From Bryobacterales bacterium (GTDB taxonomy: Bacteria; Acidobacteriota; Terriglobia; Bryobacterales; Bryobacteraceae): 64,000 bases of DNA. Positions 1-64,000 of the stretch are shown here, piece by piece. The first letter of the stretch is position 1; every line of letters begins with the position of its first letter. The stretch is from the NCBI GenBank assembly GCA_025463005.1, contig JAOAPR010000027.1, positions 62,001 through 126,000 of the forward strand. Reading direction: 5' to 3'. The position numbers and the translations under genes are program-made. Under the pieces are notes generated by a model. The model was given only the letters and a program-made list of their open reading frames with translations. It was not told where the DNA came from and searched no databases.

Positions 1-506
1 ACCGCAGCAATTACGCGCGCGCCAATCATGGTCGCCATCTGGACGATCAGTCTTCCGGTGCCGCCGGCCGCCGCATGAACTAATGTCGTCTGACCCCCTT
101 TCAGGAGGAAGGTCGAATGCGTGAGATAGTGCGCTGTACAGCCTTGCAGCATGGCTGCGGCGGCCGTCGCGTCGTCTACGTTGTCGGGAATCTTCACCAG
201 CTGTCCCGCGGGAATCGCGTGAAACTCCGCGTAGGAACCCCGCGCCATCGCATAAGCGACGCGATCGCCGGGCTTGAATTGGGTGACGCCCTCACCCAGT
301 TTTTCCACTTTCCCGGACGCTTCCGATCCGAGCACCGCCGGCAATGGAGCCTTGTACAAGCCGCTGCGGAAATAGGTATCGACAAAGTTCACGCCTGAGT
401 AGGCGACCTTCACCAGCACCTCGCCGGGTCCAGGCTGGGGCGTGGGGAAATCGCCGTAACGCATTACGTCGACCCCGCCGGTTTGTTCGATATAGACGGC
501 TTTCAT
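1..506 (-). CDS. NADPH:quinone oxidoreductase, zinc-free MDR family (3' part outside window)
   Basis: The reading frame starts at the ATG complementary to 504-506 and stays open to the window edge, giving the first 168 residues. The product begins MKAVYIEQTGGVDVMRYGDF and shows the GroES-like N-terminal domain of quinone oxidoreductases, with GVNFVDTYFRSGLY, VLGSEASGKVE and GDRVAYA. Near the edge AAAGGTGRLIVQMA is the start of the Rossmann NADPH-binding domain. Family members reduce quinones or enals by hydride transfer from NADPH in the cytoplasm and lack the catalytic zinc ligands; none is visible here. The ATG overlaps the TGA of the upstream gene (ATGA), so translation of the two is probably coupled. 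The substrate is unknown. Confidence 0.9.
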   Translation of the reverse strand, partial: MKAVYIEQTGGVDVMRYGDFPTPQPGPGEVLVKVAYSGVNFVDTYFRSGLYKAPLPAVLGSEASGKVEKLGEGVTQFKPGDRVAYAMARGSYAEFHAIPAGQLVKIPDNVDDATAAAAMLQGCTAHYLTHSTFLLKGGQTTLVHAAAGGTGRLIVQMATMIGARVIAA

Positions 507-1045
507 AGTTGTCGTAGTCTCCTGCGTAAGTGCACCGTGCCAGCGTACAACAATAGATAAGCGAGCGTCACGGGAAAACACACCAGCCGCACCAGCGCAG
601 GCACGGCAGCCGATCCGGTGAGCCCCAACCTGTAGCCGACGAATTGCCGCAATTGGCGGAAGTGCACGCGATCCAGCCAGAAGTAGTCGCCATTTTCGTT
701 GATGATGAAAATCTTCGCGGGGAGTTTGCCGGCGAGCCACCATTTCCACTTGGTCATGATCGGCTCGGCCGCGCAGATGATGCCGGCCACGACGTATTTC
801 CGTTGCGCCAGGTCGGCCCACAAGGCGTTACGCCCCGCGCCGCCGCCATAATCATTCACGTTGTAGACGCGGCCGTGGAATCCGGCCGGCTCCCCGGCAT
901 AGCAGGTGACCAGGTCCATCTCAACATCCTGGCCAAATAGATCCCGCAAGTAGGGGATCAGTCTCTCGATCAGCCTCCGCGATCCGCTTTCGATCAACAG
1001 GATCCGCGAGCAGGGCGGGATATGGGGATAAAAAAAGTAGCGCAA
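503..1045 (-). CDS. Conserved hypothetical protein with C-terminal membrane segment
   Basis: This 180-residue protein is not assigned to a named family. It opens with an Ile/Leu-rich stretch with paired arginines (SRILLIESGSRRLIERLIPYL), has an aromatic and basic centre (IMTKWKWWLAGKLPAKIFI, then NENGDYFWLDRVHFRQL) and ends in one hydrophobic helix (VRLVCFPVTLAYLLLYAGTV) followed by arginines, so it is probably a monotopic membrane protein with its tail in the cytoplasm. The start of the protein vaguely recalls glycosyltransferases that handle ADP-heptose-like substrates, but this is not enough for an assignment. Its stop overlaps the start of the quinone oxidoreductase, so the two form one transcription unit. 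Confidence 0.7.
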   Translation of the reverse strand: MRYFFYPHIPPCSRILLIESGSRRLIERLIPYLRDLFGQDVEMDLVTCYAGEPAGFHGRVYNVNDYGGGAGRNALWADLAQRKYVVAGIICAAEPIMTKWKWWLAGKLPAKIFIINENGDYFWLDRVHFRQLRQFVGYRLGLTGSAAVPALVRLVCFPVTLAYLLLYAGTVHLRRRLRQL

Positions 1046-1059
1046 ACCGCTATTGTACG

Positions 1060-2883
1060 GTGCAAATTCCTGAAGGTCACATATCGGTTGCCGTGTATAA
1101 TCTATCGCAAGTGCAGCTCACCGCAGTCGACTGGGGCATCGTCGCCCTTTATTTCCTCTTCAACCTCTCGGTCGGTCTCTATTACAAGTCGCGCGCGCAG
1201 GCGAGCGTGGAGGAATTCTTCCTCTCAGGCCGCAACGTGCCGTGGTGGCTGGCAGGCACCTCCATGGTGGCGACTACTTTCGCCGCTGACACACCCCTGG
1301 CAGTTACCGGGATGGTTGCGGCTAACGGGATCGCCGGAAACTGGCTGTGGTGGTGCTTCGTCTCGAGCGGAATGCTGACGGTTTTTTTCTATGCGCGATT
1401 GTGGCGGCGCTCGGGCGTAACCACCGACGTCGAATTCGCTGAGATCCGCTACTCGGGGCGGCCAGCGGCGTTTCTGCGCGGATTCCGCGCGCTGTACCTC
1501 GGGATCCCGATCAACTGCATCATCCTGGGCTGGGTAAACAAAGCCATGGTCGACATCCTTATGTTGATCCTGGGTGTCACGAAGCTTGAAGCTCTGGCGA
1601 TCGTGATCGGCCTGATTGTGCTCACGTCGCTTATTTCCACGCTCTCTGGATTGTGGGGCGTGCTGGTGACCGATCTCTTTCAGTTCGGGATCAAGATGGG
1701 CATGGTGATCGTGCTGGCCGTGTTTGCTGTGCGGGCCGTCGGGGGCATCGACGCCATGAAACAGAAACTACTACTGGTGGACGCGGCACGCGGACCGGCA
1801 GGTGGATCGGTGCTCAACTTCGTGCCCGATCTCAACTCGGCTTGGATGCCGCTTCTCACGTTCCTGGTATACATTTCGCTCAATTGGTGGGCGACATGGT
1901 ATCCGGGGGCCGAGCCGGGCGGCGGAGGCTACATCGCGCAGCGCATGCTGAGCGCGCGGGATGAACGGCATTCGCTGCTGGCGACGCTGTGGTTCAACGT
2001 GGCGCACTACGCGATCCGGCCGTGGCCGTGGATCCTGGTGGGACTGGCGTCGTTAATACTCTTCCCTGGCCTGGAAAAACCGGAAACCGGCTACATCCGG
2101 GTGATGATCGCCACGTTGCCGCCCTCGCTGCGGGGCCTGATGGTGGCGGCGTTCGCGGCTGCGTACATGTCGACGATCGCGACGCAGCTCAACTGGGGCG
2201 CCAGCTACCTGGTGAACGATTTCTACCGCCGCTTCTGGAAGCCTGGCGAAACCCAGGAGCACTACGTGATGATCTCCCGGCTGGCGACCGTATTCCTCAC
2301 GCTGGTTTCGGCGGTGGTGACCTTCTACCTCGAGTCGATCGCGGGCGCGTGGAAGCTGCTGTTGGTCACTGGCGCAGGCACCGGAGGCGTGCTGCTGCTG
2401 CGCTGGTACTGGTGGCGGATCAACGCCTGGAGTGAAGTATCGGCCATGCTGACGGCGTTTCTGGTATCGGTGGGGCTGCAAGTCGGGTGGGGGCTCGATA
2501 GCGACAAGCCTCTGGACTTCGCCTGGCTGATGATCACTACGGTGGCGATCACTACGGCGGTGTGGCTGGCGGTTACGTTCCTGACGCAGCCAGAACAAAA
2601 GGACGTCCTGGTTGCTTTCTACCGGCGGACTCGCCCGTCTAAGACTGGGTGGTCACCGATTGCAGCGCTCGCGCCGGACGTCAAGCCTTCGCGCGACGGG
2701 CTCTCCAATCTCGTGTGCTGGGCGGGGGGCTGTATGCTGATTTATGGCGCGCTGTTCGGCGTCGGAAAACTTCTGCTGCATGAGACGACCACCGGAGTCG
2801 CGCTGCTGGCCATGGGGGCGATCGGTTTCGCCGTCATCTACCGCAATCTCTCGCGGAGGGGCTGGAGTGCGGTGGTGGACTAA
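1060..2883 (+). CDS. Sodium:solute symporter (SSS/SLC5 family)
   Basis: A polytopic inner-membrane protein of about 600 residues with roughly 13-14 hydrophobic helices. The N-terminal part (DWGIVALYFLFNLSVGLYYKSRA, then VEEFFLSGRNVPWWLAGTSM and ATTFAADTPLAVTG) is typical of SSS transporters that couple Na+ influx to uptake of sugars, carboxylates or amino acids. The cytoplasmic loop around SARDERHSLLATLWFN is also characteristic. The start given is GTG 1060; GTG 1093 and GTG 1111 are in frame, and the last begins just before the first helix, so the true N terminus may be 17 residues shorter. A secreted glycosidase-like gene follows after 70 bases, which hints at a carbohydrate or uronate substrate but does not prove it. 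Confidence 0.92.
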   Translation: MQIPEGHISVAVYNLSQVQLTAVDWGIVALYFLFNLSVGLYYKSRAQASVEEFFLSGRNVPWWLAGTSMVATTFAADTPLAVTGMVAANGIAGNWLWWCFVSSGMLTVFFYARLWRRSGVTTDVEFAEIRYSGRPAAFLRGFRALYLGIPINCIILGWVNKAMVDILMLILGVTKLEALAIVIGLIVLTSLISTLSGLWGVLVTDLFQFGIKMGMVIVLAVFAVRAVGGIDAMKQKLLLVDAARGPAGGSVLNFVPDLNSAWMPLLTFLVYISLNWWATWYPGAEPGGGGYIAQRMLSARDERHSLLATLWFNVAHYAIRPWPWILVGLASLILFPGLEKPETGYIRVMIATLPPSLRGLMVAAFAAAYMSTIATQLNWGASYLVNDFYRRFWKPGETQEHYVMISRLATVFLTLVSAVVTFYLESIAGAWKLLLVTGAGTGGVLLLRWYWWRINAWSEVSAMLTAFLVSVGLQVGWGLDSDKPLDFAWLMITTVAITTAVWLAVTFLTQPEQKDVLVAFYRRTRPSKTGWSPIAALAPDVKPSRDGLSNLVCWAGGCMLIYGALFGVGKLLLHETTTGVALLAMGAIGFAVIYRNLSRRGWSAVVD

Positions 2884-2953
2884 GAATAGGGACAGCCTAC
2901 ATGTTTCCGCCGCGCATCACTGCGTGTTATCGGCGAATGGCGGCGGCGGAATC

Positions 2954-3814
2954 ATGCGGGCTGTCCCCGTGTTCTATTTCCTTCTCGCGATCGTTTCGGT
3001 GCACGCGGCCGGGCCGGTCGATTTCGGTAAAGCAGAACTGGATGCCGCGCTGGCTGAGCGCAAGCTCAAGCTGCGGGTGGATACCGAAATCAGCCTGGAT
3101 CGACCAGAAACGTTCAGTATCACGCTGTACAAGACGGGCGTCGCACGCATTACTGGGGGCGATCTGCGCGGCCTGATGTACGGGCTGATCGAAGCGGCCG
3201 AGCAGATTCGCGCGACCGGGCGGTTGAAAGCAGTCAGCGGAAAACCGGCCACGCCCGTGCGGGGCGTCCGCATGGCGCTGCGATCTTATGACCTGACGCA
3301 GCCCTGGTTCACCTCGGACGATCTCTGGCGCGCCTATTTCCAGACGCTGGCACGCAGCCGGCTCAATCGACTCAGCCTGGTGCTGCCCCTGGCCGAGGCG
3401 GATATTGAACGCTTGCGGATTCTTTCGGAAACCGCGGCCGCTTTCGGCGTCGATTTCGTCCTGGGGATCCGCAACCTTACGGGTGATCCGCAGGAGCTGT
3501 CCGCACATTTGCGCGGCATCCTGGACAATTGCCCACTGATACGCGGGGTGCAGATCGAGGCCGGCGACGAGCCCGTGCAACTGTACCAGCAGGGCGTATT
3601 TAGGGCCCTCCGCGAATCCGGCCGCCGCGTTATGCTGGATTTACGGGGCGTGGATGGGCGGCCCGACCTGGTACGCGCGGCCTCAGGATCGGGAGCGCCA
3701 ATCAGCGCGTCCGGGTTCGAGATGGACGCTCCGGGTCCGGATTTCATGGGTGATCATAGCCAGCTCTATTTGACCAATGGCCGGAGCAGCTACGACGCGG
3801 CGTTCCGGAAATAG
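2954..3814 (+). CDS. Secreted glycosidase-like protein, short (N-terminal accessory domain type)
   Basis: The 286-residue product has a cleavable signal peptide (MRAVPVFYFLLAIVSVHA). After it comes the alpha/beta accessory domain found ahead of catalytic barrels in GH67/GH20-type enzymes, recognisable by ITLYKTGVARITGGDLRGLM and YGLIEAAEQIR, then the beginning of a barrel-like part (VRGVRMALRSYDL and DDLWRAYFQTLARSRLNRLS). Family enzymes run to 600-800 residues, so this protein lacks most of a catalytic domain and ends at a normal stop (FRK). It may be a truncated relic, a binding protein or a divergent short family. The chosen ATG at 2954 begins the signal peptide; longer upstream readings overlap the symporter gene. 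Confidence 0.6.
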   Translation: MRAVPVFYFLLAIVSVHAAGPVDFGKAELDAALAERKLKLRVDTEISLDRPETFSITLYKTGVARITGGDLRGLMYGLIEAAEQIRATGRLKAVSGKPATPVRGVRMALRSYDLTQPWFTSDDLWRAYFQTLARSRLNRLSLVLPLAEADIERLRILSETAAAFGVDFVLGIRNLTGDPQELSAHLRGILDNCPLIRGVQIEAGDEPVQLYQQGVFRALRESGRRVMLDLRGVDGRPDLVRAASGSGAPISASGFEMDAPGPDFMGDHSQLYLTNGRSSYDAAFRK

Positions 3815-3826
3815 CTCGTCACTGTA

Positions 3827-4033
3827 ATGAGTCTTCCCTGGTGGAAATGGAGTTCGGCCGCAGCGGCCCTGATCATTACGCTGATGGGCGCCTGGTGGGC
3901 ATCGCGGCCGCCCAAGCCGCCCGCGATCGTTTCGGTCGACGTGAAGGTCACAGGAGTGGTCGGGAAAAGCGTGCCTTACGTAAAGGCAGAGATCCCGGAA
4001 ACGCTCACGCCCTCCAGCAAACAAAAGAATTGA
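3827..4033 (+). CDS. Small membrane-anchored protein of unknown function
   Basis: A 68-residue protein with one N-terminal hydrophobic helix (WSSAAAALIITLMGAWWA) flanked by lysine and arginine, then a proline-rich linker (RPPKPPAIVSVDVKVTG) and a short polar tail. It starts 12 bases after the glycosidase-like gene, in the same direction, so it is probably cotranscribed. No family is recognised. Its reality rests on the clean membrane anchor, the spacing and the convergent clpP stop 8 bases beyond; a chance frame remains possible. Confidence 0.5.
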   Translation: MSLPWWKWSSAAAALIITLMGAWWASRPPKPPAIVSVDVKVTGVVGKSVPYVKAEIPETLTPSSKQKN

Positions 4034-4040
4034 CGAATAA

Positions 4041-4655
4041 CTACTTCGTCACCGGCTGCAGCGACCGGCTCTCGATGATGTGATCGATCATGCCGTATTC
4101 TAGGGCCTGGTCCGGTTCCAGAATGTAGTCGCGATCCACATCGCGGGCGATCTTCTCGACCGTCTGGCCCGTGGCCTTGGCGAGAATATCGTTCAGCGTC
4201 TCCCGCATGCGCAGGATTTCGCGCGCGTAGATATCGATATCGGTCGCTTGCCCGGCCAGGCCGCTCATCGACGGCTGGTGGATCAGGATGCGGGCATGCG
4301 GCAGGCTGTGCCGCTTTCCCTTGGTTCCGCAGGCGAGCAGGACCGCGGCCATCGAAGCTGCCTGTCCCACGCAGTAGGTGATGATGTCCGGCTGGACCAG
4401 GCGCATGGTATCCAGGATCGCCAAGCCCGCCGTAATCGAACCGCCGGGGGAATTGATATAGAGGGAAATGTCCTTCTCGGGGTCCTCAGCCGCCAGGAAC
4501 AGGATCTGGGCAATGATCAGGTTCGCCACGTTGTCGTCGATGGGCGTGCCCAGGAAGATGATGTTCTCCTTGAGCAGGCGCGAGTAGATGTCGAAGGCGC
4601 GCTCGCCCCGCGAAGTTTGCTCGACGACCATCGGTACCAGAACGGAATTCTGCAT
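4041..4655 (-). CDS. clpP: ATP-dependent Clp protease proteolytic subunit ClpP
   Basis: A 204-residue serine peptidase of normal length. Fourteen copies form the barrel that degrades proteins unfolded by ClpX or ClpA in the cytosol. The catalytic triad is complete: Ser101 in [12 protein letters not shown], His126 in ARILIHQPS, and Asp176 in the segment matching E. coli ERD at its Asp171. The oxyanion loop [10 protein letters not shown] (68-77) is intact. A Shine-Dalgarno AGGAGA lies upstream of the ATG. No clpX lies next to it on either side, unlike in many bacteria; the gene appears monocistronic and is divergent from the diguanylate cyclase. Its leader DNA (4680-4720) holds several short GC-rich self-complementary stretches. 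Confidence 0.98.
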
Positions 4656-4787
4656 GACTCTCTCCTTGGCGGGAACGGCCCCCAGGGCCTGTAAAGCCCG
4701 GGCCCAGCGGGCCCTCTAAACCCTATGATAACGCGACCGGATAGCAGCCGCGCCATAAAGGCCCAATAGAATCTCGAAAGTTGCCGA

Positions 4788-4793
4788 TATAAT
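4788..4793 (+). promoter_or_regulatory. Candidate -10 box upstream of the diguanylate cyclase gene
   Basis: A perfect TATAAT hexamer lies 39 bases before the gene start on the plus strand. No convincing -35 box is found 16-18 bases upstream, so the promoter is only suggested. Position and direction fit the downstream gene. Confidence 0.3.
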
Positions 4794-4831
4794 TCTAGGG
4801 TAGGCGGGATGACCCGCCCGCCTATGAACCC

Positions 4832-5782
4832 ATGCGCATCCTGATCGCCGACGACAGCATCGTTTCCCGGCACCTGCTGGAGGCTACCCTCCGGAAGTGG
4901 GGGTATGAAGTCGTCGTGGCCAATGACGGTACGCAGGCGTGGAATATCCTGCAAGGCGAAAATCCCCCGCGGCTGGCGATTCTCGACTGGGTGATGCCCG
5001 GGCTCACGGGACCGGAAGTTTGCAGCCGCGTGCGCGAAACATCCAAGAACAGGGAACTGGACTATACCTACATTGTTCTGCTCAGCTCGAAAAGCCAGCG
5101 GGAGGATCTTATTGAGGGGCTGGAAGCAGGCGCGGACGACTATCTGACCAAGCCCTTCGACCAGCACGAGCTCAAAGTTCGGCTGCGCGCCGGAACGCGC
5201 ATCATCGACCTGCAGCGCGAGCTGGTGTCCGCCCGCGAGGAGCTGCGCGACCAGGCCACCAAGGACTTCCTGACGAGAATCTGGAACCGCTCGTCGATTC
5301 TGGACGTGCTGACGCGGGAACTGGCGCGGGCGTCCCGCGAAAAGCGGTCGGTGGGTGTGGTGCTGGCGGACCTGGACCGCTTTAAATCGGTTAACGATAC
5401 TTATGGCCACTTCGCGGGCGATGCGGTGTTGCGCGAGTTCACCCGGCGCATGACAGCCGCGATGCGGCCGTATGATTCGATCGGCCGGTACGGCGGAGAA
5501 GAGTTTCTGATCATTCTTCCCGGCTGCGATGAGCGATGCACAGCCAACCAGTCGGAGCGCTTGCGCGCCGCGCTGGCGAACGAACCGATGCTGATCGGGG
5601 ACGTGGCGCACGTGGTCACGTGCAGTTTCGGCGCCACCAGTTGGCGTCCGGACGCGAATTCTACCGCCGATGAGCTCATCCACCTGGCGGACGACGCGCT
5701 GTATATGGCCAAGCACCAGGGACGTAATTGCGTGGCGGTACTGACTCCGCCCGCAGCGGAAGCTGCGGCGCAGCCTAAATAG
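4832..5782 (+). CDS. PleD-like response regulator with diguanylate cyclase (GGDEF) domain
   Basis: The 316-residue protein has an N-terminal receiver domain (1-125: acidic pair D7/D8, phospho-acceptor D52 in ILDWVMPG, Lys107 in YLTKPFD), a coiled linker (about 126-145) and a C-terminal GGDEF domain. The active-site loop reads GGEEF (221-225), so catalysis of two GTP to cyclic di-GMP is expected. RPYD (212-215), five residues before it, is a complete product-binding I-site, which predicts feedback inhibition. Phosphorylation of the receiver should drive dimerisation and activity. No partner kinase is adjacent. The receiver insert after MPG and the single-receiver layout differ from the two-receiver PleD of Caulobacter. 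Confidence 0.95.
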   Translation: MRILIADDSIVSRHLLEATLRKWGYEVVVANDGTQAWNILQGENPPRLAILDWVMPGLTGPEVCSRVRETSKNRELDYTYIVLLSSKSQREDLIEGLEAGADDYLTKPFDQHELKVRLRAGTRIIDLQRELVSAREELRDQATKDFLTRIWNRSSILDVLTRELARASREKRSVGVVLADLDRFKSVNDTYGHFAGDAVLREFTRRMTAAMRPYDSIGRYGGEEFLIILPGCDERCTANQSERLRAALANEPMLIGDVAHVVTCSFGATSWRPDANSTADELIHLADDALYMAKHQGRNCVAVLTPPAAEAAAQPK

Positions 5783-5807
5783 GCGACTGTCCCTCCTTTT
5801 GCGCAGA

Positions 5808-6449
5808 TTATCGGGCGGAAACGGTCGGTTGCGATGTGCCTTCCGCTACGGGCTTCCGTTTGCGCATCCAGGAGACCACGCGATACCCCAGCAGCAGGGT
5901 CACAATGGCTGCGTACATGAGCGGCTTCCGGATATCGGACTTCACCAGCCACCAGTAGTGGATCACGCCCGCGATGGCCGTCAAGTACACCAAGCGGTGA
6001 AGCCTCTTCCAGCGTTTGAACGTTAGTCTGCGCACCCAGCCCGCGGTGGACGTGATCGCCAGAGGAAGCATGGCCAGGAACGCCAGCATGCCGACGGTGA
6101 TATAGCGGCGCTTGGCTATGTCCTCCCAGATGGCAGGAATAGTGTTTTGCCGAGGGTCCAGGACGACCCAGATCGCCAGATGGAGGCAGCCATAAAAGAA
6201 CGCGTATAGCCCGAGCATCCGGCGAAAGCGGGTGATCTGCGGCCGGTTGAGCAGCATCCGCAGCGGCGTGATGCACAGCGTGATGCAGATGAAACGGATG
6301 GTCCAGTCGCCGGTGTAGTGAGTGACATACTCGATCGGATTCGCCGTGAGGTCCATCTGGAATCCGAACCACACCAGCACGGCCAGCGGCACCAAGCCCA
6401 GCAGGAACACCCCTGCCTTGGTCCACGGGCTGGAGAGGAATCGATTCAT
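5808..6449 (-). CDS. msrQ: MsrQ, haem-binding membrane subunit of the MsrPQ methionine sulfoxide reductase
   Basis: A 213-residue polytopic protein with about six hydrophobic helices and the conserved histidines of the ferric-reductase-like family: HYTGDW, FFYGCLHLAIW, and KRLHRLVYLTAIAGVIHYWW. MsrQ (formerly YedZ) takes electrons from the quinone pool or a flavoreductase and passes them through b-type haem to periplasmic MsrP, which repairs oxidised methionines in exported proteins. It starts 24 bases after the stop of the proximal msrP gene, in the usual P-to-Q order, so the three genes form one operon. The C-terminal tail is basic (WMRKRKP), as expected for the cytoplasmic side. Confidence 0.95.
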   Translation of the reverse strand: MNRFLSSPWTKAGVFLLGLVPLAVLVWFGFQMDLTANPIEYVTHYTGDWTIRFICITLCITPLRMLLNRPQITRFRRMLGLYAFFYGCLHLAIWVVLDPRQNTIPAIWEDIAKRRYITVGMLAFLAMLPLAITSTAGWVRRLTFKRWKRLHRLVYLTAIAGVIHYWWLVKSDIRKPLMYAAIVTLLLGYRVVSWMRKRKPVAEGTSQPTVSAR

Positions 6450-6473
6450 GCTGCTGAAGAGCCTTGAGGCGAG

Positions 6474-7433
6474 TTAGTGGAATTTCGCCAGATCCATCCC
6501 GGTGTAAAGACTGGCTACCTGGTCGCCATAACCGTTGAATTTCACGGTCGGAATTTCCGTGCCCTGTCCAAGAAAACCGCCCCCGAGCCGCCGTTCGACC
6601 TTCTGGCTCCAGCGCGGGTGATCGACTTCCGGATTCACGTTCGAGTAGAAGCCATACTCGTGCGAGGAATAGATTCCCCAGTCGGTAGGCGGCTCTTTCT
6701 CGACGAAGCGGATTCGTGTGATCGATTTGATGCTCTTGTAGCCGTATTTCCACGGGATCACAAGCCGTACGGGGGCGCCGTTCTGGTTCGGCATGGTCTC
6801 TCCGTACATCCCGAATGAGAGCATCGTGAGAGGATGCATGGCCTCGTCGAGGCGCAATCCTTCGACATACGGGAAGGGAATACCCGCTTCCCGCGGCGAT
6901 AGCATCGACTTCGGATCGAAGTACGTCTCGAACGCCACGTACTTGGCTTTTCCGGTGGGCTGCACCTGCTTGAGCAGCGTGCTCAGCGAAAATCCGATCC
7001 ACGGCACCACGATCGACCAGCGCTCCACGCAACGGTGCCGATAGATGCGTTCCTCGGGCGGGGCCAGCTTCATTACCTGATCCAGGCTGAGCGTCTTCGG
7101 CTGCATGACCTCGCCTTCGATTCGGATGCTCCAAGGATCCGGAACCTTCCATTTCGGCGCGTTCTGGGAAGGATCTTCCTTTTGCGTGCCAAATTCGTAG
7201 AAGTTGTTGTAACTTGTGACGACCATCTTGGGCGACGGCTTTTCATTCCCCTGGTTGTGAAGGGGACCGGTCTGGACCAGGCCATTGATCTTGGCAGTAG
7301 CCAGCGACACGGACGGCAGTGCCAGGGTTCCCAGCGTCGCAGCGCCCGCGCCCAGAAACCGGCGCCGGTTCAGATACACTTCCTTAGGCGTGACATCGGA
7401 ATAGCGGAGGTCGGCAGGTTTTCGGATCAGCAT
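6474..7433 (-). CDS. msrP: MsrP, periplasmic molybdopterin methionine sulfoxide reductase (copy proximal to msrQ)
   Basis: A 319-residue sulfite-oxidase-fold protein. The Tat signal NRRRFLGAGAATLGTLALP (22-40) implies export of the folded, Mo-cofactor-loaded enzyme. Cys135 in RHRCVERWS matches the molybdenum ligand of YedY/MsrP, and the surrounding PEERIYRHRC and VVPWIGF stretches are family hallmarks. It reduces both R and S methionine sulfoxide in periplasmic proteins, with electrons from MsrQ. GGGAG lies 8 bases ahead of the ATG. A second, full-length msrP lies 33 bases upstream in the same direction. The two proteins align end to end with many identities but diverge in the signal region and C terminus, so this is an old duplication. 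Confidence 0.95.
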   Translation of the reverse strand: MLIRKPADLRYSDVTPKEVYLNRRRFLGAGAATLGTLALPSVSLATAKINGLVQTGPLHNQGNEKPSPKMVVTSYNNFYEFGTQKEDPSQNAPKWKVPDPWSIRIEGEVMQPKTLSLDQVMKLAPPEERIYRHRCVERWSIVVPWIGFSLSTLLKQVQPTGKAKYVAFETYFDPKSMLSPREAGIPFPYVEGLRLDEAMHPLTMLSFGMYGETMPNQNGAPVRLVIPWKYGYKSIKSITRIRFVEKEPPTDWGIYSSHEYGFYSNVNPEVDHPRWSQKVERRLGGGFLGQGTEIPTVKFNGYGDQVASLYTGMDLAKFH

Positions 7434-7466
7434 GGTTCGGACTCCCAGTTTAATGGTAACTCCAGA

Positions 7467-8414
7467 TTAATAGGAGCGGGAGAGGTTCATGCCCTCGTAG
7501 AGCTTGGCAACCTGCTCGCCGTATCCGTTGAACATCTGCGTTTTGATGAACTTGGCGTTGAACAATCCGCCTTCTCCCAATCGCTGCTCTTCCTTTTGGC
7601 TCCAGCGGGGATGTTCGCGCGTGGGATTGACGTTGGAATAGAAGCCGTACGCTGCAGGCCAGCTCAGGCTCCAGGCGGTGGGCGGCTGTTCCTCCACAAA
7701 GCGGATCCGCACAACCGATTTTATGCTCTTAAAACCGTATTTCCAGGGGACCACCAACCGAAGGGGTGCTCCGTTCTGATTGAGAAGCGTCTCGCCGTAC
7801 ATGCCGACGGTCAGCAGCGTGAGCGGATGCAGCGCCTCGTCCAGGCGCAGGCCTTCGAGATAGGGAAACTGGATGCCGGCCTGCCTCGGCGAGAGCATCT
7901 GCTTGGGGTCGTAAAAGGTTTCGAAGGCTACGAACTTGGCTTTGCTGGTCCACTTCACCTGGTTCAGCAGCACGCTGAGCGGGAATCCGATCCAAGGCAC
8001 CACAATGGACCAGGCTTCCACACAGCGGTGGCGATAGATACGTTCCTCGAGCGGCGCCAGTTTCAGAATCTGGTCGAGATCCAGCGTTTTGGGCTGTGCT
8101 ACTTCGCCCTCGATTCGCACCGTCCACGGGGAAATGGGTTGCCACTTGGGAGCGTTCTTCGAGGGCTCGTCTTTGCCCGTGCCAAACTCGTAGAAGTTGT
8201 TGTAGCTGGTGACGACGTTTTGGGGCGTGACCTTCTCGGCGCCGGCGTTGAACGCGGTCTTGGCGGCGGCGAGCTTCGCCGCGCGCACCGCGAGGGGCAT
8301 AGCCAGGCCGCCCAGGATCGCCGAGCCCGTTGCCAGGAATCGCCGCCGGTTCAGGTAAATTTCCCTGGGTGTGACCTCCGAATAACCGGGATTCGCAGCC
8401 TTCCGAATAAGCAT
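7467..8414 (-). CDS. MsrP paralogue (distal, second tandem copy)
   Basis: A 315-residue second MsrP. It has the same layout as its neighbour: a twin-arginine signal (NRRRFLATGSAILGGLAMP), the family stretch VVTSYNNFYEFGTG, and the Mo-ligand Cys131 in RHRCVEAWS. Nothing essential is visibly missing, so it should be active. The start at 8414 gives MLIRKAANPGYSEV, aligned with the paralogue and preceded by GGAG 8 bases upstream; an ATG 21 bases earlier is in frame but lacks this support. A separate substrate set, or a partner other than MsrQ, would explain retention of both, but this is inference. Dodecin lies upstream in the same direction, 42 bases away. Confidence 0.92.
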   Translation of the reverse strand: MLIRKAANPGYSEVTPREIYLNRRRFLATGSAILGGLAMPLAVRAAKLAAAKTAFNAGAEKVTPQNVVTSYNNFYEFGTGKDEPSKNAPKWQPISPWTVRIEGEVAQPKTLDLDQILKLAPLEERIYRHRCVEAWSIVVPWIGFPLSVLLNQVKWTSKAKFVAFETFYDPKQMLSPRQAGIQFPYLEGLRLDEALHPLTLLTVGMYGETLLNQNGAPLRLVVPWKYGFKSIKSVVRIRFVEEQPPTAWSLSWPAAYGFYSNVNPTREHPRWSQKEEQRLGEGGLFNAKFIKTQMFNGYGEQVAKLYEGMNLSRSY

Positions 8415-8456
8415 GGGGCTATCTCCGCCCAACATGTTACCTCAGGTGCTGCGTTT

Positions 8457-8663
8457 TTATCGCTCGATCTTAAACCCAATCTTCAGCGTGACCTGAAATG
8501 CCGTGACCTTCCCCTCCTCAATGCTGCCGCGCTCATTTACGACCTCAAACCAGTCCATATGACGCACAGTCTTGGTTGCTTCAGCCACGGCGGACTTAAC
8601 AGCTTCAGCGAAGCTCACGGGCGATGTCCCGACGAGTTCGATCACTTTGTAGGTGCCTGACAT
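8457..8663 (-). CDS. Dodecin family flavin-binding protein
   Basis: A 68-residue protein starting MSGTYKVIELVGTSPVSFAE, the dodecin signature. Dodecins assemble into hollow 12-subunit spheres that bind and store flavins (FMN, riboflavin or lumichrome). Trp38 in HMDWFEVV corresponds to the aromatic residue that stacks on the isoalloxazine ring. The ending KVTAFQVTLKIGFKIER is the terminal beta strand typical of the family. It is transcribed toward the msrP pair and may share their transcript; flavin storage next to oxidative-repair genes makes physiological sense but is not proof of a link. Confidence 0.93.
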   Translation of the reverse strand: MSGTYKVIELVGTSPVSFAEAVKSAVAEATKTVRHMDWFEVVNERGSIEEGKVTAFQVTLKIGFKIER

Positions 8664-8752
8664 AAAGAACTCTCCTGGCGTCTAGTATCAGTCATTCTTG
8701 GCGCGCATACTTTACATTGCACCGGTTGGCCGCTACGCTCAATTTTCGGACC

Positions 8753-10252
8753 ATGACGGCCGTTCGCCGACCATACGTGTGGCTCATCCTCTGCCTGATC
8801 GTACAGGCGGCGCTGCTGACCCATCGCCTGGATCTGCTCCCGATGTGGGGCGACGAGCTGTTCACGTTGCGCGCCGCCCAGCAACCGATAGGGACCATGC
8901 TCGAGACCGTCCGCGGCGATGTGCATCCGCCTTTATATTTCCTGCTGGCGCACTATTGGATCCAGATGGCGCCCAGCGGCGACGCGCTGCCGTGGCTACG
9001 ACTTCTGTCCGTGCTATTCACGCTGCTTTCGACGATTGCCTTGGACCGCTTATGGCTGAAGCATGCCCCGCCGAGCGTCCGGAGTTGGTGCCTGGCGCTG
9101 TGGACTTTTTCGGCGTGCCTGCTTTTGTACTCCCGCATGGCGCGATCGTACAGCTTGCAGGTCCTCGGATTCGTAGTCGTGTGTTGGGCGGCATGGCGCT
9201 GGAGCCAGGAGTTGAGTTCGTGGAAGAGGCTGCTGTTATGGGCCGGTTCGCTGGCGGCGCTGCTCTACACGCACTACGTGCCGGGGAATGCAGCCTGGGC
9301 GGGCGCGAATGTGCTGCTGTTGACGAATGCGCGAAGGCCCCCGTGGCGGCTGCTGGCGGGAAACCTCATCGTTCTGGCGGCCTATCTGCCTTGGGTGGTG
9401 ACGCTCGCATCGGTGCTCGCGGTTTGGCGGGCGAAACCCGGTCTGCTGCTAATCACGAGCAACAGTTTGTTCGAGTCGAGCGTAAAGTCGGCCTACTGGT
9501 TCTTCTCGTTTTCCTATGGCGAAGCGATCCCGGTGTGGATGCTCCCGGTGACCGCGCTGCTGGCGATCCCCGTCCTCTGGCTGTTATGGACCGGAGCCCG
9601 AGCCGGGCGGACCTGGGTGGTTCCCGCCGCCGTCACAGCCCTGATCGGATTCGCGGGCGTGGCCGGTTGGGTCTCCTACGCGTTCGGACCCGCGCGGCTG
9701 CTGTTTCTGCTGCCACTAGCGCTGCTGGCGATTGCTGCGGGAGCGCATTACGCACCGCGCGCCGGGACTGTGATCGCCGGAGCGCTTCTGGCCGCGAACC
9801 TGGTGGGCATCGCAAGCTATTTCCAGGCGCGCGATCTCCTGAACATCGGCTATTTGGCCCCCATGGACCGTATCGCGCGGGATATCGCCGGCAGCTCTTC
9901 ACCGGCCGATACAATCGTGCTGATCGACGGTCCGAACCTGAGCGGTGTAGTGCTCGAGTATTATCTGGCGGGCTTCTCCACGCGCCAGATTTTCACGCCG
10001 CAGGACGCTGAAGCGGCGAGGCGGGAACTCGCCAATCCCGCGATCCGGCATGTTTGGTTGATGCGCAATCCCCGCGATGTTACGCCGGGCAATATATTGG
10101 AGCGCATGGGAACCGAGCTACGCGGGTCCTATCAAGGGCGGCTGCATCCTTATGTGTCGTTTTCGCCGACGCACAAGGCTCTAATGCGCGCCGCTGGTGT
10201 GCAGGTTTCTTCGGACTGGATGTACGCCGCGTGGGAATTCCGGAAGCCGTAG
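8753..10252 (+). CDS. Membrane glycosyltransferase, GT39/ArnT-like (DPG-utilising)
   Basis: A 499-residue integral membrane protein with about 11-12 helices. The first periplasmic loop carries WGDELFTLRAAQQPIG, whose Asp-Glu pair is the catalytic motif of GT-C enzymes, and DVHPPLYFLLAHYW is the family HPP motif. Such enzymes transfer a sugar from an undecaprenyl- or dolichyl-phosphate carrier to a protein or lipid on the outer face of the cytoplasmic membrane. The C-terminal domain (from about residue 370; RIARDIAGSSSPADTIVLI) is a soluble periplasmic alpha/beta module seen in many bacterial relatives. ATG 8753 is preferred because it directly precedes the first helix. It is divergent from dodecin and convergent with the phosphoesterase. 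Confidence 0.88.
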   Translation: MTAVRRPYVWLILCLIVQAALLTHRLDLLPMWGDELFTLRAAQQPIGTMLETVRGDVHPPLYFLLAHYWIQMAPSGDALPWLRLLSVLFTLLSTIALDRLWLKHAPPSVRSWCLALWTFSACLLLYSRMARSYSLQVLGFVVVCWAAWRWSQELSSWKRLLLWAGSLAALLYTHYVPGNAAWAGANVLLLTNARRPPWRLLAGNLIVLAAYLPWVVTLASVLAVWRAKPGLLLITSNSLFESSVKSAYWFFSFSYGEAIPVWMLPVTALLAIPVLWLLWTGARAGRTWVVPAAVTALIGFAGVAGWVSYAFGPARLLFLLPLALLAIAAGAHYAPRAGTVIAGALLAANLVGIASYFQARDLLNIGYLAPMDRIARDIAGSSSPADTIVLIDGPNLSGVVLEYYLAGFSTRQIFTPQDAEAARRELANPAIRHVWLMRNPRDVTPGNILERMGTELRGSYQGRLHPYVSFSPTHKALMRAAGVQVSSDWMYAAWEFRKP

Positions 10253-10262
10253 AATCGCGCGG

Positions 10263-11375
10263 CTATTGATGCAGTTCCGTGCTGTCCAGCAACTCGCCGT
10301 TGGGCTTTCTTGCCTCGACGCGCGCTGTCTTGCCATCCACATTTACAACCACGAAATTCTCAGTGCTGACGACCTTCACCGTAATACCTTCGGGAGGCGT
10401 GTCGACATCGTAAAGAGGCGCTCCACCGCCCCCGGTAGTGAAGTAATGGATGCCGTTCTTCAGGTAGTGCTGATAGTTGTGGTCGTGGCCAAAGAAGCCG
10501 GCCGAAACCCGGTACTTCTCGAACATCGGCTCCAGTTCCGTCATCTGCTTGTTCTCGCCCTGGCGACGCCTCACCGCAGTTTCCGGAGGATGATGTGCGA
10601 ACACAAATCGGAAGTCGGCGCTCTGAGCATCGCGCAGGTCCGCCGCCAGCCACTGCGCCTGCTCCTTCCAAAAGGAATCTTTCTCCGTGTCGGTGGCACC
10701 GACATTCTCAATGTCGCTGTTGATCACGGTGAAATGCGAGCTGCCCCAGTTGAACGAGTAGTATGGCCGGGCATCCATGTAATCGAAATAGTTCTTCGCG
10801 TTCCGCTCATGATTGCCCAGGGCCGGGAAAAATGCGGTTTTGCGCAACAGCTCGCGTTCGGCGTCGAAAAAGATTGGCCACTGCGATGTATCGCCGCCAT
10901 CCGCCACCAAATCCCCGGTGTGCATCACGAAATCCGGGTTGGCATTTTTCAGAATGCCCTCGACCACCGTTCGATGCACGTCATGCCTGGTTCGCGTGTC
11001 ACCGTAAACCACAAATTGAAATCGCGCCGCACCGGCCGGGGGCGTCTTGAACGAACCCTTTCCGGCTTCGCCCGGGAACGATTGGTAGTAGTAAGTTAAG
11101 CCCGGCCTTAGGGCCGTCAGGGTGATGCTTTCAGCGCGCAGGATCGGTGCGGTTCTTTCCATCTTGCCGGGCTCAGTGCCTACCGCTGCTTCGCCTTTCT
11201 GGATGACCCAGACCACGGTAGCCGAGCGGGGTCCCACGTTAACAGCGTAAGGACCGCCGACGATCTTTTCGCCATTCGCTTGCGCGGCGGCGGGCCGTGC
11301 TCCCCACAAAAGCGCGCCCAGGGTCAGCACGAACAACGATGTCGTCAGCGCGCACAATCGCACAGTTCTTCTCAT
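10263..11375 (-). CDS. Secreted purple-acid-phosphatase-like metallophosphoesterase
   Basis: A 370-residue exported protein with a signal peptide (LCALTTSLFVLTLGALLWGA, cleaved near ARPAAAQA). A fibronectin-like N-terminal domain (GGPYAVNVGPRSATVVWVIQ to GLTYYYQSFPGE) is followed by a calcineurin-like metal centre: VVYGDTRTRHDVH, HTGDLVADGGD, ALGNHERN, FAHHPPE and FFGHDHNYQHY supply the Asp, Asn and His ligands for two metals. These enzymes cleave phosphomonoesters or nucleotides outside the cytoplasm. The ATG at 11375 is preceded by GGAG at 8 bases; the frame runs much further upstream without a stop, but that extension is antisense to the TonB receptor gene and is not believed. It is divergent from the TonB receptor. 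Confidence 0.93.
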   Translation of the reverse strand: MRRTVRLCALTTSLFVLTLGALLWGARPAAAQANGEKIVGGPYAVNVGPRSATVVWVIQKGEAAVGTEPGKMERTAPILRAESITLTALRPGLTYYYQSFPGEAGKGSFKTPPAGAARFQFVVYGDTRTRHDVHRTVVEGILKNANPDFVMHTGDLVADGGDTSQWPIFFDAERELLRKTAFFPALGNHERNAKNYFDYMDARPYYSFNWGSSHFTVINSDIENVGATDTEKDSFWKEQAQWLAADLRDAQSADFRFVFAHHPPETAVRRRQGENKQMTELEPMFEKYRVSAGFFGHDHNYQHYLKNGIHYFTTGGGGAPLYDVDTPPEGITVKVVSTENFVVVNVDGKTARVEARKPNGELLDSTELHQ

Positions 11376-11567
11376 GGGGAGGTCTCCAGTAGGCAGATTA
11401 CCAGCATCCATCTGGTTGATGACGGTTTCGTGAGGATTTCGCAACAAACTCGTGGCATTGCAATCGATGTTGTTTTCGCCGGGTCGTAATCCGAGAGTCA
11501 CCGACTTGTCATCGTAGTCCTGTACTCTTCCCCATGACGTCCCCCTATTCCGAGCGAAAGGTTCGCT

Positions 11568-14516
11568 ATGAAACGGCTTATTCCCATTCTTATTCTGCTG
11601 AGTCTTCCTTTGTTTGCGCAAGATCGCGCCGCGATCATTGGCACAGTGACTGATCCGTCCGGATCGCTTGTGGTTGGCGCCACTGTCGAGCTGAAATCCG
11701 TCACAACTGGACTTCAGCGGACGGGCACAACCAGCGCGAGCGGGCTTTACGAAATCACGCCCCTGGCGGTTGGAAGTTACACCATGACGATCACAAAGAG
11801 CGGGTTTAAGCCCACTACCGTGGATCACATCGATCTTCAATATGGCGATACGCGAACGATCGATGCCCGTCTGGAAATCGGCGCCACCAGTGAAAGCGTG
11901 GAGGTCACGGCTACCGCGGAAACCTTGAACCGCACGAATGCCGAGATCGCGGGAGTAATCGAATCTTCGCAAATCAAGGAGATCCCGGTCAGCGGCCGCA
12001 ACTGGGCGAGCCTCATGATTCTCGCGCCCGGCGCCATCAACTATGGCGACGGCGCGCAGCGCAGCATCCGCTTCGCGGGACATTCCCTGGACGACAACAA
12101 CTTTACGTTCGATGGCATCGACACCACCGGCATTCAGGAGCAAACTCAGAAAGCGGATACCCGCCTCAACATCGCGCTGGACGCGATCGACGAGTTCCGG
12201 GTCAGCACATCCAACTACTCGGCGGAATCGGGAGCCGCAGGCGGCGCCCAGATCAACGTCGTTTCCAAGAGCGGCACCAACAACTATCACGGCAGCGTCT
12301 TCTACGCGGTTCGCAACGACGCGCTGGACGCCCGCTCGCCCTTTGACGGGGACACGCTGCCTCCGTTCACCTTGCATCAGTCCGGCGCCAGCTTCGGCGG
12401 AGCGGTGGTGAAGAACAAGGCCTTCTTCTACACGAATTTCGAGGATCTTCACCAGAGCCTGGGCCAGACCTTCATCAATTTCGTCCCTAACGCCGCATTC
12501 CGCACACAGGCGCTGGCGAAATCGCCGGTGCTCAAGCCGATCCTGGACGCCTATCCGATGGGCCAGATTCCGATTGACAACGTGACCGATCAGGTAACCA
12601 AAGTGGCCTCCGATACCGTACGCGAAGACGCCGGTATGTTCCGGTTCGACTATCACCTCAACAGCACCAATTCGATGTTCTTCCGCTATAACATCGACAA
12701 CGCTTACATCGACAATCCCACGGATGCGCTGGGCGGCCACAACGTGATTCCACATGTTCCGACCAACGTAGTGCTGCAGTACCAGCGGCTGATTTCTCCC
12801 ACCACAATTAACGAGGTGAAGTTTGGAGTGAATCGCGCCAACTACCACAACTACGGCTATGGAACTTCGCCGGTCGGGGCTAACGTCGGGACTTTCGACA
12901 GCGTCAGCGATACATCGCTCGATACCGAGGTCGGAACGACTTTCTCGGTCATAGACAACGTGACCATGATTCGCGGCCGCCACACGTTGAAGTTCGGCGT
13001 AGATGTCCGCCGCATTCGCCTGAACAATTCGGGCAACACGCTGACCACTTCGACGATCACCTACGCGACCAACCAGGACTTCATAAACAACGTGGCCGAC
13101 TCCGCCACCTATTTGCAGGGGGAAGGCGTCGTGGGCAACCGGCGCACTTTCTATCAGGGCTACGTACAGGATGAGTTCCGCTTCACTCCGAATTTGACGC
13201 TCAGCATGGGCCTGCGTTACGAGTTCTACTCGGTGGCGCACGAGATCCTCAATCGGTCCGCCGTGGTCGATATTTTGGGATGCGGCGGCTTCTGCCCGAA
13301 AGGGACGCCCTACTACGATCCCAACACCAAAGATTTCGGGCCTCGCCTCGGGATAGCGTGGGCGCCCGCGGCGCTGCATGGGAAAACGGTCATCCGGAGC
13401 GGCTTCGGCATCTTCTACGGCGGCAACCAGAATGACGATTTCAGCGATCCGGCCGAAAGCGCCGTGCCGCGCTACTCACTGTCTTCGAGCGATTTTCCCG
13501 CGCTGGCGTATCCGCTGACGGCTTTTCTCGATCCCAAAAATCAGCTTTTTAGCCCCAAGTCGATTGACCGGCACCGGAAGGATCTTTCCTACGAGAATTG
13601 GGATTTTCTGATCGAACAGCAGTTGCCGCAAGACTGGCTTTTCCAAGTGGGCTACACAGGCAGCGAAGGTCATCATCTTTTTGACAGATACACCATCAAT
13701 CTGATCGATCCGCTTACCGGAAAGAGACCCCTGGCGGGCTTCGGCTCGTTCGGGCTGAAGGCGAATGACGGCAACAACAATTTCAACGCGCTGCAAGTTT
13801 CGCTGCAACGCCGGTTCGTGCGAGGGTTGCTGTTCCAGATGAATTACATGTGGTCGCACGGGATTACCGACGCGTCTATCGGTTCCGGTGAATCCGTAGC
13901 GCTTCAGAATATGGCCTGCCGCGCGTGCGATCGCAGCAGCACGAACGTCGACGTGCGCCATAACATGACCGCTGACGCCATTTACGAATTGCCCTTCCGC
14001 CGGGGCACGATCCTCGGAGGATGGGAATTGGCGGGCATCGCCACAGCCCGGACGGGACTGCCGGTGAACATCACCATGTCGCGCAAAGCCTCGGCCCTGC
14101 CGGACGGGAACACCTCCAGTCAGCGCCCCAACCTCGTGCCGGGAGTTCCGATCTATGCCGCGAATCAGACCATCAACAACTGGTTTAACCCAGCGGCGTT
14201 CTCTCTTCCGGCGAACGGAACCCGCGGAGACCTGGGCCGCTATATCGCCAACGGTCCGGGGATGTTCGAGATCGACAGCTCGCTGCAGAAGCGTTTCAAG
14301 ATCACCGAGCGGCTGGCGCTCAACTTCCGAGCGGCTGCGTACAACGTCCTGAACCACCCGGTTTTCAAGACCCCGTCAGGCAGTATCGGCGCGCTTACGG
14401 GCAATCCTCCGGCGGTCAGCGGCAGCTTCGGACGGATCACCAATATCATCAACACGGGCGCGGTGGGGACCGGAGCACCGCGGCGCATCGAGTTCATGCT
14501 GCGGGCCGAGTTCTAA
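11568..14516 (+). CDS. TonB-dependent receptor with carboxypeptidase-regulatory-like N domain (Oar-like)
   Basis: A 982-residue outer-membrane protein. The signal peptide MKRLIPILILLSLPLFAQ leads into a beta-sandwich regulatory domain (AAIIGTVTDPSGSLVVGATV to about residue 105), then a plug (VESSQIKEIPVSGRNWASLM, INVVSKSGTNNYHGSVFYAV) and a long barrel region ending in an aromatic residue (MLRAEF), the usual barrel-assembly signal. Acidobacteria carry dozens of such receptors, thought to import oligosaccharides or other large nutrients with energy from TonB. The ligand is unknown; no SusD-like gene is adjacent. GAAAGG is 6 bases ahead of the ATG. Its TAA overlaps the stop of the convergent response-regulator gene. 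Confidence 0.93.
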   Translation: MKRLIPILILLSLPLFAQDRAAIIGTVTDPSGSLVVGATVELKSVTTGLQRTGTTSASGLYEITPLAVGSYTMTITKSGFKPTTVDHIDLQYGDTRTIDARLEIGATSESVEVTATAETLNRTNAEIAGVIESSQIKEIPVSGRNWASLMILAPGAINYGDGAQRSIRFAGHSLDDNNFTFDGIDTTGIQEQTQKADTRLNIALDAIDEFRVSTSNYSAESGAAGGAQINVVSKSGTNNYHGSVFYAVRNDALDARSPFDGDTLPPFTLHQSGASFGGAVVKNKAFFYTNFEDLHQSLGQTFINFVPNAAFRTQALAKSPVLKPILDAYPMGQIPIDNVTDQVTKVASDTVREDAGMFRFDYHLNSTNSMFFRYNIDNAYIDNPTDALGGHNVIPHVPTNVVLQYQRLISPTTINEVKFGVNRANYHNYGYGTSPVGANVGTFDSVSDTSLDTEVGTTFSVIDNVTMIRGRHTLKFGVDVRRIRLNNSGNTLTTSTITYATNQDFINNVADSATYLQGEGVVGNRRTFYQGYVQDEFRFTPNLTLSMGLRYEFYSVAHEILNRSAVVDILGCGGFCPKGTPYYDPNTKDFGPRLGIAWAPAALHGKTVIRSGFGIFYGGNQNDDFSDPAESAVPRYSLSSSDFPALAYPLTAFLDPKNQLFSPKSIDRHRKDLSYENWDFLIEQQLPQDWLFQVGYTGSEGHHLFDRYTINLIDPLTGKRPLAGFGSFGLKANDGNNNFNALQVSLQRRFVRGLLFQMNYMWSHGITDASIGSGESVALQNMACRACDRSSTNVDVRHNMTADAIYELPFRRGTILGGWELAGIATARTGLPVNITMSRKASALPDGNTSSQRPNLVPGVPIYAANQTINNWFNPAAFSLPANGTRGDLGRYIANGPGMFEIDSSLQKRFKITERLALNFRAAAYNVLNHPVFKTPSGSIGALTGNPPAVSGSFGRITNIINTGAVGTGAPRRIEFMLRAEF

Positions 14517-15157
14517 CTGATAATCCCCTTGCGCACCGCGTAGAGAATCAGTTCCGGTGCGCTGTGCAGGTTGAGCTTCTGGAGGATATGGTTGCGATGG
14601 GTCTCCACCGTGTATAGGCTGAGGTTGAGCAGCGCCGCGACTTGTTTGTTGCTCTTGCCTTCGGCGACCAGTTGCAGGACTTCCCGTTCGCGATTGGTCA
14701 GCAGCTCGTAACTGTCCTCGGCGCCGAGCTCCTCCAACTGATGCATGTAATCCTCTTTCAGCAGACTGCGCACTGCAGGGCTGAAAAAGGATTTGCCTTC
14801 GGTGATGGCTCCGATCGCCGCGATCAGATCGGCTTCCGCGGAATCCTTCAGCAGATAGGCGCGCGCCCCGGCTTTGAGCGACCGAATCACGTAGCTCTCG
14901 TCCTTATGCATGCTGAGGATCACCACCGCCGCAGCGGGATTCCGGTTGACGATCTGGCGCGTGGCCTCGACACCGTTTAACTGCGGCATGGCGATGTCCA
15001 TGATCACGACGTCGGGATTTTCGGCCGCCGCCAGATCCACGGCCTGGCGCCCATCGGACGCCTCGCCGACCACTTTCAGATCGGGCTGGCGCTCGAGCAG
15101 CAGGCGCAAGCCATTGCGCATGACGGTGTGGTCGTCGGCCAGGAGAATACGGGTCAT
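14513..15157 (-). CDS. NarL/FixJ-family response regulator
   Basis: A 214-residue two-domain regulator. The receiver domain (MTRILLADDHTVMRNGL, phospho-acceptor D54 in VVIMDIAMPQL, Lys in YLLKDSAEADL) is followed by a LuxR-type helix-turn-helix (LTNREREVLQLVAEGKSNKQ to VETHRNHILQKL). It should bind DNA as a dimer after phosphorylation by the kinase encoded just upstream. The start at 15157 gives the canonical MTRILLADDH; the frame continues upstream for 32 codons, but these would be encoded by the hairpin repeat and are rejected. The stop overlaps that of the convergent TonB receptor gene. Target genes cannot be deduced. Confidence 0.95.
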   Translation of the reverse strand: MTRILLADDHTVMRNGLRLLLERQPDLKVVGEASDGRQAVDLAAAENPDVVIMDIAMPQLNGVEATRQIVNRNPAAAVVILSMHKDESYVIRSLKAGARAYLLKDSAEADLIAAIGAITEGKSFFSPAVRSLLKEDYMHQLEELGAEDSYELLTNREREVLQLVAEGKSNKQVAALLNLSLYTVETHRNHILQKLNLHSAPELILYAVRKGIIS

Positions 15158-15160
15158 GTG

Positions 15161-15269
15161 GCGCACGCACTCGTGCGTGCCGCGTCGAGACTCCTCTCGA
15201 CGCAGATTCTTATGGCGCACGCCGAGGTATCGACACGAGTGTCGATACGGCACGCATGAGTGCGTGCGC
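15161..15269. repeat. Four-hairpin palindromic element between kinase and regulator genes
   Basis: In the 117-base gap between two cotranscribed genes lie four consecutive palindromes. 15163-15180 is an 8-bp perfect stem with a 2-base loop. 15182-15203 is a 9-bp stem (GCGTCGAGA) with a 4-base loop. 15227-15248 is a 10-bp stem (GTATCGACAC) with a 2-base loop. 15250-15268 is a near copy of the first. The outer 22-base arms (15161-15182 and 15248-15269) are inverted copies of each other with one mismatch, so the element is also palindromic as a whole. Such structure resembles compound REP/BIME elements and could stabilise or terminate the polycistronic mRNA. Confidence 0.8.
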
Positions 15270-15274
15270 TACTC

Positions 15275-16624
15275 TTAACTCGCAAGGGGCAGCTCCACAT
15301 CCACCTTGGTCCCGGCCCCGGGAGTCGAACGGACGTGGAACGCGCCGCCCAGGTGGCGGACCCGCTCCTCCATGCCAACCAGACCCAGGCCGCGCACACG
15401 CCGGGCATCGAACCCCCGGCCGTCGTCCTCCACGGAAAGAACGATTTTCGAATCCTCCTGGTGGACTACCACCCGCACGGAGCGAGCTTGGGCGTGGCGG
15501 GCGCAATTGTGCAAGGCTTCCTGGACCACCCGGTAGATGCAGGTCCGCAGGGCGTCCGGCAGCTCGCCGGCCGAATCGGCCGCCGTAACCTGCACGCGAA
15601 TCCCGGTACGCTTGGAAACCTCGCGAGCTTGCCATTCCAGCGCCGGCACCAGGCCGAAATCGTCCAGCATGGAGGGGCGCAGCAGCAGCGTCATGTTGCG
15701 GATGATGTTCACGCTGGCTTCGGCCAGTTTCTTGATGGAATCCACGTGCTGGCGGACGTGGGTGGCATCCGGAGGGACATGGGCGGCAGCGTTCCCGGCT
15801 TCCATCAGCAAGGCCGAAAGCGATTGGCCCACCTCGTCGTGCAGCTCGCGCGAAATGCTGCGGCGCTCTTCTTCCTGGGCCGAAACCAGGCGCGCGGACA
15901 GCTCCTTCAGCTCCTGCTGCGCGTCCAGGCCTTCCCGATAGCGCTGTTCCAATTCCCGTTCGAGGCGTAAGGTTCGCCAAATGGTAAACCCGGCCAGCAG
16001 AAGGCCCACTCCCAGGGCCAGAGCCACGATCAGCGTCAGGCGTCCACGCAGCCGCCCGAACGTTTCCTTCAAGCGCGCGTCCGACGCCGCCATTTGCCGC
16101 GCGCTGATCGCGTCCACCTGATCCGCCATCTGGATCAGCTCCGCCCGATGCTGGCGGACCTGTTTCGACAAATACTCCGAACCACGGACCTGGCGGTTTT
16201 CGGCCGGAATCTGGGAAATGAATTCCAGCAGCTTCCAGTAGAGCTGGAGCTCCGACTGCAATTCGTGCAAGGCGGCGCTCTCGGTGGGATCGATCAGGGC
16301 GGCGCATTCGGCCAGTGCCCGGTCGGTTTGGCCGCGCGTTTCGGCAAAACGTTCGATCTGCGCGGCAGCGGTTTTCTCATCCAGCGCGAGCAAATAATCG
16401 CGCATAATGATCGCTGACTGGAAGATTCCCGTTCGAACCCGATCGAGCGCGCGATCGCGGCGCAGGTGATGATTGCGCTCCTCCAGGTCGCTGGTACGGA
16501 CCTGTTCGAGCGTTCGCAGGGCGTAGCCGCCGGCCAGGAGCATCAGGAGCAGGAGACTGCCGAAACCTGCCACCAGGAGGGGCCGTCCACCGAGTCGTGG
16601 ACCGGTTTTGGGCGACAATGACAT
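15275..16624 (-). CDS. NarX-like sensor histidine kinase (HisKA_3)
   Basis: A 449-residue membrane kinase. Transmembrane helix 1 lies near residues 16-34 and helix 2 near 197-214, enclosing an all-helical periplasmic sensor of about 160 residues (four-helix-bundle type, as in chemoreceptors). Then come a coiled linker, the HisKA_3 dimerisation domain with His262 in SRELHDEVGQSLS, and an ATPase domain with N-box VVQEALHNCARHA and G-boxes VEDDGRGFD and GLGLVGMEERV, all intact. It should phosphorylate the NarL-type regulator encoded downstream. The intervening gap contains the palindromic element described separately. The stimulus is unknown. Confidence 0.95.
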   Translation of the reverse strand: MSLSPKTGPRLGGRPLLVAGFGSLLLLMLLAGGYALRTLEQVRTSDLEERNHHLRRDRALDRVRTGIFQSAIIMRDYLLALDEKTAAAQIERFAETRGQTDRALAECAALIDPTESAALHELQSELQLYWKLLEFISQIPAENRQVRGSEYLSKQVRQHRAELIQMADQVDAISARQMAASDARLKETFGRLRGRLTLIVALALGVGLLLAGFTIWRTLRLERELEQRYREGLDAQQELKELSARLVSAQEEERRSISRELHDEVGQSLSALLMEAGNAAAHVPPDATHVRQHVDSIKKLAEASVNIIRNMTLLLRPSMLDDFGLVPALEWQAREVSKRTGIRVQVTAADSAGELPDALRTCIYRVVQEALHNCARHAQARSVRVVVHQEDSKIVLSVEDDGRGFDARRVRGLGLVGMEERVRHLGGAFHVRSTPGAGTKVDVELPLAS

Positions 16625-16722
16625 CCGGCACCCTAAGTCTAACCTGAGCGTCCAGCTAAGGAATACTGTCTACACGGGATTGCTGCATTTGCCGTCGAAG
16701 TGTATTAATGGAGGAAAGTCGT

Positions 16723-17319
16723 ATGAAACTAGCAAACTCACTCATCATGGGGACCACTGTGCTCGCGCTGTTTTCAGTCGCAGCCTGTTCCCGAAAAGTA
16801 GCCACCGTCAACAAGCCTGCAGATATCACCCCGGTAGCGAGCGTCACGCCACAGCCGGCACCCACGCCTCTGCGGACGGCCGCAGCCCCCGCGCAGGCTA
16901 AAGCAGTCGCGGTACAGCCGACCAAGCCGACCTCCATGCCGGCTGATGTCCGGAAAAGGCTGAGTGATGAGCTGGCCAAGCTGGAAGATGCGCTGTTCGA
17001 CTATGACCAGAGCTCGATCCGCTCCGACGCCAGCGTCGCTTTGCGTGACGACGTGAACGTAATCCGCGACATTCTGGCGGACTATCCCAACCAGAAGCTG
17101 ACCATCGAAGGCCACACGGACGAACGCGGATCGGCGGAATACAATTTGGCGCTAGGCGATCGCCGGGCGCATGCTGTCCAGGAGTTCCTATCGTCGATGG
17201 GCATTCCGGGTCCCCAGTTGGCCGTCGTGAGTTACGGCAAGGAAAGGCCCGTCTGCACGGAAGAATCGGAAAACTGCTGGCAGAAAAATCGGCGAGCGCA
17301 TGTGACCGCCGCGCCCTGA
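16723..17319 (+). CDS. pal: Peptidoglycan-associated lipoprotein Pal
   Basis: A 198-residue lipoprotein. The lipobox FSVAAC places the acylated Cys at residue 22, giving an outer-membrane anchor. An Ala/Pro-rich linker is followed by the OmpA-like domain: DYDQSSIRSDA, then TIEGHTDERGSAEYNLALGD, whose Asp and Arg bind diaminopimelate of peptidoglycan, and SYGKERPVC. Pal works with Tol proteins in envelope constriction during division; no tol gene is in this window, so it is separated from its usual operon. GGAGG lies 8 bases ahead of this ATG, which is preferred to the one 15 bases upstream. A strong terminator follows, so the gene is monocistronic. Confidence 0.95.
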   Translation: MKLANSLIMGTTVLALFSVAACSRKVATVNKPADITPVASVTPQPAPTPLRTAAAPAQAKAVAVQPTKPTSMPADVRKRLSDELAKLEDALFDYDQSSIRSDASVALRDDVNVIRDILADYPNQKLTIEGHTDERGSAEYNLALGDRRAHAVQEFLSSMGIPGPQLAVVSYGKERPVCTEESENCWQKNRRAHVTAAP

Positions 17320-17358
17320 CTTTAGATACTTACCTTCCTTTACCCTGTCAGAGCAAGA

Positions 17359-17400
17359 CCCCGCCGGCACAAAGCGCTGCCCGGCGGGGCTTTTTTCTTT
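17359..17400 (+). terminator. Rho-independent terminator of pal
   Basis: A 9-bp perfect GC stem (CCCCGCCGG at 17359-17367 with its complement at 17381-17389) is followed by CTTTTTTCTTT. It starts 40 bases after the pal stop and points in the gene's direction. Confidence 0.9.
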
Positions 17401-17454
17401 AAAACAGGTACACTGTCCTCTAAGTGCACAGCGGGCCGGAGCGCTAGGAGGACT

Positions 17455-18264
17455 ATGAAGTGGTATTACGCGGAGAGCGGGCGGCAGGTAGGCCCTGTGG
17501 AAGAATCTGTCCTGGACGAATTAGTGCGCCAGGGCGTGGTGCGTGATGACACCCTGGTATGGCGCGACGGCATGGCCGCCTGGCAGCGGCACTCGGCGGT
17601 ACGGGGAGGATCCAGCCCCAGTTCCGGCCAGGCCTCGGCTCCGCCGCCTCCCCCGCAGGCGCCTTCCCCTGTAGGGGATAGCCGCTATTGCTCGGAGTGC
17701 GGGCGGCCGTTTGCCGCGCACCAGCTCACCAGCTATGGCGACGTATCGGTCTGCGCGCAGTGCCAACCGGCCTATTCCCAGCGCCTGGGGGCAGGAACCA
17801 CGCGGCATTATGGCGGTTTCTGGATCCGATTCCTGGCGTTGATTATCGACAGCATCATCGTCAACGTGGTGGGCGCCGTCATTCGCATCCCGCTGGGAGT
17901 GGCGATGGGGGGACTAGGGCTGGGGTTGGGCCGCAATCCTGATCCGTCACAAGTGTTTGCGGCTCTACCGGCGATCCTGAGCCTGGCGGGCCTGTCCTTC
18001 CTGATCCAGACGGCCCTCTCCCTGGGCTACGAAGTCTATTTCCTGTCAACGCGGGGGGCTACCCCGGGGAAAATGGCGCTGAGTCTAAAGGTCATCCGCG
18101 CGGACGGCTCTCCGGTGTCGCCTGGTCTCGCCGCAGGCCGCTATTTCGCCCGGATCCTCAGTGCGATGACCCTGATGATCGGCTTCATAATTGCAGCTTT
18201 TGACCGCGAAAAGCGTGCCTTGCACGACCATATCTGCGGAACGCGAGTCATCCACACCCGCTAG
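17455..18264 (+). CDS. GYF_2 and RDD domain membrane protein
   Basis: The 269-residue protein combines three modules. Residues 1-50 (MKWYYAESGRQVGPVEESVL to LVWRDGMAAW) are a GYF_2 domain, a proline-rich-peptide binding fold. After a Pro/Ser linker comes a zinc-ribbon-like pair (CSECGRPF and CAQCQPAY). From about 120 on is an RDD domain with three hydrophobic helices (GGFWIRFLALIIDSIIVNVV, with the eponymous Arg and Asp residues), ending EKRALHDHICGTRVIH. RDD proteins are small membrane proteins of varied or unknown role, some linked to Na+ tolerance. AGGAGG precedes the ATG. An inverted repeat begins three bases after the stop. Confidence 0.88.
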   Translation: MKWYYAESGRQVGPVEESVLDELVRQGVVRDDTLVWRDGMAAWQRHSAVRGGSSPSSGQASAPPPPPQAPSPVGDSRYCSECGRPFAAHQLTSYGDVSVCAQCQPAYSQRLGAGTTRHYGGFWIRFLALIIDSIIVNVVGAVIRIPLGVAMGGLGLGLGRNPDPSQVFAALPAILSLAGLSFLIQTALSLGYEVYFLSTRGATPGKMALSLKVIRADGSPVSPGLAAGRYFARILSAMTLMIGFIIAAFDREKRALHDHICGTRVIHTR

Positions 18265-18267
18265 TTA

Positions 18268-18332
18268 GCCGCTCCATGGCTGTCGCGGTTCGGCAAGCTG
18301 CTGATTCCGAACCGCGAGAGTTAACGAGCGGC
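18268..18332. repeat. Nested inverted repeat, one copy of a dispersed element
   Basis: An inner perfect 11-bp inverted repeat (TCGCGGTTCGG at 18283-18293 and its complement at 18307-18317) lies inside an outer 7-bp pair (18268-18274 and 18326-18332). It starts just after the RDD gene stop. About 36 bases of it resemble the sequence at 44151-44187, including an identical TGTCGCGGTTCGG, again beside a gene end. It may serve as a transcript-end hairpin. Confidence 0.65.
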
Positions 18333-18412
18333 CGGGCAGGACTATTTTCCCAGGACCTTCCCAGGACTTGGGTTCGTTGCAACCCCCTGGTTTTAGCGTC
18401 AATATAGAAGCT

Positions 18413-20722
18413 ATGAAAAGCGGTCCATTCTTCCGATGCTTGCCGTTGCTGGTACTGGGGTTGGCGTCCTGCAGCACCGACCCTAAGGTCCAGGCACAAC
18501 GTTACGTCGATAACGGGAATAAGTTTTTCGCCAAAAACAAATATAAAGAAGCCGCCATCATGTACAAGAAGGCGCTGAGCAAAGATCAGCGCTTCGGCGA
18601 GGCTCATTACCGCCTGGCACTGGCCGACTTGCAGTTGGGAGCTCTGGGGGAAGCCGTCGGGGAATTGCGCAAAGCCGTCGAGCTGCAGCCCGACAATACG
18701 GACGCCGCGGTGCAACTGGCGAACATATACCTGTTCGCCTCAACTCAGGACCAGCAGCACGCCCCACAGCTTATTGAAGAGGCGGCCACGCTGTCGGAAA
18801 AAATGCTGGCGAAGGATCCCAATTCCTTCGATGGCCATCGGCTCTCCGGCCAGATCGCTCTGTTGAAGAAGGACACCAAAACCGCCATAGAGGAATTACG
18901 GATCGCGAACCAGGTGAAGCCGAATCAACCCGACGTGGTGCTGGGATACTACGAGGCCCTGATCCGTGACAATCAGGAAGCGGTGGGAGAAAAACTCGTT
19001 CGCGACTTCATCAACCAGGAAAAAACTTTCGCCTCGGCTTACGACCGGCTGTACCTGCAGTACATGAATGAGAAACGGCTCAACGACGCGGAACAGATTC
19101 TGAAGCTAAAAGCCGACAATAACCCGAAGTCGGCGAATTACCTGCTGCAACTGGCGGCCCATTATGTCGTGGTGAATCGGCGCTCCGACATGGATGCGGT
19201 CATTCGCAAGCTGGCCGACGACAAACAGTACCCCGAAGGACACCTGCTGGCCGGCGACTTCTACTTTTTCCGGCTGCGCGAATTCGAGCTGGCGAAACAG
19301 CAATACGAAGCCGGAACGGCCGCGTTTCCCCACGACAAATTGACGTATCAGAAGCGCCTGGTTGAGTTGTACGCGAACACGGGAAGCTTTGTGCAGGCGA
19401 ATCAGCTGGTAACTACGCTCCTGAAGGAAAACCCTAAGGACACCGACGTGATTGCAATGCACGCGGCCCTCCTGTTGACCAGCGGCAAGAAAGAGGAAGT
19501 AGATCAGGCCGCGGTCGACCTGCAAAGCCTGGTCGCCAAGAATCCCACTAACCACCTGCTTCGATTGAATTACGCCAGAGCGTTGCTGGCGAAGCAGCAG
19601 GTGGAGCCGGCCCGTTTGCAGCTGGAAGACGCCATCAAGGCGCGTCCGGATTTCGTCGCCGCGCGCGAATTGTTGGCCCGTGTTTATTTGGCCAAACAAG
19701 ACCCAGCCAAGGCGCTCCAAGCTGCCGACGACCTTTTGCAGATTGACAAGAACAATCTAACGGGCCATCTCACGCGCTCTGCTGCGCTTCTGAGCATAGG
19801 GACCAACGACAAGGCCCGCGAGGAGCTGAACGTAATAACCCGGCTGTTCCCGACGAACCCGGATGCCCGCTACCAGGTCGGCATGCTGGCTTGGCAGGAT
19901 AAAGATTTCAAGAAGGCCGAACAGGTGTTCGGATCGCTCTACCGGGACAATCCCCATGACAACCGCGGACTCTTCGGCATCACCGAAACGATGGCAGCGC
20001 AAAACCGGCTGGACGACGCCATCAAAGAGATGGACAAGGCCATAGCCGCGGAACCGGACCGGCGGGACTTTAAGTTGGCTCGAGCTAATTTTCTGGTGCG
20101 CGCGCAGCGCTATGACGAAGCCATCGCAAGCTATAAGGCATTGTTGGAAAAAGAGCCGAGCTCGGCGGCCGACTTGTACTATCGGCTGGGAGAGACCTAC
20201 CGCCGCAAGGGCGATATCAATCAAGCGGCCGATGCTTTCCGCAAATCCAGCCAGGCTGCCCCTAACAGCACGCTTCCGCTGTTGCAACTCGGTTTGATCC
20301 TGGAAACGATCGGCCCCGCCGATCAGGCGAAAGCAGTGTATGAGCAGATTCTGAAGCTCGATCCGAACCAGGCCATCGCCCTGAACAATCTGGCGATGCG
20401 CAAGGCGGAGGAGGGTCAGGACCTGGATTCGGCTCTCACCATGGCGCAGAAGGCTCGCCAGATCCAGCCCAATTCAACCAACATGGCCGATACGCTGGGC
20501 TGGATTTACATCAAAAAAAATCTGAGCGGGGAAGCTGAGCGGATCTTCAAAGATCTGGTGGTGAAGGAGCCCGCCAACGCCACCTTCCACTATCACTACG
20601 CGCTGGCGTTGATGCAGAAGGGCGACAAAACCTTCGCGCGGCGCGAGCTGGAGAGCGCGCTCAAGAATAAGCCCTCGAAAGACGAAGCCGGAAAGATTCA
20701 GGATCTCCTCACCAAGCTGTAA
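18413..20722 (+). CDS. Large TPR-repeat lipoprotein (PrsT-like)
   Basis: A 769-residue exported lipoprotein: signal MKSGPFFRCLPLLVLGLASC with the acylated Cys at residue 20, followed by about 18-20 tetratricopeptide repeats almost to the C terminus, for example NKYKEAAIMYKKALSKDQRF and FGEAHYRLALADLQLGALGE. The architecture resembles the TPR lipoprotein PrsT associated with exosortase/PEP-CTERM systems, although no exosortase is in the window. TPR arrays bind protein partners, so a scaffold role in envelope or polysaccharide export is plausible. ATG 18413 is chosen because it begins the signal peptide. A CPBP protease gene follows after 12 bases, probably in the same operon. Confidence 0.85.
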   Translation: MKSGPFFRCLPLLVLGLASCSTDPKVQAQRYVDNGNKFFAKNKYKEAAIMYKKALSKDQRFGEAHYRLALADLQLGALGEAVGELRKAVELQPDNTDAAVQLANIYLFASTQDQQHAPQLIEEAATLSEKMLAKDPNSFDGHRLSGQIALLKKDTKTAIEELRIANQVKPNQPDVVLGYYEALIRDNQEAVGEKLVRDFINQEKTFASAYDRLYLQYMNEKRLNDAEQILKLKADNNPKSANYLLQLAAHYVVVNRRSDMDAVIRKLADDKQYPEGHLLAGDFYFFRLREFELAKQQYEAGTAAFPHDKLTYQKRLVELYANTGSFVQANQLVTTLLKENPKDTDVIAMHAALLLTSGKKEEVDQAAVDLQSLVAKNPTNHLLRLNYARALLAKQQVEPARLQLEDAIKARPDFVAARELLARVYLAKQDPAKALQAADDLLQIDKNNLTGHLTRSAALLSIGTNDKAREELNVITRLFPTNPDARYQVGMLAWQDKDFKKAEQVFGSLYRDNPHDNRGLFGITETMAAQNRLDDAIKEMDKAIAAEPDRRDFKLARANFLVRAQRYDEAIASYKALLEKEPSSAADLYYRLGETYRRKGDINQAADAFRKSSQAAPNSTLPLLQLGLILETIGPADQAKAVYEQILKLDPNQAIALNNLAMRKAEEGQDLDSALTMAQKARQIQPNSTNMADTLGWIYIKKNLSGEAERIFKDLVVKEPANATFHYHYALALMQKGDKTFARRELESALKNKPSKDEAGKIQDLLTKL

Positions 20723-20734
20723 CGAAAGAACCGA

Positions 20735-21391
20735 GTGAGGTCGCTCCCCTACGTCGCCGCCTTCGGCGCAGTTATCGCCCTGCTTGCAGTTCATCCGTTT
20801 CTGACTCTGCCTCCGCTGGCTGAGCAGTTGGTTTGGATTGCGGTGGTGACCCTGACGCTCGCTTGGGTGGCGCGTCCGGTCCTGGATTTCCGGATTCGAA
20901 GATGGGCCGGGTCGCTGTTAATGGGCGTCGCGGTCTTCGCGATTTGGATTGGTCCGGACCTGATCTTCCCTGGTTATCACGCCCATTGGTTGTTCACCAA
21001 CCGCGTGATGGGCTCAGTCACCGCCACCCTGCCTGAATCCAGCCGTACAGATCTGGCGGTATTATCGCTGCGGACGCTGCGTGCGGCGGTGTTCGTGCCG
21101 ATTGCCGAGGAGCTGTTTTGGCGAGGCTGGCTGATGCGGTGGATCATTTCACAGGACTTCAAAGAGATTCCGCTGGGAACCTGGTCGGCCCGGGCGTTCT
21201 GGATCGTAGCGCTACTATTCGCAGCCGAGCACGGACCCTTCTGGGATGTCGGCCTGGCCGCTGGAGTTTTGTACAACTGGTGGATGGTGCGAACCAAGAG
21301 CCTGGGCGACCTGATTCTGGCACACGGCGTCACTAATGCCTGTCTCAGCGCGTACGTTATGTTTGCGGGACGGTGGGAATACTGGCCGTAA
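20735..21391 (+). CDS. CPBP-family intramembrane metalloprotease (CAAX protease-like)
   Basis: A 218-residue membrane protein with about 6-7 helices. The Abi/CPBP motifs are present: EELFWRGWLMRW supplies the paired Glu and Arg, AEHGPFW a His, and LILAHGVTNACLS the last His and Asn. The members closest in look are the CAAX-protease-like proteins found with exosortase systems, which fits the TPR lipoprotein just upstream. The start is GTG 20735, 12 bases after that gene's stop, with only a weak GAAAG ribosome site, so translational coupling is likely. The substrate is unknown. Confidence 0.85.
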   Translation: MRSLPYVAAFGAVIALLAVHPFLTLPPLAEQLVWIAVVTLTLAWVARPVLDFRIRRWAGSLLMGVAVFAIWIGPDLIFPGYHAHWLFTNRVMGSVTATLPESSRTDLAVLSLRTLRAAVFVPIAEELFWRGWLMRWIISQDFKEIPLGTWSARAFWIVALLFAAEHGPFWDVGLAAGVLYNWWMVRTKSLGDLILAHGVTNACLSAYVMFAGRWEYWP

Positions 21392-21403
21392 TGTGACGGG
21401 GAG

Positions 21404-21910
21404 CTACTCGGTCTTGCGGAACAGACTGTCGAATGCCGCGCGCGCATCGGTAGCGTTGCGAGGCTCGGGTAGAGGGGTTCCGCCGGGTCCGTTGGGGCTT
21501 GGCGCCGCACCGGAATGCGCTACGTCGCGCGCAACGGTAACACGCGGCTTGAACAGTTCGCATTCGTTGGCCTGATCTTTAACCGCGATGCGCACGGTGA
21601 TCGGCTTCAGGCATTGAAAACGCGTGGACGGCTCAAAGTGCGCGCACTGCTTGCAGCAGTGCAGAGCCGCGCCGCATTTGGGACACGCGCCCTTGAAGTC
21701 GAACCCTTCGGCCAGCAGCGTGGAGCAGTTGTAACAGCGCGAAGCCGTCACTGACTGGACCATGCGCGGCAGTCGCGGGCCGGTGATATCAAGGGGCGGG
21801 CGGGGACCTGGCGCACGCGGGCGTTCATCTCGCTTAAATGTCCCGTTGTCAGATTGTGGACGGTCGGAGTCCTGGTAGCCCCGTTGCCGGTACTTGCGGT
21901 CGCCCTCCAT
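21404..21910 (-). CDS. Cysteine-rich zinc-ribbon-like protein, unknown function
   Basis: A 168-residue soluble protein. The N-terminal third is basic and proline-rich and probably disordered. The middle holds a dense set of cysteines (CYNCSTLL, GACPKCGAALHCCKQCAHFE, FQCLKPI and NECELF) fit to bind two zinc ions in rubredoxin/ribbon style. The C terminus (ATDARAAFDSLFRKTE) is helical. Similar small Cys-rich proteins are common in acidobacterial genomes, but no function is known. It is convergent with the CPBP gene, 12 bases apart. Confidence 0.7.
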   Translation of the reverse strand: MEGDRKYRQRGYQDSDRPQSDNGTFKRDERPRAPGPRPPLDITGPRLPRMVQSVTASRCYNCSTLLAEGFDFKGACPKCGAALHCCKQCAHFEPSTRFQCLKPITVRIAVKDQANECELFKPRVTVARDVAHSGAAPSPNGPGGTPLPEPRNATDARAAFDSLFRKTE

Positions 21911-22387
21911 AGAAAGCTGGTTGGCTTACTCCTTTGTCGTTTAAACGATGCTGGGATTCGTTGGATTCAATCAGGTCTGCAGAATCGCGAGACGCGGGAT
22001 AGCCAGACGGGGAACAAATCGGTTTTGGAAACCCGCGAGAACGTCTAAACCACTATTTACCACACACTGAGCTCAGAATCCAGCGAAATCTTCAGGCTCT
22101 CCCGTACTTCGGCATTCTTGGCAATCTGCTTTAGGCCCTCTCCCCCTCAGGAATTCAGCTTCCAGGCGGCGTATGTACGTCCCCGAGACTAGCCAGCCTC
22201 GGCCGAAACAGATTCACGCCGCAACCATCACTGGAGTAGGAGCCGGGGCGTTTTCAGTTGTAAAACTGGAGAATTCCCGTGATAAAAACATCTTCTGTCA
22301 GAACGCGAGCAGACTCTTAAGAATCTCCGAGATCAGTTAGAAGTTGTAATTGAACGCCGAAAAAAGGCGGCCAAGCACTTCGATGAG
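21911..22387. other. Gene-poor interval with possible coding debris
   Basis: No complete gene is seen in these 477 bases. On the minus strand, 22071-22148 reads LKQIAKNAEVRESLKISLDS and then a stop, which looks like a C-terminal helix but has no start codon. On the plus strand the frame of the next small gene is open and protein-like from about 22286 (EQTLKNLRDQLEVVIERRKK) without any ATG, GTG or TTG. Base composition is more AT-rich than the flanks. This could be remains of decayed genes. No RNA gene or repeat was recognised. Confidence 0.4.
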
Positions 22388-22570
22388 GTGATTCGAGAGA
22401 TCCCGAGCTGTCTACCGCAGCCCCAGGGACACCAGCGTATCTTGTGCGCATCCCGCGAATACGCCGCCGCCCAGGCCGCCGTGACAACTGCGTTGCTAAA
22501 GCTAAATAAGTTTCTGGGCGTAAAAGATCCCGCGCCGAAATTTGAGAAGAAAAAGGGCGGCTCCAGTTAA
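22388..22570 (+). CDS. Small helical protein, unknown function (start uncertain)
   Basis: A 60-residue frame from GTG 22388, rich in Ala, Lys and Leu (ASREYAAAQAAVTTALLKLN, then KFLGVKDPAPKFEKKKGGSS). The reading continues upstream for about 34 codons of strongly helical, coiled-coil-like sequence (VIERRKKAAKHFDEVIREIP) with no usual start, so the gene may be longer with an unusual start, or may be a 5'-damaged remnant. It ends four bases into the convergent small gene. No family is recognised. Confidence 0.45.
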   Translation: MIREIPSCLPQPQGHQRILCASREYAAAQAAVTTALLKLNKFLGVKDPAPKFEKKKGGSS

Positions 22571-22785
22571 GCGCACCCGTGAGAAGCAATATGCGCCATC
22601 AGTTTTTCGCTGGCGGCTTCAAAGGCAAGTCGGGCATGCTCTGCCTTGCGTTGAGCCTTCTCGAAATCCTTGCCGACACTTCGTTGGAGCGATGCTACCG
22701 CGTCCGCGTAGACCTTCACATCGGCCCGCAATCGAGCCTTGAGAGTCTCGCGAGTTTGGCAGAATGGCGCCTCTGCGGATTGCAT
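22567..22785 (-). CDS. Small helical protein, unknown function
   Basis: A 72-residue protein from ATG 22785, predicted almost wholly alpha-helical (TLKARLRADVKVYADAVASL, then KDFEKAQRKAEHARLAFEAA), ending HIASHGCA. The heptad-like spacing and balanced charges suggest a helical hairpin. The style matches small proteins often seen in acidobacteria, but no function can be named. It converges on and overlaps the previous small gene by four bases. Confidence 0.5.
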   Translation of the reverse strand: MQSAEAPFCQTRETLKARLRADVKVYADAVASLQRSVGKDFEKAQRKAEHARLAFEAASEKLMAHIASHGCA

Positions 22786-22867
22786 TAAAAAAAGTTGATT
22801 GCGCCAAGCGGTTTCCTGTTACACAAGAAATTTTGTGCCCTAATGCGCAGTAGTACTAGTATTGCCG

Positions 22868-25426
22868 TCAGTTTCCAGATGACTCGCTGGCCCACTTCAG
22901 CAGCGCATTGCAAGGCCGGTTAATCGGATCGTCAAAATGGTTGGGAGCGATCCGGACTGAGAATCCCAGGCGTCCAGTGGCGTAGGGTACGATGTCCCGT
23001 CCAAACAGAACTGAGCTTCCATTCTGCTCGCGCGGCTCCAGAACCAATACCTGGACCTCCTCCAACTCGCCTTCGGGACCCACCCTTCCCACCAGAGCCT
23101 CGACGCGCACATCGTCCGGTTTTAGGCCCGCCAGATCCACCTCAGCCCGGAGAGCCACTGGCAAGCCCGTGGAAACCGTTTCCGCGCCGATGCTGCAATT
23201 CGTGAAGCGCACCTTTGGCCACGTTTCCACCACGGCGTGGCTCCAGCGGACACGCTCACGGACGGTCTGGAAGCGTCCCTCGGAAATGATCCGGAAAGCG
23301 CGGTGGGCAGGATCGTATAACTCGGTGCGATACTCTTCGACCATCCGCTGGGCGTTGAAATTAGCACTCAGGTACCGCAGCGACTCCTTGACGCGCCGCA
23401 TCCACTCGTCGGGCACGCCCTGATCGCGTTCGTAGTACAGCGGCACAATCTCGTTCTCGAGCGCCGAGTAGATTCCGGCCGCATGCGCGTCATCGCGATC
23501 CGGGGAATACGGCTCGCGGTCGCCGATAGCCCACCCCCCGGCCGCATTGTCGGCTTCGTCAAACCAGCCGTCCAGCATGCTCATGTTCAGCGCGCCGTTC
23601 ATGCCGGCCTTCATGCCGCTGGTGCCCGAGGCTTCTTCTCCGCGGCGCGGCGTGTTGAGCCAAATGTCTACGCCGCCGGTCAGCTCACGCGCTACCTGAA
23701 TTCCGTAATCCTCCACGAACACCACCCGCCCGGTTAGTTCGGGGTCGCGTGAGAACTGGACGATCTCGCGTATCAGTGCCTTGCCCGGCACGTCCTGGGG
23801 ATGGGCTTTTCCCGCGATCACCAGTTGCACCGGCCGTGTGGGATTGCAGAGGATCCGCTTGAGCCTAGGCAGATCGCGGAAAATCAATGTGGCCCGTTTG
23901 TAAGTAGCGAAGCGCCGCGCAAATCCGATGGTCAGAGCTTCGGGATCGAGAACCTCCTGGAGGCGCTTGAGCTCGGGGGTCGACGCATTGCGGGCTACCC
24001 CGCTGGCGACCACGCTTTCCCGCACGAACGCCACCATGCGCCGCTTTCTCCGGCGGTGAGCTTCCCACAGTTCGGAGTCCGGGATGTCGGCGATCTGCTC
24101 CCACACTTTCGGCTCGACGTGGCCTTCGCGCCAATCCGGTTGAAGGTACTGGTCATAAAGCGAGGCAAAATCGCCGTTGATCCAGGAGGGAAGATGGACA
24201 CCGTTGGTGATGGAGGTGATGGGAATTTCCCAGACCGGGAGTTTTGGCCACAACCCTTCCCACATATGCTGCGACACAGTCCGGTGGAGCCGGCTGACTG
24301 CGTTCCGGAAAGCGGAGGCCTTAATGGCCGCGATGGCCATGGAGAAGGGCTCCTGCTGATCCTGCGGGTTGCGACGGCCCAAAGCCATCAGCTCGTCAAA
24401 GCCGATCCCGGCCGTCTTGCAATAAGTTTCAAAGTACTGGCGCATCAGGCCCGTGTCGAACAAATCGATCCCGGCCGGCACGGGCGTATGAGTGGTGAAA
24501 ACGTTGTTGGTGCGCGAGGCTTCCAGCGCCTCTTCCATGCTTAAGTGCTGTTCCGCCATGAGCAGGCGGATCCGCTCGACAGCTTGAAAAGCCGAATGGC
24601 CCTCGTTCATGTGATAGACCGTCGGATGCAGGCCGAGTTCCTTCAAGACCCGCAATCCGCCGATCCCCAAAACGATCTCCTGACAAATGCGCTTGTGATT
24701 GTCGCCGGCGTAGAGTTGGCCGGTGATGTCGCGATGAAACGGGTCGGCGTTATGCGGGATGTTGCTATCCATCAAATACAGGCGCACGCGCCCGACATCG
24801 ATTCGCCAGACTTTCAGGAACACACTGGTGTCGCCCGCCAGCACGTCCACGATCATTTCGCTGCCATCGGCGCGCGTCATCGGCGTGATGGGCAGGGAGT
24901 AAAAGTCGTTGACCGGGGTCCGTTCCTGCTGCCATCCGTCCGGATCCAGCGATTGCCGGAAATATCCCCGCTGGTACAGCAGTCCCAGGCCTACCAGCGG
25001 AAGGAGCGCGTCGCTCGACGCTTTGAGATGATCTCCGGAAAGCACGCCCAGGCCGCCGGAGTAAATCGGCATGCAATCCAACAGGCCGTATTCCATCGAA
25101 AAGTACGCCACCAGCATGTCCGAGGAGGTCGCGGCTTGTGCGGCCATGTAGGCATCCAGGGTTTCGCAGGCCCGGCGGTATAAGGCCAGGTAGCGCGGAT
25201 CCCGTGCGGCCCGTTCCAGCGCTTCCTGCGGAACGCGCCCCAGCATCACCACCGGGTTATGGTTCGAGGCTTTCCAGATGGCCGGGTCCAGTCGGCGGAA
25301 TACCGCGCGTTGGGCGTGGTGCCAGCTCCACATCAGATTCAGCCCGAGCTCGGGCAATCTGCTGAGCGCCGGGGGAAGAGCCGGCTTTACTAGAAATTCC
25401 TTAAGGGGACGAATCTGAAAAGACAT
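22868..25426 (-). CDS. glgP: Alpha-glucan (glycogen/maltodextrin) phosphorylase
   Basis: An 852-residue GT35 enzyme that cleaves alpha-1,4-glucan with phosphate to give glucose-1-phosphate. The segment GEEASGTSGMKAGMNGALNM contains the Lys that binds pyridoxal phosphate, and FSMEYGLLDCMPIYSGGLGV and TNGVHLPSWI are family signatures. The N-terminal half matches the shorter bacterial/archaeal subfamily (TIGR02094-like) with a DUF3417 lead (LSRLPELGLNLMWSWHHAQR). The C-terminal tail (about 740-852) is a beta-rich extension. It stands alone and divergent from the substrate-binding lipoprotein, with only 79 bases between start codons. It is cytoplasmic, probably for storage-glycogen mobilisation. 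Confidence 0.95.
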   Translation of the reverse strand: MSFQIRPLKEFLVKPALPPALSRLPELGLNLMWSWHHAQRAVFRRLDPAIWKASNHNPVVMLGRVPQEALERAARDPRYLALYRRACETLDAYMAAQAATSSDMLVAYFSMEYGLLDCMPIYSGGLGVLSGDHLKASSDALLPLVGLGLLYQRGYFRQSLDPDGWQQERTPVNDFYSLPITPMTRADGSEMIVDVLAGDTSVFLKVWRIDVGRVRLYLMDSNIPHNADPFHRDITGQLYAGDNHKRICQEIVLGIGGLRVLKELGLHPTVYHMNEGHSAFQAVERIRLLMAEQHLSMEEALEASRTNNVFTTHTPVPAGIDLFDTGLMRQYFETYCKTAGIGFDELMALGRRNPQDQQEPFSMAIAAIKASAFRNAVSRLHRTVSQHMWEGLWPKLPVWEIPITSITNGVHLPSWINGDFASLYDQYLQPDWREGHVEPKVWEQIADIPDSELWEAHRRRKRRMVAFVRESVVASGVARNASTPELKRLQEVLDPEALTIGFARRFATYKRATLIFRDLPRLKRILCNPTRPVQLVIAGKAHPQDVPGKALIREIVQFSRDPELTGRVVFVEDYGIQVARELTGGVDIWLNTPRRGEEASGTSGMKAGMNGALNMSMLDGWFDEADNAAGGWAIGDREPYSPDRDDAHAAGIYSALENEIVPLYYERDQGVPDEWMRRVKESLRYLSANFNAQRMVEEYRTELYDPAHRAFRIISEGRFQTVRERVRWSHAVVETWPKVRFTNCSIGAETVSTGLPVALRAEVDLAGLKPDDVRVEALVGRVGPEGELEEVQVLVLEPREQNGSSVLFGRDIVPYATGRLGFSVRIAPNHFDDPINRPCNALLKWASESSGN

Positions 25427-25505
25427 TCTTAGGCGCTAAAGAATTTGAGGATAGCAAACGCCGCCTTACGTGCGGGATTTCGCGATATCCTGGAGGTTGC
25501 TCGCG

Positions 25506-26369
25506 ATGCTGCGCGTCCCTTCTGCTGCGCTGCTATGCGTCTTTTTTCTGGCATCCTGCGGCGGCTCGAAAAAGCCAGTGGTGGTCGGTTCGAAAAATGA
25601 AACCGAACAAATGCTGCTGGGCGAAATCGTGGCGCAGCACCTGGAGCACCGGTTGGGCCGGACTGTCGAGCGGCGAAGCGGACTTGGCGGCACGGCGGTA
25701 CTATATCAATCCATTCTTTCCGGTGAAGTCGGCATCTATCCGGAATACACCGGGCTGATCGAATCCGAGATTCTCAAAGAGCCGGCCGCTCCGAATCCGC
25801 AGGTGGTATTGGCGCGCGTGCGCCAGGAGATGGACCGCGTAGCGCAGCTGGAGGTCCTGGATCCTTTGGGATTTGACAATCCTTCTGCCATCGTCGTGAA
25901 CTCCAAGGGCACGGAAAAGCTGGCCAGCTTGAGCGACGCAGCCGCCTCCGACAAGCGCTGGAAGCTGGGAGTCACCTACGAGTTTCAATCCCGCGCAGAC
26001 GGACTGCAGGAGCTTGCTTCCTATCGCCTGTCCTTATTGCAGCGCACCCTGGATCCGCAACAACTCTTCGCCGAGCTCGAAAAGGGCGGGGTGGATATGA
26101 TTGCCTCCCGTGCCACCGACGGCCATCTGATGTCGGCGGACTGGAAGGTTCTAGCCGACGATCGGAAGGTGTTTCCGTCCTACGAGGCTTGCCTGCTGGT
26201 CCGGAAAGATCTGAGCGCTGCCGAGCCCGGCCTGCGGCCCGCCCTGGCGGAGCTCTCCGGGAAATTTCGCGCCGACACTATGCGGAAGCTGAACGCGGAA
26301 GTGGACCTGGAGCGGCGCCCCCTGGCTACCGTGGCGACCGATTTCCTGACCCAGGCCGGCCTGCACTAG
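25506..26369 (+). CDS. Osmoprotectant (glycine betaine/choline) ABC-transporter binding lipoprotein, orphan
   Basis: A 287-residue OpuAC/ProX-type solute-binding protein. The lipobox VFFLASCGGS gives an acylated Cys18. The core begins VVVGSKNETEQMLLGEIVAQ and continues GLGGTAVLYQSILSGEVGIYPEYTGLI, the usual signature of quaternary-amine binding proteins. It should capture compatible solutes in the periplasm. TGGAGG stands 9 bases ahead of ATG 25506, which is preferred over an in-frame GTG at 25470. The expected permease and ATPase genes are absent on both sides; the downstream neighbour is convergent and unrelated, so partners must be encoded elsewhere. Confidence 0.88.
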   Translation: MLRVPSAALLCVFFLASCGGSKKPVVVGSKNETEQMLLGEIVAQHLEHRLGRTVERRSGLGGTAVLYQSILSGEVGIYPEYTGLIESEILKEPAAPNPQVVLARVRQEMDRVAQLEVLDPLGFDNPSAIVVNSKGTEKLASLSDAAASDKRWKLGVTYEFQSRADGLQELASYRLSLLQRTLDPQQLFAELEKGGVDMIASRATDGHLMSADWKVLADDRKVFPSYEACLLVRKDLSAAEPGLRPALAELSGKFRADTMRKLNAEVDLERRPLATVATDFLTQAGLH

Positions 26370-26407
26370 TTCTGCGCTAAATTCGCGTTTACTCGCGGCT
26401 GAAATGG

Positions 26408-29400
26408 TTACCCGACGGGTTGCGGCTCCGGCCGCACACCCAGTTGCCGCAAGCACCGGTCGATCCACTGCTTGGTCAACTTCTCCTGGACGCCGTTCTG
26501 CGATAGACGCGTGCGGAGAGTGCCCCAATCCACGTGGTCGAGCTGCTGATCCTGGTTGAAGCAGGAGAACACGACAGTCTCCTCCCCGGTCTTAGGATCT
26601 TTATGGAGCTGGAGGCACTGCGCGCAGATCTCTTTCATCATGCACTGCATGGGCGAATTGATACTGCCGATGGCCTTGTGATCGGGGTTTAAGAACGGCG
26701 CTAGAACCGTGTGCCGCGCCCGCGCCACTGCGCCCATCATGGCGTCCGAGCCAATGACCACCAGGCGATCTACCGAGTGGAGCGAAATCTCACTCTCGTC
26801 TTCCAGCAGAGGAAGGGGCCCGAGATCGCCGCGGCCGTACGCCGCGATCGCTTCGACAATATTCCCTACAAACGCTTTGTCCTGCACACGTCCTGGAGTG
26901 AATCCGGGAGCTTCGTCGCAGCACCACACGACGATATCGGCGGCCTTCTCGATCTCCTCTACCTTGTAGCGGTCGATGATCTTTTTATAGCCGGCGAAAT
27001 AGACGGTTCGGGATCCTTGTGCACGAAGCTGCTGCCCGATCGAAAACAGTACGGCATTCCCCAGTCCGCCGCCGATCAGAAGTACCGTCTCCCGCGCGGG
27101 CGTTTCCGTCGGCGTGCCGGTGGGACCCATCAGGATCAGCGGCTCGCCCGGCTTGAGCAGAGCGCACAGATCGGACGATCCGCCCATTTCGAGCACAATG
27201 GTCGAGAGCAGCCCTTTTTCGCGATCGACCGAAGCGCCGGTGAGGGCTAATCCTTCCATACCGAGAACGGTGCCGTTGACGCGCGGAGCGAGCGCCTCGT
27301 AATTCTGCAGGCGATAGAATTGTCCCGGCTGGAACGCACGTGCCGCGGTAGGCGCCTCCGCGACCACTTCGACGATGTTCGGCGTCAGCCGGATCACGTC
27401 GCGCACGGTTGCGCGCAACTCGTAGTTGAGTTTTTTCAGCAGCTCGGCCGGTTGCGGAGCCGAAGGCTGCCTGCGCGCCAGCAGGCGCGATACCACGGGA
27501 TAACCCTGCTTGGCGCTGGCCATGGCCTTCACCACATTTCCGGCGAAGGAAGGGTGGAGATCGCCAAAGAAACTGATCCCGCGCAGATCTTTGCGAACCG
27601 ACATGAGCACGGCCGCTTGCGCCGGCTTCGCCACGCGCTCGGGTTTCACCGGCTGGCCGTTTTCGTCCACGGCCTGGAACCACTTGCCGTCCAGGAAAAC
27701 GTTGTGCAGATCTTCGCGTCCGAGCACGGTGTTGGGCTGCGTCCCGGCGGCGACCAGGATCGACTTGGCGGGCATCCTTACTGGGTCGCCGGAGGCGGCC
27801 TTCAGGCGTAACGCCGCGGCGTGGCCGTACTGGTCGAGCTCGACCATTTCCGGCGTCAGCAATTCCGCGAACCGAATGCCCTCCTCGAGCGCCTTGGAGA
27901 CTTCCTCGTGGTTCAGCGTGTAGCTGGGCGCGTCGATCAACCGGCGGCGGTACGCGATAGTAACTCCGCCCCAGCTGTTGAGCAGAGCGGCCAATTGGGG
28001 ATCGCGGCCCTCCCGAGCAGCCACGGCCCGTTCGGCGCGAATGGCGTGCGCGTGCGCCAGAAACTCGCCGGCCGTTTCGGTTTCCTCCGCGGTCCAGCCT
28101 GCCCGCACTTCGCGCTCGCCCTTTTCGGCTACAAGGGTCTCGTAGCGCTCCAGAAATTTCTCCACCTGCACGACGTAATACGCCATGGATTCCGTGGCCG
28201 TATCGATGGCGGTCAGGCCGCCGCCGATCACCACGATCGGCATGCGGAGCTGGAGATTGGCGACTGAGTTGGTCTTGGCCGCGCCGGTGAGCTGCAGCGC
28301 CATCAGGAAATCGGACGCCTGCCGTACGCCGCGCGCCAAGCCGTTCTTCATCGGGATGACCGTGGGCCGGCCAGCGCCTGCGCACAGCGCCACGTGGTCG
28401 AATCCCATGTCGAAGGCGCTGTCGATGGTCAGCGTTCCGCCGAAGCGCACGCCGCCGAACATGCTGAACTGCGCGCGCCGTTCGAGCAGCAGGCGGATCA
28501 GCTTGAGGAAATTTTTATTCCAACGAACTGTGATACCGTACTCGGCTACGCCGCCGAAGCCCGCCATCACGCGGTTGTCCAGCGATTCATACAGCTCGTT
28601 CACATCGCGAATGGGACGAAACGCCACGCGCTCGCCGTGAACGCTTACTCCGGAAATATCTTCGGGTAGCGGTTCGATCTTCAGTCCGTCGATGCCGACC
28701 ACAGTATGGCCGTCGTTCATCAGATGATGCGCCAACGTGAATCCGGATGGCCCGAGCCCGACCACCAAAACTTTATATCCGGAATCCGGCCGCGAAATCG
28801 GACGTGCGAAATTCAGCGGATTCCAGCGGGTCAGCAAGCTGTAAATCTCGAAGCCCCATGGCAGTTCCAGCACGTCTTTCAGCGTGCGCGTTTCCACCTG
28901 CGGGATGTCCACCGGATCCTGCTTCTGGAAAATGCAGGACTTCATGCAGTCATTGCAGATGCGGTGACCCGTGCCCGCGGCCATAGGATTGTCGATGGTA
29001 ACAATCGCCAGCGCGCCGACGGTGTTCCCCTCCTGCTTGACCAGATTCATCTCGGAGATTTTCTCTTCGAGCGGGCAACCGGCCAGAGTGATGCCGAATA
29101 CGGTCGACTTAAATGACCCGTCCTTCTCCTTGAGGCCGGTCGAGCAACTGTCCTTGCCCTGGTTGTGGCACTTGATGCAGTAGTTGGCCTGATCGAGCGC
29201 CGCGTTCAGGTTCATTCCGGCATCCGTGAGCTTGAACCCTTCGCGATGCCGCCAGTGGTGCTCGGGAAGCGCCAGCATCGCGACGCCGTTGGAGCGTAAA
29301 GTCTCCACCGGGATCAGATGCGTCATATCCAGCTTGTGAGGAACTCTGAACAGCACTCCGTGGTGGTGCTTTTCGATCCCTGCCGGCGAAAGCGCGGCCC

Positions 29401-29917
29401 ACGCGGCGTACTGCGCGGCGATATGGAGCTGGGGCTGATGTTCCTGCTCGGCATCGAGCCAACGGGAGACGTGTTCCACGAAGCTCGCTTCTGTTAGAGG
29501 CTCGCTAAAAAGCGCTTCCAGCTCCGCCGCTACGGCCAGGCCGTTGATCGCGCTGGCCTGCTCCTTCGAGACGCCGCTGATGGCCTTCTTTTGAACGAAT
29601 CGTCGCTTTAGCGCGTAGATGGGCGCCAGGCTGTGGTGTTTGGCCTGCAGCGCGCGCAGATCGGCGGAAATACCGAACAGCTCGCCTATGAAATCCTCGA
29701 CGTGCGGCGCCAATTCGACAATGAGATCGGACTGCTGTTTGCGCGAGAGGGCGCTCGGGTTAGCCCTAACGTCAAGCAGGCGCTGCGAGAGATCTGGGCT
29801 GGACGAACGAAGCTGCTGCAGGAACGTCTCGTCTAAACGAGCTAGTCCCTGCTGTTGGTACAGGTCCTCAAACGAGAGTCCAAACCTGAGATCGAGCTGA
29901 TCAGAACTGGTATGCAT
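26408..29917 (-). CDS. Fused GltD-like / NfnA-like flavin and iron-sulfur oxidoreductase
   Basis: An unusually long 1169-residue cytoplasmic protein. Residues 1-230 are a helical region of unknown role. Next comes a GltD/NfnB-like part: cluster ligands C247, C250, C258, C281 and C321, C324, C328 for two [4Fe-4S] centres, then FAD and NAD(P) Rossmann motifs (VVGLGPSGFTLAHHLM near 385, VVIGGGLTAIDTATES further on). From about 830 is a ferredoxin-reductase/PyrK/NfnA-like part (FQPGQFYRLQNYE, LIGGGLGNAVLF) ending with a [2Fe-2S] motif C1092, C1098, C1101, C1119. This equals both subunits of NADH-dependent ferredoxin:NADP oxidoreductase in one chain, so transhydrogenase or electron-bifurcating activity is possible but untested. 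It stands alone. Confidence 0.85.
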   Translation of the reverse strand: MHTSSDQLDLRFGLSFEDLYQQQGLARLDETFLQQLRSSSPDLSQRLLDVRANPSALSRKQQSDLIVELAPHVEDFIGELFGISADLRALQAKHHSLAPIYALKRRFVQKKAISGVSKEQASAINGLAVAAELEALFSEPLTEASFVEHVSRWLDAEQEHQPQLHIAAQYAAWAALSPAGIEKHHHGVLFRVPHKLDMTHLIPVETLRSNGVAMLALPEHHWRHREGFKLTDAGMNLNAALDQANYCIKCHNQGKDSCSTGLKEKDGSFKSTVFGITLAGCPLEEKISEMNLVKQEGNTVGALAIVTIDNPMAAGTGHRICNDCMKSCIFQKQDPVDIPQVETRTLKDVLELPWGFEIYSLLTRWNPLNFARPISRPDSGYKVLVVGLGPSGFTLAHHLMNDGHTVVGIDGLKIEPLPEDISGVSVHGERVAFRPIRDVNELYESLDNRVMAGFGGVAEYGITVRWNKNFLKLIRLLLERRAQFSMFGGVRFGGTLTIDSAFDMGFDHVALCAGAGRPTVIPMKNGLARGVRQASDFLMALQLTGAAKTNSVANLQLRMPIVVIGGGLTAIDTATESMAYYVVQVEKFLERYETLVAEKGEREVRAGWTAEETETAGEFLAHAHAIRAERAVAAREGRDPQLAALLNSWGGVTIAYRRRLIDAPSYTLNHEEVSKALEEGIRFAELLTPEMVELDQYGHAAALRLKAASGDPVRMPAKSILVAAGTQPNTVLGREDLHNVFLDGKWFQAVDENGQPVKPERVAKPAQAAVLMSVRKDLRGISFFGDLHPSFAGNVVKAMASAKQGYPVVSRLLARRQPSAPQPAELLKKLNYELRATVRDVIRLTPNIVEVVAEAPTAARAFQPGQFYRLQNYEALAPRVNGTVLGMEGLALTGASVDREKGLLSTIVLEMGGSSDLCALLKPGEPLILMGPTGTPTETPARETVLLIGGGLGNAVLFSIGQQLRAQGSRTVYFAGYKKIIDRYKVEEIEKAADIVVWCCDEAPGFTPGRVQDKAFVGNIVEAIAAYGRGDLGPLPLLEDESEISLHSVDRLVVIGSDAMMGAVARARHTVLAPFLNPDHKAIGSINSPMQCMMKEICAQCLQLHKDPKTGEETVVFSCFNQDQQLDHVDWGTLRTRLSQNGVQEKLTKQWIDRCLRQLGVRPEPQPVG

Positions 29918-30230
29918 CTGTAGGGCCAGCCTGGCAAAAACCGGGGGCTGAATTCAACGAGCCGGAAAGAGGGCTTGTGAGCCCATCATATCAATTGAAT
30001 TGCTTCCGCTGGTCAATTGCATTACACCGGCTCGCGAAAATAATTCTTTTTGGGAACAAAACAACGAGGGGGCTCGTCCGTCTATATAACAAAGCAGCAC
30101 GCCTCCGCGCGGTTTCCTTGCCCCCCAACACAAGCCTCCGCGCGGGGGCCCCTAATCCTGATAAACCAAGTATACACGCGCGTTCCGAAAACGGTCAGTA
30201 TGGACGCTGTCCGCAAATGAACGGCCGCCG
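29918..30230. other. Intergenic region upstream of the fused oxidoreductase
   Basis: No gene is supported in these 313 bases between two minus-strand genes. On the minus strand TTGACC (30011-30016) and TATGAT (29985-29990) could form a promoter for the oxidoreductase, but their 20-base spacing is long. A 12-base direct repeat GCCTCCGCGCGG occurs twice near 30104 and 30134. The middle is AT-rich compared with the flanks. Confidence 0.4.
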
Positions 30231-31823
30231 CTAACCCCTGAACTCCACTACGCGCGCGATCTTCACGGCTTTGTTCTCGAGCAGTTGCGCGAGCACCGCT
30301 TCGGGAACCACGCTATCGGTCTCGACAATCGCCAGCGCCTGGCGGATCTCCGCCTGTTTGGGCGGCGTGTCCTGTCGTCCTAAAGAAAAATTAGCGATAT
30401 TGATGCGATTCTGTCCCAGGACGGAACCGATCCAGCCGATAACTCCAGGCACATCCTCGTTCTTGAAAAACAACAGGTGGCCTGCAAGGGACACCTCACA
30501 CGTAATCCCGTCCACTTGAGTCAGCCGCGGACGATCGAACACCACCACGCCCTCAACCGTCGTCACCCCGGTGTCGGTTTCGAGCTCGAGCCCGACCGAA
30601 TCCGCTCGTCCGGCGCGCGAATCGTGATGTTCCGCATAGCTTACGCCGCGGTCAGCCGCGAACTGCAGCGCATTCACCACGTTGGCATTCAGGGCCAGCG
30701 ATCGGCTCAGCACCCCCGCTACGCCCGAGTTGCGAACCAATGCCGTATTCTGCTCGGCGATTTTCCCGTGATACGTCAGCCGCACCGCGCGCGGATTTCC
30801 GCTGGCAATGTGCGCCGCGAAGGTTCCCAGACGCTGGGCCAGCGCAGCAAACGGTCCCACCGCGCGATATTGTTCGGCGGTCATGGCCGGAACATTCACG
30901 GCGTTCAGGGCGACTCCGCGCTGCAGATATTCGACCACCTGCTCGACGATGCGCACGCCGACAATTTCCTGCGCTTCTTCAGTTGAGCCGCCGATGTGCG
31001 GCGTCGCTAGCACAGTCTCCAGCGCCAGCAGCGGGTCGCCAGCCGCCGGCGGCTCGGTCTGAAACACGTCGAGCGCGGCCCCGGCCACTTTGCCGGATTG
31101 GATCGCGCGCGCGAGGGCTTCGCCGTCCACAAGTTCCCCGCGGGCGCAGTTGATAATTCGCACGCCGGTCTTCATCTTGGCGAAGGCCGCGTCATTCAGC
31201 ATCGCGTTGGTTTCTTTGGTCAGTGCGACGTGCACGGTGATGTAGTCGCATTGTTCGTACAATTCGTCCAGACTGGCCAGCGAAACACCCAGGTCCGCGG
31301 CGCTCTGCGAATTCACATACGGGTCGCTGGCGATGATCTTCATTTCGAAACCGCGGGCGCGCCGAACCACTTCCTGGCCGATGCTACCCAGGCCGAGAAT
31401 ACCCAGCTTCTTGCCGCGCAACTCGGTTCCCATGAACTTCTTCTTTTCCCACTTGCCCGCCTTGGTAGAGAGAACTGCTTGGGGAAGTGACCGCGCCATA
31501 CTGAGCATCAATCCCAGGGTGTGTTCAGCGACCGATACTGCATTGCCGCCGGGAGTGTTCATCACCAGCACGCCTGCGGCGGTGGCGGCAGGAAGATCGA
31601 CATTGTCCACGCCCACGCCCGCGCGTCCGATTACCTTCAGCTTGGGCGCCTTCGCAAGCACGTCCGCGTTCACCTTTACGGCGCTACGCACCAACAGAGC
31701 GTCCGCGTCCGCCAGGTGCTGCGCGTATTCTTTCGGATTGGATACAACCACATCCCAACCAGGCTGCGCATTCAACAGCTCGATTCCCGCCGCAGCTAGC
31801 GGCTCGGCCACAAGAACCTTCAT
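30231..31823 (-). CDS. serA: D-3-phosphoglycerate dehydrogenase, long form with ACT domain
   Basis: A 530-residue enzyme for the first step of serine synthesis, oxidising 3-phosphoglycerate to 3-phosphohydroxypyruvate with NAD. The Rossmann motif GILGLGSIGQEVVRRA, the catalytic CARGELVDGEAL (Arg) and LATPHIGGSTEEA (His) are intact. The C-terminal half has the allosteric-substrate-binding domain and a final ACT domain (KNEDVPGVIGWIGSVLGQNR) that usually mediates serine feedback. The upstream gene for a class V aminotransferase ends 3 bases before the start, so the two form an operon that could perform the first two steps of serine synthesis. Confidence 0.96.
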   Translation of the reverse strand: MKVLVAEPLAAAGIELLNAQPGWDVVVSNPKEYAQHLADADALLVRSAVKVNADVLAKAPKLKVIGRAGVGVDNVDLPAATAAGVLVMNTPGGNAVSVAEHTLGLMLSMARSLPQAVLSTKAGKWEKKKFMGTELRGKKLGILGLGSIGQEVVRRARGFEMKIIASDPYVNSQSAADLGVSLASLDELYEQCDYITVHVALTKETNAMLNDAAFAKMKTGVRIINCARGELVDGEALARAIQSGKVAGAALDVFQTEPPAAGDPLLALETVLATPHIGGSTEEAQEIVGVRIVEQVVEYLQRGVALNAVNVPAMTAEQYRAVGPFAALAQRLGTFAAHIASGNPRAVRLTYHGKIAEQNTALVRNSGVAGVLSRSLALNANVVNALQFAADRGVSYAEHHDSRAGRADSVGLELETDTGVTTVEGVVVFDRPRLTQVDGITCEVSLAGHLLFFKNEDVPGVIGWIGSVLGQNRINIANFSLGRQDTPPKQAEIRQALAIVETDSVVPEAVLAQLLENKAVKIARVVEFRG

Positions 31824-31826
31824 GAG

Positions 31827-33002
31827 CTAGGCGTTTACCGTTTCCTTTTTGGCGATGGCCCGTTCGGCGTACACCCGCTGTACGGCCGCGACACCTTTGC
31901 CGAGCTCCACGGGCACGCCATTCGCATGCAGGATCAGCTCCAGCTCGGCCACCATCGCGAACAGATCCGGAAAATCGAAATACCCCAGATGCGCGATCCG
32001 GAAAATCTGTCCCTTCATGGAACCCTGGCCGTTGGCGATGATGGATCCGAAGCGGCTGCGGAACTCTTTTACGATGACGCCCGAATCCAGACCCTTGGGA
32101 GCTTTGATCGAGGTCACCGAGGACCCGGGGTTCTCTCCCGCGAACAATTCCAGCCCAAGTGCTTCGCACGCCACGCGGGTCGCGTAAGCGAGCTGCTGCG
32201 CGTTATCCACCAGCTTGGCCATGGTGAGCTGCTTGATGTACTTCAGCGCTTCCGCCAGGGCCAGCATCAGCGCCGTATTCGGCGTCCAGGCGGATTCGCC
32301 TCCCGCCGCCATTTTGCGCTCTTTCTTCAAGCTGAAATAATAGTGCGGCAGCTTGGCCGTATCCATGAAGGCCCAGGCTTTCGGTCCGATCGCCATGAAC
32401 GCCAGTCCTGGCGGGATCATGAACGCTTTCTGCGATCCGCCGATGCAGATATCGATGCCCCAGCCGTCGATGTCGAGGGGCATGGTGCCCATGCCGGTGA
32501 TCGCATCCACCACGAAAATCGCGCCGCTCTTCTTGACTGCCTCGCCCATCGCGCGCACATCGTGCACGGCGCCGGTGGAGGTTTCTGATGCCTGCACGAA
32601 CACGCCCTTCGCGTCCGGATTCGCAGCCAGCGCCTGCGCCACCGTTTCCGCCTTGACGGCCTGTCCGTAAGGAGCTTCCAAAACCACCGCATTCAGGCCG
32701 TATGCTTTGACGATTTCCACCCAGCGTTCGCCGAATTTTCCCGCCGTACACACGATTGCGCGATCGCCCGGTGAAAAACAATTGGACACTGACGCGTCCA
32801 TGGCTCCAGTTCCCGACGCGACCAGTACCAGCACGTCGTGCGACGTGCCCAGCACTTCCTTGAGGTCCGCGAGAACGGTGCTGTAAAGGTTGCGAAAATC
32901 CTGCGTTCGATGGTGCAGATCGGCGTCCATCATCGCGTGGAGAGCCTTTGGATAGAGAGGGGTCGGCCCCGGAGTTAACAGGCGTTGTTTCTTAATGTGC
33001 AT
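31827..33002 (-). CDS. Class V PLP aminotransferase (alanine-glyoxylate / phosphoserine type)
   Basis: A 391-residue fold-type I aminotransferase. The start RLLTPGPTPLYPKALHAM is typical of alanine-glyoxylate/serine-pyruvate aminotransferases; VLVASGTGAMDASVSNCFSP binds the cofactor phosphate, VVDAITGMG has the pyridine-binding Asp, and the Lys in GGSQKAFMIPPGLAF forms the Schiff base. Being in an operon with serA, it may act as the phosphoserine aminotransferase, as class V enzymes do in several phyla. A glyoxylate- or pyruvate-linked role is the alternative. The start is 67 bases from the divergent yqeY-like gene. Confidence 0.92.
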   Translation of the reverse strand: MHIKKQRLLTPGPTPLYPKALHAMMDADLHHRTQDFRNLYSTVLADLKEVLGTSHDVLVLVASGTGAMDASVSNCFSPGDRAIVCTAGKFGERWVEIVKAYGLNAVVLEAPYGQAVKAETVAQALAANPDAKGVFVQASETSTGAVHDVRAMGEAVKKSGAIFVVDAITGMGTMPLDIDGWGIDICIGGSQKAFMIPPGLAFMAIGPKAWAFMDTAKLPHYYFSLKKERKMAAGGESAWTPNTALMLALAEALKYIKQLTMAKLVDNAQQLAYATRVACEALGLELFAGENPGSSVTSIKAPKGLDSGVIVKEFRSRFGSIIANGQGSMKGQIFRIAHLGYFDFPDLFAMVAELELILHANGVPVELGKGVAAVQRVYAERAIAKKETVNA

Positions 33003-33069
33003 GGGGATTGGGACTACTTTTTCAGCATAGCATCGCGTAGACTGAGGGAATTATGGCGTTGAGGAATTT

Positions 33070-33516
33070 ATGGCATTGATCGATCAAGTGCAAAAAGATA
33101 TGGTCGCGGCGATGAAGGGCCGCGAGGAAACGCGCCTGGACGCGCTGCGCATGCTCAAGACCGCCCTCATGAAGCACAAAGTGGACACCATGAAGGACCT
33201 CGACGAGCAGAGCGAGCTGCAGATTCTGAACATGCTGGTCAAACAGCGCCGCGAATCCGCCGACATGTTCCGCAAAGGAAATCGTCCTGAGCTCGCCGAC
33301 AAGGAAGAAGCCGAGCTGAAGCTGATTGAATCCTACATGCCGTCCGCGCCCACCGAGGCGGAGATCGACGCCGCCATCGCCGCCGCACTGGCCGAATCGG
33401 GGACAACATCGCTTAAGCAGATGGGCGTGGTAATGAAAGCGGCGCAGGCCAAGCTTGCAGGCAAGCGGGTCGACGGCAAAGCTCTCAGCGATCGTGTACG
33501 CGCGAAGCTGAGCTAA
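33070..33516 (+). CDS. GatB/YqeY domain-containing protein
   Basis: A 148-residue protein made of the helical YqeY domain that also forms the tail of GatB. Family features include the N-terminal helix MALIDQVQKDMVAAMKGREE, LDALRMLKTALMKHKV, and the segment ELKLIESYMPSAPTEAEIDA, followed by the small C-terminal tRNA-binding-like bundle. In GatB this module contacts tRNA; the function of free-standing YqeY is not settled. The following membrane-protein gene starts 7 bases after its stop. Confidence 0.93.
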   Translation: MALIDQVQKDMVAAMKGREETRLDALRMLKTALMKHKVDTMKDLDEQSELQILNMLVKQRRESADMFRKGNRPELADKEEAELKLIESYMPSAPTEAEIDAAIAAALAESGTTSLKQMGVVMKAAQAKLAGKRVDGKALSDRVRAKLS

Positions 33517-33523
33517 GCGTGGA

Positions 33524-34129
33524 ATGAGTTCGATCACGCTGGCGCAGGCGGCGCTGTTCGCCTCGCTGGCGATGGTCCTGCTCGCGGGATTCTACCTGGT
33601 CGACAGTGCGGCACTGCTCGCGAGCGCTCCTGTATTGGTCTTCCTCGGCAGCGTGGTTCCCACCTTAGTCTGGGCTGGATTCTTCTTTGTCGTTTACCGG
33701 AGTCCTGCTTCTGCCCGCACAGTCACGTGGCTCGCGCTGGTATTCGCCGTACTGCTGGAGGCAGTTGTGGTGTGCATCCGGATGCAGCAGTCGGTAAATT
33801 ACTGGACGCCGTTCGGCAACGCGCTCAGTTTGCCAGGCTGGCTACTCCGGATCGGATGGACCGTGTTTCTGATTGCATTCGCGATCGCTCCCACTCACCT
33901 TCGTACGCGGCAGATCGCGCTGGTGCTCGCGATCATCTCAGCACCATCCGCCGTGAGCAGCGCTTACGATGCATGGAACAACTCGATCGGTTTCCTCCTG
34001 AATGATATTCCGACCGAGGCTCTCTGGCGCGCGCTGATTACACCTGCTATACGGACCATCTACTGGATATCGCAAATTCTTTTTCTGTGGACGGTGTGGC
34101 GAAATTCCGAAACTGCGCGATCCCGTTGA
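33524..34129 (+). CDS. Hypothetical integral membrane protein
   Basis: A 201-residue hydrophobic protein with about six transmembrane helices (for example ALFASLAMVLLAGFYLVDSA, LVFLGSVVPTLVWAGFFFVV, and TWLALVFAVLLEAVVV) and short polar loops. It has no recognisable catalytic motif and no signal for a known family. It follows the yqeY gene by 7 bases and is probably cotranscribed with it. The next gene has its own promoter. Confidence 0.7.
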   Translation: MSSITLAQAALFASLAMVLLAGFYLVDSAALLASAPVLVFLGSVVPTLVWAGFFFVVYRSPASARTVTWLALVFAVLLEAVVVCIRMQQSVNYWTPFGNALSLPGWLLRIGWTVFLIAFAIAPTHLRTRQIALVLAIISAPSAVSSAYDAWNNSIGFLLNDIPTEALWRALITPAIRTIYWISQILFLWTVWRNSETARSR

Positions 34130-34183
34130 GCCAATTTTCTGCGCACCTCGCACCGCAAGAATTACCATCGCATGAGAAGTCCC

Positions 34184-34212
34184 TTGACTCGCTGCATGCA
34201 GCGAGTTATAAG
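34184..34212 (+). promoter_or_regulatory. Sigma70-type promoter with a perfect 20-bp palindromic operator
   Basis: TTGACT (34184-34189), a 17-base spacer and TATAAG (34207-34212) form a near-consensus promoter 24 bases before the histidine-kinase-like gene. The perfect 20-bp palindrome ACTCGCTGCATGCAGCGAGT (34187-34206) starts inside the -35 box and fills the spacer up to the -10 box. A dimeric repressor bound there would exclude RNA polymerase. The expected transcript would start near 34219, leaving a short leader, and would run through the trp and tyr genes. Confidence 0.75.
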
Positions 34213-34235
34213 AAACATGTCCATAAAAATTCCCC

Positions 34236-34880
34236 ATGAGTTCTATTGCCACACTGCGGCGCGAGGCGCCGGCTGAGGTACGGTTCGTGTCGGCTGAAGT
34301 ACTAAGTACGGTGGCGCATGAGTTGCGCCAGCCGCTCTCGAATATTGAGGCCATCGCATACTATCTGAGGATGATCCTGCCGGCTGGTGATCCGAAGATT
34401 CAAGCGCAGCTCGCCCGCATCCGGGAGTTAGTGGAGCAGTCCAACTGGATTCTCGAGAACGCCTTGCGCTTAAGTGAGACCACTTCTGTTGCGCCTCAGC
34501 CAGTTGCTCTGGAAGAACTGATCACCGCGTCCGTTTCCTCTTCGAGCGCGGTGCGCGAGAGCGTGATTCTTGCGCTCAGCGGAGACTTGCCGCTGGTGCA
34601 TCTGGACCCTCGCGAGGGCCGCGACCTGGTGGACTCTCTGCTGATCCTGTTCCGAGCCATGACCGACGGGAAAGGTCCTGTCACGGTGACAACTTCGGCG
34701 CGCCCCGAGGGGGGCGTGCTGATGGAGATCCATGCGTTCGGAAACAGCTCGCATAGCGTTGCCGGCTCGGAAATGGCGCTCGAAAGCGCGCGGCGCATCG
34801 CCGCATCGCACGGCGGAACGTTCGTGGTGGAGGCCGCCGGCCCGGCGGGTGGGATTCGCGGACGCCTGATGTTACCATGA
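34236..34880 (+). CDS. Histidine-kinase-like protein lacking ATP-binding motifs (ChpT/Spo0B-like)
   Basis: A 214-residue soluble protein. Residues 20-75 form a HisKA dimerisation helix pair with a good H-box, VAHELRQPLSNIEAIAYYLR (His28). The C-terminal part has the outline of the GHKL ATPase fold, ending GGTFVVEAAGPAGGIRGRLM, but the N-box Asn is lost (LLILFRAMTDG), the G1 DxGxG is AFGNSSH and the G2 GxGLGL is SEMALES. ATP binding is therefore unlikely, while phosphorylation of His28 by a response regulator remains possible, as in the phosphotransferases ChpT and Spo0B. No sensor or membrane segment is present. It ends 24 bases before trpC and is expected to be cotranscribed with it. Confidence 0.75.
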   Translation: MSSIATLRREAPAEVRFVSAEVLSTVAHELRQPLSNIEAIAYYLRMILPAGDPKIQAQLARIRELVEQSNWILENALRLSETTSVAPQPVALEELITASVSSSSAVRESVILALSGDLPLVHLDPREGRDLVDSLLILFRAMTDGKGPVTVTTSARPEGGVLMEIHAFGNSSHSVAGSEMALESARRIAASHGGTFVVEAAGPAGGIRGRLMLP

Positions 34881-34904
34881 GGGTTTCCCCTCGCGGTAAC
34901 TCAA

Positions 34905-35690
34905 ATGGTGCGTGCAGTCCCCGATATTTTAGCCCGCATTGTCGAGCATAAGCGCGCCGAGCTTGTGCGGGATGCCTCGCGCCGAGGCGAACTGGAAAAG
35001 CGCGCGGGTGCACGGACCGGCCAACGTGACTTCCGTCACGCCCTTGAAGCGCGCGCTCCGGCGATCATCTGCGAAATCAAAAAGGCGTCACCTAGTAAAG
35101 GCACACTGGCCCACGGCGAATTCGATCCGGCTTCCATCGCCCGCGAATATTTTCGGGGTGGCGCCGCGGCGCTCAGCGTGCTGACCGACCGCGAGTTTTT
35201 CCACGGAAGCCTGTCAGACCTTGAGGCGGCGCGCGATGCGGTATCTCTGCCGGTGTTGCGCAAGGATTTTACGCTCGATGCATTCCATGTGATCGAAGCC
35301 GCGGCGCACGGTGCCGATGCCATTCTCCTGATTGCCGCGTTGCTGGATGAAAAAGAATTACGCGATTTGCGGGAGCTGGCTGCAAGCTATCAGATGGCGG
35401 CGCTGGTGGAGGTACACGATGCTTCCGAGCTTGAATCCGCACTCGGCTCCGGCGCACAGATCGTGGGCGTCAATAATCGAAACTTGCATACATTTCAGGT
35501 GTCGCATCGGACGTCGGAAGAATTAGCCGAGAAGATTCCGGCGGACGTCCTGAAAATTAGCGAGAGTGGAATTCATCGGCGGTCCGATGTTGAAGAGCTT
35601 CAGGCGTTCGGCTATCAGGCGTTCCTGGTCGGTGAATACCTCATGAGTTCCAAGGATCGAACGGCCGCGGTGAAAGCTTTGTTGCCATGA
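34905..35690 (+). CDS. trpC: Indole-3-glycerol-phosphate synthase
   Basis: A 261-residue TIM-barrel enzyme that closes the indole ring from CdRP in tryptophan synthesis. Family motifs are clear: ICEIKKASPSKGTL with the catalytic Lys, SVLTDREFFHGS, LPVLRKDFTLDAF, VGVNNRNLHTF and LKISESGIHRRSDV with the phosphate site. Length and motifs are normal. It begins 24 bases after the histidine-kinase-like gene and its stop overlaps the start of trpF (ATGA), giving translational coupling. trpE, trpG and trpD are not in this window. Confidence 0.97.
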   Translation: MVRAVPDILARIVEHKRAELVRDASRRGELEKRAGARTGQRDFRHALEARAPAIICEIKKASPSKGTLAHGEFDPASIAREYFRGGAAALSVLTDREFFHGSLSDLEAARDAVSLPVLRKDFTLDAFHVIEAAAHGADAILLIAALLDEKELRDLRELAASYQMAALVEVHDASELESALGSGAQIVGVNNRNLHTFQVSHRTSEELAEKIPADVLKISESGIHRRSDVEELQAFGYQAFLVGEYLMSSKDRTAAVKALLP

Positions 35691-36241
35691 TGGTCAAGGT
35701 CTGCGGAATCACGCGCCGCCAGGATGCGGAAGCCGCTGCCGCTGCGGGGGCCTCGGCTATCGGCTTCGTCTTCGTTCCCCAGAGTCCGCGCTATGTTTTA
35801 CCGGAAACGGCCGCCGAGCTCGGCCGCGGCCTGGATGTGTGGAAAGTCGGGGTGTTCGTCGATGAATCCCCTGAGTTCATCGAAGGTGTGATGCGCACTG
35901 CCCATCTGGACATTGCCCAAGTCTACGGTGAATTGCCCAAAGTCCCTCGCGTCTGGCGCGCGTTTCGCGTAGGGCCGACCTCCAAGTCGGCCAACCATAC
36001 GGTCGAGGCCGTTCTCCTCGACGGCCCGGCCAACGGCATGACCTTCGACTGGACTCAAGCCCGTGGGCTTTCGGGAAAAATAATCCTCGCCGGCGGCCTC
36101 AACGCCTCCAATGTCGCAGAAGCCATCCGCATTGCCCAACCCTGGGGCGTCGACGCCAGCTCGGGTCTCGAGTCCGCTCCCGGAATCAAGGATCACGATA
36201 AGGTGCGGCATTTCGTAAAGGCGGCTCAGCAGGCATCATGA
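35687..36241 (+). CDS. trpF: Phosphoribosylanthranilate isomerase
   Basis: A 184-residue TIM barrel, slightly short for TrpF (about 200). It has catalytic Cys6 in [37 protein letters not shown] with the general-acid Asp, and the phosphate-binding [11 protein letters not shown] and GVDASSGLE. The segment between WRAFRV and AVLLD is short, unusual in composition ([11 protein letters not shown]) and encoded by a palindrome that resembles an intergenic repeat (see the repeat entry). The core motifs remain, so the enzyme is probably active. It overlaps trpC by 4 bases and trpB by 4 bases. Confidence 0.95.
35969..35992. repeat. REP-like palindrome inside trpF
   Basis: GGCCGACCT-CC-AAGTCGGCC (stem 35973-35981 with 35984-35992, one mispair) lies in the trpF coding sequence. 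Twenty of 24 bases from GTAGGG on match 52569-52592, downstream of the PQQ dehydrogenase gene. One pair of differences is compensatory (A-T here, G-C there), which supports conservation of the hairpin. Confidence 0.6.
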
Positions 36242-37443
36242 TCACCTCACAACCTGATTCCACCGGTCACTTCGGTCCCTACGGCGGACGCTTCGTGCCG
36301 GAAGTGCTCATGGCGCCGCTCGAGGAGCTCGAACAGGCCTACCGCGCGGCCACCGCCGATCCCCCCTTTCAGGCCGAGCTTACCGATCTCTTGACGCATT
36401 ACGCCGGCCGCCCCACGCCCCTGTATTATGCGCGCCGGCTCAGCGAGACTCTCGGCGGCGCGAAAATTTACCTCAAGCGCGAAGACCTGCTCCACACGGG
36501 CGCGCACAAAATCAACAACTGCCTGGGGCAAGCTCTGCTCGCTCGCCGCATGGGCAAGAAACGCATCATCGCCGAGACCGGCGCGGGGCAGCATGGGGTC
36601 GCCACGGCTACCGTCTGCGCGCTGTTCGGCCTGGAATGTGTCGTCTACATGGGCGAAGAGGACATGCGCCGCCAGCGCCTGAACGTCTTCCGCATGCGGC
36701 TCCTGGGAGCGACAGTAGTGAGTGTCTCGAACGGCAGCCGCACGCTCAAGGACGCCATCAGCGAGGCCATGCGCGACTGGGTCACCAACGTCCACAGCAC
36801 CCATTACCTGCTCGGCTCGGCTCTTGGCGCGCATCCCTATCCGCAAATGGTCCGCGATTTCCATCGTGTGATCGGCGAAGAGACCCGCGCCGAAGTTCTC
36901 AAGCGCGAAGGCCGACTGCCCGATTCGCTTTTCGCCTGTGTGGGCGGGGGTTCGAACGCCATTGGCATGTTCCACGCCTTCATCGGCGACGAAAACGTGA
37001 AGCTGATCGGCATTGAGGCCGGCGGCCGCAGCTTGCAGCTCGGTGAACACGCGGCGCGCTTCGCCGGCGGAGCTCCCGGCGTGCTCCACGGGGCGAAAAG
37101 CTACCTGTTGCAGGATGCCGACGGCCAGGCCGCCCTGACCCACTCGGTTTCCGCAGGTCTCGATTACGTGCTAATTGGGCCTGAACACGCCTGGCTGCAC
37201 GACCGCGGCCGCGCCGAATACACTTCGTGCAGCGATGCCGATGCGCTCGCCGCCGCCAAGAAGCTGGCCCGCACTGAAGGAATCATCCCGGCGCTCGAAT
37301 CCGCGCATGCCGTCCACGAGGCCATCCGCCGCGCGCCCACCGAGCCGGGAAAGTTGTACGTAGTGAACCTCTCGGGCCGCGGCGACAAAGATACCGACAT
37401 TTATCGCGAAAACTTCCCGGAGCTTGACGCAGCCGGAGTGTGA
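36238..37443 (+). CDS. trpB: Tryptophan synthase beta chain
   Basis: A 401-residue PLP enzyme that condenses indole with serine. Lys91 in [20 protein letters not shown] is the Schiff-base lysine. The active-site loop [14 protein letters not shown] and the phosphate cup [15 protein letters not shown] are canonical, and [20 protein letters not shown] with SGRGDKD ends the chain. It is the TrpB1 type that pairs with TrpA, encoded immediately downstream. Its ATG overlaps the trpF stop and its TGA overlaps the trpA ATG. Confidence 0.98.
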
Positions 37444-38228
37444 TGCAGCCGACCCGAATCCAAAAGCTGTTTGAATTTGTCCGTCAAAAAAATCGTTCCG
37501 CGCTCATCGCCTACGTCACCGCCGGTGATCCCTCTCCCGATCGCACGCCTGAAATCGTCGCGTCGCTAGTGCGCGGGGGTGTCGACCTGATCGAGCTGGG
37601 CGTGCCCTTCTCCGATCCTATTGCCGATGGACCGGTGATCCAGCGCGCCGCCGCCCGCGCATTGCAGGCGGGTACCACGGTTCCGAAGGTTCTGGACATG
37701 GCGCGAGCCATCCGCAAAAATTCCGAGACGCCTCTGCTGCTGTTCACGTACCTGAATCCAGTGCTGCGATATGGGCTCGATAAGCTCGCCCGCGATGCGC
37801 AAGCGGCCGGCATCGACGGCTGCCTGCTCACCGACGTAAGCGTGGAAGAAGCCGAACCCTACGTGGCCGCCATGCGCGCTGCAAGTCTCGATACGGTCTT
37901 CCTCGCCGCCCCGACTTCTACAGACCGCCGTTTGAAGCTGGTCGCGCAATATTCCACGGGTTTCGTGTATCTTGTTTCGAGGACCGGAGTCACTGGTGAA
38001 CAGGCGGCGCTGTCGGAATCGCTCGCTCCCCTGATCGATAAGATGCGCGTCGCGACAAAATTGCCGCTGGCCGCGGGATTCGGGATCTCTACCCCGGAAC
38101 AAGCGGGCGTGGTGGCGAAAATAGCGGATGGAGTGGTGGTGGGGAGCGCGATCGTACGGCAAATCGAGAAGGATCCGGGCGGCCTCGAATCGCTGGCCCG
38201 GTCGCTTGCGGAGAGAATGAAGAAATGA
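37443..38228 (+). CDS. trpA: Tryptophan synthase alpha chain
   Basis: A 261-residue TIM barrel that releases indole from indole-3-glycerol phosphate and channels it to TrpB. Glu51 and Asp62 in LIELGVPFSDPIADGPVIQR are the catalytic pair, and YLVSRTGVTGEQ and LAAGFGISTPEQA form the phosphate site. ATG 37443 shares one base with the trpB stop; GTG 37440 is an alternative one codon earlier. The end overlaps the chorismate mutase gene by 4 bases. Confidence 0.97.
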   Translation: MQPTRIQKLFEFVRQKNRSALIAYVTAGDPSPDRTPEIVASLVRGGVDLIELGVPFSDPIADGPVIQRAAARALQAGTTVPKVLDMARAIRKNSETPLLLFTYLNPVLRYGLDKLARDAQAAGIDGCLLTDVSVEEAEPYVAAMRAASLDTVFLAAPTSTDRRLKLVAQYSTGFVYLVSRTGVTGEQAALSESLAPLIDKMRVATKLPLAAGFGISTPEQAGVVAKIADGVVVGSAIVRQIEKDPGGLESLARSLAERMKK

Positions 38229-38527
38229 CGCCCGAGGAAGGTTGGCGCCTTATCGAAGAGAGCCGCGCACGCATCGACGCGCTCGACCGGAAGCTGGTGG
38301 AGCTGCTGAATGAGCGAACGCGCATGGTGGAACGCATCGGCCGCGCCAAAGCAGAGCTGGATCTTCCTGTCAAGGAATCCAACCGCGAAGATGACGTGTT
38401 TCGAAATGTGCTGGGGCATAATGCCGGCCCCATCCCTCCGGACGCGCTGCGCCGTGTGTTCGAGCGGATCATCGAGGAAATGCGCGAACTTCAGGGCATG
38501 CGCCGGCAATCCTCCGGAACGCCGTGA
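38225..38527 (+). CDS. Chorismate mutase, AroQ type
   Basis: A 100-residue all-helical protein of the AroQ class, which converts chorismate to prephenate for tyrosine and phenylalanine. The first helix RIDALDRKLVELLNERTRMV carries the Arg and Asp/Arg of the active site, IGRAKAELDLPV the conserved Lys, and RIIEEMRELQGM closes the bundle. It is free-standing, with no prephenate dehydratase or DAHP synthase part attached. It overlaps trpA and tyrA by 4 bases each, so tryptophan and tyrosine branches are co-expressed here. Confidence 0.94.
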   Translation: MTPEEGWRLIEESRARIDALDRKLVELLNERTRMVERIGRAKAELDLPVKESNREDDVFRNVLGHNAGPIPPDALRRVFERIIEEMRELQGMRRQSSGTP

Positions 38528-39321
38528 CCAACGTCGCGATTGTCGGAGTCGGTCTTATCGGCGGATCTTTCGCCCTGGCGCTGCGCAGGGCCGGCTTCGA
38601 GGGTAAGATCGTCGGGGTCAGCTCTACGTCTACGGTGCAGAAAGCTCTCGCCCGCGGCGTCATTGATGAAGCGCTTCCGCTGTCAGAAGCTGCGGCGACC
38701 GCAGATCTCATCTATCTCTCCCAACCCATCAGCCAGATTCTTGAGACGCTCGATGTCCTCGACGCGCACGTGCGCCCGGGCACTTTGATCACCGACGCCG
38801 GCAGTACCAAAGCGGCCATTTGCGAACGCGCCACAGCGAAAATCCGGCGCGGCCGTTTCGTTGGTGGGCACCCTATGGCCGGTAAGGAATCGCGCGGCGT
38901 GGAGCAAGCTGATGCCGAACTCTTTCACGGTCGGCCCTACGTGTTGACTGCGCGGGAGCCTCAGTTAGAAGCCTGGATCGAACGTTTTGGAGCTCGCCTG
39001 GTGATTCTCGACCCCCTGGAACATGACCGGCAGGTCGCGTTCGTGTCCCATCTACCGCAGCTGCTTTCGACCACGCTCGCGTCGATACTTGCCGGGAAGG
39101 AAAACGTGGCTGGCCCGGCCGCCGCCGATCTCACCCGCCTCGCGCTGAGTCCCTACGATATATGGCGCGACATTTTCGCTACCAATGCCGAGCCCATTGA
39201 CGCCGCCCTCAGCGCCTATATTGCCCGTCTGGAAGAGGTTCGCTCCCAACTGCGTGGTTCGGAGATGGAAGCTCTGTTCTCCCGTGCGGCCGCCTCCGCC
39301 CGCGCCCTCCGCGGTAAGTAG
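38524..39321 (+). CDS. tyrA: Prephenate/arogenate dehydrogenase
   Basis: A 265-residue NAD(P)-dependent enzyme of tyrosine synthesis. The N-terminal nucleotide-binding motif VAIVGVGLIGGSFALALRRA is followed by YLSQPI, TDAGSTKAAI, and GRFVGGHPMAGKESRGVEQA, in which the His and the GHPMAGxE segment form the active site. A helical dimerisation domain follows (QVAFVSHLPQLLSTTLAS). No ACT domain is attached, so feedback by tyrosine is not evident. The start is GTG 38524, overlapping the chorismate mutase stop; the gene ends the trp-tyr run. Confidence 0.95.
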   Translation: MTNVAIVGVGLIGGSFALALRRAGFEGKIVGVSSTSTVQKALARGVIDEALPLSEAAATADLIYLSQPISQILETLDVLDAHVRPGTLITDAGSTKAAICERATAKIRRGRFVGGHPMAGKESRGVEQADAELFHGRPYVLTAREPQLEAWIERFGARLVILDPLEHDRQVAFVSHLPQLLSTTLASILAGKENVAGPAAADLTRLALSPYDIWRDIFATNAEPIDAALSAYIARLEEVRSQLRGSEMEALFSRAAASARALRGK

Positions 39322-39341
39322 GGGCGAAGCAAGCCTCGCCC
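39321..39341. repeat. Short inverted repeat at the tyrA stop
   Basis: GGGCGA (39322-39327) and TCGCCC (39336-39341) flank an 8-base loop, starting at the last base of the tyrA stop codon. A run of five Ts follows at 39352-39356, so it may act as a weak terminator of the trp-tyr unit. Confidence 0.4.
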
Positions 39342-39469
39342 TCCCAGCGGCATTTTTCGGCCCGTGTGCGATCCACATGTGAAGTTCAGGCACACCCCGC
39401 CGAAAGGTAAGATGCTCAAAATAAAGATGCAACCAATCGGACCCCCGCGTGCGTCTAACGCTTTCACGT

Positions 39470-40723
39470 ATGCGTAAGCTGTTGCTCACGGGCATCTTCG
39501 CGATCGTGCTCCCGGCCGGCTGTCTCCCGCTCCCGGACGAGCCTCCCGACGAAGCCGGGCCGACCAATGTCAACACGCGATTCATCGTGGAAAGCGTCAA
39601 CGTCTCGGGGCGGGGCAGTCCCAAGCTCAGCGACCCGTTGCGCTCTGAGCTGAACCAGGTGGTCGGGCAGAAATTCGACCCACCGCTGCTCCAACGTCTG
39701 GCCGATCACATCAAGCAGGAACTTCACGTTCCCGACGTCCGGATGCACGTCGCCAAAGGCGGAATGCCGGACCACGTGATCGTGAACTTCGAGATTGGCG
39801 CCGAGCGGGAAAAGCGCTTCGACCTGGATCTGGCCCGCTTTCTGTACCACTCCAAGCAAGGCTGGTCCGGGCAGGGCCATGCGGTCGTGAACATCCATGA
39901 GAATGCCTTCAGCTTCGGTATGATCAGCGACGGCGACCGCCTGAGTGAGCGCTACGCCGGCATACAGGCCGGCTACGAGAGGCGCCACGTGGGTACGGAC
40001 CGGCTCCAGCTCCGCTTCGATTTCTCGAGCTATCACGAGCAGTGGAACCGGGCTTCCTTGCTGGTAGCCGCTCCTGGCGACATCTACCGGACCCGTACCC
40101 ACTTTTCTCCCATGGCGAATATTGTGATTCTGGAGCCGCTCGAGCTGAGCTTTGGCGTCGACTTCGCGCGATATCGGCTGAGTCTGCCGGTAGCGAAAAC
40201 CGAATCGTCCAACGCGGTGGTAACAACTCTGCGCTACCACCAGCGTTGGGGTTCGGGCAAAGACGAAGGCGAGCATGATCTCCGCGCGTCTTATTCTCTG
40301 CGCGCCGGCACGCACTTCCTCGAAAGCGATCCGGTCTTCGCGCGGCATCAGGCCGAGGCGCGCTATCGCTTCCGCCGCGGCCATCAGGATCTCTCGGTCG
40401 GATTCCTCGCGGGAAGAATCTCAGGCCGGGCGCCGCTGTTCGAACGCTTCGTCCTGGGAAATGCCGAGACGCTCCGCGGCTGGAACAAGTTCGATCTGGA
40501 TCCGCTGGGCGCTTCGCACGTGGCGCACGGGTCCATAGATTACAGTTATCGCGGCTTGCTGGTGTTCTACGACACCGGGGCCGTATGGGACCGGCCGGAA
40601 GAGCGCGAGCAGAAGCAGTCGCTCGGCCTCGGCTGCAGGAAAGGCGGGTTTCAGTTGGCGGTGGCCTTCCCGGTGAAAAGCGGGGCCGTCAATCCGGTGT
40701 TTTACGCAGGGATGAATTTCTAG
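39470..40723 (+). CDS. Omp85/BamA-like outer-membrane barrel protein
   Basis: A 417-residue envelope protein. One POTRA-like beta-alpha domain is visible (RFIVESVNVSGRGSPKLSDP to VIVNFEIG, about 30-115) and the rest is a 16-strand-type barrel with alternating polarity, including FVLGNAETLRGWNKFDLDPL, which matches the conserved lid-loop region of Omp85 proteins (usually RGY or RGW), and a final aromatic residue (YAGMNF). Omp85 proteins insert or secrete outer-membrane proteins. The N terminus MRKLLLTGIFAIVLPAGC ends in a lipobox-like Cys18, which is unusual for a barrel. Start 39470 is chosen for this signal; an in-frame GTG lies 21 bases upstream. Confidence 0.75.
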   Translation: MRKLLLTGIFAIVLPAGCLPLPDEPPDEAGPTNVNTRFIVESVNVSGRGSPKLSDPLRSELNQVVGQKFDPPLLQRLADHIKQELHVPDVRMHVAKGGMPDHVIVNFEIGAEREKRFDLDLARFLYHSKQGWSGQGHAVVNIHENAFSFGMISDGDRLSERYAGIQAGYERRHVGTDRLQLRFDFSSYHEQWNRASLLVAAPGDIYRTRTHFSPMANIVILEPLELSFGVDFARYRLSLPVAKTESSNAVVTTLRYHQRWGSGKDEGEHDLRASYSLRAGTHFLESDPVFARHQAEARYRFRRGHQDLSVGFLAGRISGRAPLFERFVLGNAETLRGWNKFDLDPLGASHVAHGSIDYSYRGLLVFYDTGAVWDRPEEREQKQSLGLGCRKGGFQLAVAFPVKSGAVNPVFYAGMNF

Positions 40724-40747
40724 TAGCGAGCTTTTAGACAACAAGCG

Positions 40748-41362
40748 ATGCGCGTGCGCACCATCAAACCGTGGTGGCTGATTGCGGCGTTTCTCTCCGG
40801 GCTGGCTTTTGCGATGTGGGCCGAGGAGCTGATCCTCAGCACGCAGGAAAGCCGCCTGGAGTTTTCCGCGCCGCGGCTGCATTTCCTCGTCGGAAAACCT
40901 TTGGAGCGCCTGCGCAACGCTTCGGAAGTGCCCTTCGATTTTAAGATCACTCTGTGGTCGGGAAACCGCAGCCATATGCTGCGCGAAACTCCTGCGCGAT
41001 TCGTGGTGAGCTACGATCTGTGGGAGGAGAAGTTTTCGGTGACCAAGATGGTGACTCCCCGCAGGACCGCACGCCATCTAACCGATATAGGCGCCGAAGC
41101 GTGGTGTCTCCAGGAGATGGCCATGGACATAACCGGCGTCAACGCCAGCGAGCCGCTGTGGGCCCGTCTGGAAATCCGAGCCGAGGACGGCAAGGAGACC
41201 GGTCTGCCGTTCGGACGCGGAAGCATCACGGATTCGGGCATCAGTCTGTCCAGCCTGATCGAGATTTTCAGCCGTCCGGCCGCGACGACGCAGCCCCACT
41301 GGTCGGTCGAGACCGGGCCCGTGACGCTGGACGAGCTGCGGCGGAGCCGCCGGCGCGGCTGA
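40748..41362 (+). CDS. DUF4390-like anchored protein preceding a NtrY-type kinase
   Basis: A 204-residue protein with one N-terminal membrane anchor (KPWWLIAAFLSGLAFAMWA) and an exported beta-rich domain (LEFSAPRLHFLVGKPLERLR, PFDFKITLWSGN, VVSYDLWEEKFSV). The position just upstream of an NtrY-like kinase, together with this layout, recalls the DUF4390 proteins found in ntrYX loci of proteobacteria; the assignment is by resemblance and context only. It could sense or transmit an envelope signal to the kinase. The kinase gene starts 52 bases downstream. Confidence 0.65.
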   Translation: MRVRTIKPWWLIAAFLSGLAFAMWAEELILSTQESRLEFSAPRLHFLVGKPLERLRNASEVPFDFKITLWSGNRSHMLRETPARFVVSYDLWEEKFSVTKMVTPRRTARHLTDIGAEAWCLQEMAMDITGVNASEPLWARLEIRAEDGKETGLPFGRGSITDSGISLSSLIEIFSRPAATTQPHWSVETGPVTLDELRRSRRRG

Positions 41363-41414
41363 TAATGGAAGAGCCCCAGAACCGAACCGCGCGCGATAGC
41401 GAGCGGCTGTAGTC

Positions 41415-42785
41415 ATGAATCGGCTTCGCACGCGCCTGATTGCCGTTTTTCTCCTCGCCACCCTTCTGCCCCTGGGGCTCACCCTGTGGACCTCACTGAG
41501 TTTGCTCGAACACAGCCTGCAAATGGCGCCGCTGAACGAACTGGACGCCTTGTCCCAGTCGCTTGAGAAAACCGGGCGCGAGCTGTATCAGCAGGCTCGC
41601 GAATCGCTGCGCCGTGACGCCTCTGAGGGTCGTATCCAGCCGGTGGAACTCAGCCCGGCTGAGGCCCAGGCGTTCCGGGAACGCGGCCTCGACGAGGAAT
41701 TCGTTCTGGCAGGCGCCAACGGCGACCGGCTGGATTACTACGTCGTGGGAAAACACAACGTTCTTATGTTTTCCCGGCAACTGCGCGTGCCTCTCGGCGA
41801 GCTAACCAGGCAGATCGGCGAAGCGCGGCAAACCGTGGAAACCTCGGGAATTCGCGATTTCCGCCGGGGCTTCACCCGTACGCTGCTTTTGATTGCGGCT
41901 TCGCTGTGGCTGGCGGCGCTGGCCGCGCTGGTATTTCTGGCCGCGCGCATCAGCCGTCCGGTTCGGCAGTTGACGCAAGGATTGGAACGCGTGGCTGCGG
42001 GCGACCTGGCAACTCGTGTGCCTGAAGCGGGTTCGGGCGAAATCGCCGCCGCGATGCAGGCATTCAATCACATGGCGAGCCAGCTCCAGCAGGCCCAGGA
42101 GCGCCTGATCCAGGTGACCCGCGTGGCTAGCTGGCAGGCCCTGGCACGCAAGATGGCGCACGAAGTGAAGAATTCGCTCACGCCGATTCGACTGACCATG
42201 GAAGAGATCGTCAGCCGCCAGGGCGCCGCAGACAGCGCTTTTCTCGAACAGGCTGCCCAGATCGTCGCCGATGAAGTGAACACCCTGGAAAAACGCGTCC
42301 GCGCATTTTCGGAATTCTCCGCCGAACCACCCGTGCTACCGGCCGAGATCGATGTTAACGCGCTGGTGGAAGAACGCGTCTCCTTCCTCAAGAACGCGCA
42401 CCCGGAAGTGATTTATCAAGTGAGTCTCGCGCCCGACCGGCCCAAGGCTGTCGCCGATCCGGACCTGATCAAGGGCGTGCTTACAAATCTGTTGGAGAAT
42501 GCCGCCGAAGCCGCTCGTCCTGGTGGCGTGGTGATGGCGCGCACCGCGCGTTCGGGAGAACAGTTGAATATCGAAGTGCACGACTCGGGTCCGGGGCTCA
42601 GCCTGCAGGCGCAGTCGAGCCTGTTCGAGCCGACCATTTCCTTTAAAAAGGGCGGCATGGGCCTGGGGCTCTCAATTGCGCGCAGGAGCGCCTTGTTGTG
42701 CGGCGGCGATATTCAGAGGCTCGACGGTGAGCTGGGCGGCGCGGCGTTTCGTGTGATTCTGGCTGCGGCACGGAACGGGGCCTGA
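41415..42785 (+). CDS. NtrY-like membrane sensor histidine kinase
   Basis: A 456-residue kinase. It has two membrane helices (about 8-31 and 155-177) enclosing a periplasmic region of about 120 residues, a HAMP domain (LAARISRPVRQLTQGLERVA), then HisKA with His249 in ALARKMAHEVKNSLTPIRLT and a complete ATPase domain (N-box LTNLLENAAEAA, G1 VHDSGPGLS, G2 GGMGLGLSIARRS). The H-box MAHEVKNSLTPI is characteristic of NtrY. It should phosphorylate the sigma54 activator encoded 13 bases after its stop. The stimulus is unknown. Confidence 0.94.
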   Translation: MNRLRTRLIAVFLLATLLPLGLTLWTSLSLLEHSLQMAPLNELDALSQSLEKTGRELYQQARESLRRDASEGRIQPVELSPAEAQAFRERGLDEEFVLAGANGDRLDYYVVGKHNVLMFSRQLRVPLGELTRQIGEARQTVETSGIRDFRRGFTRTLLLIAASLWLAALAALVFLAARISRPVRQLTQGLERVAAGDLATRVPEAGSGEIAAAMQAFNHMASQLQQAQERLIQVTRVASWQALARKMAHEVKNSLTPIRLTMEEIVSRQGAADSAFLEQAAQIVADEVNTLEKRVRAFSEFSAEPPVLPAEIDVNALVEERVSFLKNAHPEVIYQVSLAPDRPKAVADPDLIKGVLTNLLENAAEAARPGGVVMARTARSGEQLNIEVHDSGPGLSLQAQSSLFEPTISFKKGGMGLGLSIARRSALLCGGDIQRLDGELGGAAFRVILAAARNGA

Positions 42786-42798
42786 CACGTCTAAATAC

Positions 42799-44136
42799 AT
42801 GGCCCAGCGGCGCATCCTGGTAGTCGACGACGAAGAAAACATCGGGCGAAGCCTGCGCCTGATTCTGGAGCGCGAGGGCTATGCGGTAAGCCTGTGCTCA
42901 TCGATCGGCGAGGCCAAGGCTTTTCCGCAACGTCCCGACGTCTACCTGCTGGATGTGCGGCTGCCCGATGGAACCGGCATCGATCTGTTGCGATGGCTGA
43001 AGTCCAATGACAATGACGCGCCGGTGATCATGATCTCGGGTCACGGGACCATTGCGGATGCCGTGGAAGCAACTCGCGCGGGCGCCTTCGATTTTCTGGA
43101 AAAACCTCTAGGCCGCGAGCACGTTTTGCTGGCCCTGAGGCACGCGCTGGACGAGTCCAAACTGCGCGAAGAGAACCGGCATCTGCGCGAACTGGTGGGC
43201 GGTGCGCGCATGATAGGATCGAGCCCGGCCTTCGAGCGCGTTCTGGAACAAGCCACCATGGCCGCGCGCAGCGACGCGCGGGTGCTCCTGGCTGGAGAAT
43301 CCGGCACGGGCAAGGAACTGCTGGCGGCGCACATCCACGCCGAAAGCCCGTTCTCCGCGGGTCCGTTCGTCAAAGTGAACTGCGCGGCGATTCCCACCGA
43401 GCTGATCGAAAGCGAGCTGTTCGGACACGAAAAAGGCGCCTTCACGGGCGCGACATCGGCGCGGCGCGGAAAGTTCGAGCTGGCCGACCGCGGCACGTTG
43501 TTTCTGGACGAGGTCGGCGACCTGCACGCATCGTCGCAGGCTAAGCTGCTACGGGTCTTGCAGGAGGGCGAGTTTCATCGCGTGGGCGGTGAGCAATCGA
43601 TTCGCGTGTCGGTGCGCGTAATCGCGGCGACCAATCGCGATCTGAGCGAGATGGTCGCGCAACAAAAATTTAGGGAGGATCTGTACTATCGCCTATGTGT
43701 GGTGCCGGTGCGCGTGCCGAGCCTTCGCGAGCGGCGGGAGGATATCGGTGCGCTGGCCGAGTATTTCCTGGCTGAGTTTTGCAATCGCAATAATTTCCGG
43801 CCGAAGCGGCTGGCCGAGAGCGCCTTCGAGGCGTTCGAGGATTACGGCTGGCCGGGGAACATTCGCGAGCTGCGCAATACCGTGGAGCGCATGGCGATTT
43901 TAACGCGCGGCGACGAGATCGACGGCGAGGCGGTGCCGGTGGAGATCCGTATCGCGCGGGGCGCTGGAGCCAAGGGAAACCTGCGCGAGGCGCGCGAATC
44001 TGCCGAGCGTGAACACATTCTTAAGGCGCTGGAAGAATCCAAGTGGAATGTCTCCGGCGCTGCGCGCGTGCTGGGGATGGAGCGAACGAACCTGCACAAA
44101 CGTATCCGGGCGCTCGGTTTGAGCAGGGAGAAGTAA
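42799..44136 (+). CDS. Sigma54-dependent NtrC/NtrX-family response regulator
   Basis: A 445-residue activator with three domains. The receiver contains D10/D11 and phospho-acceptor D52 in YLLDVRLPDGTG. The AAA+ domain has Walker A GESGTGKE (166-173), the sigma54-contacting loop GAFTGA (213-218) and Walker B GTLFLDEVGDL (232-242), all intact. A Fis-type helix-turn-helix closes it (NVSGAARVLGMERTNLHKRI). It should bind enhancers and remodel sigma54 polymerase with ATP when phosphorylated. It lies in the same operon as the NtrY-like kinase. Confidence 0.96.
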   Translation: MAQRRILVVDDEENIGRSLRLILEREGYAVSLCSSIGEAKAFPQRPDVYLLDVRLPDGTGIDLLRWLKSNDNDAPVIMISGHGTIADAVEATRAGAFDFLEKPLGREHVLLALRHALDESKLREENRHLRELVGGARMIGSSPAFERVLEQATMAARSDARVLLAGESGTGKELLAAHIHAESPFSAGPFVKVNCAAIPTELIESELFGHEKGAFTGATSARRGKFELADRGTLFLDEVGDLHASSQAKLLRVLQEGEFHRVGGEQSIRVSVRVIAATNRDLSEMVAQQKFREDLYYRLCVVPVRVPSLRERREDIGALAEYFLAEFCNRNNFRPKRLAESAFEAFEDYGWPGNIRELRNTVERMAILTRGDEIDGEAVPVEIRIARGAGAKGNLREARESAEREHILKALEESKWNVSGAARVLGMERTNLHKRIRALGLSREK

Positions 44137-44150
44137 CCTAACTTCACCCC

Positions 44151-44187
44151 GCTCGATCACTGTCGCGGTTCGGAAGTCTACTGATCG
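44151..44187. repeat. Second copy of the dispersed TGTCGCGGTTCGG element
   Basis: This stretch resembles 18270-18306 over about 36 bases: both have CGCTC, then six variable bases, the identical TGTCGCGGTTCGG, and AAG-CT-CTGAT. Here the right arm of the hairpin is missing and the element runs into the last codons of the next minus-strand gene. Confidence 0.45.
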
Positions 44188-45017
44188 TACTTCGGAACCT
44201 TGATCCGGCCTTCCCAGAAACTCTTGTTGTTCTCTTCGCAGGAGTACTCCATGATCTGCGTGTCGGTACGGAGCGTAAAGGTGCGCTTGTTGCCCCAGTC
44301 CTCGGTGAACGTCTTGGGATCGTGGATCGTCACTTCGTACGCCATGTGGCCCAGGTCGGGCCGGGTGAACCGCTCCGTGATTTCGAGCTGATCACTGTGC
44401 GGATGGCCAGCCGTATCCAGCCGGGTCTTTCCGTTGAAGTTATTGGTGTGGACGACGAGCGTGTCGTTTTCCCAATGGCCCACGGAATCTCCGAACCACG
44501 TAGGATCGAGGTTTTTCGCGTGCGGCCGTCCATCCGTGGGAATCAGTTTGAACCAGGTGTTCTGCTCGTACAGCAGAGCGAGGAACGGTTCATGTTGGAT
44601 GAACTGGATCGGGTCGGGCGAATTCATCGAACGCATCAGCCCGAACGGCAGGCAGGCTCCCGTGTAGTCGCCGCTGCCGGCGTCGTAGGCGTCCCACTGC
44701 TGCTTGCCTAACGCGGTGAACGGAAGTTCCTTCGGTCCGCTCGGGTCACCCTGGCGAGTGTCCTTGGCCGGTCCCGATGCCATATTCGGCGTGTACGGCC
44801 GGAACCACAGCCCGCTCAGATCGGGTTTGCCATCCGGCATCCGAGGCGTTGGACCTGTGGGCGCAACCGGCCCGCCCCGGCCGCCGCCTTTGCCCTTCGC
44901 GGCTCCTTTGCCCTGTCCCTTAGCTTGCCCTGGCGCGGGTTCCTGCGAAAAAGCCAGTCCGACTACGGAGAGCGCGACTGCCGCGCTCAAAATTCCAAGA
45001 TGCAGACGAGTGATCAT
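44178..45017 (-). CDS. Secreted LSGxW-family protein (member 1), unknown function
   Basis: A 279-residue exported protein. The signal peptide (LGILSAAVALSVVGLAFSQ) is followed by a Gly/Lys-rich low-complexity stretch (GQAKGQGKGAAKGKGGGRGG) and then the family hallmark MPDGKPDLSGLWFRPYTPNM. Later come CLPFGLMRSM, the core FGDSVGHWENDTLVVHTNNF and LDTAGHPHSDQLEITERFTR, ending MEYSCEENN. Three relatives lie at 48579, 49634 and 63061. The pattern suggests a compact beta-rich domain with conserved Trp, Asp and His residues; no enzymatic activity is known to me. Its last codons lie within a dispersed repeat. Confidence 0.8.
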   Translation of the reverse strand: MITRLHLGILSAAVALSVVGLAFSQEPAPGQAKGQGKGAAKGKGGGRGGPVAPTGPTPRMPDGKPDLSGLWFRPYTPNMASGPAKDTRQGDPSGPKELPFTALGKQQWDAYDAGSGDYTGACLPFGLMRSMNSPDPIQFIQHEPFLALLYEQNTWFKLIPTDGRPHAKNLDPTWFGDSVGHWENDTLVVHTNNFNGKTRLDTAGHPHSDQLEITERFTRPDLGHMAYEVTIHDPKTFTEDWGNKRTFTLRTDTQIMEYSCEENNKSFWEGRIKVPKYDQ

Positions 45018-45075
45018 ATTAAACTCCCGAACCGGATTGCCAAAATGACTCGTTCTATTCTACAGCACGGACTGC

Positions 45076-45978
45076 TTAAGTTTTGAGAAAGGTCCCCTGC
45101 TCCAGCTCGTCGAATGCTGCCCGGAGCTGCTCCTGGGTATTCATTACGATCGGGCCGTACCAGGCCACCGGCTCCTCCAGCGGCTTTCCCGAGACCAGCA
45201 GGAATCGAATGCCGTCCTCGCCGGCCTGCACGGTAACTTCATCGCCGCGGTCGAACAGCACGAGCGAGCGGTTGTCGGCCTCGGCCGGAGGCACCGTCTC
45301 GGCCCATCCGACACCCTCGGTCGGCACAGCCAGCGGGCCCGAGGCGTTAGAAAACTTGCCGTCGCCGGCAAACACGTACGCGAAGGCGTGGCGGGTGGTT
45401 TCCACCGGCAGTACCCTGCGCTTTCCCGGCGGAACCGAGACATCGATATAGATTGGATCAGCCGCGATTCCATCCACCGGACCTTTTTTGCCCCAAAAGG
45501 TTCCGCACACCAGGCGCACCTGCGTTCCGTCGTCATCCGTGATTACGGGAATGTCGGCCACCTTCACTTCCTGATATCGGGGATCGGTCATCTTGAGGGA
45601 CGCAGGCAGGTTGGCCCATAGCTGGAATCCATGCATGCGCCCGGCTTGATCGCCTTTGGGCATTTCCTGATGGATGATTCCGCGGCCCGCTGTCATCCAT
45701 TGGACGTCGCCCGCGGCGATCGCACCGCGGTTGCCCATGCTGTCGCCGTGCTCAACGGTTCCCGCTAAGACATATGTGATCGTTTCAATCCCGCGGTGAG
45801 GATGCCAGGGGAAACCCGCCAGATAATCGGCGGGAACATCATTGCGGAAGTCGTCGAGCAACAGGAACGGATCGAAATCGCTGGTGTTGCCGAACCCGAA
45901 CGCGCGCCGGAGGTGCACCCCGGCTCCTTCCAGCGTGGGCTTGGATTTGATCAATCGTTTCACGGGTCGGATCGACAT
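45076..45978 (-). CDS. Pirin family protein
   Basis: A 300-residue bicupin protein. The N-terminal cupin contains all four metal ligands of pirins: two His in PWHPHRGIETITYVL and the His and Glu in GRGIIHQEMP. Family members include human pirin and E. coli YhhW, which has quercetinase activity in vitro, cleaving the flavonol heterocycle with O2. The C-terminal Pirin_C domain (DVSVPPGKRRVLPVETTRHA) is complete. Given nearby tannase-like genes, a role in plant-phenol oxidation is conceivable, but pirins are often regulators. There is no signal peptide, so it is cytoplasmic. Confidence 0.94.
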   Translation of the reverse strand: MSIRPVKRLIKSKPTLEGAGVHLRRAFGFGNTSDFDPFLLLDDFRNDVPADYLAGFPWHPHRGIETITYVLAGTVEHGDSMGNRGAIAAGDVQWMTAGRGIIHQEMPKGDQAGRMHGFQLWANLPASLKMTDPRYQEVKVADIPVITDDDGTQVRLVCGTFWGKKGPVDGIAADPIYIDVSVPPGKRRVLPVETTRHAFAYVFAGDGKFSNASGPLAVPTEGVGWAETVPPAEADNRSLVLFDRGDEVTVQAGEDGIRFLLVSGKPLEEPVAWYGPIVMNTQEQLRAAFDELEQGTFLKT

Positions 45979-46046
45979 AAAGTGGCTCCTGTAACGAAGT
46001 TTAGCGCGCGGCAGAGACCGCGTCGCATGATGGTGCGTGCAGTGGA

Positions 46047-46082
46047 GCGGGCTTTAGCCTGCAACGGGTGCTTCAGCACCCG
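46047..46082. repeat. REP-like double hairpin
   Basis: Two adjacent hairpins lie between the pirin gene and the cupin gene: GCGGGCT-TT-AGCCTGC (46047-46062, one G-T pair) and CGGGTGCT-TC-AGCACCCG (46065-46082, perfect 8-bp stem). Two-base loops and pairing of neighbouring stems are typical of small palindromic repeats. Confidence 0.6.
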
Positions 46083-46101
46083 CGCCTAATGGCGATAAGT
46101 G

Positions 46102-46623
46102 TCAGTGCGCCGCCGGAACCGGCCGGGGCATGTGGATCGACATCAGGACCAGTGTCCCGTTGATCGCGCTGAACCAGTGCGGCGTGTTCTCCGGAACAAT
46201 CAGGAAATCGCCTTTCGCGACGGCTTGAGACATACCGCCCTCGATGGCGGTTCCCGACATGTTCTCGGGGTTGGTTCGCGTTTCACCCACGAGCTTACCG
46301 CCCGTGACCAGGGTTCCGCTTCCATCGATCACGTAAAACATTTCCGCTTCGGTCACGTGGGTGGCGGCCGGGCCGACGACGGCGCGATACTCCAGATTCG
46401 CGGTATAGGGAGCGAGTCGAAGAAGTCCCTGGATGAAGTTAGCCTGATCCTGTTTCCGTTCGGACTTGGCTTTGGCCATCATCGCGGCAACCTCTTTAGC
46501 GGAGACATAGGTTTTGGCGGGCTGAGGTTGTTTGGCGTCTTTAGCCGGCTGTTGGGCAGGTAGTTGGGCCACCGCCACGGCGGTAACGATGGTCAGGGCG
46601 AGACAGGTCAAGCGTGCGCGCAT
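46102..46623 (-). CDS. Secreted cupin-domain protein
   Basis: A 173-residue exported protein with a signal peptide (MRARLTCLALTIVTAVAVAQ) and a Gln/Pro/Lys linker. A single cupin barrel follows: VTEAEMFYVIDGSGTLVTGG supplies the first cupin motif (with fewer His than usual) and GDFLIVPENTPHWFSAINGT the second, with its metal-binding His. Metal binding and enzyme activity are uncertain. ATG 46623 is preferred over one four codons upstream because it begins the signal. The start faces the LPMO-like gene 128 bases away. Confidence 0.85.
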   Translation of the reverse strand: MRARLTCLALTIVTAVAVAQLPAQQPAKDAKQPQPAKTYVSAKEVAAMMAKAKSERKQDQANFIQGLLRLAPYTANLEYRAVVGPAATHVTEAEMFYVIDGSGTLVTGGKLVGETRTNPENMSGTAIEGGMSQAVAKGDFLIVPENTPHWFSAINGTLVLMSIHMPRPVPAAH

Positions 46624-46750
46624 GTGAATCTCCATTTTGCAGAGTCAAGAGTGGACTTCACAGATGCTATCACAGCGCTGTGGCGAGCTGATGGGAGAAT
46701 ACATGGCGGGGAAGTGTCTGTGCTATACATCTTTCAAGAGGAGGCGCCGC

Positions 46751-47422
46751 ATGAGACGCTTTTTAAGTTTGTCATTCGCCCTGGCTGCCACGGCCGCGAT
46801 CGCACCCTTCGCCTGGGCGCATTTTAGACTGCTGGAGCCGGCATCCTGGATTGAGGAGAACAATCTGGGAGATCCGCAAAAGCTCGGTCCTTGCGGCGGA
46901 ACCTCGGCCAATGCCGCTAAAGGAAAGGCCGCCAATCCCGGAACGACGACCAATATGGTGACCAATGTTAAGGGTGGACAGAAGCTCCACATCAAGCTGC
47001 AGGAAACCGTGTTTCATCCGGGACACTACCGGATCGCGCTCGCGGTGAATTCTCGCGCGGAGCTTCCGCCGGATCCGGAAGTGGTCACGCGGGACAGCGA
47101 CAAGGGTCCCTGGTCGGTGTCAGCCCCCATCGCTCAATCTCCGAAGCCTCCGGTGCTGGCGGACGGGTTGTTTGCCCACACCTCGAAGCAGGCCGATCCG
47201 TGGGAGACCGACGTCACGCTGCCGAATATCAGTTGTTCGAAATGCACGCTGCAGATCATCCAGTTCATGGCCGAGCACGGCCGGAACTCGGATGGCGATT
47301 TTTCGTATCATCACTGCGCGGAATTGCAAATCACGGCCGATCCGTCCAAGCCGGTCGACCAAGCATGGCTGACGCGCCTCGGGGACACAGCTCCGCCAGC
47401 GCCGCGTCCGGTCAAGAAGTAG
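46751..47422 (+). CDS. Lytic-polysaccharide-monooxygenase-like secreted protein (SCE4755-type)
   Basis: A 223-residue exported protein. The signal peptide MRRFLSLSFALAATAAIAPF ends AWA, and the predicted mature chain begins HFRLLEPASW, so the N-terminal residue is His24. An N-terminal His is the first half of the copper-binding histidine brace of LPMOs. Candidate second ligands are the His residues in FHPGHYRIAL and SYHHCAELQI. Four or more Cys (GPCGG, NISCSKC, HHC) could form disulfides. It resembles the SCE4755 family described as polysaccharide-monooxygenase-like. Oxidative cleavage of cellulose or chitin is possible but unproved. The gene is preceded by AAGAGGA. Confidence 0.8.
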   Translation: MRRFLSLSFALAATAAIAPFAWAHFRLLEPASWIEENNLGDPQKLGPCGGTSANAAKGKAANPGTTTNMVTNVKGGQKLHIKLQETVFHPGHYRIALAVNSRAELPPDPEVVTRDSDKGPWSVSAPIAQSPKPPVLADGLFAHTSKQADPWETDVTLPNISCSKCTLQIIQFMAEHGRNSDGDFSYHHCAELQITADPSKPVDQAWLTRLGDTAPPAPRPVKK

Positions 47423-47427
47423 TCTGC

Positions 47428-47457
47428 AAAAGAAAAAGGGCCGCCTGCCGGCGGCCC
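47428..47457 (-). terminator. Rho-independent terminator of the cold-shock gene
   Basis: On the minus strand an 8-bp GC stem (GGGCCGCC with its complement, 47438-47445 and 47450-47457) is followed by CTTTTTCTTTT. It lies 35 bases after the cold-shock protein stop. In the plus direction the stem is not followed by Ts, so it does not serve the LPMO-like gene well. Confidence 0.88.
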
Positions 47458-47492
47458 CATTTGAGTCTTGGCTTACGAACTGAGCTGTCGCG

Positions 47493-47696
47493 CTAGGGGC
47501 GGTTAACGTTCTCAGCCTGGAGCCCTTTGGGACCCCGCTTTACCTCAAACTCCACTTCTGTGCCCTCCTCCAGAGTCCGGTAGCCGGACATCTGAATCGC
47601 CGAGAAGTGAACAAATACATCCTCGCCGCTGGCCCGCTGGATAAATCCATAGCCTTTGGCGGCGTTAAACCATTTGACGACACCCTTTTCTCTCAC
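47493..47696 (-). CDS. Cold-shock domain protein (CspA family)
   Basis: A 67-residue OB-fold RNA/DNA-binding protein. RNP1 (KGYGFIQ) and RNP2 (DVFVHFSAI) are intact, and the ending [15 protein letters not shown] is standard. CspA-type proteins melt mRNA secondary structure, in the cold or constitutively. The start is GTG 47696 with GAGGAG 10 bases upstream. An intergenic region of about 170 bases separates it from the divergent lipoprotein gene, leaving room for the long structured leader typical of csp genes. Confidence 0.96.
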
Positions 47697-47825
47697 TACT
47701 TGATATCTCCTCTTTCACTCCCGGCTGGCCGGGACCCGTACTTAAAAACTCTGCCATTGTCGCACGTAATTCGTTCTATTGCAATCGGATATTTAACCGC
47801 CAGGGTACTGTTCAAGGGTCCTGTC

Positions 47826-47849
47826 AAGGGGGCTCAAGTCAACCCCCTT
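47826..47849. promoter_or_regulatory. Inverted repeat with TTGA-type direct repeats between csp and lipoprotein genes
   Basis: AAGGGGG (47826-47832) and CCCCCTT (47843-47849) form a perfect 7-bp inverted repeat with a 10-base loop, 17 bases ahead of the plus-strand lipoprotein gene. On the minus strand the region reads TTGACTTGA, CTTGACAGGA and CTTGAACAG in succession, so it may hold -35 boxes or regulator sites for the cold-shock gene. No clear -10 was found. Confidence 0.35.
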
Positions 47850-47865
47850 AACGGACGATAAACAG

Positions 47866-48399
47866 ATGGTGGCAAACATCTTGCTAAAAATCTGTTCTGG
47901 GATTTCGGTCTGCTTTATCCTGGCGGGCTGCGGCAGCGGCGGATTCGACCCCAACGGCGGGCTGGAATCGCGCCCCCTCCGCCTGGACGGAGAACAGGTG
48001 ATGCTGGAACCCGGACAACTGGAGTGTGGCGCCCGCGAGGACCTGTGGATTGTCGGCCCTGTAAGCGACGGGAGGGCGGTGGCGCGGCTGACGCAGAAGG
48101 GCCGCGACCTGCAGTTTAACGACGACGTGCAGATTGGCGAGCCAGGGATTATCGTTCCCTACGTCCAGGTCCGGGGCTCCTTTTCGCTCAAGGTGTTGCA
48201 AATGGGGTCCATTCGCGATGAGGACGCCTTTACCAAGTTGGCCGACGCCAAAGTGGGCGTGAAGATCGACCACAGTTGCTTTCAGAATAACCTGCCGGTC
48301 CTGATGGGGATCCGGCATGGGCATTTCGACCAGTCCACGAATCCCGTCTTTCGATTCAAACTGGACGGCGAGTGGCTGATGGATCAAGTCATTCACTAG
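47866..48399 (+). CDS. Putative lipoprotein, unknown function
   Basis: A 177-residue protein with a lipoprotein signal (MVANILLKICSGISVCFILA then GC; acylated Cys22) followed by a Gly/Ser linker and a beta-rich domain (PLRLDGEQVMLEPGQLECGA, DLWIVGPVSDGRAVARLTQK, QVRGSFSLKVLQMGS). No family is recognised. The N-terminal Gly residues at +2 and +4 do not suggest inner-membrane retention, so an outer-membrane anchor is likely. It is divergent from the cold-shock gene. Confidence 0.7.
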   Translation: MVANILLKICSGISVCFILAGCGSGGFDPNGGLESRPLRLDGEQVMLEPGQLECGAREDLWIVGPVSDGRAVARLTQKGRDLQFNDDVQIGEPGIIVPYVQVRGSFSLKVLQMGSIRDEDAFTKLADAKVGVKIDHSCFQNNLPVLMGIRHGHFDQSTNPVFRFKLDGEWLMDQVIH

Positions 48400-48432
48400 C
48401 AGTCATCACTGCCTGCAAGTCGACTCGATGCG

Positions 48433-48462
48433 TTGACTTGGGTCAAAGACTGTGGGTAGTAT
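48433..48462 (+). promoter_or_regulatory. Candidate promoter of the LSGxW genes with overlapping palindrome
   Basis: TTGACT (48433-48438), 18 bases, then TAGTAT (48457-48462). The -35 box is part of the inverted repeat TTGAC-TTGG-GTCAA (48433-48446), a possible regulator site. The gene start is about 110 bases further on, so the leader would be long. Confidence 0.5.
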
Positions 48463-48578
48463 GGTTCTCACCGAAGGCCTTGCCAGGGGTAACTTCTACG
48501 GTGTCAAAAGCGCCCCAATATGTTGTGTTTGAGCACTCGGTCCGTGCATTCCGAAAGGAACACCTGGAGGATTTTAAC

Positions 48579-49625
48579 TTGAGAAGACGTATCTGTTCGA
48601 TCCTGTCCGCAGCGGGGATGCTTGTCGGCCTTTCTCTGCTGTCTGTGCCTGCTTCCGCCCAGCGCGGCGGTGGTGCGCCCCAGCCCGAGGGTTGCCCTGG
48701 TCCACCCCAGTGGCAGTTGGATCGCCAAGCAGCTCAGGCTGCTGCGCGCGGCGGTGCCGCCACCCAGGCTCAAGGAGCAGGACGAGGAGCACCGGCTGCG
48801 GCAACGGAAGGCGCGGTGGCCGCTCCGGCAGCAGGTCGTGGCGGACGAGGCGGTGGACGAGGTGGAAATCAGCCCGCTGCGGCTCTCCCGCCGGTGCCAC
48901 GATTCCCGAACGAACCCGCTTACGGCGTGCAGGCCGGTAAACCTGATTTCGGTGGATTGGACAAGGGCGTGTGGAACGTTCCCTACATCGTTAATCTGCA
49001 GGTCAATGCTCACGACGAAAAGGGCTGCCAGTTCATCTACCCACCGTTTAAGCCCGCTGCCAAAGCGATTTGGGAAGAACGGTTCCTCAAGAATGATATG
49101 AAGGACGATCCGGAGGGCTTCTGCCTGCCTCCCGGCGTTCCGCGCATGCTGTACACGCCATATCCCACGCAGATCTACCAGATGCCGGATCGCATCGTAT
49201 TCGTGTATGAGGGAGGTGCGCACGTTTGGCGCCTGGTCTGGATGGATGGGCGGAAACTGCCCAACCCTGACGATGTAAATCCCACCTACCTGGGTTATTC
49301 GGTAGGCCACTGGGAGGGCGATACGCTCGTTATCGAATCGCTTGGCTTTAATGACCGGACTTGGCTGGATGCTTCCGGCCATCCTCACGGCGAAAAGCTG
49401 AGGGTCACCGAGAAGCTTACGCGTACCGACTTCAACAACATCAAAGTTGAAGCTACGTTCGACGACCCCGACTACTACACCAAGCCGTGGGTGGCGGTTA
49501 CCGGAATCACGTGGGCGCCTAACCGGACTGGCCCGTTCACGATGCGCGGCGGAGAGATCCTGGAGTACATCTGCCAGGAAAACAATCGCGACCTGATCCA
49601 CCTGAACGCGCAGCCCGGAAAATAG
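48579..49625 (+). CDS. Secreted LSGxW-family protein (member 2)
   Basis: A 348-residue exported protein. The start is TTG 48579, 8 bases after GGAGG, and gives the signal peptide RRRICSILSAAGMLVGLSLL ending PASAQ; ATG-led readings upstream lack support. Residues 35-115 are low-complexity Gly/Ala/Gln/Arg (repeated GRGG). The folded part has CLPPGVPRMLYTPYPTQIYQ, VWRLVWMDGRKLP, PTYLGYSVGHWEGDTLVIES, FNDRTWLDASGHPHGEKLRV and ILEYICQENNRDL. The same blocks occur in the gene that follows 8 bases downstream. The function is unknown. The conserved Asp, His, Trp and Glu residues would suit a binding or hydrolytic pocket. Confidence 0.82.
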   Translation: MRRRICSILSAAGMLVGLSLLSVPASAQRGGGAPQPEGCPGPPQWQLDRQAAQAAARGGAATQAQGAGRGAPAAATEGAVAAPAAGRGGRGGGRGGNQPAAALPPVPRFPNEPAYGVQAGKPDFGGLDKGVWNVPYIVNLQVNAHDEKGCQFIYPPFKPAAKAIWEERFLKNDMKDDPEGFCLPPGVPRMLYTPYPTQIYQMPDRIVFVYEGGAHVWRLVWMDGRKLPNPDDVNPTYLGYSVGHWEGDTLVIESLGFNDRTWLDASGHPHGEKLRVTEKLTRTDFNNIKVEATFDDPDYYTKPWVAVTGITWAPNRTGPFTMRGGEILEYICQENNRDLIHLNAQPGK

Positions 49626-49633
49626 CGGACGCT

Positions 49634-50344
49634 TTGGCACGGAAACGGCGGGTCTTGAATTGGCTGATCCCCGCCGTTTTTTTGCCGGTATTCGGACAGG
49701 CTCCCGTTAGCCGGCTCCCCGATGGACACGTGGATCTGGGCGGTCCCGGGGTGTGGAAACTTCCGGACATTGCCGACGCAACGCCCCGTATCGTCGATCC
49801 GAAATCGGGCGGCGCGCCGTTCAACTCCAAGGGCAAGCAGGTTTGGGACGAGCGGCGGCGGACACAGTCGGCGGCTGATCCCGTAAGGTCCTGCCTGCCG
49901 CCGGGCGTGCCGCGCATCATGTACACGCCGTACTCGATGGAGTTTCTGCAGCTCCCCAACCGTGTGGTGATGATCTTTGAGGGCGGCACACATATTTTCC
50001 GCTCGATTCCGATCGGCCCGAAAACAGGGCTGAAGCATCCGCCGGATCCCAATCCGACCTATCTGGGCGATTCCTACGGCTGGTGGGAGGGCGATTCGCT
50101 GATAGTGGATGTGGTCGGTTTCAATGACCGGAGCTGGCTGGATTCTTTCGGTCACCCGCACGGCGAGAAGCTGCACGTGATCGAAAAGTACAGGCGGCGG
50201 GACTCGTTGAACCTGGAATACACAGCGACCATCGAAGATCCCGAATACTACACCAGGCCGTGGACGGTGAAGACGGCGGCGATGTATCGGCCCAACGACC
50301 GTCTTCAGGAATACATTTGTCAGGAGGGCCCACCGGCCAGGTAG
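49634..50344 (+). CDS. Secreted LSGxW-family protein (member 3)
   Basis: A 236-residue exported protein. The assigned start is TTG 49634, 8 bases after the previous stop; an alternative TTG at 49655 gives MNWLIPAVFLPVFGQ, also a good signal peptide. The family blocks are RLPDGHVDLGGPGVWKLPD, CLPPGVPRIMYTPYSMEFLQ, PTYLGDSYGWWEGDSLIVDV, FNDRSWLDSFGHPHGEKLHV and LQEYICQE. It lacks the low-complexity region of its neighbour. An intrinsic terminator overlaps the first codons (see terminator entry), so its expression probably depends on translation across this junction. Confidence 0.8.
   Translation: MARKRRVLNWLIPAVFLPVFGQAPVSRLPDGHVDLGGPGVWKLPDIADATPRIVDPKSGGAPFNSKGKQVWDERRRTQSAADPVRSCLPPGVPRIMYTPYSMEFLQLPNRVVMIFEGGTHIFRSIPIGPKTGLKHPPDPNPTYLGDSYGWWEGDSLIVDVVGFNDRSWLDSFGHPHGEKLHVIEKYRRRDSLNLEYTATIEDPEYYTRPWTVKTAAMYRPNDRLQEYICQEGPPAR
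49643..49683 (+). terminator. Intrinsic terminator overlapping the start of LSGxW member 3
   Basis: AAACGGCGGG (49643-49652) pairs perfectly with 49670-49679 across a 17-base loop, and T residues run through 49683. It lies 17 bases after the stop of the preceding gene and within the signal-peptide codons of the next, so it can act as terminator or attenuator between the two paralogues. Confidence 0.8.
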
Positions 50345-50346
50345 CT

Positions 50347-51204
50347 TTACTGCAATTCCTGGACGGGAATATCGAAGTGCGCGGTGTTCACGACGCCGCT
50401 GCGCTGGAACTGGACCCACACCCGATAATTTCCGGGCCGCGGGAACGTCAGATTGAATTGAATATTCGGCCCGCCATCGGCGATGAACGGGTGAGTGTGG
50501 ATCAGATCGATTAAATCCTCGCTGGCCGCGAGCATGTGGCCCCACGCTCCCAGATACTTTTCGAGCCCGTCGCCAGGCTTGATCGTGAAATGGAGCTGGG
50601 TTTTCAGTCCGGCGATGACTTGCGGCGGATCGGTTCTGAAATCGACCTGCATGTTGGAGGCGTCTTTCGCCGAGTAGTCGCGCGATAGATGAACGGCCGC
50701 GGGAGGAGTGCCGGGTACGATAATGGTTTTTGCGATCAACTGCGGCGTGGCGCCGTCGGGGTAAAAATCACCCAGCACGCGATACATACCGGCCTTAGGA
50801 AGCGTGAGATCGTCGTAGCGAAAAGATCCGTCGGGCTGGAAAACCGGGTGATTATGGATGAAGAATTCCAGATCCTGGCTGATCACGAACATGTGGAACA
50901 GCTTCTCGTGTACTACCTGGAAATTCGTTACCGGGCGCCCTTTCCAGGGATCGTGAATGGCGAAGGTCAACTGGGCGGGTTGGCCGGGCTGAAGCGTGCG
51001 CGGCGACGTGCTCAGATCCATGTGATATTCGGTGGCTTCCGGGAGGTTCGCTGCCAGTTTCATGCCGCAGCGCGGGCAGACGCCCGCAACGCTCGAGCGT
51101 ACGTCCGGATCCATCGGGCAAACCCAGACCTGATCCTGTGACCATAGGTCACCGGCGAAAATAAGCGTCGCCAGGGATGACGACACAAATGAGCGTCTTC
51201 GCAC
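50347..51204 (-). CDS. Exported protein with heavy-metal-binding domain and cupredoxin-like repeats
   Basis: A 285-residue exported protein. The N terminus RRRSFVSSSLATLIFAG looks like a Tat signal, which is why GTG 51204 is preferred; an ATG at 51267 is in frame but overlaps the divergent promoter and start region. Then comes the HMBD motif VWVCPMDPDVRSSVAGVCPR with CGMKLA, found in CusB/SilB-like efflux adaptors as a copper or silver site. The rest is two beta-sandwich segments (QPAQLTFAIHDPWKGRPVTN, and its repeat) rich in His and Met (HEKLFHMFVISQDLEFFIHN), suitable for metal binding. A role in periplasmic copper handling is inferred. Confidence 0.75.
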   Translation of the reverse strand: MRRRSFVSSSLATLIFAGDLWSQDQVWVCPMDPDVRSSVAGVCPRCGMKLAANLPEATEYHMDLSTSPRTLQPGQPAQLTFAIHDPWKGRPVTNFQVVHEKLFHMFVISQDLEFFIHNHPVFQPDGSFRYDDLTLPKAGMYRVLGDFYPDGATPQLIAKTIIVPGTPPAAVHLSRDYSAKDASNMQVDFRTDPPQVIAGLKTQLHFTIKPGDGLEKYLGAWGHMLAASEDLIDLIHTHPFIADGGPNIQFNLTFPRPGNYRVWVQFQRSGVVNTAHFDIPVQELQ

Positions 51205-51261
51205 GCCCCAATCATATCGCCAAATGCGATCATCTGCTAGGATGCGAGTTTGGGAGGAGTC

Positions 51262-52563
51262 ATGCACAAATTGAGTTGGATGAGCGCTGCTGCGGTGCTG
51301 GCAGCCGCGGGCTGGATGGTGATCCAGGCTGCCGAAAAAGTCGATGCTAAAAGCCTGCGGACCGGGCAGGCGGCCTTCGCCGACGCAAAATCATTGACGC
51401 CCGGCACATTCCACAAGATCACTCCGGCCGATCTGCCCAAGCCCTTCGCGACGAAGTCCGCCACGAATTTTCCGAAAGTAGTTCCGCGGCCGGAAAAAGC
51501 CTGGCCTCAGGCCCCGGCAGGATTCAAGGTCGAGCTGTATGCGACCAATCTTGGGATAGCTCGCCAGATCCGGACCGCGCCCAACGGCGATGCGTTCATG
51601 GCTGACCAGAACGGCCAGATCGTGATCTTCCGGGGCGTTACCAAGGACGGAAAGGCAGAGCAAACGTCGGTTTTTGCCACCGGGCTGGAGCGGATTTTCG
51701 GTGTCAATTTTTATCCCAACGGAGCCAATCCGCAATGGGTGTATGTCAGCAATGAGAAGTCCGTGATGCGGTTCCCGTACAAGAATGGCGATCTGAAAGC
51801 CAGCGGGGCGGCGCAGACACTGGTCAGCGACCTCCCGAGCGGCGGGTATCACTTCACCCGCGACGTAGTTTTCTCAAAAGACGGGCGGAGCATGTACGTC
51901 GCCGTGGGCTCGGGCTCGAACATCGACGATCCGGATACGCATCCGACGGAGACCCATCGCGCCGACATTCTGGAGTACACGCCCGACGGAAAATTCGTGA
52001 AGGTGTATGCGTCGGGGATTCGGAATCCAGTGGGGCTGGCGGTGAATCCGGACACAGGCGAAGTGTGGTGCTCGGTGAACGAGCGGGATGAACTGGGCGA
52101 CAATCTGGTGCCGGATTATGTTTCGTCGGTGAAAGAGGGCGGCTTCTACGGCTGGCCCTTTTACTATATGGGCGGGAACCCCGATCCACGCCTGAATGGC
52201 GCGCATCCGGAGATGAAGAGCAAGGTGATCGTGCCAGACGTACTGATCCAGCCGCATAGCGCCTCGCTCGGCATCACGTTCTATACGGGCCCGCAGTTCC
52301 CGGCCGAATATCGCGGCGATCTGTTCGCGGCCGAGCACGGATCGTGGAACCGGTCGACATCGTCGGGGGGCGAGGTGATTCGCGTTCCGCTCGACAAGGG
52401 TAAAGCCAGTGGCGTGTACGAGGACTTCCTCACGGGATTCGTAACGCCGGAGGGCCAGGTTTGGGGCCGGCCGGTAGGGGTCGCGGTGATTAAGGATGGA
52501 TCGCTGCTGGTGACCGACGAAGGATCGAAGTCGATCTGGCGCGTGAGCTACACAGGCAAGTAA
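51262..52563 (+). CDS. PQQ-dependent sugar dehydrogenase (sorbosone/GSDH family)
   Basis: A 433-residue exported beta-propeller enzyme with signal MHKLSWMSAAAVLAAAGWMV cleaved near IQAAE. Propeller motifs include GVNFYPNGANPQWVYVSNEK, YHFTRDVVFSKDGRSMYVAV, IRNPVGLAVNPDTGEVWCSV and the C-terminal AEHGSWNRSTSSGGEVIRV and GRPVGVAVIKDGSLLVTDEG, as in soluble glucose/sorbosone dehydrogenases. These oxidise aldoses or aldehydes in the periplasm with PQQ and pass electrons to a cytochrome. GGGAGGAG lies directly ahead of the ATG. A cytochrome c gene is convergent, 47 bases away, and is a candidate electron acceptor. Confidence 0.9.
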   Translation: MHKLSWMSAAAVLAAAGWMVIQAAEKVDAKSLRTGQAAFADAKSLTPGTFHKITPADLPKPFATKSATNFPKVVPRPEKAWPQAPAGFKVELYATNLGIARQIRTAPNGDAFMADQNGQIVIFRGVTKDGKAEQTSVFATGLERIFGVNFYPNGANPQWVYVSNEKSVMRFPYKNGDLKASGAAQTLVSDLPSGGYHFTRDVVFSKDGRSMYVAVGSGSNIDDPDTHPTETHRADILEYTPDGKFVKVYASGIRNPVGLAVNPDTGEVWCSVNERDELGDNLVPDYVSSVKEGGFYGWPFYYMGGNPDPRLNGAHPEMKSKVIVPDVLIQPHSASLGITFYTGPQFPAEYRGDLFAAEHGSWNRSTSSGGEVIRVPLDKGKASGVYEDFLTGFVTPEGQVWGRPVGVAVIKDGSLLVTDEGSKSIWRVSYTGK

Positions 52564-52568
52564 CACCA

Positions 52569-52613
52569 GTAGGGCCGGTCTCCAGGCCGGCCGCTACCCC
52601 AGACCGGCCTCTA
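52569..52613. repeat. REP-like palindrome downstream of the PQQ dehydrogenase
   Basis: GGCCGGTCT-CC-AGGCCGGCC (52573-52592) forms a hairpin, and a second, inverted copy of its left arm (AGACCGGCC at 52601-52609, flanked by CTAC) extends the palindrome. The first 24 bases match the element in trpF at 20 positions. It fills the gap between two convergent genes and could act as a bidirectional transcript end. Confidence 0.7.
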
Positions 52614-53270
52614 CTTGGCCGGCAAGAGGGCGATCTTCGCGCCGGGTGGGATGCCGCGGATCATAGTGCGCGCCGGAAGATTCAAGGGCGTCCGGTACAG
52701 GAACGGATGCCCGAACTGCATCTTGTAATCCTGCAGCCAGAGTAAGGGCTCGATGGTGCCATCCGGAAGCTGGGCGGTGATCTGGAACGAGCCTTTCTCG
52801 GGAACATTCTCCGGCCAAAGTCCGTCCAACACAAACGCGCGGCTCAGTGCAAAGTCGCCGCTTGCGCTCAGTTCGCCTTTGGAATGATGGAAAGTCTCGG
52901 GCTCGAGCGACTTGGGCGGCGGCGGCAGGTCTTTCGGTTCACCCTCGGGCACGCCTCCATCGCTCCAACTTACGATCCGCTCCATCTCTTCGGGCGTCAG
53001 CGCCTGATCGTTCCGGAATTCGCCGAATCCTTTGATCGCGCCCCAAGGGGGCATGCGGCGACGAAGAGTCTCTTCCTTGATCGCGACGGCCCAGGGACGG
53101 GCTTCGCCGTAGGTCATCAGCGAGAACGCGGCACCGCCCGGGTGATGGCAGGAGGCGCAGTGATTGTTCACGATGCGGGAGATGTCCCGGGTCCAGGTAA
53201 TCGAGGTGGTGATGATGTCGTGCCCTTGCCCCGCGACGCAAGCGGCGAGTAGAAGAAGGCAACGCTTCAT
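52611..53270 (-). CDS. Exported monohaem cytochrome c-like protein
   Basis: A 219-residue protein with signal MKRCLLLLAACVAGQG and one c-type haem motif, NNHCASCHHPGGAAF, so haem is attached in the periplasm. The distal ligand is probably the Met in LRRRMPPWGA. QALTPEEMERIVSWSDGGVP is typical of small cytochromes found with planctomycete/acidobacterial oxidoreductases. The second half (ETFHHSKGELSASGDF, LWLQDYKMQFGHPFLYRTPL, RGIPPGAKIALLPAK) is a beta domain of unknown role. GAGG precedes ATG 53270 by 6 bases. The start is only 24 bases from the divergent tannase-like gene. Confidence 0.85.
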   Translation of the reverse strand: MKRCLLLLAACVAGQGHDIITTSITWTRDISRIVNNHCASCHHPGGAAFSLMTYGEARPWAVAIKEETLRRRMPPWGAIKGFGEFRNDQALTPEEMERIVSWSDGGVPEGEPKDLPPPPKSLEPETFHHSKGELSASGDFALSRAFVLDGLWPENVPEKGSFQITAQLPDGTIEPLLWLQDYKMQFGHPFLYRTPLNLPARTMIRGIPPGAKIALLPAK

Positions 53271-53294
53271 AACCATCCTCATTATAGGGATACA

Positions 53295-54797
53295 ATGACT
53301 CTCGATATGCGCATTAATATAACGGTGATTTTGGTGGCTATTGCATTTCCCGCGGCGGCCGCGACCTGCGAGAGCATGGCGCAGCTCACCTTGCAGAACA
53401 CGACTGTGACGGCCGCGCAATCGATTGCGGCTGGGGCTTTTACTCAGGGGAAACAGAACAACGTCTTCCGCGAGCTGCCGGCGTTTTGCCGTGTAGCCGC
53501 GACCGTCCGGCCGGTGGCCGATTCCGAGATCAAGATCGAGGTCTGGATGCCGGCGTCAGGATGGAACGGGAAATTTCGTGGGACGGGGAACGGCGGCCTG
53601 GGCGGGTCGATGAACTTCAACGGGATCGCCGCGGCTATGCGTGGCGGATACGCAGTGGCGGGGAATAACACCGGCCACGACGGCGGCGCCAGCCTGATGA
53701 TGGGGCATCCCGAGAAAATCCGCGACTTCGGCGAACGCGCCGGGCATGAGATGACCGTCAAAGCCAAGGCGATCGTGGAAGCGTTTTACAGCGATCGTCC
53801 GCGGCACTCGTATATGGTCGAGTGCGGAGGCGGCAGCATGGCGGCGATGAAAGCGGCGCAGCGTTTTCCCACGGATTACGATGGTCTGGTGGCGGGCGGC
53901 CTGGCCACCTACCTGACGCATCACGTGTTCGGGCAGATCTGGATCTGGCAGGCGACTCACAAGGATGCGGCGAGCGAAATTCCGCCCGAGAAGTATCCGG
54001 CCATTCACAACGCGGTGCTGGCGGCGTGCGACCGTCTGGACGCCGTTCAGGACGGCGTTCTGGAGGACCCCACGCGCTGCAAGTTCGATCCCAAGGTTCT
54101 GCAGTGCAAGACAGGTGACGGTCCGGCGTGCCTGACTGCTGCGCAGGTGGAAGCCGCACGGAAACTGTACACTCCCGCGACGAATCCGAGGACGAAGAAA
54201 GAGATCTTCGGGCCGTTATTCCCGGGCAGCGAGTTGCTGTGGGCGCAGTCGGCAGGTCCTGCGCCGGTATCGATCTCGTCGGATTTCTTCAAGTACTTCG
54301 CGTTCAAGGATCCGACTTGGGACCCGGCGAAGCGGCCTGTGAACTTCGATAGTGATTTGGCACTGGCGGATACGCCGGAGAACACTGTGATCAACGCGAA
54401 CGATCCTGATATCCGCAAATACGCGGAGCGGGGCGGGAAGCTGATCATTTACGGAGGCTGGAGCGATGCAGGGATTCCGCCGCGGTTGGCGGTGGACTAC
54501 TACAAGAGCGTGGTTGACAAGCTGGGCGCTCGCGCAGTGAAGGATTCGCTGCGGCTGTTCATGGTGCCGGGCATGGGGCACTGCAATGGCGGTGACGGGA
54601 CGGATACCTTCGACATGCTTAGCGCGATCGAGCAGTGGGTGGAACAAGGGAAGGCTCCGGATCGGATCGAAGCCTCGCGGGTGCGGGATGGGAAGACCGA
54701 CCGCACTCGCCCGCTGTGCCCGTATCCCCAGGTCGCGACCTATAAAGGATCGGGGAGCACCGACGAGGCGGCGAATTTCACGTGTTCTGTGCGCTGA
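53295..54797 (+). CDS. Tannase/feruloyl-esterase family protein lacking the catalytic Ser (paralogue 1)
   Basis: A 500-residue exported protein of the tannase/feruloyl-esterase family, alpha/beta hydrolases that split galloyl or feruloyl esters. Signal MRINITVILVAIAFPAAAAT (from Met5) precedes CESMAQLTLQNTTVTAA. The scaffold is complete: NNTGHDGGASLMMGHPEKI, FPTDYDGLVAG, the C-rich loop KFDPKVLQCKTGDGPACLTA, the acid GWSDAGIPPRLAVDYYKSV and the His in VPGMGHCNGGDG. The nucleophile motif is changed: relatives read NGCSxGGRQ, this one VECGGGSMA, so Gly178 stands where Ser should be. It may be a binding pseudoenzyme. Start alternatives are 53295 and 53307. Two intact paralogues lie at 54844 and 61519. 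Confidence 0.88.
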   Translation: MTLDMRINITVILVAIAFPAAAATCESMAQLTLQNTTVTAAQSIAAGAFTQGKQNNVFRELPAFCRVAATVRPVADSEIKIEVWMPASGWNGKFRGTGNGGLGGSMNFNGIAAAMRGGYAVAGNNTGHDGGASLMMGHPEKIRDFGERAGHEMTVKAKAIVEAFYSDRPRHSYMVECGGGSMAAMKAAQRFPTDYDGLVAGGLATYLTHHVFGQIWIWQATHKDAASEIPPEKYPAIHNAVLAACDRLDAVQDGVLEDPTRCKFDPKVLQCKTGDGPACLTAAQVEAARKLYTPATNPRTKKEIFGPLFPGSELLWAQSAGPAPVSISSDFFKYFAFKDPTWDPAKRPVNFDSDLALADTPENTVINANDPDIRKYAERGGKLIIYGGWSDAGIPPRLAVDYYKSVVDKLGARAVKDSLRLFMVPGMGHCNGGDGTDTFDMLSAIEQWVEQGKAPDRIEASRVRDGKTDRTRPLCPYPQVATYKGSGSTDEAANFTCSVR

Positions 54798-54843
54798 GAA
54801 CAAATTGGATATGATCGATATCCAGGTAAGGGAGGCCGTGTCC

Positions 54844-56349
54844 ATGTTGAAACTGGCAGCGCTGCTATTCGTGGCTTCTTATGCGATGGGCGCCTCATGT
54901 GAGAGCCTGAGCTCGCTTTCTATTCCGCACACCACGATCGTCGCGGAGTCGGTGGCCGCCGGAGGGTTCGCGCCGGCCGCGCCCGCGGGTGGAAAAGGCA
55001 AAGCAAAGGGCGGCGGCGAGGCCTTCGGAGAATTGCCCGCGTTCTGCCGTGTCCAGGTTACGTCCAAGCCCTCGCCCGACTCCGATATCAAGATCGAATA
55101 CTGGCTTCCGGTGAACGGTTGGAACGGAAACTTCGAGGCCAACGGAAACGGCGGCTGGAGCGGATCGATCACGCCCAATACGTTGGCGACCGGAATGCGG
55201 CGCGGCTATGCAGCGGCGATGACCGACACCGGCCATGACGGCGGCAGCGCCAGTTTCGCCATGGGACATCCGGAAAAAGTAGTCGATTTTGGATACAGGG
55301 CGGTGCATGAGATGGCGACCACCGGCAAAGCGCTGATCAAGGCATTTTACGGACGCGACGCGCGACATTCTTATTGGAATGGCTGCTCGGCGGGCGGGCG
55401 GCAGGGATTGATGGCGGCACAGCGGTATCCGGAAGATTTCGACGCGATCGTGGCCGGGGCTCCCGCTATCAATTTCACGGGTCGGGCGACCCAGGCCGTG
55501 TGGATCGGTCAGGCCACGCATAAGGACGAATCGAGCGCGCTGCCGCAGTCCAAGTTCGCGGTGATTCATGCAGCGGTGCTGGAAGCCTGCGATGCGCACG
55601 ACGGCGTGAAGGACGGCGTGCTCGAAGATCCCACCAAGTGCAAATTCGATCCCAAGGCGCTCGAATGCAAGGGTGCGGATGAACCTACCTGTTTGACCTC
55701 CGCACAGGTGGAGACGGTTCGGAAGATTTATTCGGACGTGGTCAATCCCCGGACCAAGAGCGTGATCTTCCAGGGACACGAACCGGGAAGCGAAAACGGG
55801 TGGACCACCATGGCGGGCGCTAACGTGTTCACCATCGCGACGGATACGTTCAAATACGCAGTGTTCGAGGACAACAATTGGGACTACAAGACGCTAAACT
55901 TCGATAGCGACATCGCTAAGACGGATCAGAAAGCCGGCAAGGTCATTAATGCGCTCGATCCGAATCTGAAGCCGTTCCTCGCCCGGGGCGGGAAGATTAT
56001 CCAGTATCACGGCTGGGCGGATCCGCAAATTTCTCCGCGCAGCAGCGTCGAATACTACAAGAGCGTCGCGGCGGCAATGGGCGGGGTTAGTAAGATCAGC
56101 GACAACTACCGGTTATTCATGGTTCCGGGCATGGCACACTGCGGCGGCGGCGACGGCACGGCGAACTTTGACATGCTGGCGGCGCTAGAGCAGTGGGTGG
56201 AACAGGGGAAAGCCCCCGACCGTATCGAAGCGTCGCGCGCGCGGAATGGGCAGACTGACCGGACGCGTCCACTGTGCGCGTATCCGCAAGTGGCGAGCTA
56301 TAAGGGGTCGGGAAGCACGGACGACACCGCAAACTTCGTTTGCAAATAG
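54844..56349 (+). CDS. Tannase/feruloyl-esterase family hydrolase (paralogue 2)
   Basis: A 501-residue exported esterase. Signal MLKLAALLFVASYAMGA precedes SCESLSSLSIPHTTIVAESV and a Gly/Lys-rich insert (GGKGKAKGGG). The catalytic machinery is intact: Ser182 in WNGCSAGGRQGLMAAQRYPE, the acid in GWADPQISPRSSVEYYKSV and the His in VPGMAHCGGGDG; a Cys next to Ser normally bridges to the one beside His. The Ca-binding-like loop DGVKDGVLEDPTKCKFDP is present. AAGGGAGG lies 8 bases ahead of ATG 54844; the gene follows paralogue 1 by 46 bases and may be cotranscribed. The likely substrates are galloyl or hydroxycinnamoyl esters. Confidence 0.93.
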   Translation: MLKLAALLFVASYAMGASCESLSSLSIPHTTIVAESVAAGGFAPAAPAGGKGKAKGGGEAFGELPAFCRVQVTSKPSPDSDIKIEYWLPVNGWNGNFEANGNGGWSGSITPNTLATGMRRGYAAAMTDTGHDGGSASFAMGHPEKVVDFGYRAVHEMATTGKALIKAFYGRDARHSYWNGCSAGGRQGLMAAQRYPEDFDAIVAGAPAINFTGRATQAVWIGQATHKDESSALPQSKFAVIHAAVLEACDAHDGVKDGVLEDPTKCKFDPKALECKGADEPTCLTSAQVETVRKIYSDVVNPRTKSVIFQGHEPGSENGWTTMAGANVFTIATDTFKYAVFEDNNWDYKTLNFDSDIAKTDQKAGKVINALDPNLKPFLARGGKIIQYHGWADPQISPRSSVEYYKSVAAAMGGVSKISDNYRLFMVPGMAHCGGGDGTANFDMLAALEQWVEQGKAPDRIEASRARNGQTDRTRPLCAYPQVASYKGSGSTDDTANFVCK

Positions 56350-56405
56350 TCATCACGGAACATCGGGGACAGCCAGCCAATTCCGGCGAACTGCTTCGGA
56401 CCGGG

Positions 56406-57695
56406 TCAGCTGTTCGTAATTCGAAATTGGAGGCAGTCCCCGACTTCAGGGCCGAACACGCGGTTCCGAATCGGCCCCAAGCGGGCATCCGCGCGGAGCG
56501 GATCCATTCGCGGGTCGACATCAAGGACAAACAGCGCGGCTGAATTTTCGTTGGCCGCTCGCTCCAATTCCAGGAAGGCTTCGTCCTTGCGGCCCAGTGC
56601 GTGGAGAAGCAGGCTCTGGAAATAGGCGTCTACGTATTCGGTGTCGCGAAGCTCTTCTAATTGCTGGAGGATGGCCACAGCTTCCGCGCGCCGGCCGCTG
56701 TTCGCCAGGCAGATCGCTTCCAGCGCCCGCAGCCACGGGAGATCGGGACAGAGAACAGTAGCCATGCGGTATTGCTTGAGAGCTTCCTCGGTATCGCCGG
56801 AGTACTCCAAAGCTTGCGCGTAAAGCGCGCGTCCCAAAGGCAGGTAGGGGTGCAATTCCAGGGCGTCGCGGGCGGCAATCAGAGCTGCGTCCAGTTCTCC
56901 GCGGAAGAAGCGGACGAAAACCTCAGAAGTGGGAAGCGGCACGGCCAGCGGGTCGATCGCGCGAACCTCTTCCACCTGTTCGAGAGCCTCATCCAGGCGT
57001 CCGGTGGCGGCGTAGAGCATGCTGAGGCGTATGTGTACGGGCACCCACTTGGGCTTCTCCCGGAGTGCCTGCAAGAGATCTGCCTCGGCCTCCGCGATTT
57101 TGTGTTCAAAGACGTGCAAGCCCTGGGCGCGGTCGGCGCGCAGATCCGGAGTCAGGCCGCTTAAGGCAACGGCGCGGCGGTGGGCCTGGAGAAAACCCTG
57201 GTACATCTGGCGGGCCGGCCGCATACCGTAGGTGCCCATCATCAAGTAGCTCAGGGAGGCTCCCTCGAACGCCCGAGGATCGTTGCTTTCGCGCGCCGCG
57301 CGCTGGAAATAACACAGCGCTCTCTCAAACCCTTCCCGCGTGCAGCGATTCCAGCAATGCCAGCCCTGCCGGACCAGATCGTCGGCGTGGGGAGTTTCCA
57401 GGCAGTAGCCGAGTCGAGGACGGTAGCTGATCCAGGGACCGCATTCGCCCAGGACCTTCTTTACTTCGCCGACCGTGACCGCTACGGTGTGCTTGGAAAC
57501 CAGGGTGCCGCTCCAAGCCGCTTGAATCATCTGCTCGTAGTTCACGTGCCGGCCGCTGTTTTGAACCAAAACATGCAGCACGTGAAACGCTTGGGGCCGG
57601 ACATCGATCTCTACGCCGTCTCGCAGCAGCCGCGACCGCGCGGCATCCAGGCAGAAGGGGCCAAACGGTATGGGTTCGACGGGGATTCTAACCAT
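56406..57695 (-). CDS. Winged-helix DNA-binding protein with TPR domain (CadC/HilA-like)
   Basis: A 429-residue protein. Residues 1-100 are an OmpR/PhoB-type winged helix without receiver: FGPFCLDAARSRLLRDGVEI, RPQAFHVLHVLVQNSGRHVN, YEQMIQAAWSGTLVSKHTVA and ISYRPRLGYCLE. From about 130 to the end are TPR-like repeats (REGFERALCYFQRAARESND, RLDEALEQVEEVRAIDPLAV). Such regulators sense protein or ligand partners through the TPR part. No membrane helix is present. It is divergent from the large TonB receptor with about 150 bases between starts, so it is a good candidate regulator of that gene and perhaps of the tannase genes. Confidence 0.88.
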   Translation of the reverse strand: MVRIPVEPIPFGPFCLDAARSRLLRDGVEIDVRPQAFHVLHVLVQNSGRHVNYEQMIQAAWSGTLVSKHTVAVTVGEVKKVLGECGPWISYRPRLGYCLETPHADDLVRQGWHCWNRCTREGFERALCYFQRAARESNDPRAFEGASLSYLMMGTYGMRPARQMYQGFLQAHRRAVALSGLTPDLRADRAQGLHVFEHKIAEAEADLLQALREKPKWVPVHIRLSMLYAATGRLDEALEQVEEVRAIDPLAVPLPTSEVFVRFFRGELDAALIAARDALELHPYLPLGRALYAQALEYSGDTEEALKQYRMATVLCPDLPWLRALEAICLANSGRRAEAVAILQQLEELRDTEYVDAYFQSLLLHALGRKDEAFLELERAANENSAALFVLDVDPRMDPLRADARLGPIRNRVFGPEVGDCLQFRITNS

Positions 57696-57847
57696 AACGA
57701 GCCTTAGATTTGACGCTATTTTGATTAGCGCCGGAAGCAGTCTAGCATACAATCGCGTCAGAGGCTAGCTGTGGGCATGCTCGGTCGCTCCGTACTCCGC
57801 TCCTGCTGTGCCCTTTCCGCCCACTACTCAAAAACGAAAGGGGATCT

Positions 57848-60800
57848 ATGAGATTCAGGAACTTGCTGCGTTCCTTGCTACCGATTGCGTTGGCGCTGAT
57901 TGTCGGAATCCCTTCCTTGCTGGCCCAATCGGCAGGGACAGGGGCGTTGACAGGGACCCTGACGGATCCTTCCGGCGGCACCATCCCGAACGCCACGGTT
58001 ACGTTGACCAACACCCAAACAAATCAGGTTCGTACTGCGACCACTGGACCGGACGGGAGTTACCGGTTCACCCTGATACCGCCTGGGATATATCGCGTTC
58101 GTTTTGCGGCGCCGGGTTTTAAAACCTCGGAAGTCTCCACGTTCAATGTGAACGTGACGGAGACACCGGTGCTGGACCGCACCATGGAAGTCGGCGCGCA
58201 AAGCGAGCAGGTGACCGTAGAAGCGGTCGTGGAAACCCTGCAGACCGCGACTTCCACGCTTGGTACGACGGTAGGGTCGCGGGTGGTCACCGCGCTGCCC
58301 TTGAGCAACCGCAACTACACGCAGATCATCGGCCTTTCGGCGGGTGTGAACGTGAGCGTGAACAACGCCACGGCATTCGGCAAGGCGACCCAGGATTTCA
58401 GCGTGAACGGCGGCGATCCCGGTCAGAACAATTATCAGATGGACGGAGTAGCCATCAACAATATCGCCAATAGTGGCAGCTCGAATGACTCGGGAATCTA
58501 CACCGGAATCGGCATTCCGAATCCGGATGCAATCCAGGAATTCAAGATTCAGACGTCAACGTACGATGCCAGCTATGGCCGCAATCCGGGCGCAAATGTG
58601 AACGTCGTCACCAAGTCCGGCACGAACCAGTTTCATGGTTCGCTCTTCGAGTTTTTCCGCAACGAAAAACTCAATGCGAATGACTTTTTCCAGAACCGCG
58701 ATGGCGGAGGGACGCGGCAGATCTTCAAACAGAATCAGTTCGGCGGAACTATAGGGGGTCCGATCAAGAAGGACAAGCTGTTCTTCTTCGGCAGCTACCA
58801 GGGAACCCGGCAACTGAACGGAGTAGCGACGCAAGGCTCAAACACGTCATTTCTCTATCCGCTCCCGCTAGGCGATCGCAGCGCCCCCGGATATCAGGCG
58901 GCTCTGGGCGCCGCCATGTGTCCGGCGAATCATCCGGGCGCGTCGGCCGCTCCCTATAACACCTTCTTGACAGGGATCGTTCCAGGCATCCAAGTCGCGT
59001 GTGACGGGTCCAATATCAACCCTGTGGCGCTGAAGGTGTTGCAGCTCAAGAACGCGGACGGCAGCTATTACATTCCCAGTTCACCGACTGGTGTATACGG
59101 ACCCCGCCGCTTCAGCATCCCCGCAAAATATTCGGAAGACCAGGCGCTGATCAATGCCGACTACGCGATCACCAGCAAACATACACTTCAAACGCGCTAC
59201 TTCTACACCAATAATCCCCAGACGCTGAATCTCTCGGGCGGCCTGCCGGGCACGCCGGCGAACCTCCAGTATTCGAATACCTATGCAGTCCTGAAGCTCA
59301 CCAGCGTGCTCAGCCCCACGTTCGTGAACGAAGCGCACGCATCGTTCCAGCGCAACTACCAACTGGGGCAAGATACGACACCCGGGTCACCGCAGCAGAT
59401 TGGACAGACGCCCATCATTCCTCAGATCACCGAGCTGCCTGTGACGGTGATATTTGGAGGACCCAGCCACGGCGGGTCGCTCTATCCATCCTACAGTCCC
59501 ACTAACCAGATCCAGCTCGGGGACCAGTTTGCATGGTCCGCGGGAAAGCACAATTTCCGAGCCGGCTTCGAATGGGAGCATACGCATTGGCCCATCGTAT
59601 TCCAAGGACTCGAGCGCGGATTTCTGTTCTTTGGGTCGTTCGCCGACTGGCTCATCGGCCGCGCTGGGTGCACCGATCCAAGCTGCAGCCCCGCAAATCC
59701 AGGGAACACGAACGGGGGCTTCGGCAACATCCTGCAGTGCCTGTTCTGCGTGCGCAGCGGCCCGGACGGCATCATTCACGGCTATCTGCTCTCGAACACG
59801 AACGCATTTTTCCAGGACGACTGGAAGGTGAACTCCAAATTGACCCTGAACCTGGGCGTCCGCTGGGAATACGATGGCACCTTCAGCGATAAGTATGGAA
59901 ACCTGACGAACTTCTGGGAAAGCCAGATCCGAACGGTGCCGATCCCGCCGACGGGTCCAACAACTTCCGGGCCCGGCCTGGTTGGATACGTGGTGCCGAA
60001 CAACTATCTGGACCACTATCCGCAGCCGCCGGCTGGTGTCCTGGTCTCGGACCGCAGGCTCCCGGTTAAGAGCGGGCCGCCGCTCACGAACTTCGGGCCA
60101 CGGATCGGATTCGCATATCAGATCACGAACAGGTTCGTCATGCGCGGAGGCGCGGGCATTTTCTACGATCGCGTAGCGGGTGACAGGTTCGTGCATGGAC
60201 TTGAACAAGGCTACCCCTACGCTGTAACGCTCGACTACGCGGGGCCTGGTCCGGCAACGGTTCCTTTCAGCCTGCAGAATCCCTACCCTTCGACTCCGGT
60301 AGGAACCTTCGCGTCCCGATGGGCGAACTTCCAGACGGGCACCACTTCCAATCTGAATACGCCTGCCATCACCGAAAATCTTCACACGCCCTTAATCCGG
60401 CAGTACAACCTGACATTCCAGTATGAGTTCGCACCCCGCTGGGTGGTGGAAATGGGCTACGTGGGATCGAGCGGAATCAATCTGGTCGACACGTACCACA
60501 CGATTAATACCCCAAGCCTGGCGAGTCCAAGTAATCCGGTCAATGGAATCACTGTTAATACAACCGGGAATGCGGCGCTTCGGGCGCCGATTCTGGGCTA
60601 TCAGCCTGCTGGATTCCAGGTGACGGCGTTCGATGGCATTTCCAACTTCAACAGCCTTCAAGTTACCGTCCGCAAGCAATTCTCCCGGGGATTCAGCATG
60701 CAGGCGGCCTACACCTGGAGCAAAGCTCTGAATAATTTGTCGGCCAACGCTGTAAACGCCACCGGCGCGAACAGCAACAACCCCTCTGATCTGGCTCAGC

Positions 60801-61435
60801 AGTACGGACCCGCCGGGTTCAGTCGGCCACATCGTTTCATTGTGAACTACAGCTACGAGCTTCCCTTCGGCAACTCCACTGGGGCGCTCGAAAAAGTTGT
60901 CAGAGGCTGGGCCGTTTCGGGCGTGACCACGGTCCAGACAGGCACTCCGCTGACGATCACCGATTCTAGCGGTGGGACCGTTTACGGTTTGGGCAATTTC
61001 GGTATCGCTCGCGCTCAGATGTGTCCCGGATCCACCTACGGGGACATTGCTACTTCCGGAGGCATCGAATCGCGGCTGGGTGGACCCAGTGGCGGATCCG
61101 GCTATCTCAATAGAAGCGCGCTCTGCGCGCCGCCGGCTGCGCCAAGCTCGGCGCCGGCTTTCCCGGGCGGTGCGCTTCCTACGCTGTTCGGCAATTCAGG
61201 CGTTGGGATCATTGGTGGTCCTGGCCAGTTCAACTGGGATATCACGCTCAGCAAAGACACGCGGATTGGAGAACGACAAGCCGTGCAGTTCCGGGCGGAG
61301 TTCTTCAATGCTCTGAATCATCCGCAGTTCGCGAATCCGGCACTGGCAGTTTCGACGCCCGCGACGTTCGGCCAGATCACCACCACTACGGTGAACCCGC
61401 GCATTATCCAGTTTGCGCTGAAGTACGTGTTCTGA
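57848..61435 (+). CDS. TonB-dependent receptor, large Oar-like type
   Basis: A 1195-residue outer-membrane receptor. The signal peptide (SLLPIALALIVGIPSLLAQS) is followed by a carboxypeptidase-regulatory-like domain (GALTGTLTDPSGGTIPNATV to VGAQSEQVTVEA, about 35-120), a plug (RVVTALPLSNRNYTQIIGLS, INNIANSGS, NVVTKSGTNQFHGSLFEFFR) and a long barrel ending RIIQFALKYVF. It is likely to import a plant-derived oligomer, judging by the esterase genes on both sides; the ligand itself is not evident. AAAGGGGAT precedes the ATG. A strong terminator follows, which separates it from the next esterase gene. Confidence 0.94.
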   Translation: MRFRNLLRSLLPIALALIVGIPSLLAQSAGTGALTGTLTDPSGGTIPNATVTLTNTQTNQVRTATTGPDGSYRFTLIPPGIYRVRFAAPGFKTSEVSTFNVNVTETPVLDRTMEVGAQSEQVTVEAVVETLQTATSTLGTTVGSRVVTALPLSNRNYTQIIGLSAGVNVSVNNATAFGKATQDFSVNGGDPGQNNYQMDGVAINNIANSGSSNDSGIYTGIGIPNPDAIQEFKIQTSTYDASYGRNPGANVNVVTKSGTNQFHGSLFEFFRNEKLNANDFFQNRDGGGTRQIFKQNQFGGTIGGPIKKDKLFFFGSYQGTRQLNGVATQGSNTSFLYPLPLGDRSAPGYQAALGAAMCPANHPGASAAPYNTFLTGIVPGIQVACDGSNINPVALKVLQLKNADGSYYIPSSPTGVYGPRRFSIPAKYSEDQALINADYAITSKHTLQTRYFYTNNPQTLNLSGGLPGTPANLQYSNTYAVLKLTSVLSPTFVNEAHASFQRNYQLGQDTTPGSPQQIGQTPIIPQITELPVTVIFGGPSHGGSLYPSYSPTNQIQLGDQFAWSAGKHNFRAGFEWEHTHWPIVFQGLERGFLFFGSFADWLIGRAGCTDPSCSPANPGNTNGGFGNILQCLFCVRSGPDGIIHGYLLSNTNAFFQDDWKVNSKLTLNLGVRWEYDGTFSDKYGNLTNFWESQIRTVPIPPTGPTTSGPGLVGYVVPNNYLDHYPQPPAGVLVSDRRLPVKSGPPLTNFGPRIGFAYQITNRFVMRGGAGIFYDRVAGDRFVHGLEQGYPYAVTLDYAGPGPATVPFSLQNPYPSTPVGTFASRWANFQTGTTSNLNTPAITENLHTPLIRQYNLTFQYEFAPRWVVEMGYVGSSGINLVDTYHTINTPSLASPSNPVNGITVNTTGNAALRAPILGYQPAGFQVTAFDGISNFNSLQVTVRKQFSRGFSMQAAYTWSKALNNLSANAVNATGANSNNPSDLAQQYGPAGFSRPHRFIVNYSYELPFGNSTGALEKVVRGWAVSGVTTVQTGTPLTITDSSGGTVYGLGNFGIARAQMCPGSTYGDIATSGGIESRLGGPSGGSGYLNRSALCAPPAAPSSAPAFPGGALPTLFGNSGVGIIGGPGQFNWDITLSKDTRIGERQAVQFRAEFFNALNHPQFANPALAVSTPATFGQITTTTVNPRIIQFALKYVF

Positions 61436-61448
61436 TTGGTTACGGAGG

Positions 61449-61490
61449 GACTCACCCCGCGGGTCCTGGGTGCCGCGGGGCGAGTCTTTC
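61449..61490 (+). terminator. Intrinsic terminator of the large TonB receptor gene
   Basis: A 14-bp stem with one mispair (GACTCACCCCGCGG at 61449-61462 with 61473-61486) is followed by TTTC. It begins 14 bases after the receptor stop and 29 bases before the next start. Confidence 0.75.
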
Positions 61491-61518
61491 CCGATAATGG
61501 GCGTGGTAGTAGGCTAGT

Positions 61519-63051
61519 ATGGTGCCGCTTGCCATGACCCGACCAACCACCATTCTGGTGACGATCACTGCCTTCGGTATCGCACCCATTTTCGGCGCTT
61601 CCACGTGCGAAAACTTGACAGCGCTGAAGCTCAAGAACACGAGCATCACGATGGCGGAATCGGTCGCGGCGGGAGCTTTTACTTCGCCCTTGCCCGGCCC
61701 ACAAGGGAAGCAGCCGCAATCATTCGCGAACCTGCCGGCGTTCTGCCGGGTAGCGGCTACGCTCACGCCTTCCAGCGATTCCGAAATCAAGATTGAGGTC
61801 TGGCTGCCCGCAACCGGATGGAACGGGAACCTGCAATCGGTGGGCAACGGGGCGTGGGCTGGGAGCATCAGCTATCCAGCCATGGCAACCGCCCTCGCAG
61901 CGGGATACGCCACCGCCAGTACTGACACGGGCCACAGCGGCGGCAATCCGGCGACATTCATCCCCGCACATCCGGAGAAAGTAATCGATTTCGAGTACCG
62001 TTCGGTGCATGAGATGACGGTCGCGGCCAAGGCGATCATCAACGCGCGCTACGGCAACGATCCGAAGTACTCCTATTGGAATGGATGTTCCACGGGCGGA
62101 CGTCAGGCGTTGGCGGAGGCGCAGCGCTATGCGGCGGATTACGACGGCATCATCGCCGGCGCGGCAGCGAACTACGTGACGCATCTGCAAGGCGCGCAGG
62201 TGTGGAGCGCGGCGGTGGTCCACAAGGACGAGGCGAGTTACATCCCGCCGGCCAAGTACGCGATTCTGCACGCGGCGGTGCTCGAGGCCTGCGACGCTCT
62301 GGATGGCGTGAAGGACGGGGTTCTCGAGAACCCTACCAAGTGCCGCTTTGATCCGGAAAAACTGTTGTGCAAGGATGCCGATGGTCCATCGTGCCTGACT
62401 GCGCCGCAGGTGCAAGCAGCGCGGCAACTCTACGCAGGGCCGGCAGACTCGCGCGGGAAATCGCTATTTCCGGGGCTTGAGCGCGGGAGCGAAACCGGCT
62501 GGGCGACGCTTTCCGGGACGCGGCCCATGGCGCTGGCGGATGAGACTTACAAATTCCTGGTGTTTCAGGACGCCAACTGGAACTATCTGACCTTCAATGC
62601 CGAGCGCGACATGGCGGTGGCCGACCAGAAGGTCGGTGCCACTGTGAACTCGATCGATCCCAACCTGAAGCCGCTGTTCGATCGGGGCGGGAAGCTGCTG
62701 ATGTATCACGGCTGGGCGGACCCCGGGATCCCGCCGCAGAACAGCGTCAGCTATTACAAGAGCGTGGTCGAGAAACTGGGCCCATCGGCAACCTCGAATT
62801 CCATGCGCCTGTTCATGGTCCCCGGCATGGGGCACTGCCAGGGCGGGGACGGCACCAGCACGTTCAGTATGATCAACGCGCTGAGTACGTGGGTGGAGCA
62901 GGGCAAGGCGCCCGATCGCATCGAAGCGTCGCGGGTGCGCAATGGGAAGACCGACCGCACTCGTCCGTTGTGTCCGTATCCGCAGGTGGCCGTGTACAAC
63001 GGGTCAGGCAGTACGGATGAGTCGGCGAATTTTTCCTGCAAGGTGCAATAA
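61519..63051 (+). CDS. Tannase/feruloyl-esterase family hydrolase (paralogue 3)
   Basis: A 510-residue exported esterase, closest in pattern to paralogue 1 at the C terminus but with an intact active site: Ser191 in WNGCSTGGRQALAEAQRYAA, the acid in GWADPGIPPQNSVSYYKSV, and the His in VPGMGHCQGGDG. It starts with signal TTILVTITAFGIAPIFGAST, then CENLTALKLKNTSITMAESV. The loop DGVKDGVLENPTKCRFDP and the ending RVRNGKTDRTRPLCPYPQVA with GSGSTDE are shared with both relatives. It is separated from the TonB gene by a terminator and is followed after 9 bases by an LSGxW/MBL gene, probably cotranscribed. Confidence 0.93.
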   Translation: MVPLAMTRPTTILVTITAFGIAPIFGASTCENLTALKLKNTSITMAESVAAGAFTSPLPGPQGKQPQSFANLPAFCRVAATLTPSSDSEIKIEVWLPATGWNGNLQSVGNGAWAGSISYPAMATALAAGYATASTDTGHSGGNPATFIPAHPEKVIDFEYRSVHEMTVAAKAIINARYGNDPKYSYWNGCSTGGRQALAEAQRYAADYDGIIAGAAANYVTHLQGAQVWSAAVVHKDEASYIPPAKYAILHAAVLEACDALDGVKDGVLENPTKCRFDPEKLLCKDADGPSCLTAPQVQAARQLYAGPADSRGKSLFPGLERGSETGWATLSGTRPMALADETYKFLVFQDANWNYLTFNAERDMAVADQKVGATVNSIDPNLKPLFDRGGKLLMYHGWADPGIPPQNSVSYYKSVVEKLGPSATSNSMRLFMVPGMGHCQGGDGTSTFSMINALSTWVEQGKAPDRIEASRVRNGKTDRTRPLCPYPQVAVYNGSGSTDESANFSCKVQ

Positions 63052-63060
63052 AGGAGGGAT

Positions 63061-64000
63061 ATGAATCGCCTGATCGTGCTGATGGCAATGCTGCCAGTCG
63101 TAGTACTCGCTCAGATCGATTTGTCGGGCGAGTGGAACTCGGTGTTCCATGAGGATCAGCCGGAACGCATTCCCGGCCCGGAGATTGGCGATTATCTTGG
63201 GCTTCCGATCACCGAAGCGGCTCGCATGCGCGGAGACGCCTGGGACGCAGACATCCTCACGATGCCCGAGCATCAGTGCAAGCCGCATCCGTCTGATTAC
63301 GGACCGCGGGGCCCGGCGAGACTGAGGATCTGGAAGGAAGTCGATACTGCCACGCAGCAGTTGATCGCGTGGCACACGCACATTGCCTGGCAGGCGCCGG
63401 AGCGGACCATTTACATGGACGGCCGGCCGCATCCGCCGGAGTATGCCGCGCACACCTGGCAGGGATTCTCGACGGGTAAGTGGGACGGCGACATTCTCAC
63501 CGTGACCACTACGCACCTCAAGATCGGCTGGATCCGGCGGAACGGAATCCCTCGCAGCGACCGCGCGACGCTGATTGAGCATTGGATCCGGCACGGCGAC
63601 CGTCTGACGCTGGTCAGTATCGTCAACGATCCGGTGTATCTGACCGAGCCCTTCATCCGGTCGACGGATTTTATATCGGAGCCAAGCCAGCAGATCGAAC
63701 CGTACCCGTGTGAGGTGGTGGTGGAAGTACCGCGTCCGAAAGGCGCCGTGCCGCATCATCTTCCCGGGACCAACACGGCCCTGAACGAATTTGCGACGCA
63801 TCACGCGATATCGGAGAAGGCAGCCCGAGGCGGTGCCGATACGATGTATCCAGGGGGCGCACCCGGGTCGGCAAAGCGGCCGATGGTAACCGCGCGCTCT
63901 GTGGATGACGGCGAAATCCACGTGCTGCCGGTCCAAGGCAACGTTTACATGCTCGTAGGAGGCGGCGGAAATACGACAGTACAGGTGGGCAAGGACGGCG
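63061..64000 (+). CDS. LSGxW-family domain fused to a metallo-beta-lactamase-fold domain (3' part outside window)
   Basis: The frame is open from ATG 63061 (AGGAGG just upstream) to the window end, 313 residues. The signal peptide MNRLIVLMAMLPVVVLAQ is followed directly by IDLSGEWNSVFHEDQPERI, and the core blocks IYMDGRPHPPEYAAHTWQGF, STGKWDGDILTVTTTHL and ERTIYMDGRP place it in the LSGxW family. After a linker (GGADTMYPGGAPGSAKRP) a new domain opens: DDGEIHVLPVQGNVYMLVGG and GGNTTVQVGKDG, the usual first strands of MBL-fold hydrolases. The metal-binding HxHxDH motif would lie beyond the window, so the fusion is likely but incomplete. It is the second gene of a unit with tannase paralogue 3. 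Confidence 0.85.
   Translation, partial: MNRLIVLMAMLPVVVLAQIDLSGEWNSVFHEDQPERIPGPEIGDYLGLPITEAARMRGDAWDADILTMPEHQCKPHPSDYGPRGPARLRIWKEVDTATQQLIAWHTHIAWQAPERTIYMDGRPHPPEYAAHTWQGFSTGKWDGDILTVTTTHLKIGWIRRNGIPRSDRATLIEHWIRHGDRLTLVSIVNDPVYLTEPFIRSTDFISEPSQQIEPYPCEVVVEVPRPKGAVPHHLPGTNTALNEFATHHAISEKAARGGADTMYPGGAPGSAKRPMVTARSVDDGEIHVLPVQGNVYMLVGGGGNTTVQVGKDG

Follow-up and report, generated by a model that had tools for sequence, protein, structure and literature searches.

The tannase family takes in MHETase and industrial tannases. Its fold is an alpha/beta-hydrolase core carrying a large feruloyl-esterase lid, and its CS-D-HC serine esterases are recognised by a serine nucleophile in the motif C-S-x-G-G, a catalytic aspartate and histidine, a pair of cysteines next to the serine and histidine, and activity on gallate, ferulate or MHET esters. 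The closest described systems include FaeB of Aspergillus oryzae (3WMT) and the MHETase of Ideonella sakaiensis (6QGA and others), in both of which the cysteine pair ties the serine and the histidine together, according to PMC6461665. The same paper describes His488 of MHETase as dispensable on the basis of the H488A variant, and lists FaeB Leu235 among the residues near the triad with a possible role in substrate positioning (Palm et al., PMC6461665). The S225A variant of MHETase is described as inactive in a further report (PMC7568301). Going by titles and the starts of abstracts, no serine-less clade of the tannase family was found described in open-licence PubMed Central papers among the matches listed.

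In the window (the whole stretch of 64,000 nucleotides that was analysed), a gene of this family was identified in which the nucleophile position is occupied by Gly178 (Table 1). Its ORF contains no internal stop, may start at 53295 or 53307, and encodes a protein with a putative secretion signal extending to approximately residue 23, as judged by eye. The protein matches PF07519 (Tannase) with 329.6 bits against a cut-off of 29.8, over positions 1-489 of the 490 in the profile. The sequence-only reading had reported VECGGGSMA with Gly178 at the nucleophile site in an intact frame of 500 residues, and this proved exact to the residue, as did the motifs and numbering that it gave for the two paralogues nearby (NGCSAGGRQ with Ser182 in the gene starting at 54844 and NGCSTGGRQ with Ser191 in the gene starting at 61519). 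The acid, histidine and cysteines which it described as kept were likewise found, as Asp391, His429 and Cys177/Cys430. Its claim that all flanking family blocks are kept goes too far, with YHGWxD reading YGGWSD (His387 lost), the GGRQ behind the Ser position reading GSMA and AGAP reading GGLA. No frameshift had been seen, and a compensated frameshift around the motif was also rejected, as the alignment is free of gaps there and relatives using different codons have the same residues.

Table 1. Coordinates in the window of the Gly178 gene, its active-site and lid-helix codons, and the genes that follow it
Feature	Position	Strand	Remarks
Gly178-type tannase-family protein, 500 aa	53295..54797	+	PF07519 E 4.9e-98
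Cys177 (TGC), first half of active-site disulfide	53823..53825	+	
Gly178 codon GGA at nucleophile position	53826..53828	+	Ser in 180/201 family proteins
His210, first turn of first lid helix (model)	53922..53924	+	19/21 Gly-clade proteins
Gln214, one turn on from His210, same helix	53934..53936	+	20/21 Gly-clade proteins
Trp218	53946..53948	+	21/21 Gly-clade proteins; 4/180 Ser-type
Gly387, His in 167/180 Ser-type proteins	54453..54455	+	
Asp391, catalytic acid	54465..54467	+	21/21 in Gly clade
His429, catalytic histidine	54579..54581	+	21/21 in Gly clade
Cys430, second half of active-site disulfide	54582..54584	+	
Ser-type tannase-family protein (Ser182), 46 bp downstream of Gly178 gene	54844..56349	+	GGGAGG ribosome-binding-like site before ATG
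Regulator with Trans_reg_C domain and TPR repeats	56406..57752	-	Gene at same place in two other species of genus
Large outer-membrane receptor-like protein (CarboxypepD_reg, OMP_b-brl_4)	57848..61435	+	Same place in two other species of genus
Second Ser-type tannase-family paralogue of cluster (Ser191)	61519..63051	+	

The gene order of this cluster recurs on contigs L092 and L093, from two further species of the genus. Scans of 53000-56600 for promoters and terminators gave no signal exceeding that of shuffled sequence; no promoter-like site was found, and no terminator-like site lies between the Gly178 gene and the Ser-type gene that follows it. Directly upstream lies a gene of the glucose/sorbosone-dehydrogenase type (51250-52563), beside which a weak cytochrome-c-like gene is encoded on the reverse strand (52611-53420). 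Further upstream, two adjacent proteins (48372-50344) had no Pfam match at E 0.001, and comparable genes stand ahead of the cluster in L092 and L093. Across the source assembly, which is fragmented into 342 contigs, sixteen tannase-family matches were obtained. These correspond to twelve genes, one of which was hit as two separate pieces, plus three contig-end fragments.

An AlphaFold2 model of the Gly178 protein was obtained with a pLDDT of 95 and a pTM of 0.93 from 68 aligned proteins, only eight of which were of the Gly type, so this confidence may stem largely from the Ser family. In the model, the strand (171-177), the elbow and the helix (180-190) around Gly178 are intact, and residues 207-221 form the first lid helix. 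Comparison using VIA-align 2 returned 3WMT as the best match (Z 45.8, rmsd 2.0 A, 467 residues, 31% identity), followed by four further entries for fungal esterases of this family (Z 45.1-45.6), MHETase at up to 39.9, the tannase of Aspergillus niger at 33.6, and entries outside the family at no more than 18.3. The alpha/beta-hydrolase core and large feruloyl-esterase lid are thus present in the model and its 3WMT match. A Gly protein from contig L098 that has no cysteine pair was modelled with a pLDDT of 91.2 from 46 aligned proteins, with a loop of low confidence at 37-54. Neither modelled Gly protein looks like a decaying fold, though both models lean on aligned relatives.

FaeB and the window protein share this fold and lid, the Asp and His of the triad and the cysteine pair, but FaeB Ser203 is replaced by Gly178 and the histidine of the YHG motif by glycine, and His210, Gln214 and Trp218 on the first lid helix are new in the window protein. 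As these three lie four residues apart on a single predicted helix, they should face one side. MHETase also has the same fold (Z of approximately 39.9 over 468 residues) with a large lid, and what we take to be its calcium-site residues are apparently kept in the window protein, whereas its Ser225 is replaced by glycine and the equivalent of its His488 is lost. This equivalent is position 387, as judged by its spacing of four residues before the catalytic Asp. The Gly178 protein is therefore a member of the tannase family by sequence and fold that is without the defining catalytic serine of the family's esterases, and the most fitting label for it is that of a serine-less branch of PF07519.

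To place the replacement within the family, 201 distinct proteins of at least 350 aa were assembled by searching at the level of genus, family, class and phylum and by scanning genome contigs, with stretches extracted from some of the genomes and with shorter fragments and duplicates left out. The nucleophile column contained Ser in 180 and Gly in 21, with no third residue; this ratio is not a frequency, as recruitment was based on similarity to the query or to profiles of the Gly clade. Only the best few candidates per genome were scored in the large searches (six in one, three in two others). The Gly proteins were found in twelve genomes of four coded families (f1, f4, f37 and f59) and on two contigs, L098 (Acidobacteria bacterium nzgw76) and L112, the latter from a bin labelled Gammaproteobacteria, where mis-binning or gene transfer could account for it. 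From their match to the named contigs L092, L093 and L094, we infer that the coded genomes belong to Acidobacteriota. Within the window's own family, a profile of six rows (A1) identified a Gly protein in 7 of 237 genomes at 762 bits or more, the next match having 706 and up to six candidates being scored in each genome, and the distribution there looks patchy. All 21 Gly proteins match PF07519 at E <= 0.001, and no NCBIfam family was found for the three that were scanned. A tblastn search of plasmids returned tannases in 161 records, all below 60% identity. The Gly gene in the Gammaproteobacteria-labelled bin (JOPF060; L112:7905-9497) adjoins a TauD dioxygenase gene.

Trees were built without the stretches around positions 178, 210, 391 and 429, so the motif was unable to group its own carriers. 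The 156 near-full-length Ser proteins were reduced to 99 representatives, of which 75 entered a 96-row tree; 31 of these were hand-picked for a 52-row tree, and a further set of 20 Ser proteins is in neither tree. In the 96-row tree, a single branch separated the Gly proteins from the Ser rows (SH-aLRT 78), and none of 500 label shuffles scored as low. The 52-row tree supported the all-Gly branch moderately (89/72), with a single change of state in 86% of 200 bootstrap trees and more than one in 14%. Most simply, the replacement of Ser by Gly would have happened once.

In the 52-row tree, the Gly proteins were found to group with one Ser-type protein (L098:7869-9593) with support of 100/99. 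This protein possesses Trp218 and Gln214 and has Ala at position 387, and its gene stands in tandem with a Gly gene (9703-11295). It looks like a survivor of the evolutionary intermediate state, and the likely order of events is that Trp218 and Gln214 were gained and His387 lost first, with the loss of Ser following. All four Ser rows with Trp218 lack His387, compared to 9 of the 176 others (p 1.7e-5, ignoring relatedness), and positions 218 and 387 therefore seem to be coupled.

Orthologues of the Gly178 protein were identified in two other species (L017/L093 and L018/L092) with 91% identity and the same motif. A serine in such close relatives had been named as the result that would point to a recent loss, and both carry Gly; with the clade being deep as well, recent loss or error was rejected. 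Values of dN/dS for three orthologue pairs (Nei-Gojobori) were 0.064, 0.056 and 0.058, similar to the 0.055, 0.055 and 0.056 obtained for the Ser neighbour. TCN codes for Ser in 179 of the 180 Ser rows, with TCG used by the L098 intermediate, and GGN codes for Gly, so the change requires at least two substitutions. Codon usage at the position was GGC in nine, GGA in seven, GGT in three and GGG in two of the 21 Gly rows; with all four codons in use, the residue is fixed and the codon is drifting. That Gly is strictly kept, in place of Ala or Cys, suggests that space or backbone shape matters at position 178. A residue needed for catalysis in the family has been lost, and the gene is under purifying selection.

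In the 52-row tree, 11.3 substitutions per site are spanned by the Gly clade. Its members have 49% median pairwise identity, and no more than 53 of the 467 positions are the same in all. Asp391 and His429 are both among them, present in 21 of 21. Residues that serve the serine were found to be relaxed. His387 occurs in none of the Gly proteins compared to 167 of the 180 Ser rows, and Cys177 and Cys430 are both kept in sixteen and both lost in the same five (p 4.9e-5, ignoring relatedness). The five genes without the pair (L028, L098, L112, L230 and L243) lie in two separate parts of the tree. The oxyanion residue Gly101 is V, L or F in six Gly proteins, which was given little weight because this position also varies in the Ser rows (A in 26 and V in 5 of 180). 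Residues gained in the clade are Trp218 (21/21), Gln214 (20/21, compared to 21 of the 180 Ser rows), Gly202 (20/21) and His210 (19/21), the last being Phe in two divergent members. By a hand count on the alignment, His209 aligns to FaeB Leu235. Asp246 and Asp249, which we take to be equivalents of MHETase calcium-site residues, are present in all 21 and Asp253 in 17.

On the best reading of these data, the Gly clade is probably an ancient and maintained serine-less branch of PF07519 that no longer acts as a serine esterase. Ser would have been replaced by Gly in an old secreted branch of tannases and feruloyl esterases, and the pocket above it rebuilt. The room vacated by the serine side chain, together with the His-Asp dyad and the stripe on the lid helix, would form a pocket for an aromatic ligand of phenolic or tannin-like nature, in which the dyad may act as a non-covalent general base or acid (as in an isomerase, a lyase or direct water activation) and no acyl-enzyme would form. 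We give a probability of roughly 0.45 to this repurposed pocket, in which the Asp391-His429 dyad would still be active in acid-base chemistry on a phenolic ligand. It is favoured over pure binding as the parts serving the serine are relaxed and the dyad is not, while the new residues on the lid helix are conserved. Against dyad chemistry, Asp and His might be conserved for structural reasons or to bind a ligand, and the changes at Gly101 make ester chemistry less likely but also count against a single reaction common to the clade. As a more tentative extension, the branch may constitute a serine-free enzyme class within the tannase/MHETase fold, secreted, ancient and spread over several Acidobacteriota lineages, which would use the dyad and the His/Gln/Trp stripe for a non-covalent reaction on plant phenolics or tannins and would have arisen through an intermediate like that on L098.

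A branch that dropped its serine and has long kept its Asp and His offers a natural test of what the remaining active site is able to do. As the probable order of events is visible in a living relative, a switch of a hydrolase fold to a different chemistry, or to a binder, becomes directly testable. Moreover, all 21 Gly proteins are labelled 'Tannase and feruloyl esterase' by Pfam, and this label would overcount the ester-cutting capacity of soil Acidobacteriota.

The sequence-only reading had suggested a maintained pseudoenzyme. That the protein is maintained is supported by the Gly of its orthologues, the dN/dS of approximately 0.06 (a check which that reading had proposed) and the depth of the clade. 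The second half of the term is less secure, as a repurposed pocket fits Asp391 and His429 in 21 of 21 and the relaxation of the Ser-serving residues at least as well as pure binding does. A true pseudoenzyme, whose pocket would bind an aromatic ester or acid as a sensor, a buffer or a carrier to an outer-membrane receptor, with Asp391 and His429 holding the ligand, is only somewhat less likely. It would account for the loss of the nucleophile in all 21 proteins, of the oxyanion Gly in six and of the disulfide in five, and non-catalytic relatives in the alpha/beta-hydrolase group exist (Arb2 and DUF examples, PMC11878206). The strict dyad and the strictly invariant Gly, however, exceed what simple binding needs. 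Gene neighbourhoods were compared for 17 of the 21 Gly proteins and 87 of 160 Ser proteins, each with a total flank of 5 kb or more (the Gly proteins of L179, L181, L026 and L071 being dropped). A receptor-like gene was found within 5 kb in 6 of the 17 Gly loci, including both sides of the gene on L240, but this is not clearly above the 16 of 87 Ser loci (Fisher p 0.19), and three of the six represent one orthologous locus.

It is improbable that the Gly proteins hydrolyse the usual esters through another nucleophile, such as Ser181 in the next turn of the helix or water activated directly by His429. The dyad and lid are kept and the aspartates at 246, 249 and 253 are largely conserved, the calcium-site equivalence of which is our assumption, but position 181 is Ser or Thr in only ten of the 21 proteins (A 7, S 5, T 5, G 4). 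Ser181 was rejected as a nucleophile shifted across the clade, being Ala or Gly in eleven proteins and located, in the model, within the helix that follows the elbow, and Gly101 is changed in six. With the original nucleophile gone and this nearest serine so often absent, the serine acyl-enzyme route is closed.

A role as a non-catalytic companion of the esterase whose gene starts 46 bp downstream, assisting its folding, stability or tuning by analogy with SCPL5 and SCPL4 in tea, is about as improbable. In the tea system (PMC11886809), the triad-altered paralogue SCPL5 stands beside an active galloyl-ester enzyme, and a tandem with a Ser-type paralogue occurs in the window, in both close orthologues and on L098. 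SCPL5, however, is a serine carboxypeptidase-like protein of another family and kingdom, and such pairing is not conserved in the Gly clade. Of the 17 Gly loci, five have a second tannase gene no more than 5 kb away, compared to 25 of the 87 Ser loci (p 1.0). Three of those five are one orthologous locus, and no such gene was found in the other 12 Gly loci. Finally, recent decay, sequencing error or misassembly can be dismissed, for although loss of Ser is a known route of decay and the assembly is in 342 pieces, the same Gly is carried by orthologues in independent assemblies and by a deep clade, with at least two substitutions, a low dN/dS and an uninterrupted ORF.

Other neighbours were compared across the same 17 Gly and 87 Ser loci. 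No clear difference was obtained for PQQ dehydrogenases (p 0.16, uncorrected) or for proteins of the metallo-beta-lactamase fold (p 0.054, uncorrected), and genes of the sorbosone-dehydrogenase type were near 2 of 17 Gly and 5 of 87 Ser loci. A conserved partnership with any of these, with the receptor or with an active tannase neighbour was rejected, there being no clear difference between Gly and Ser loci. In one locus (L240:1475-10863), the Gly gene (5310-6830) is flanked by two large genes matching the receptor-like protein of the window. For each of the two most divergent Gly genes (L243:1252-4600 and L244:2951-4525), large metallo-beta-lactamase-fold proteins are encoded directly downstream in the same direction, and an operon is possible in both genomes.
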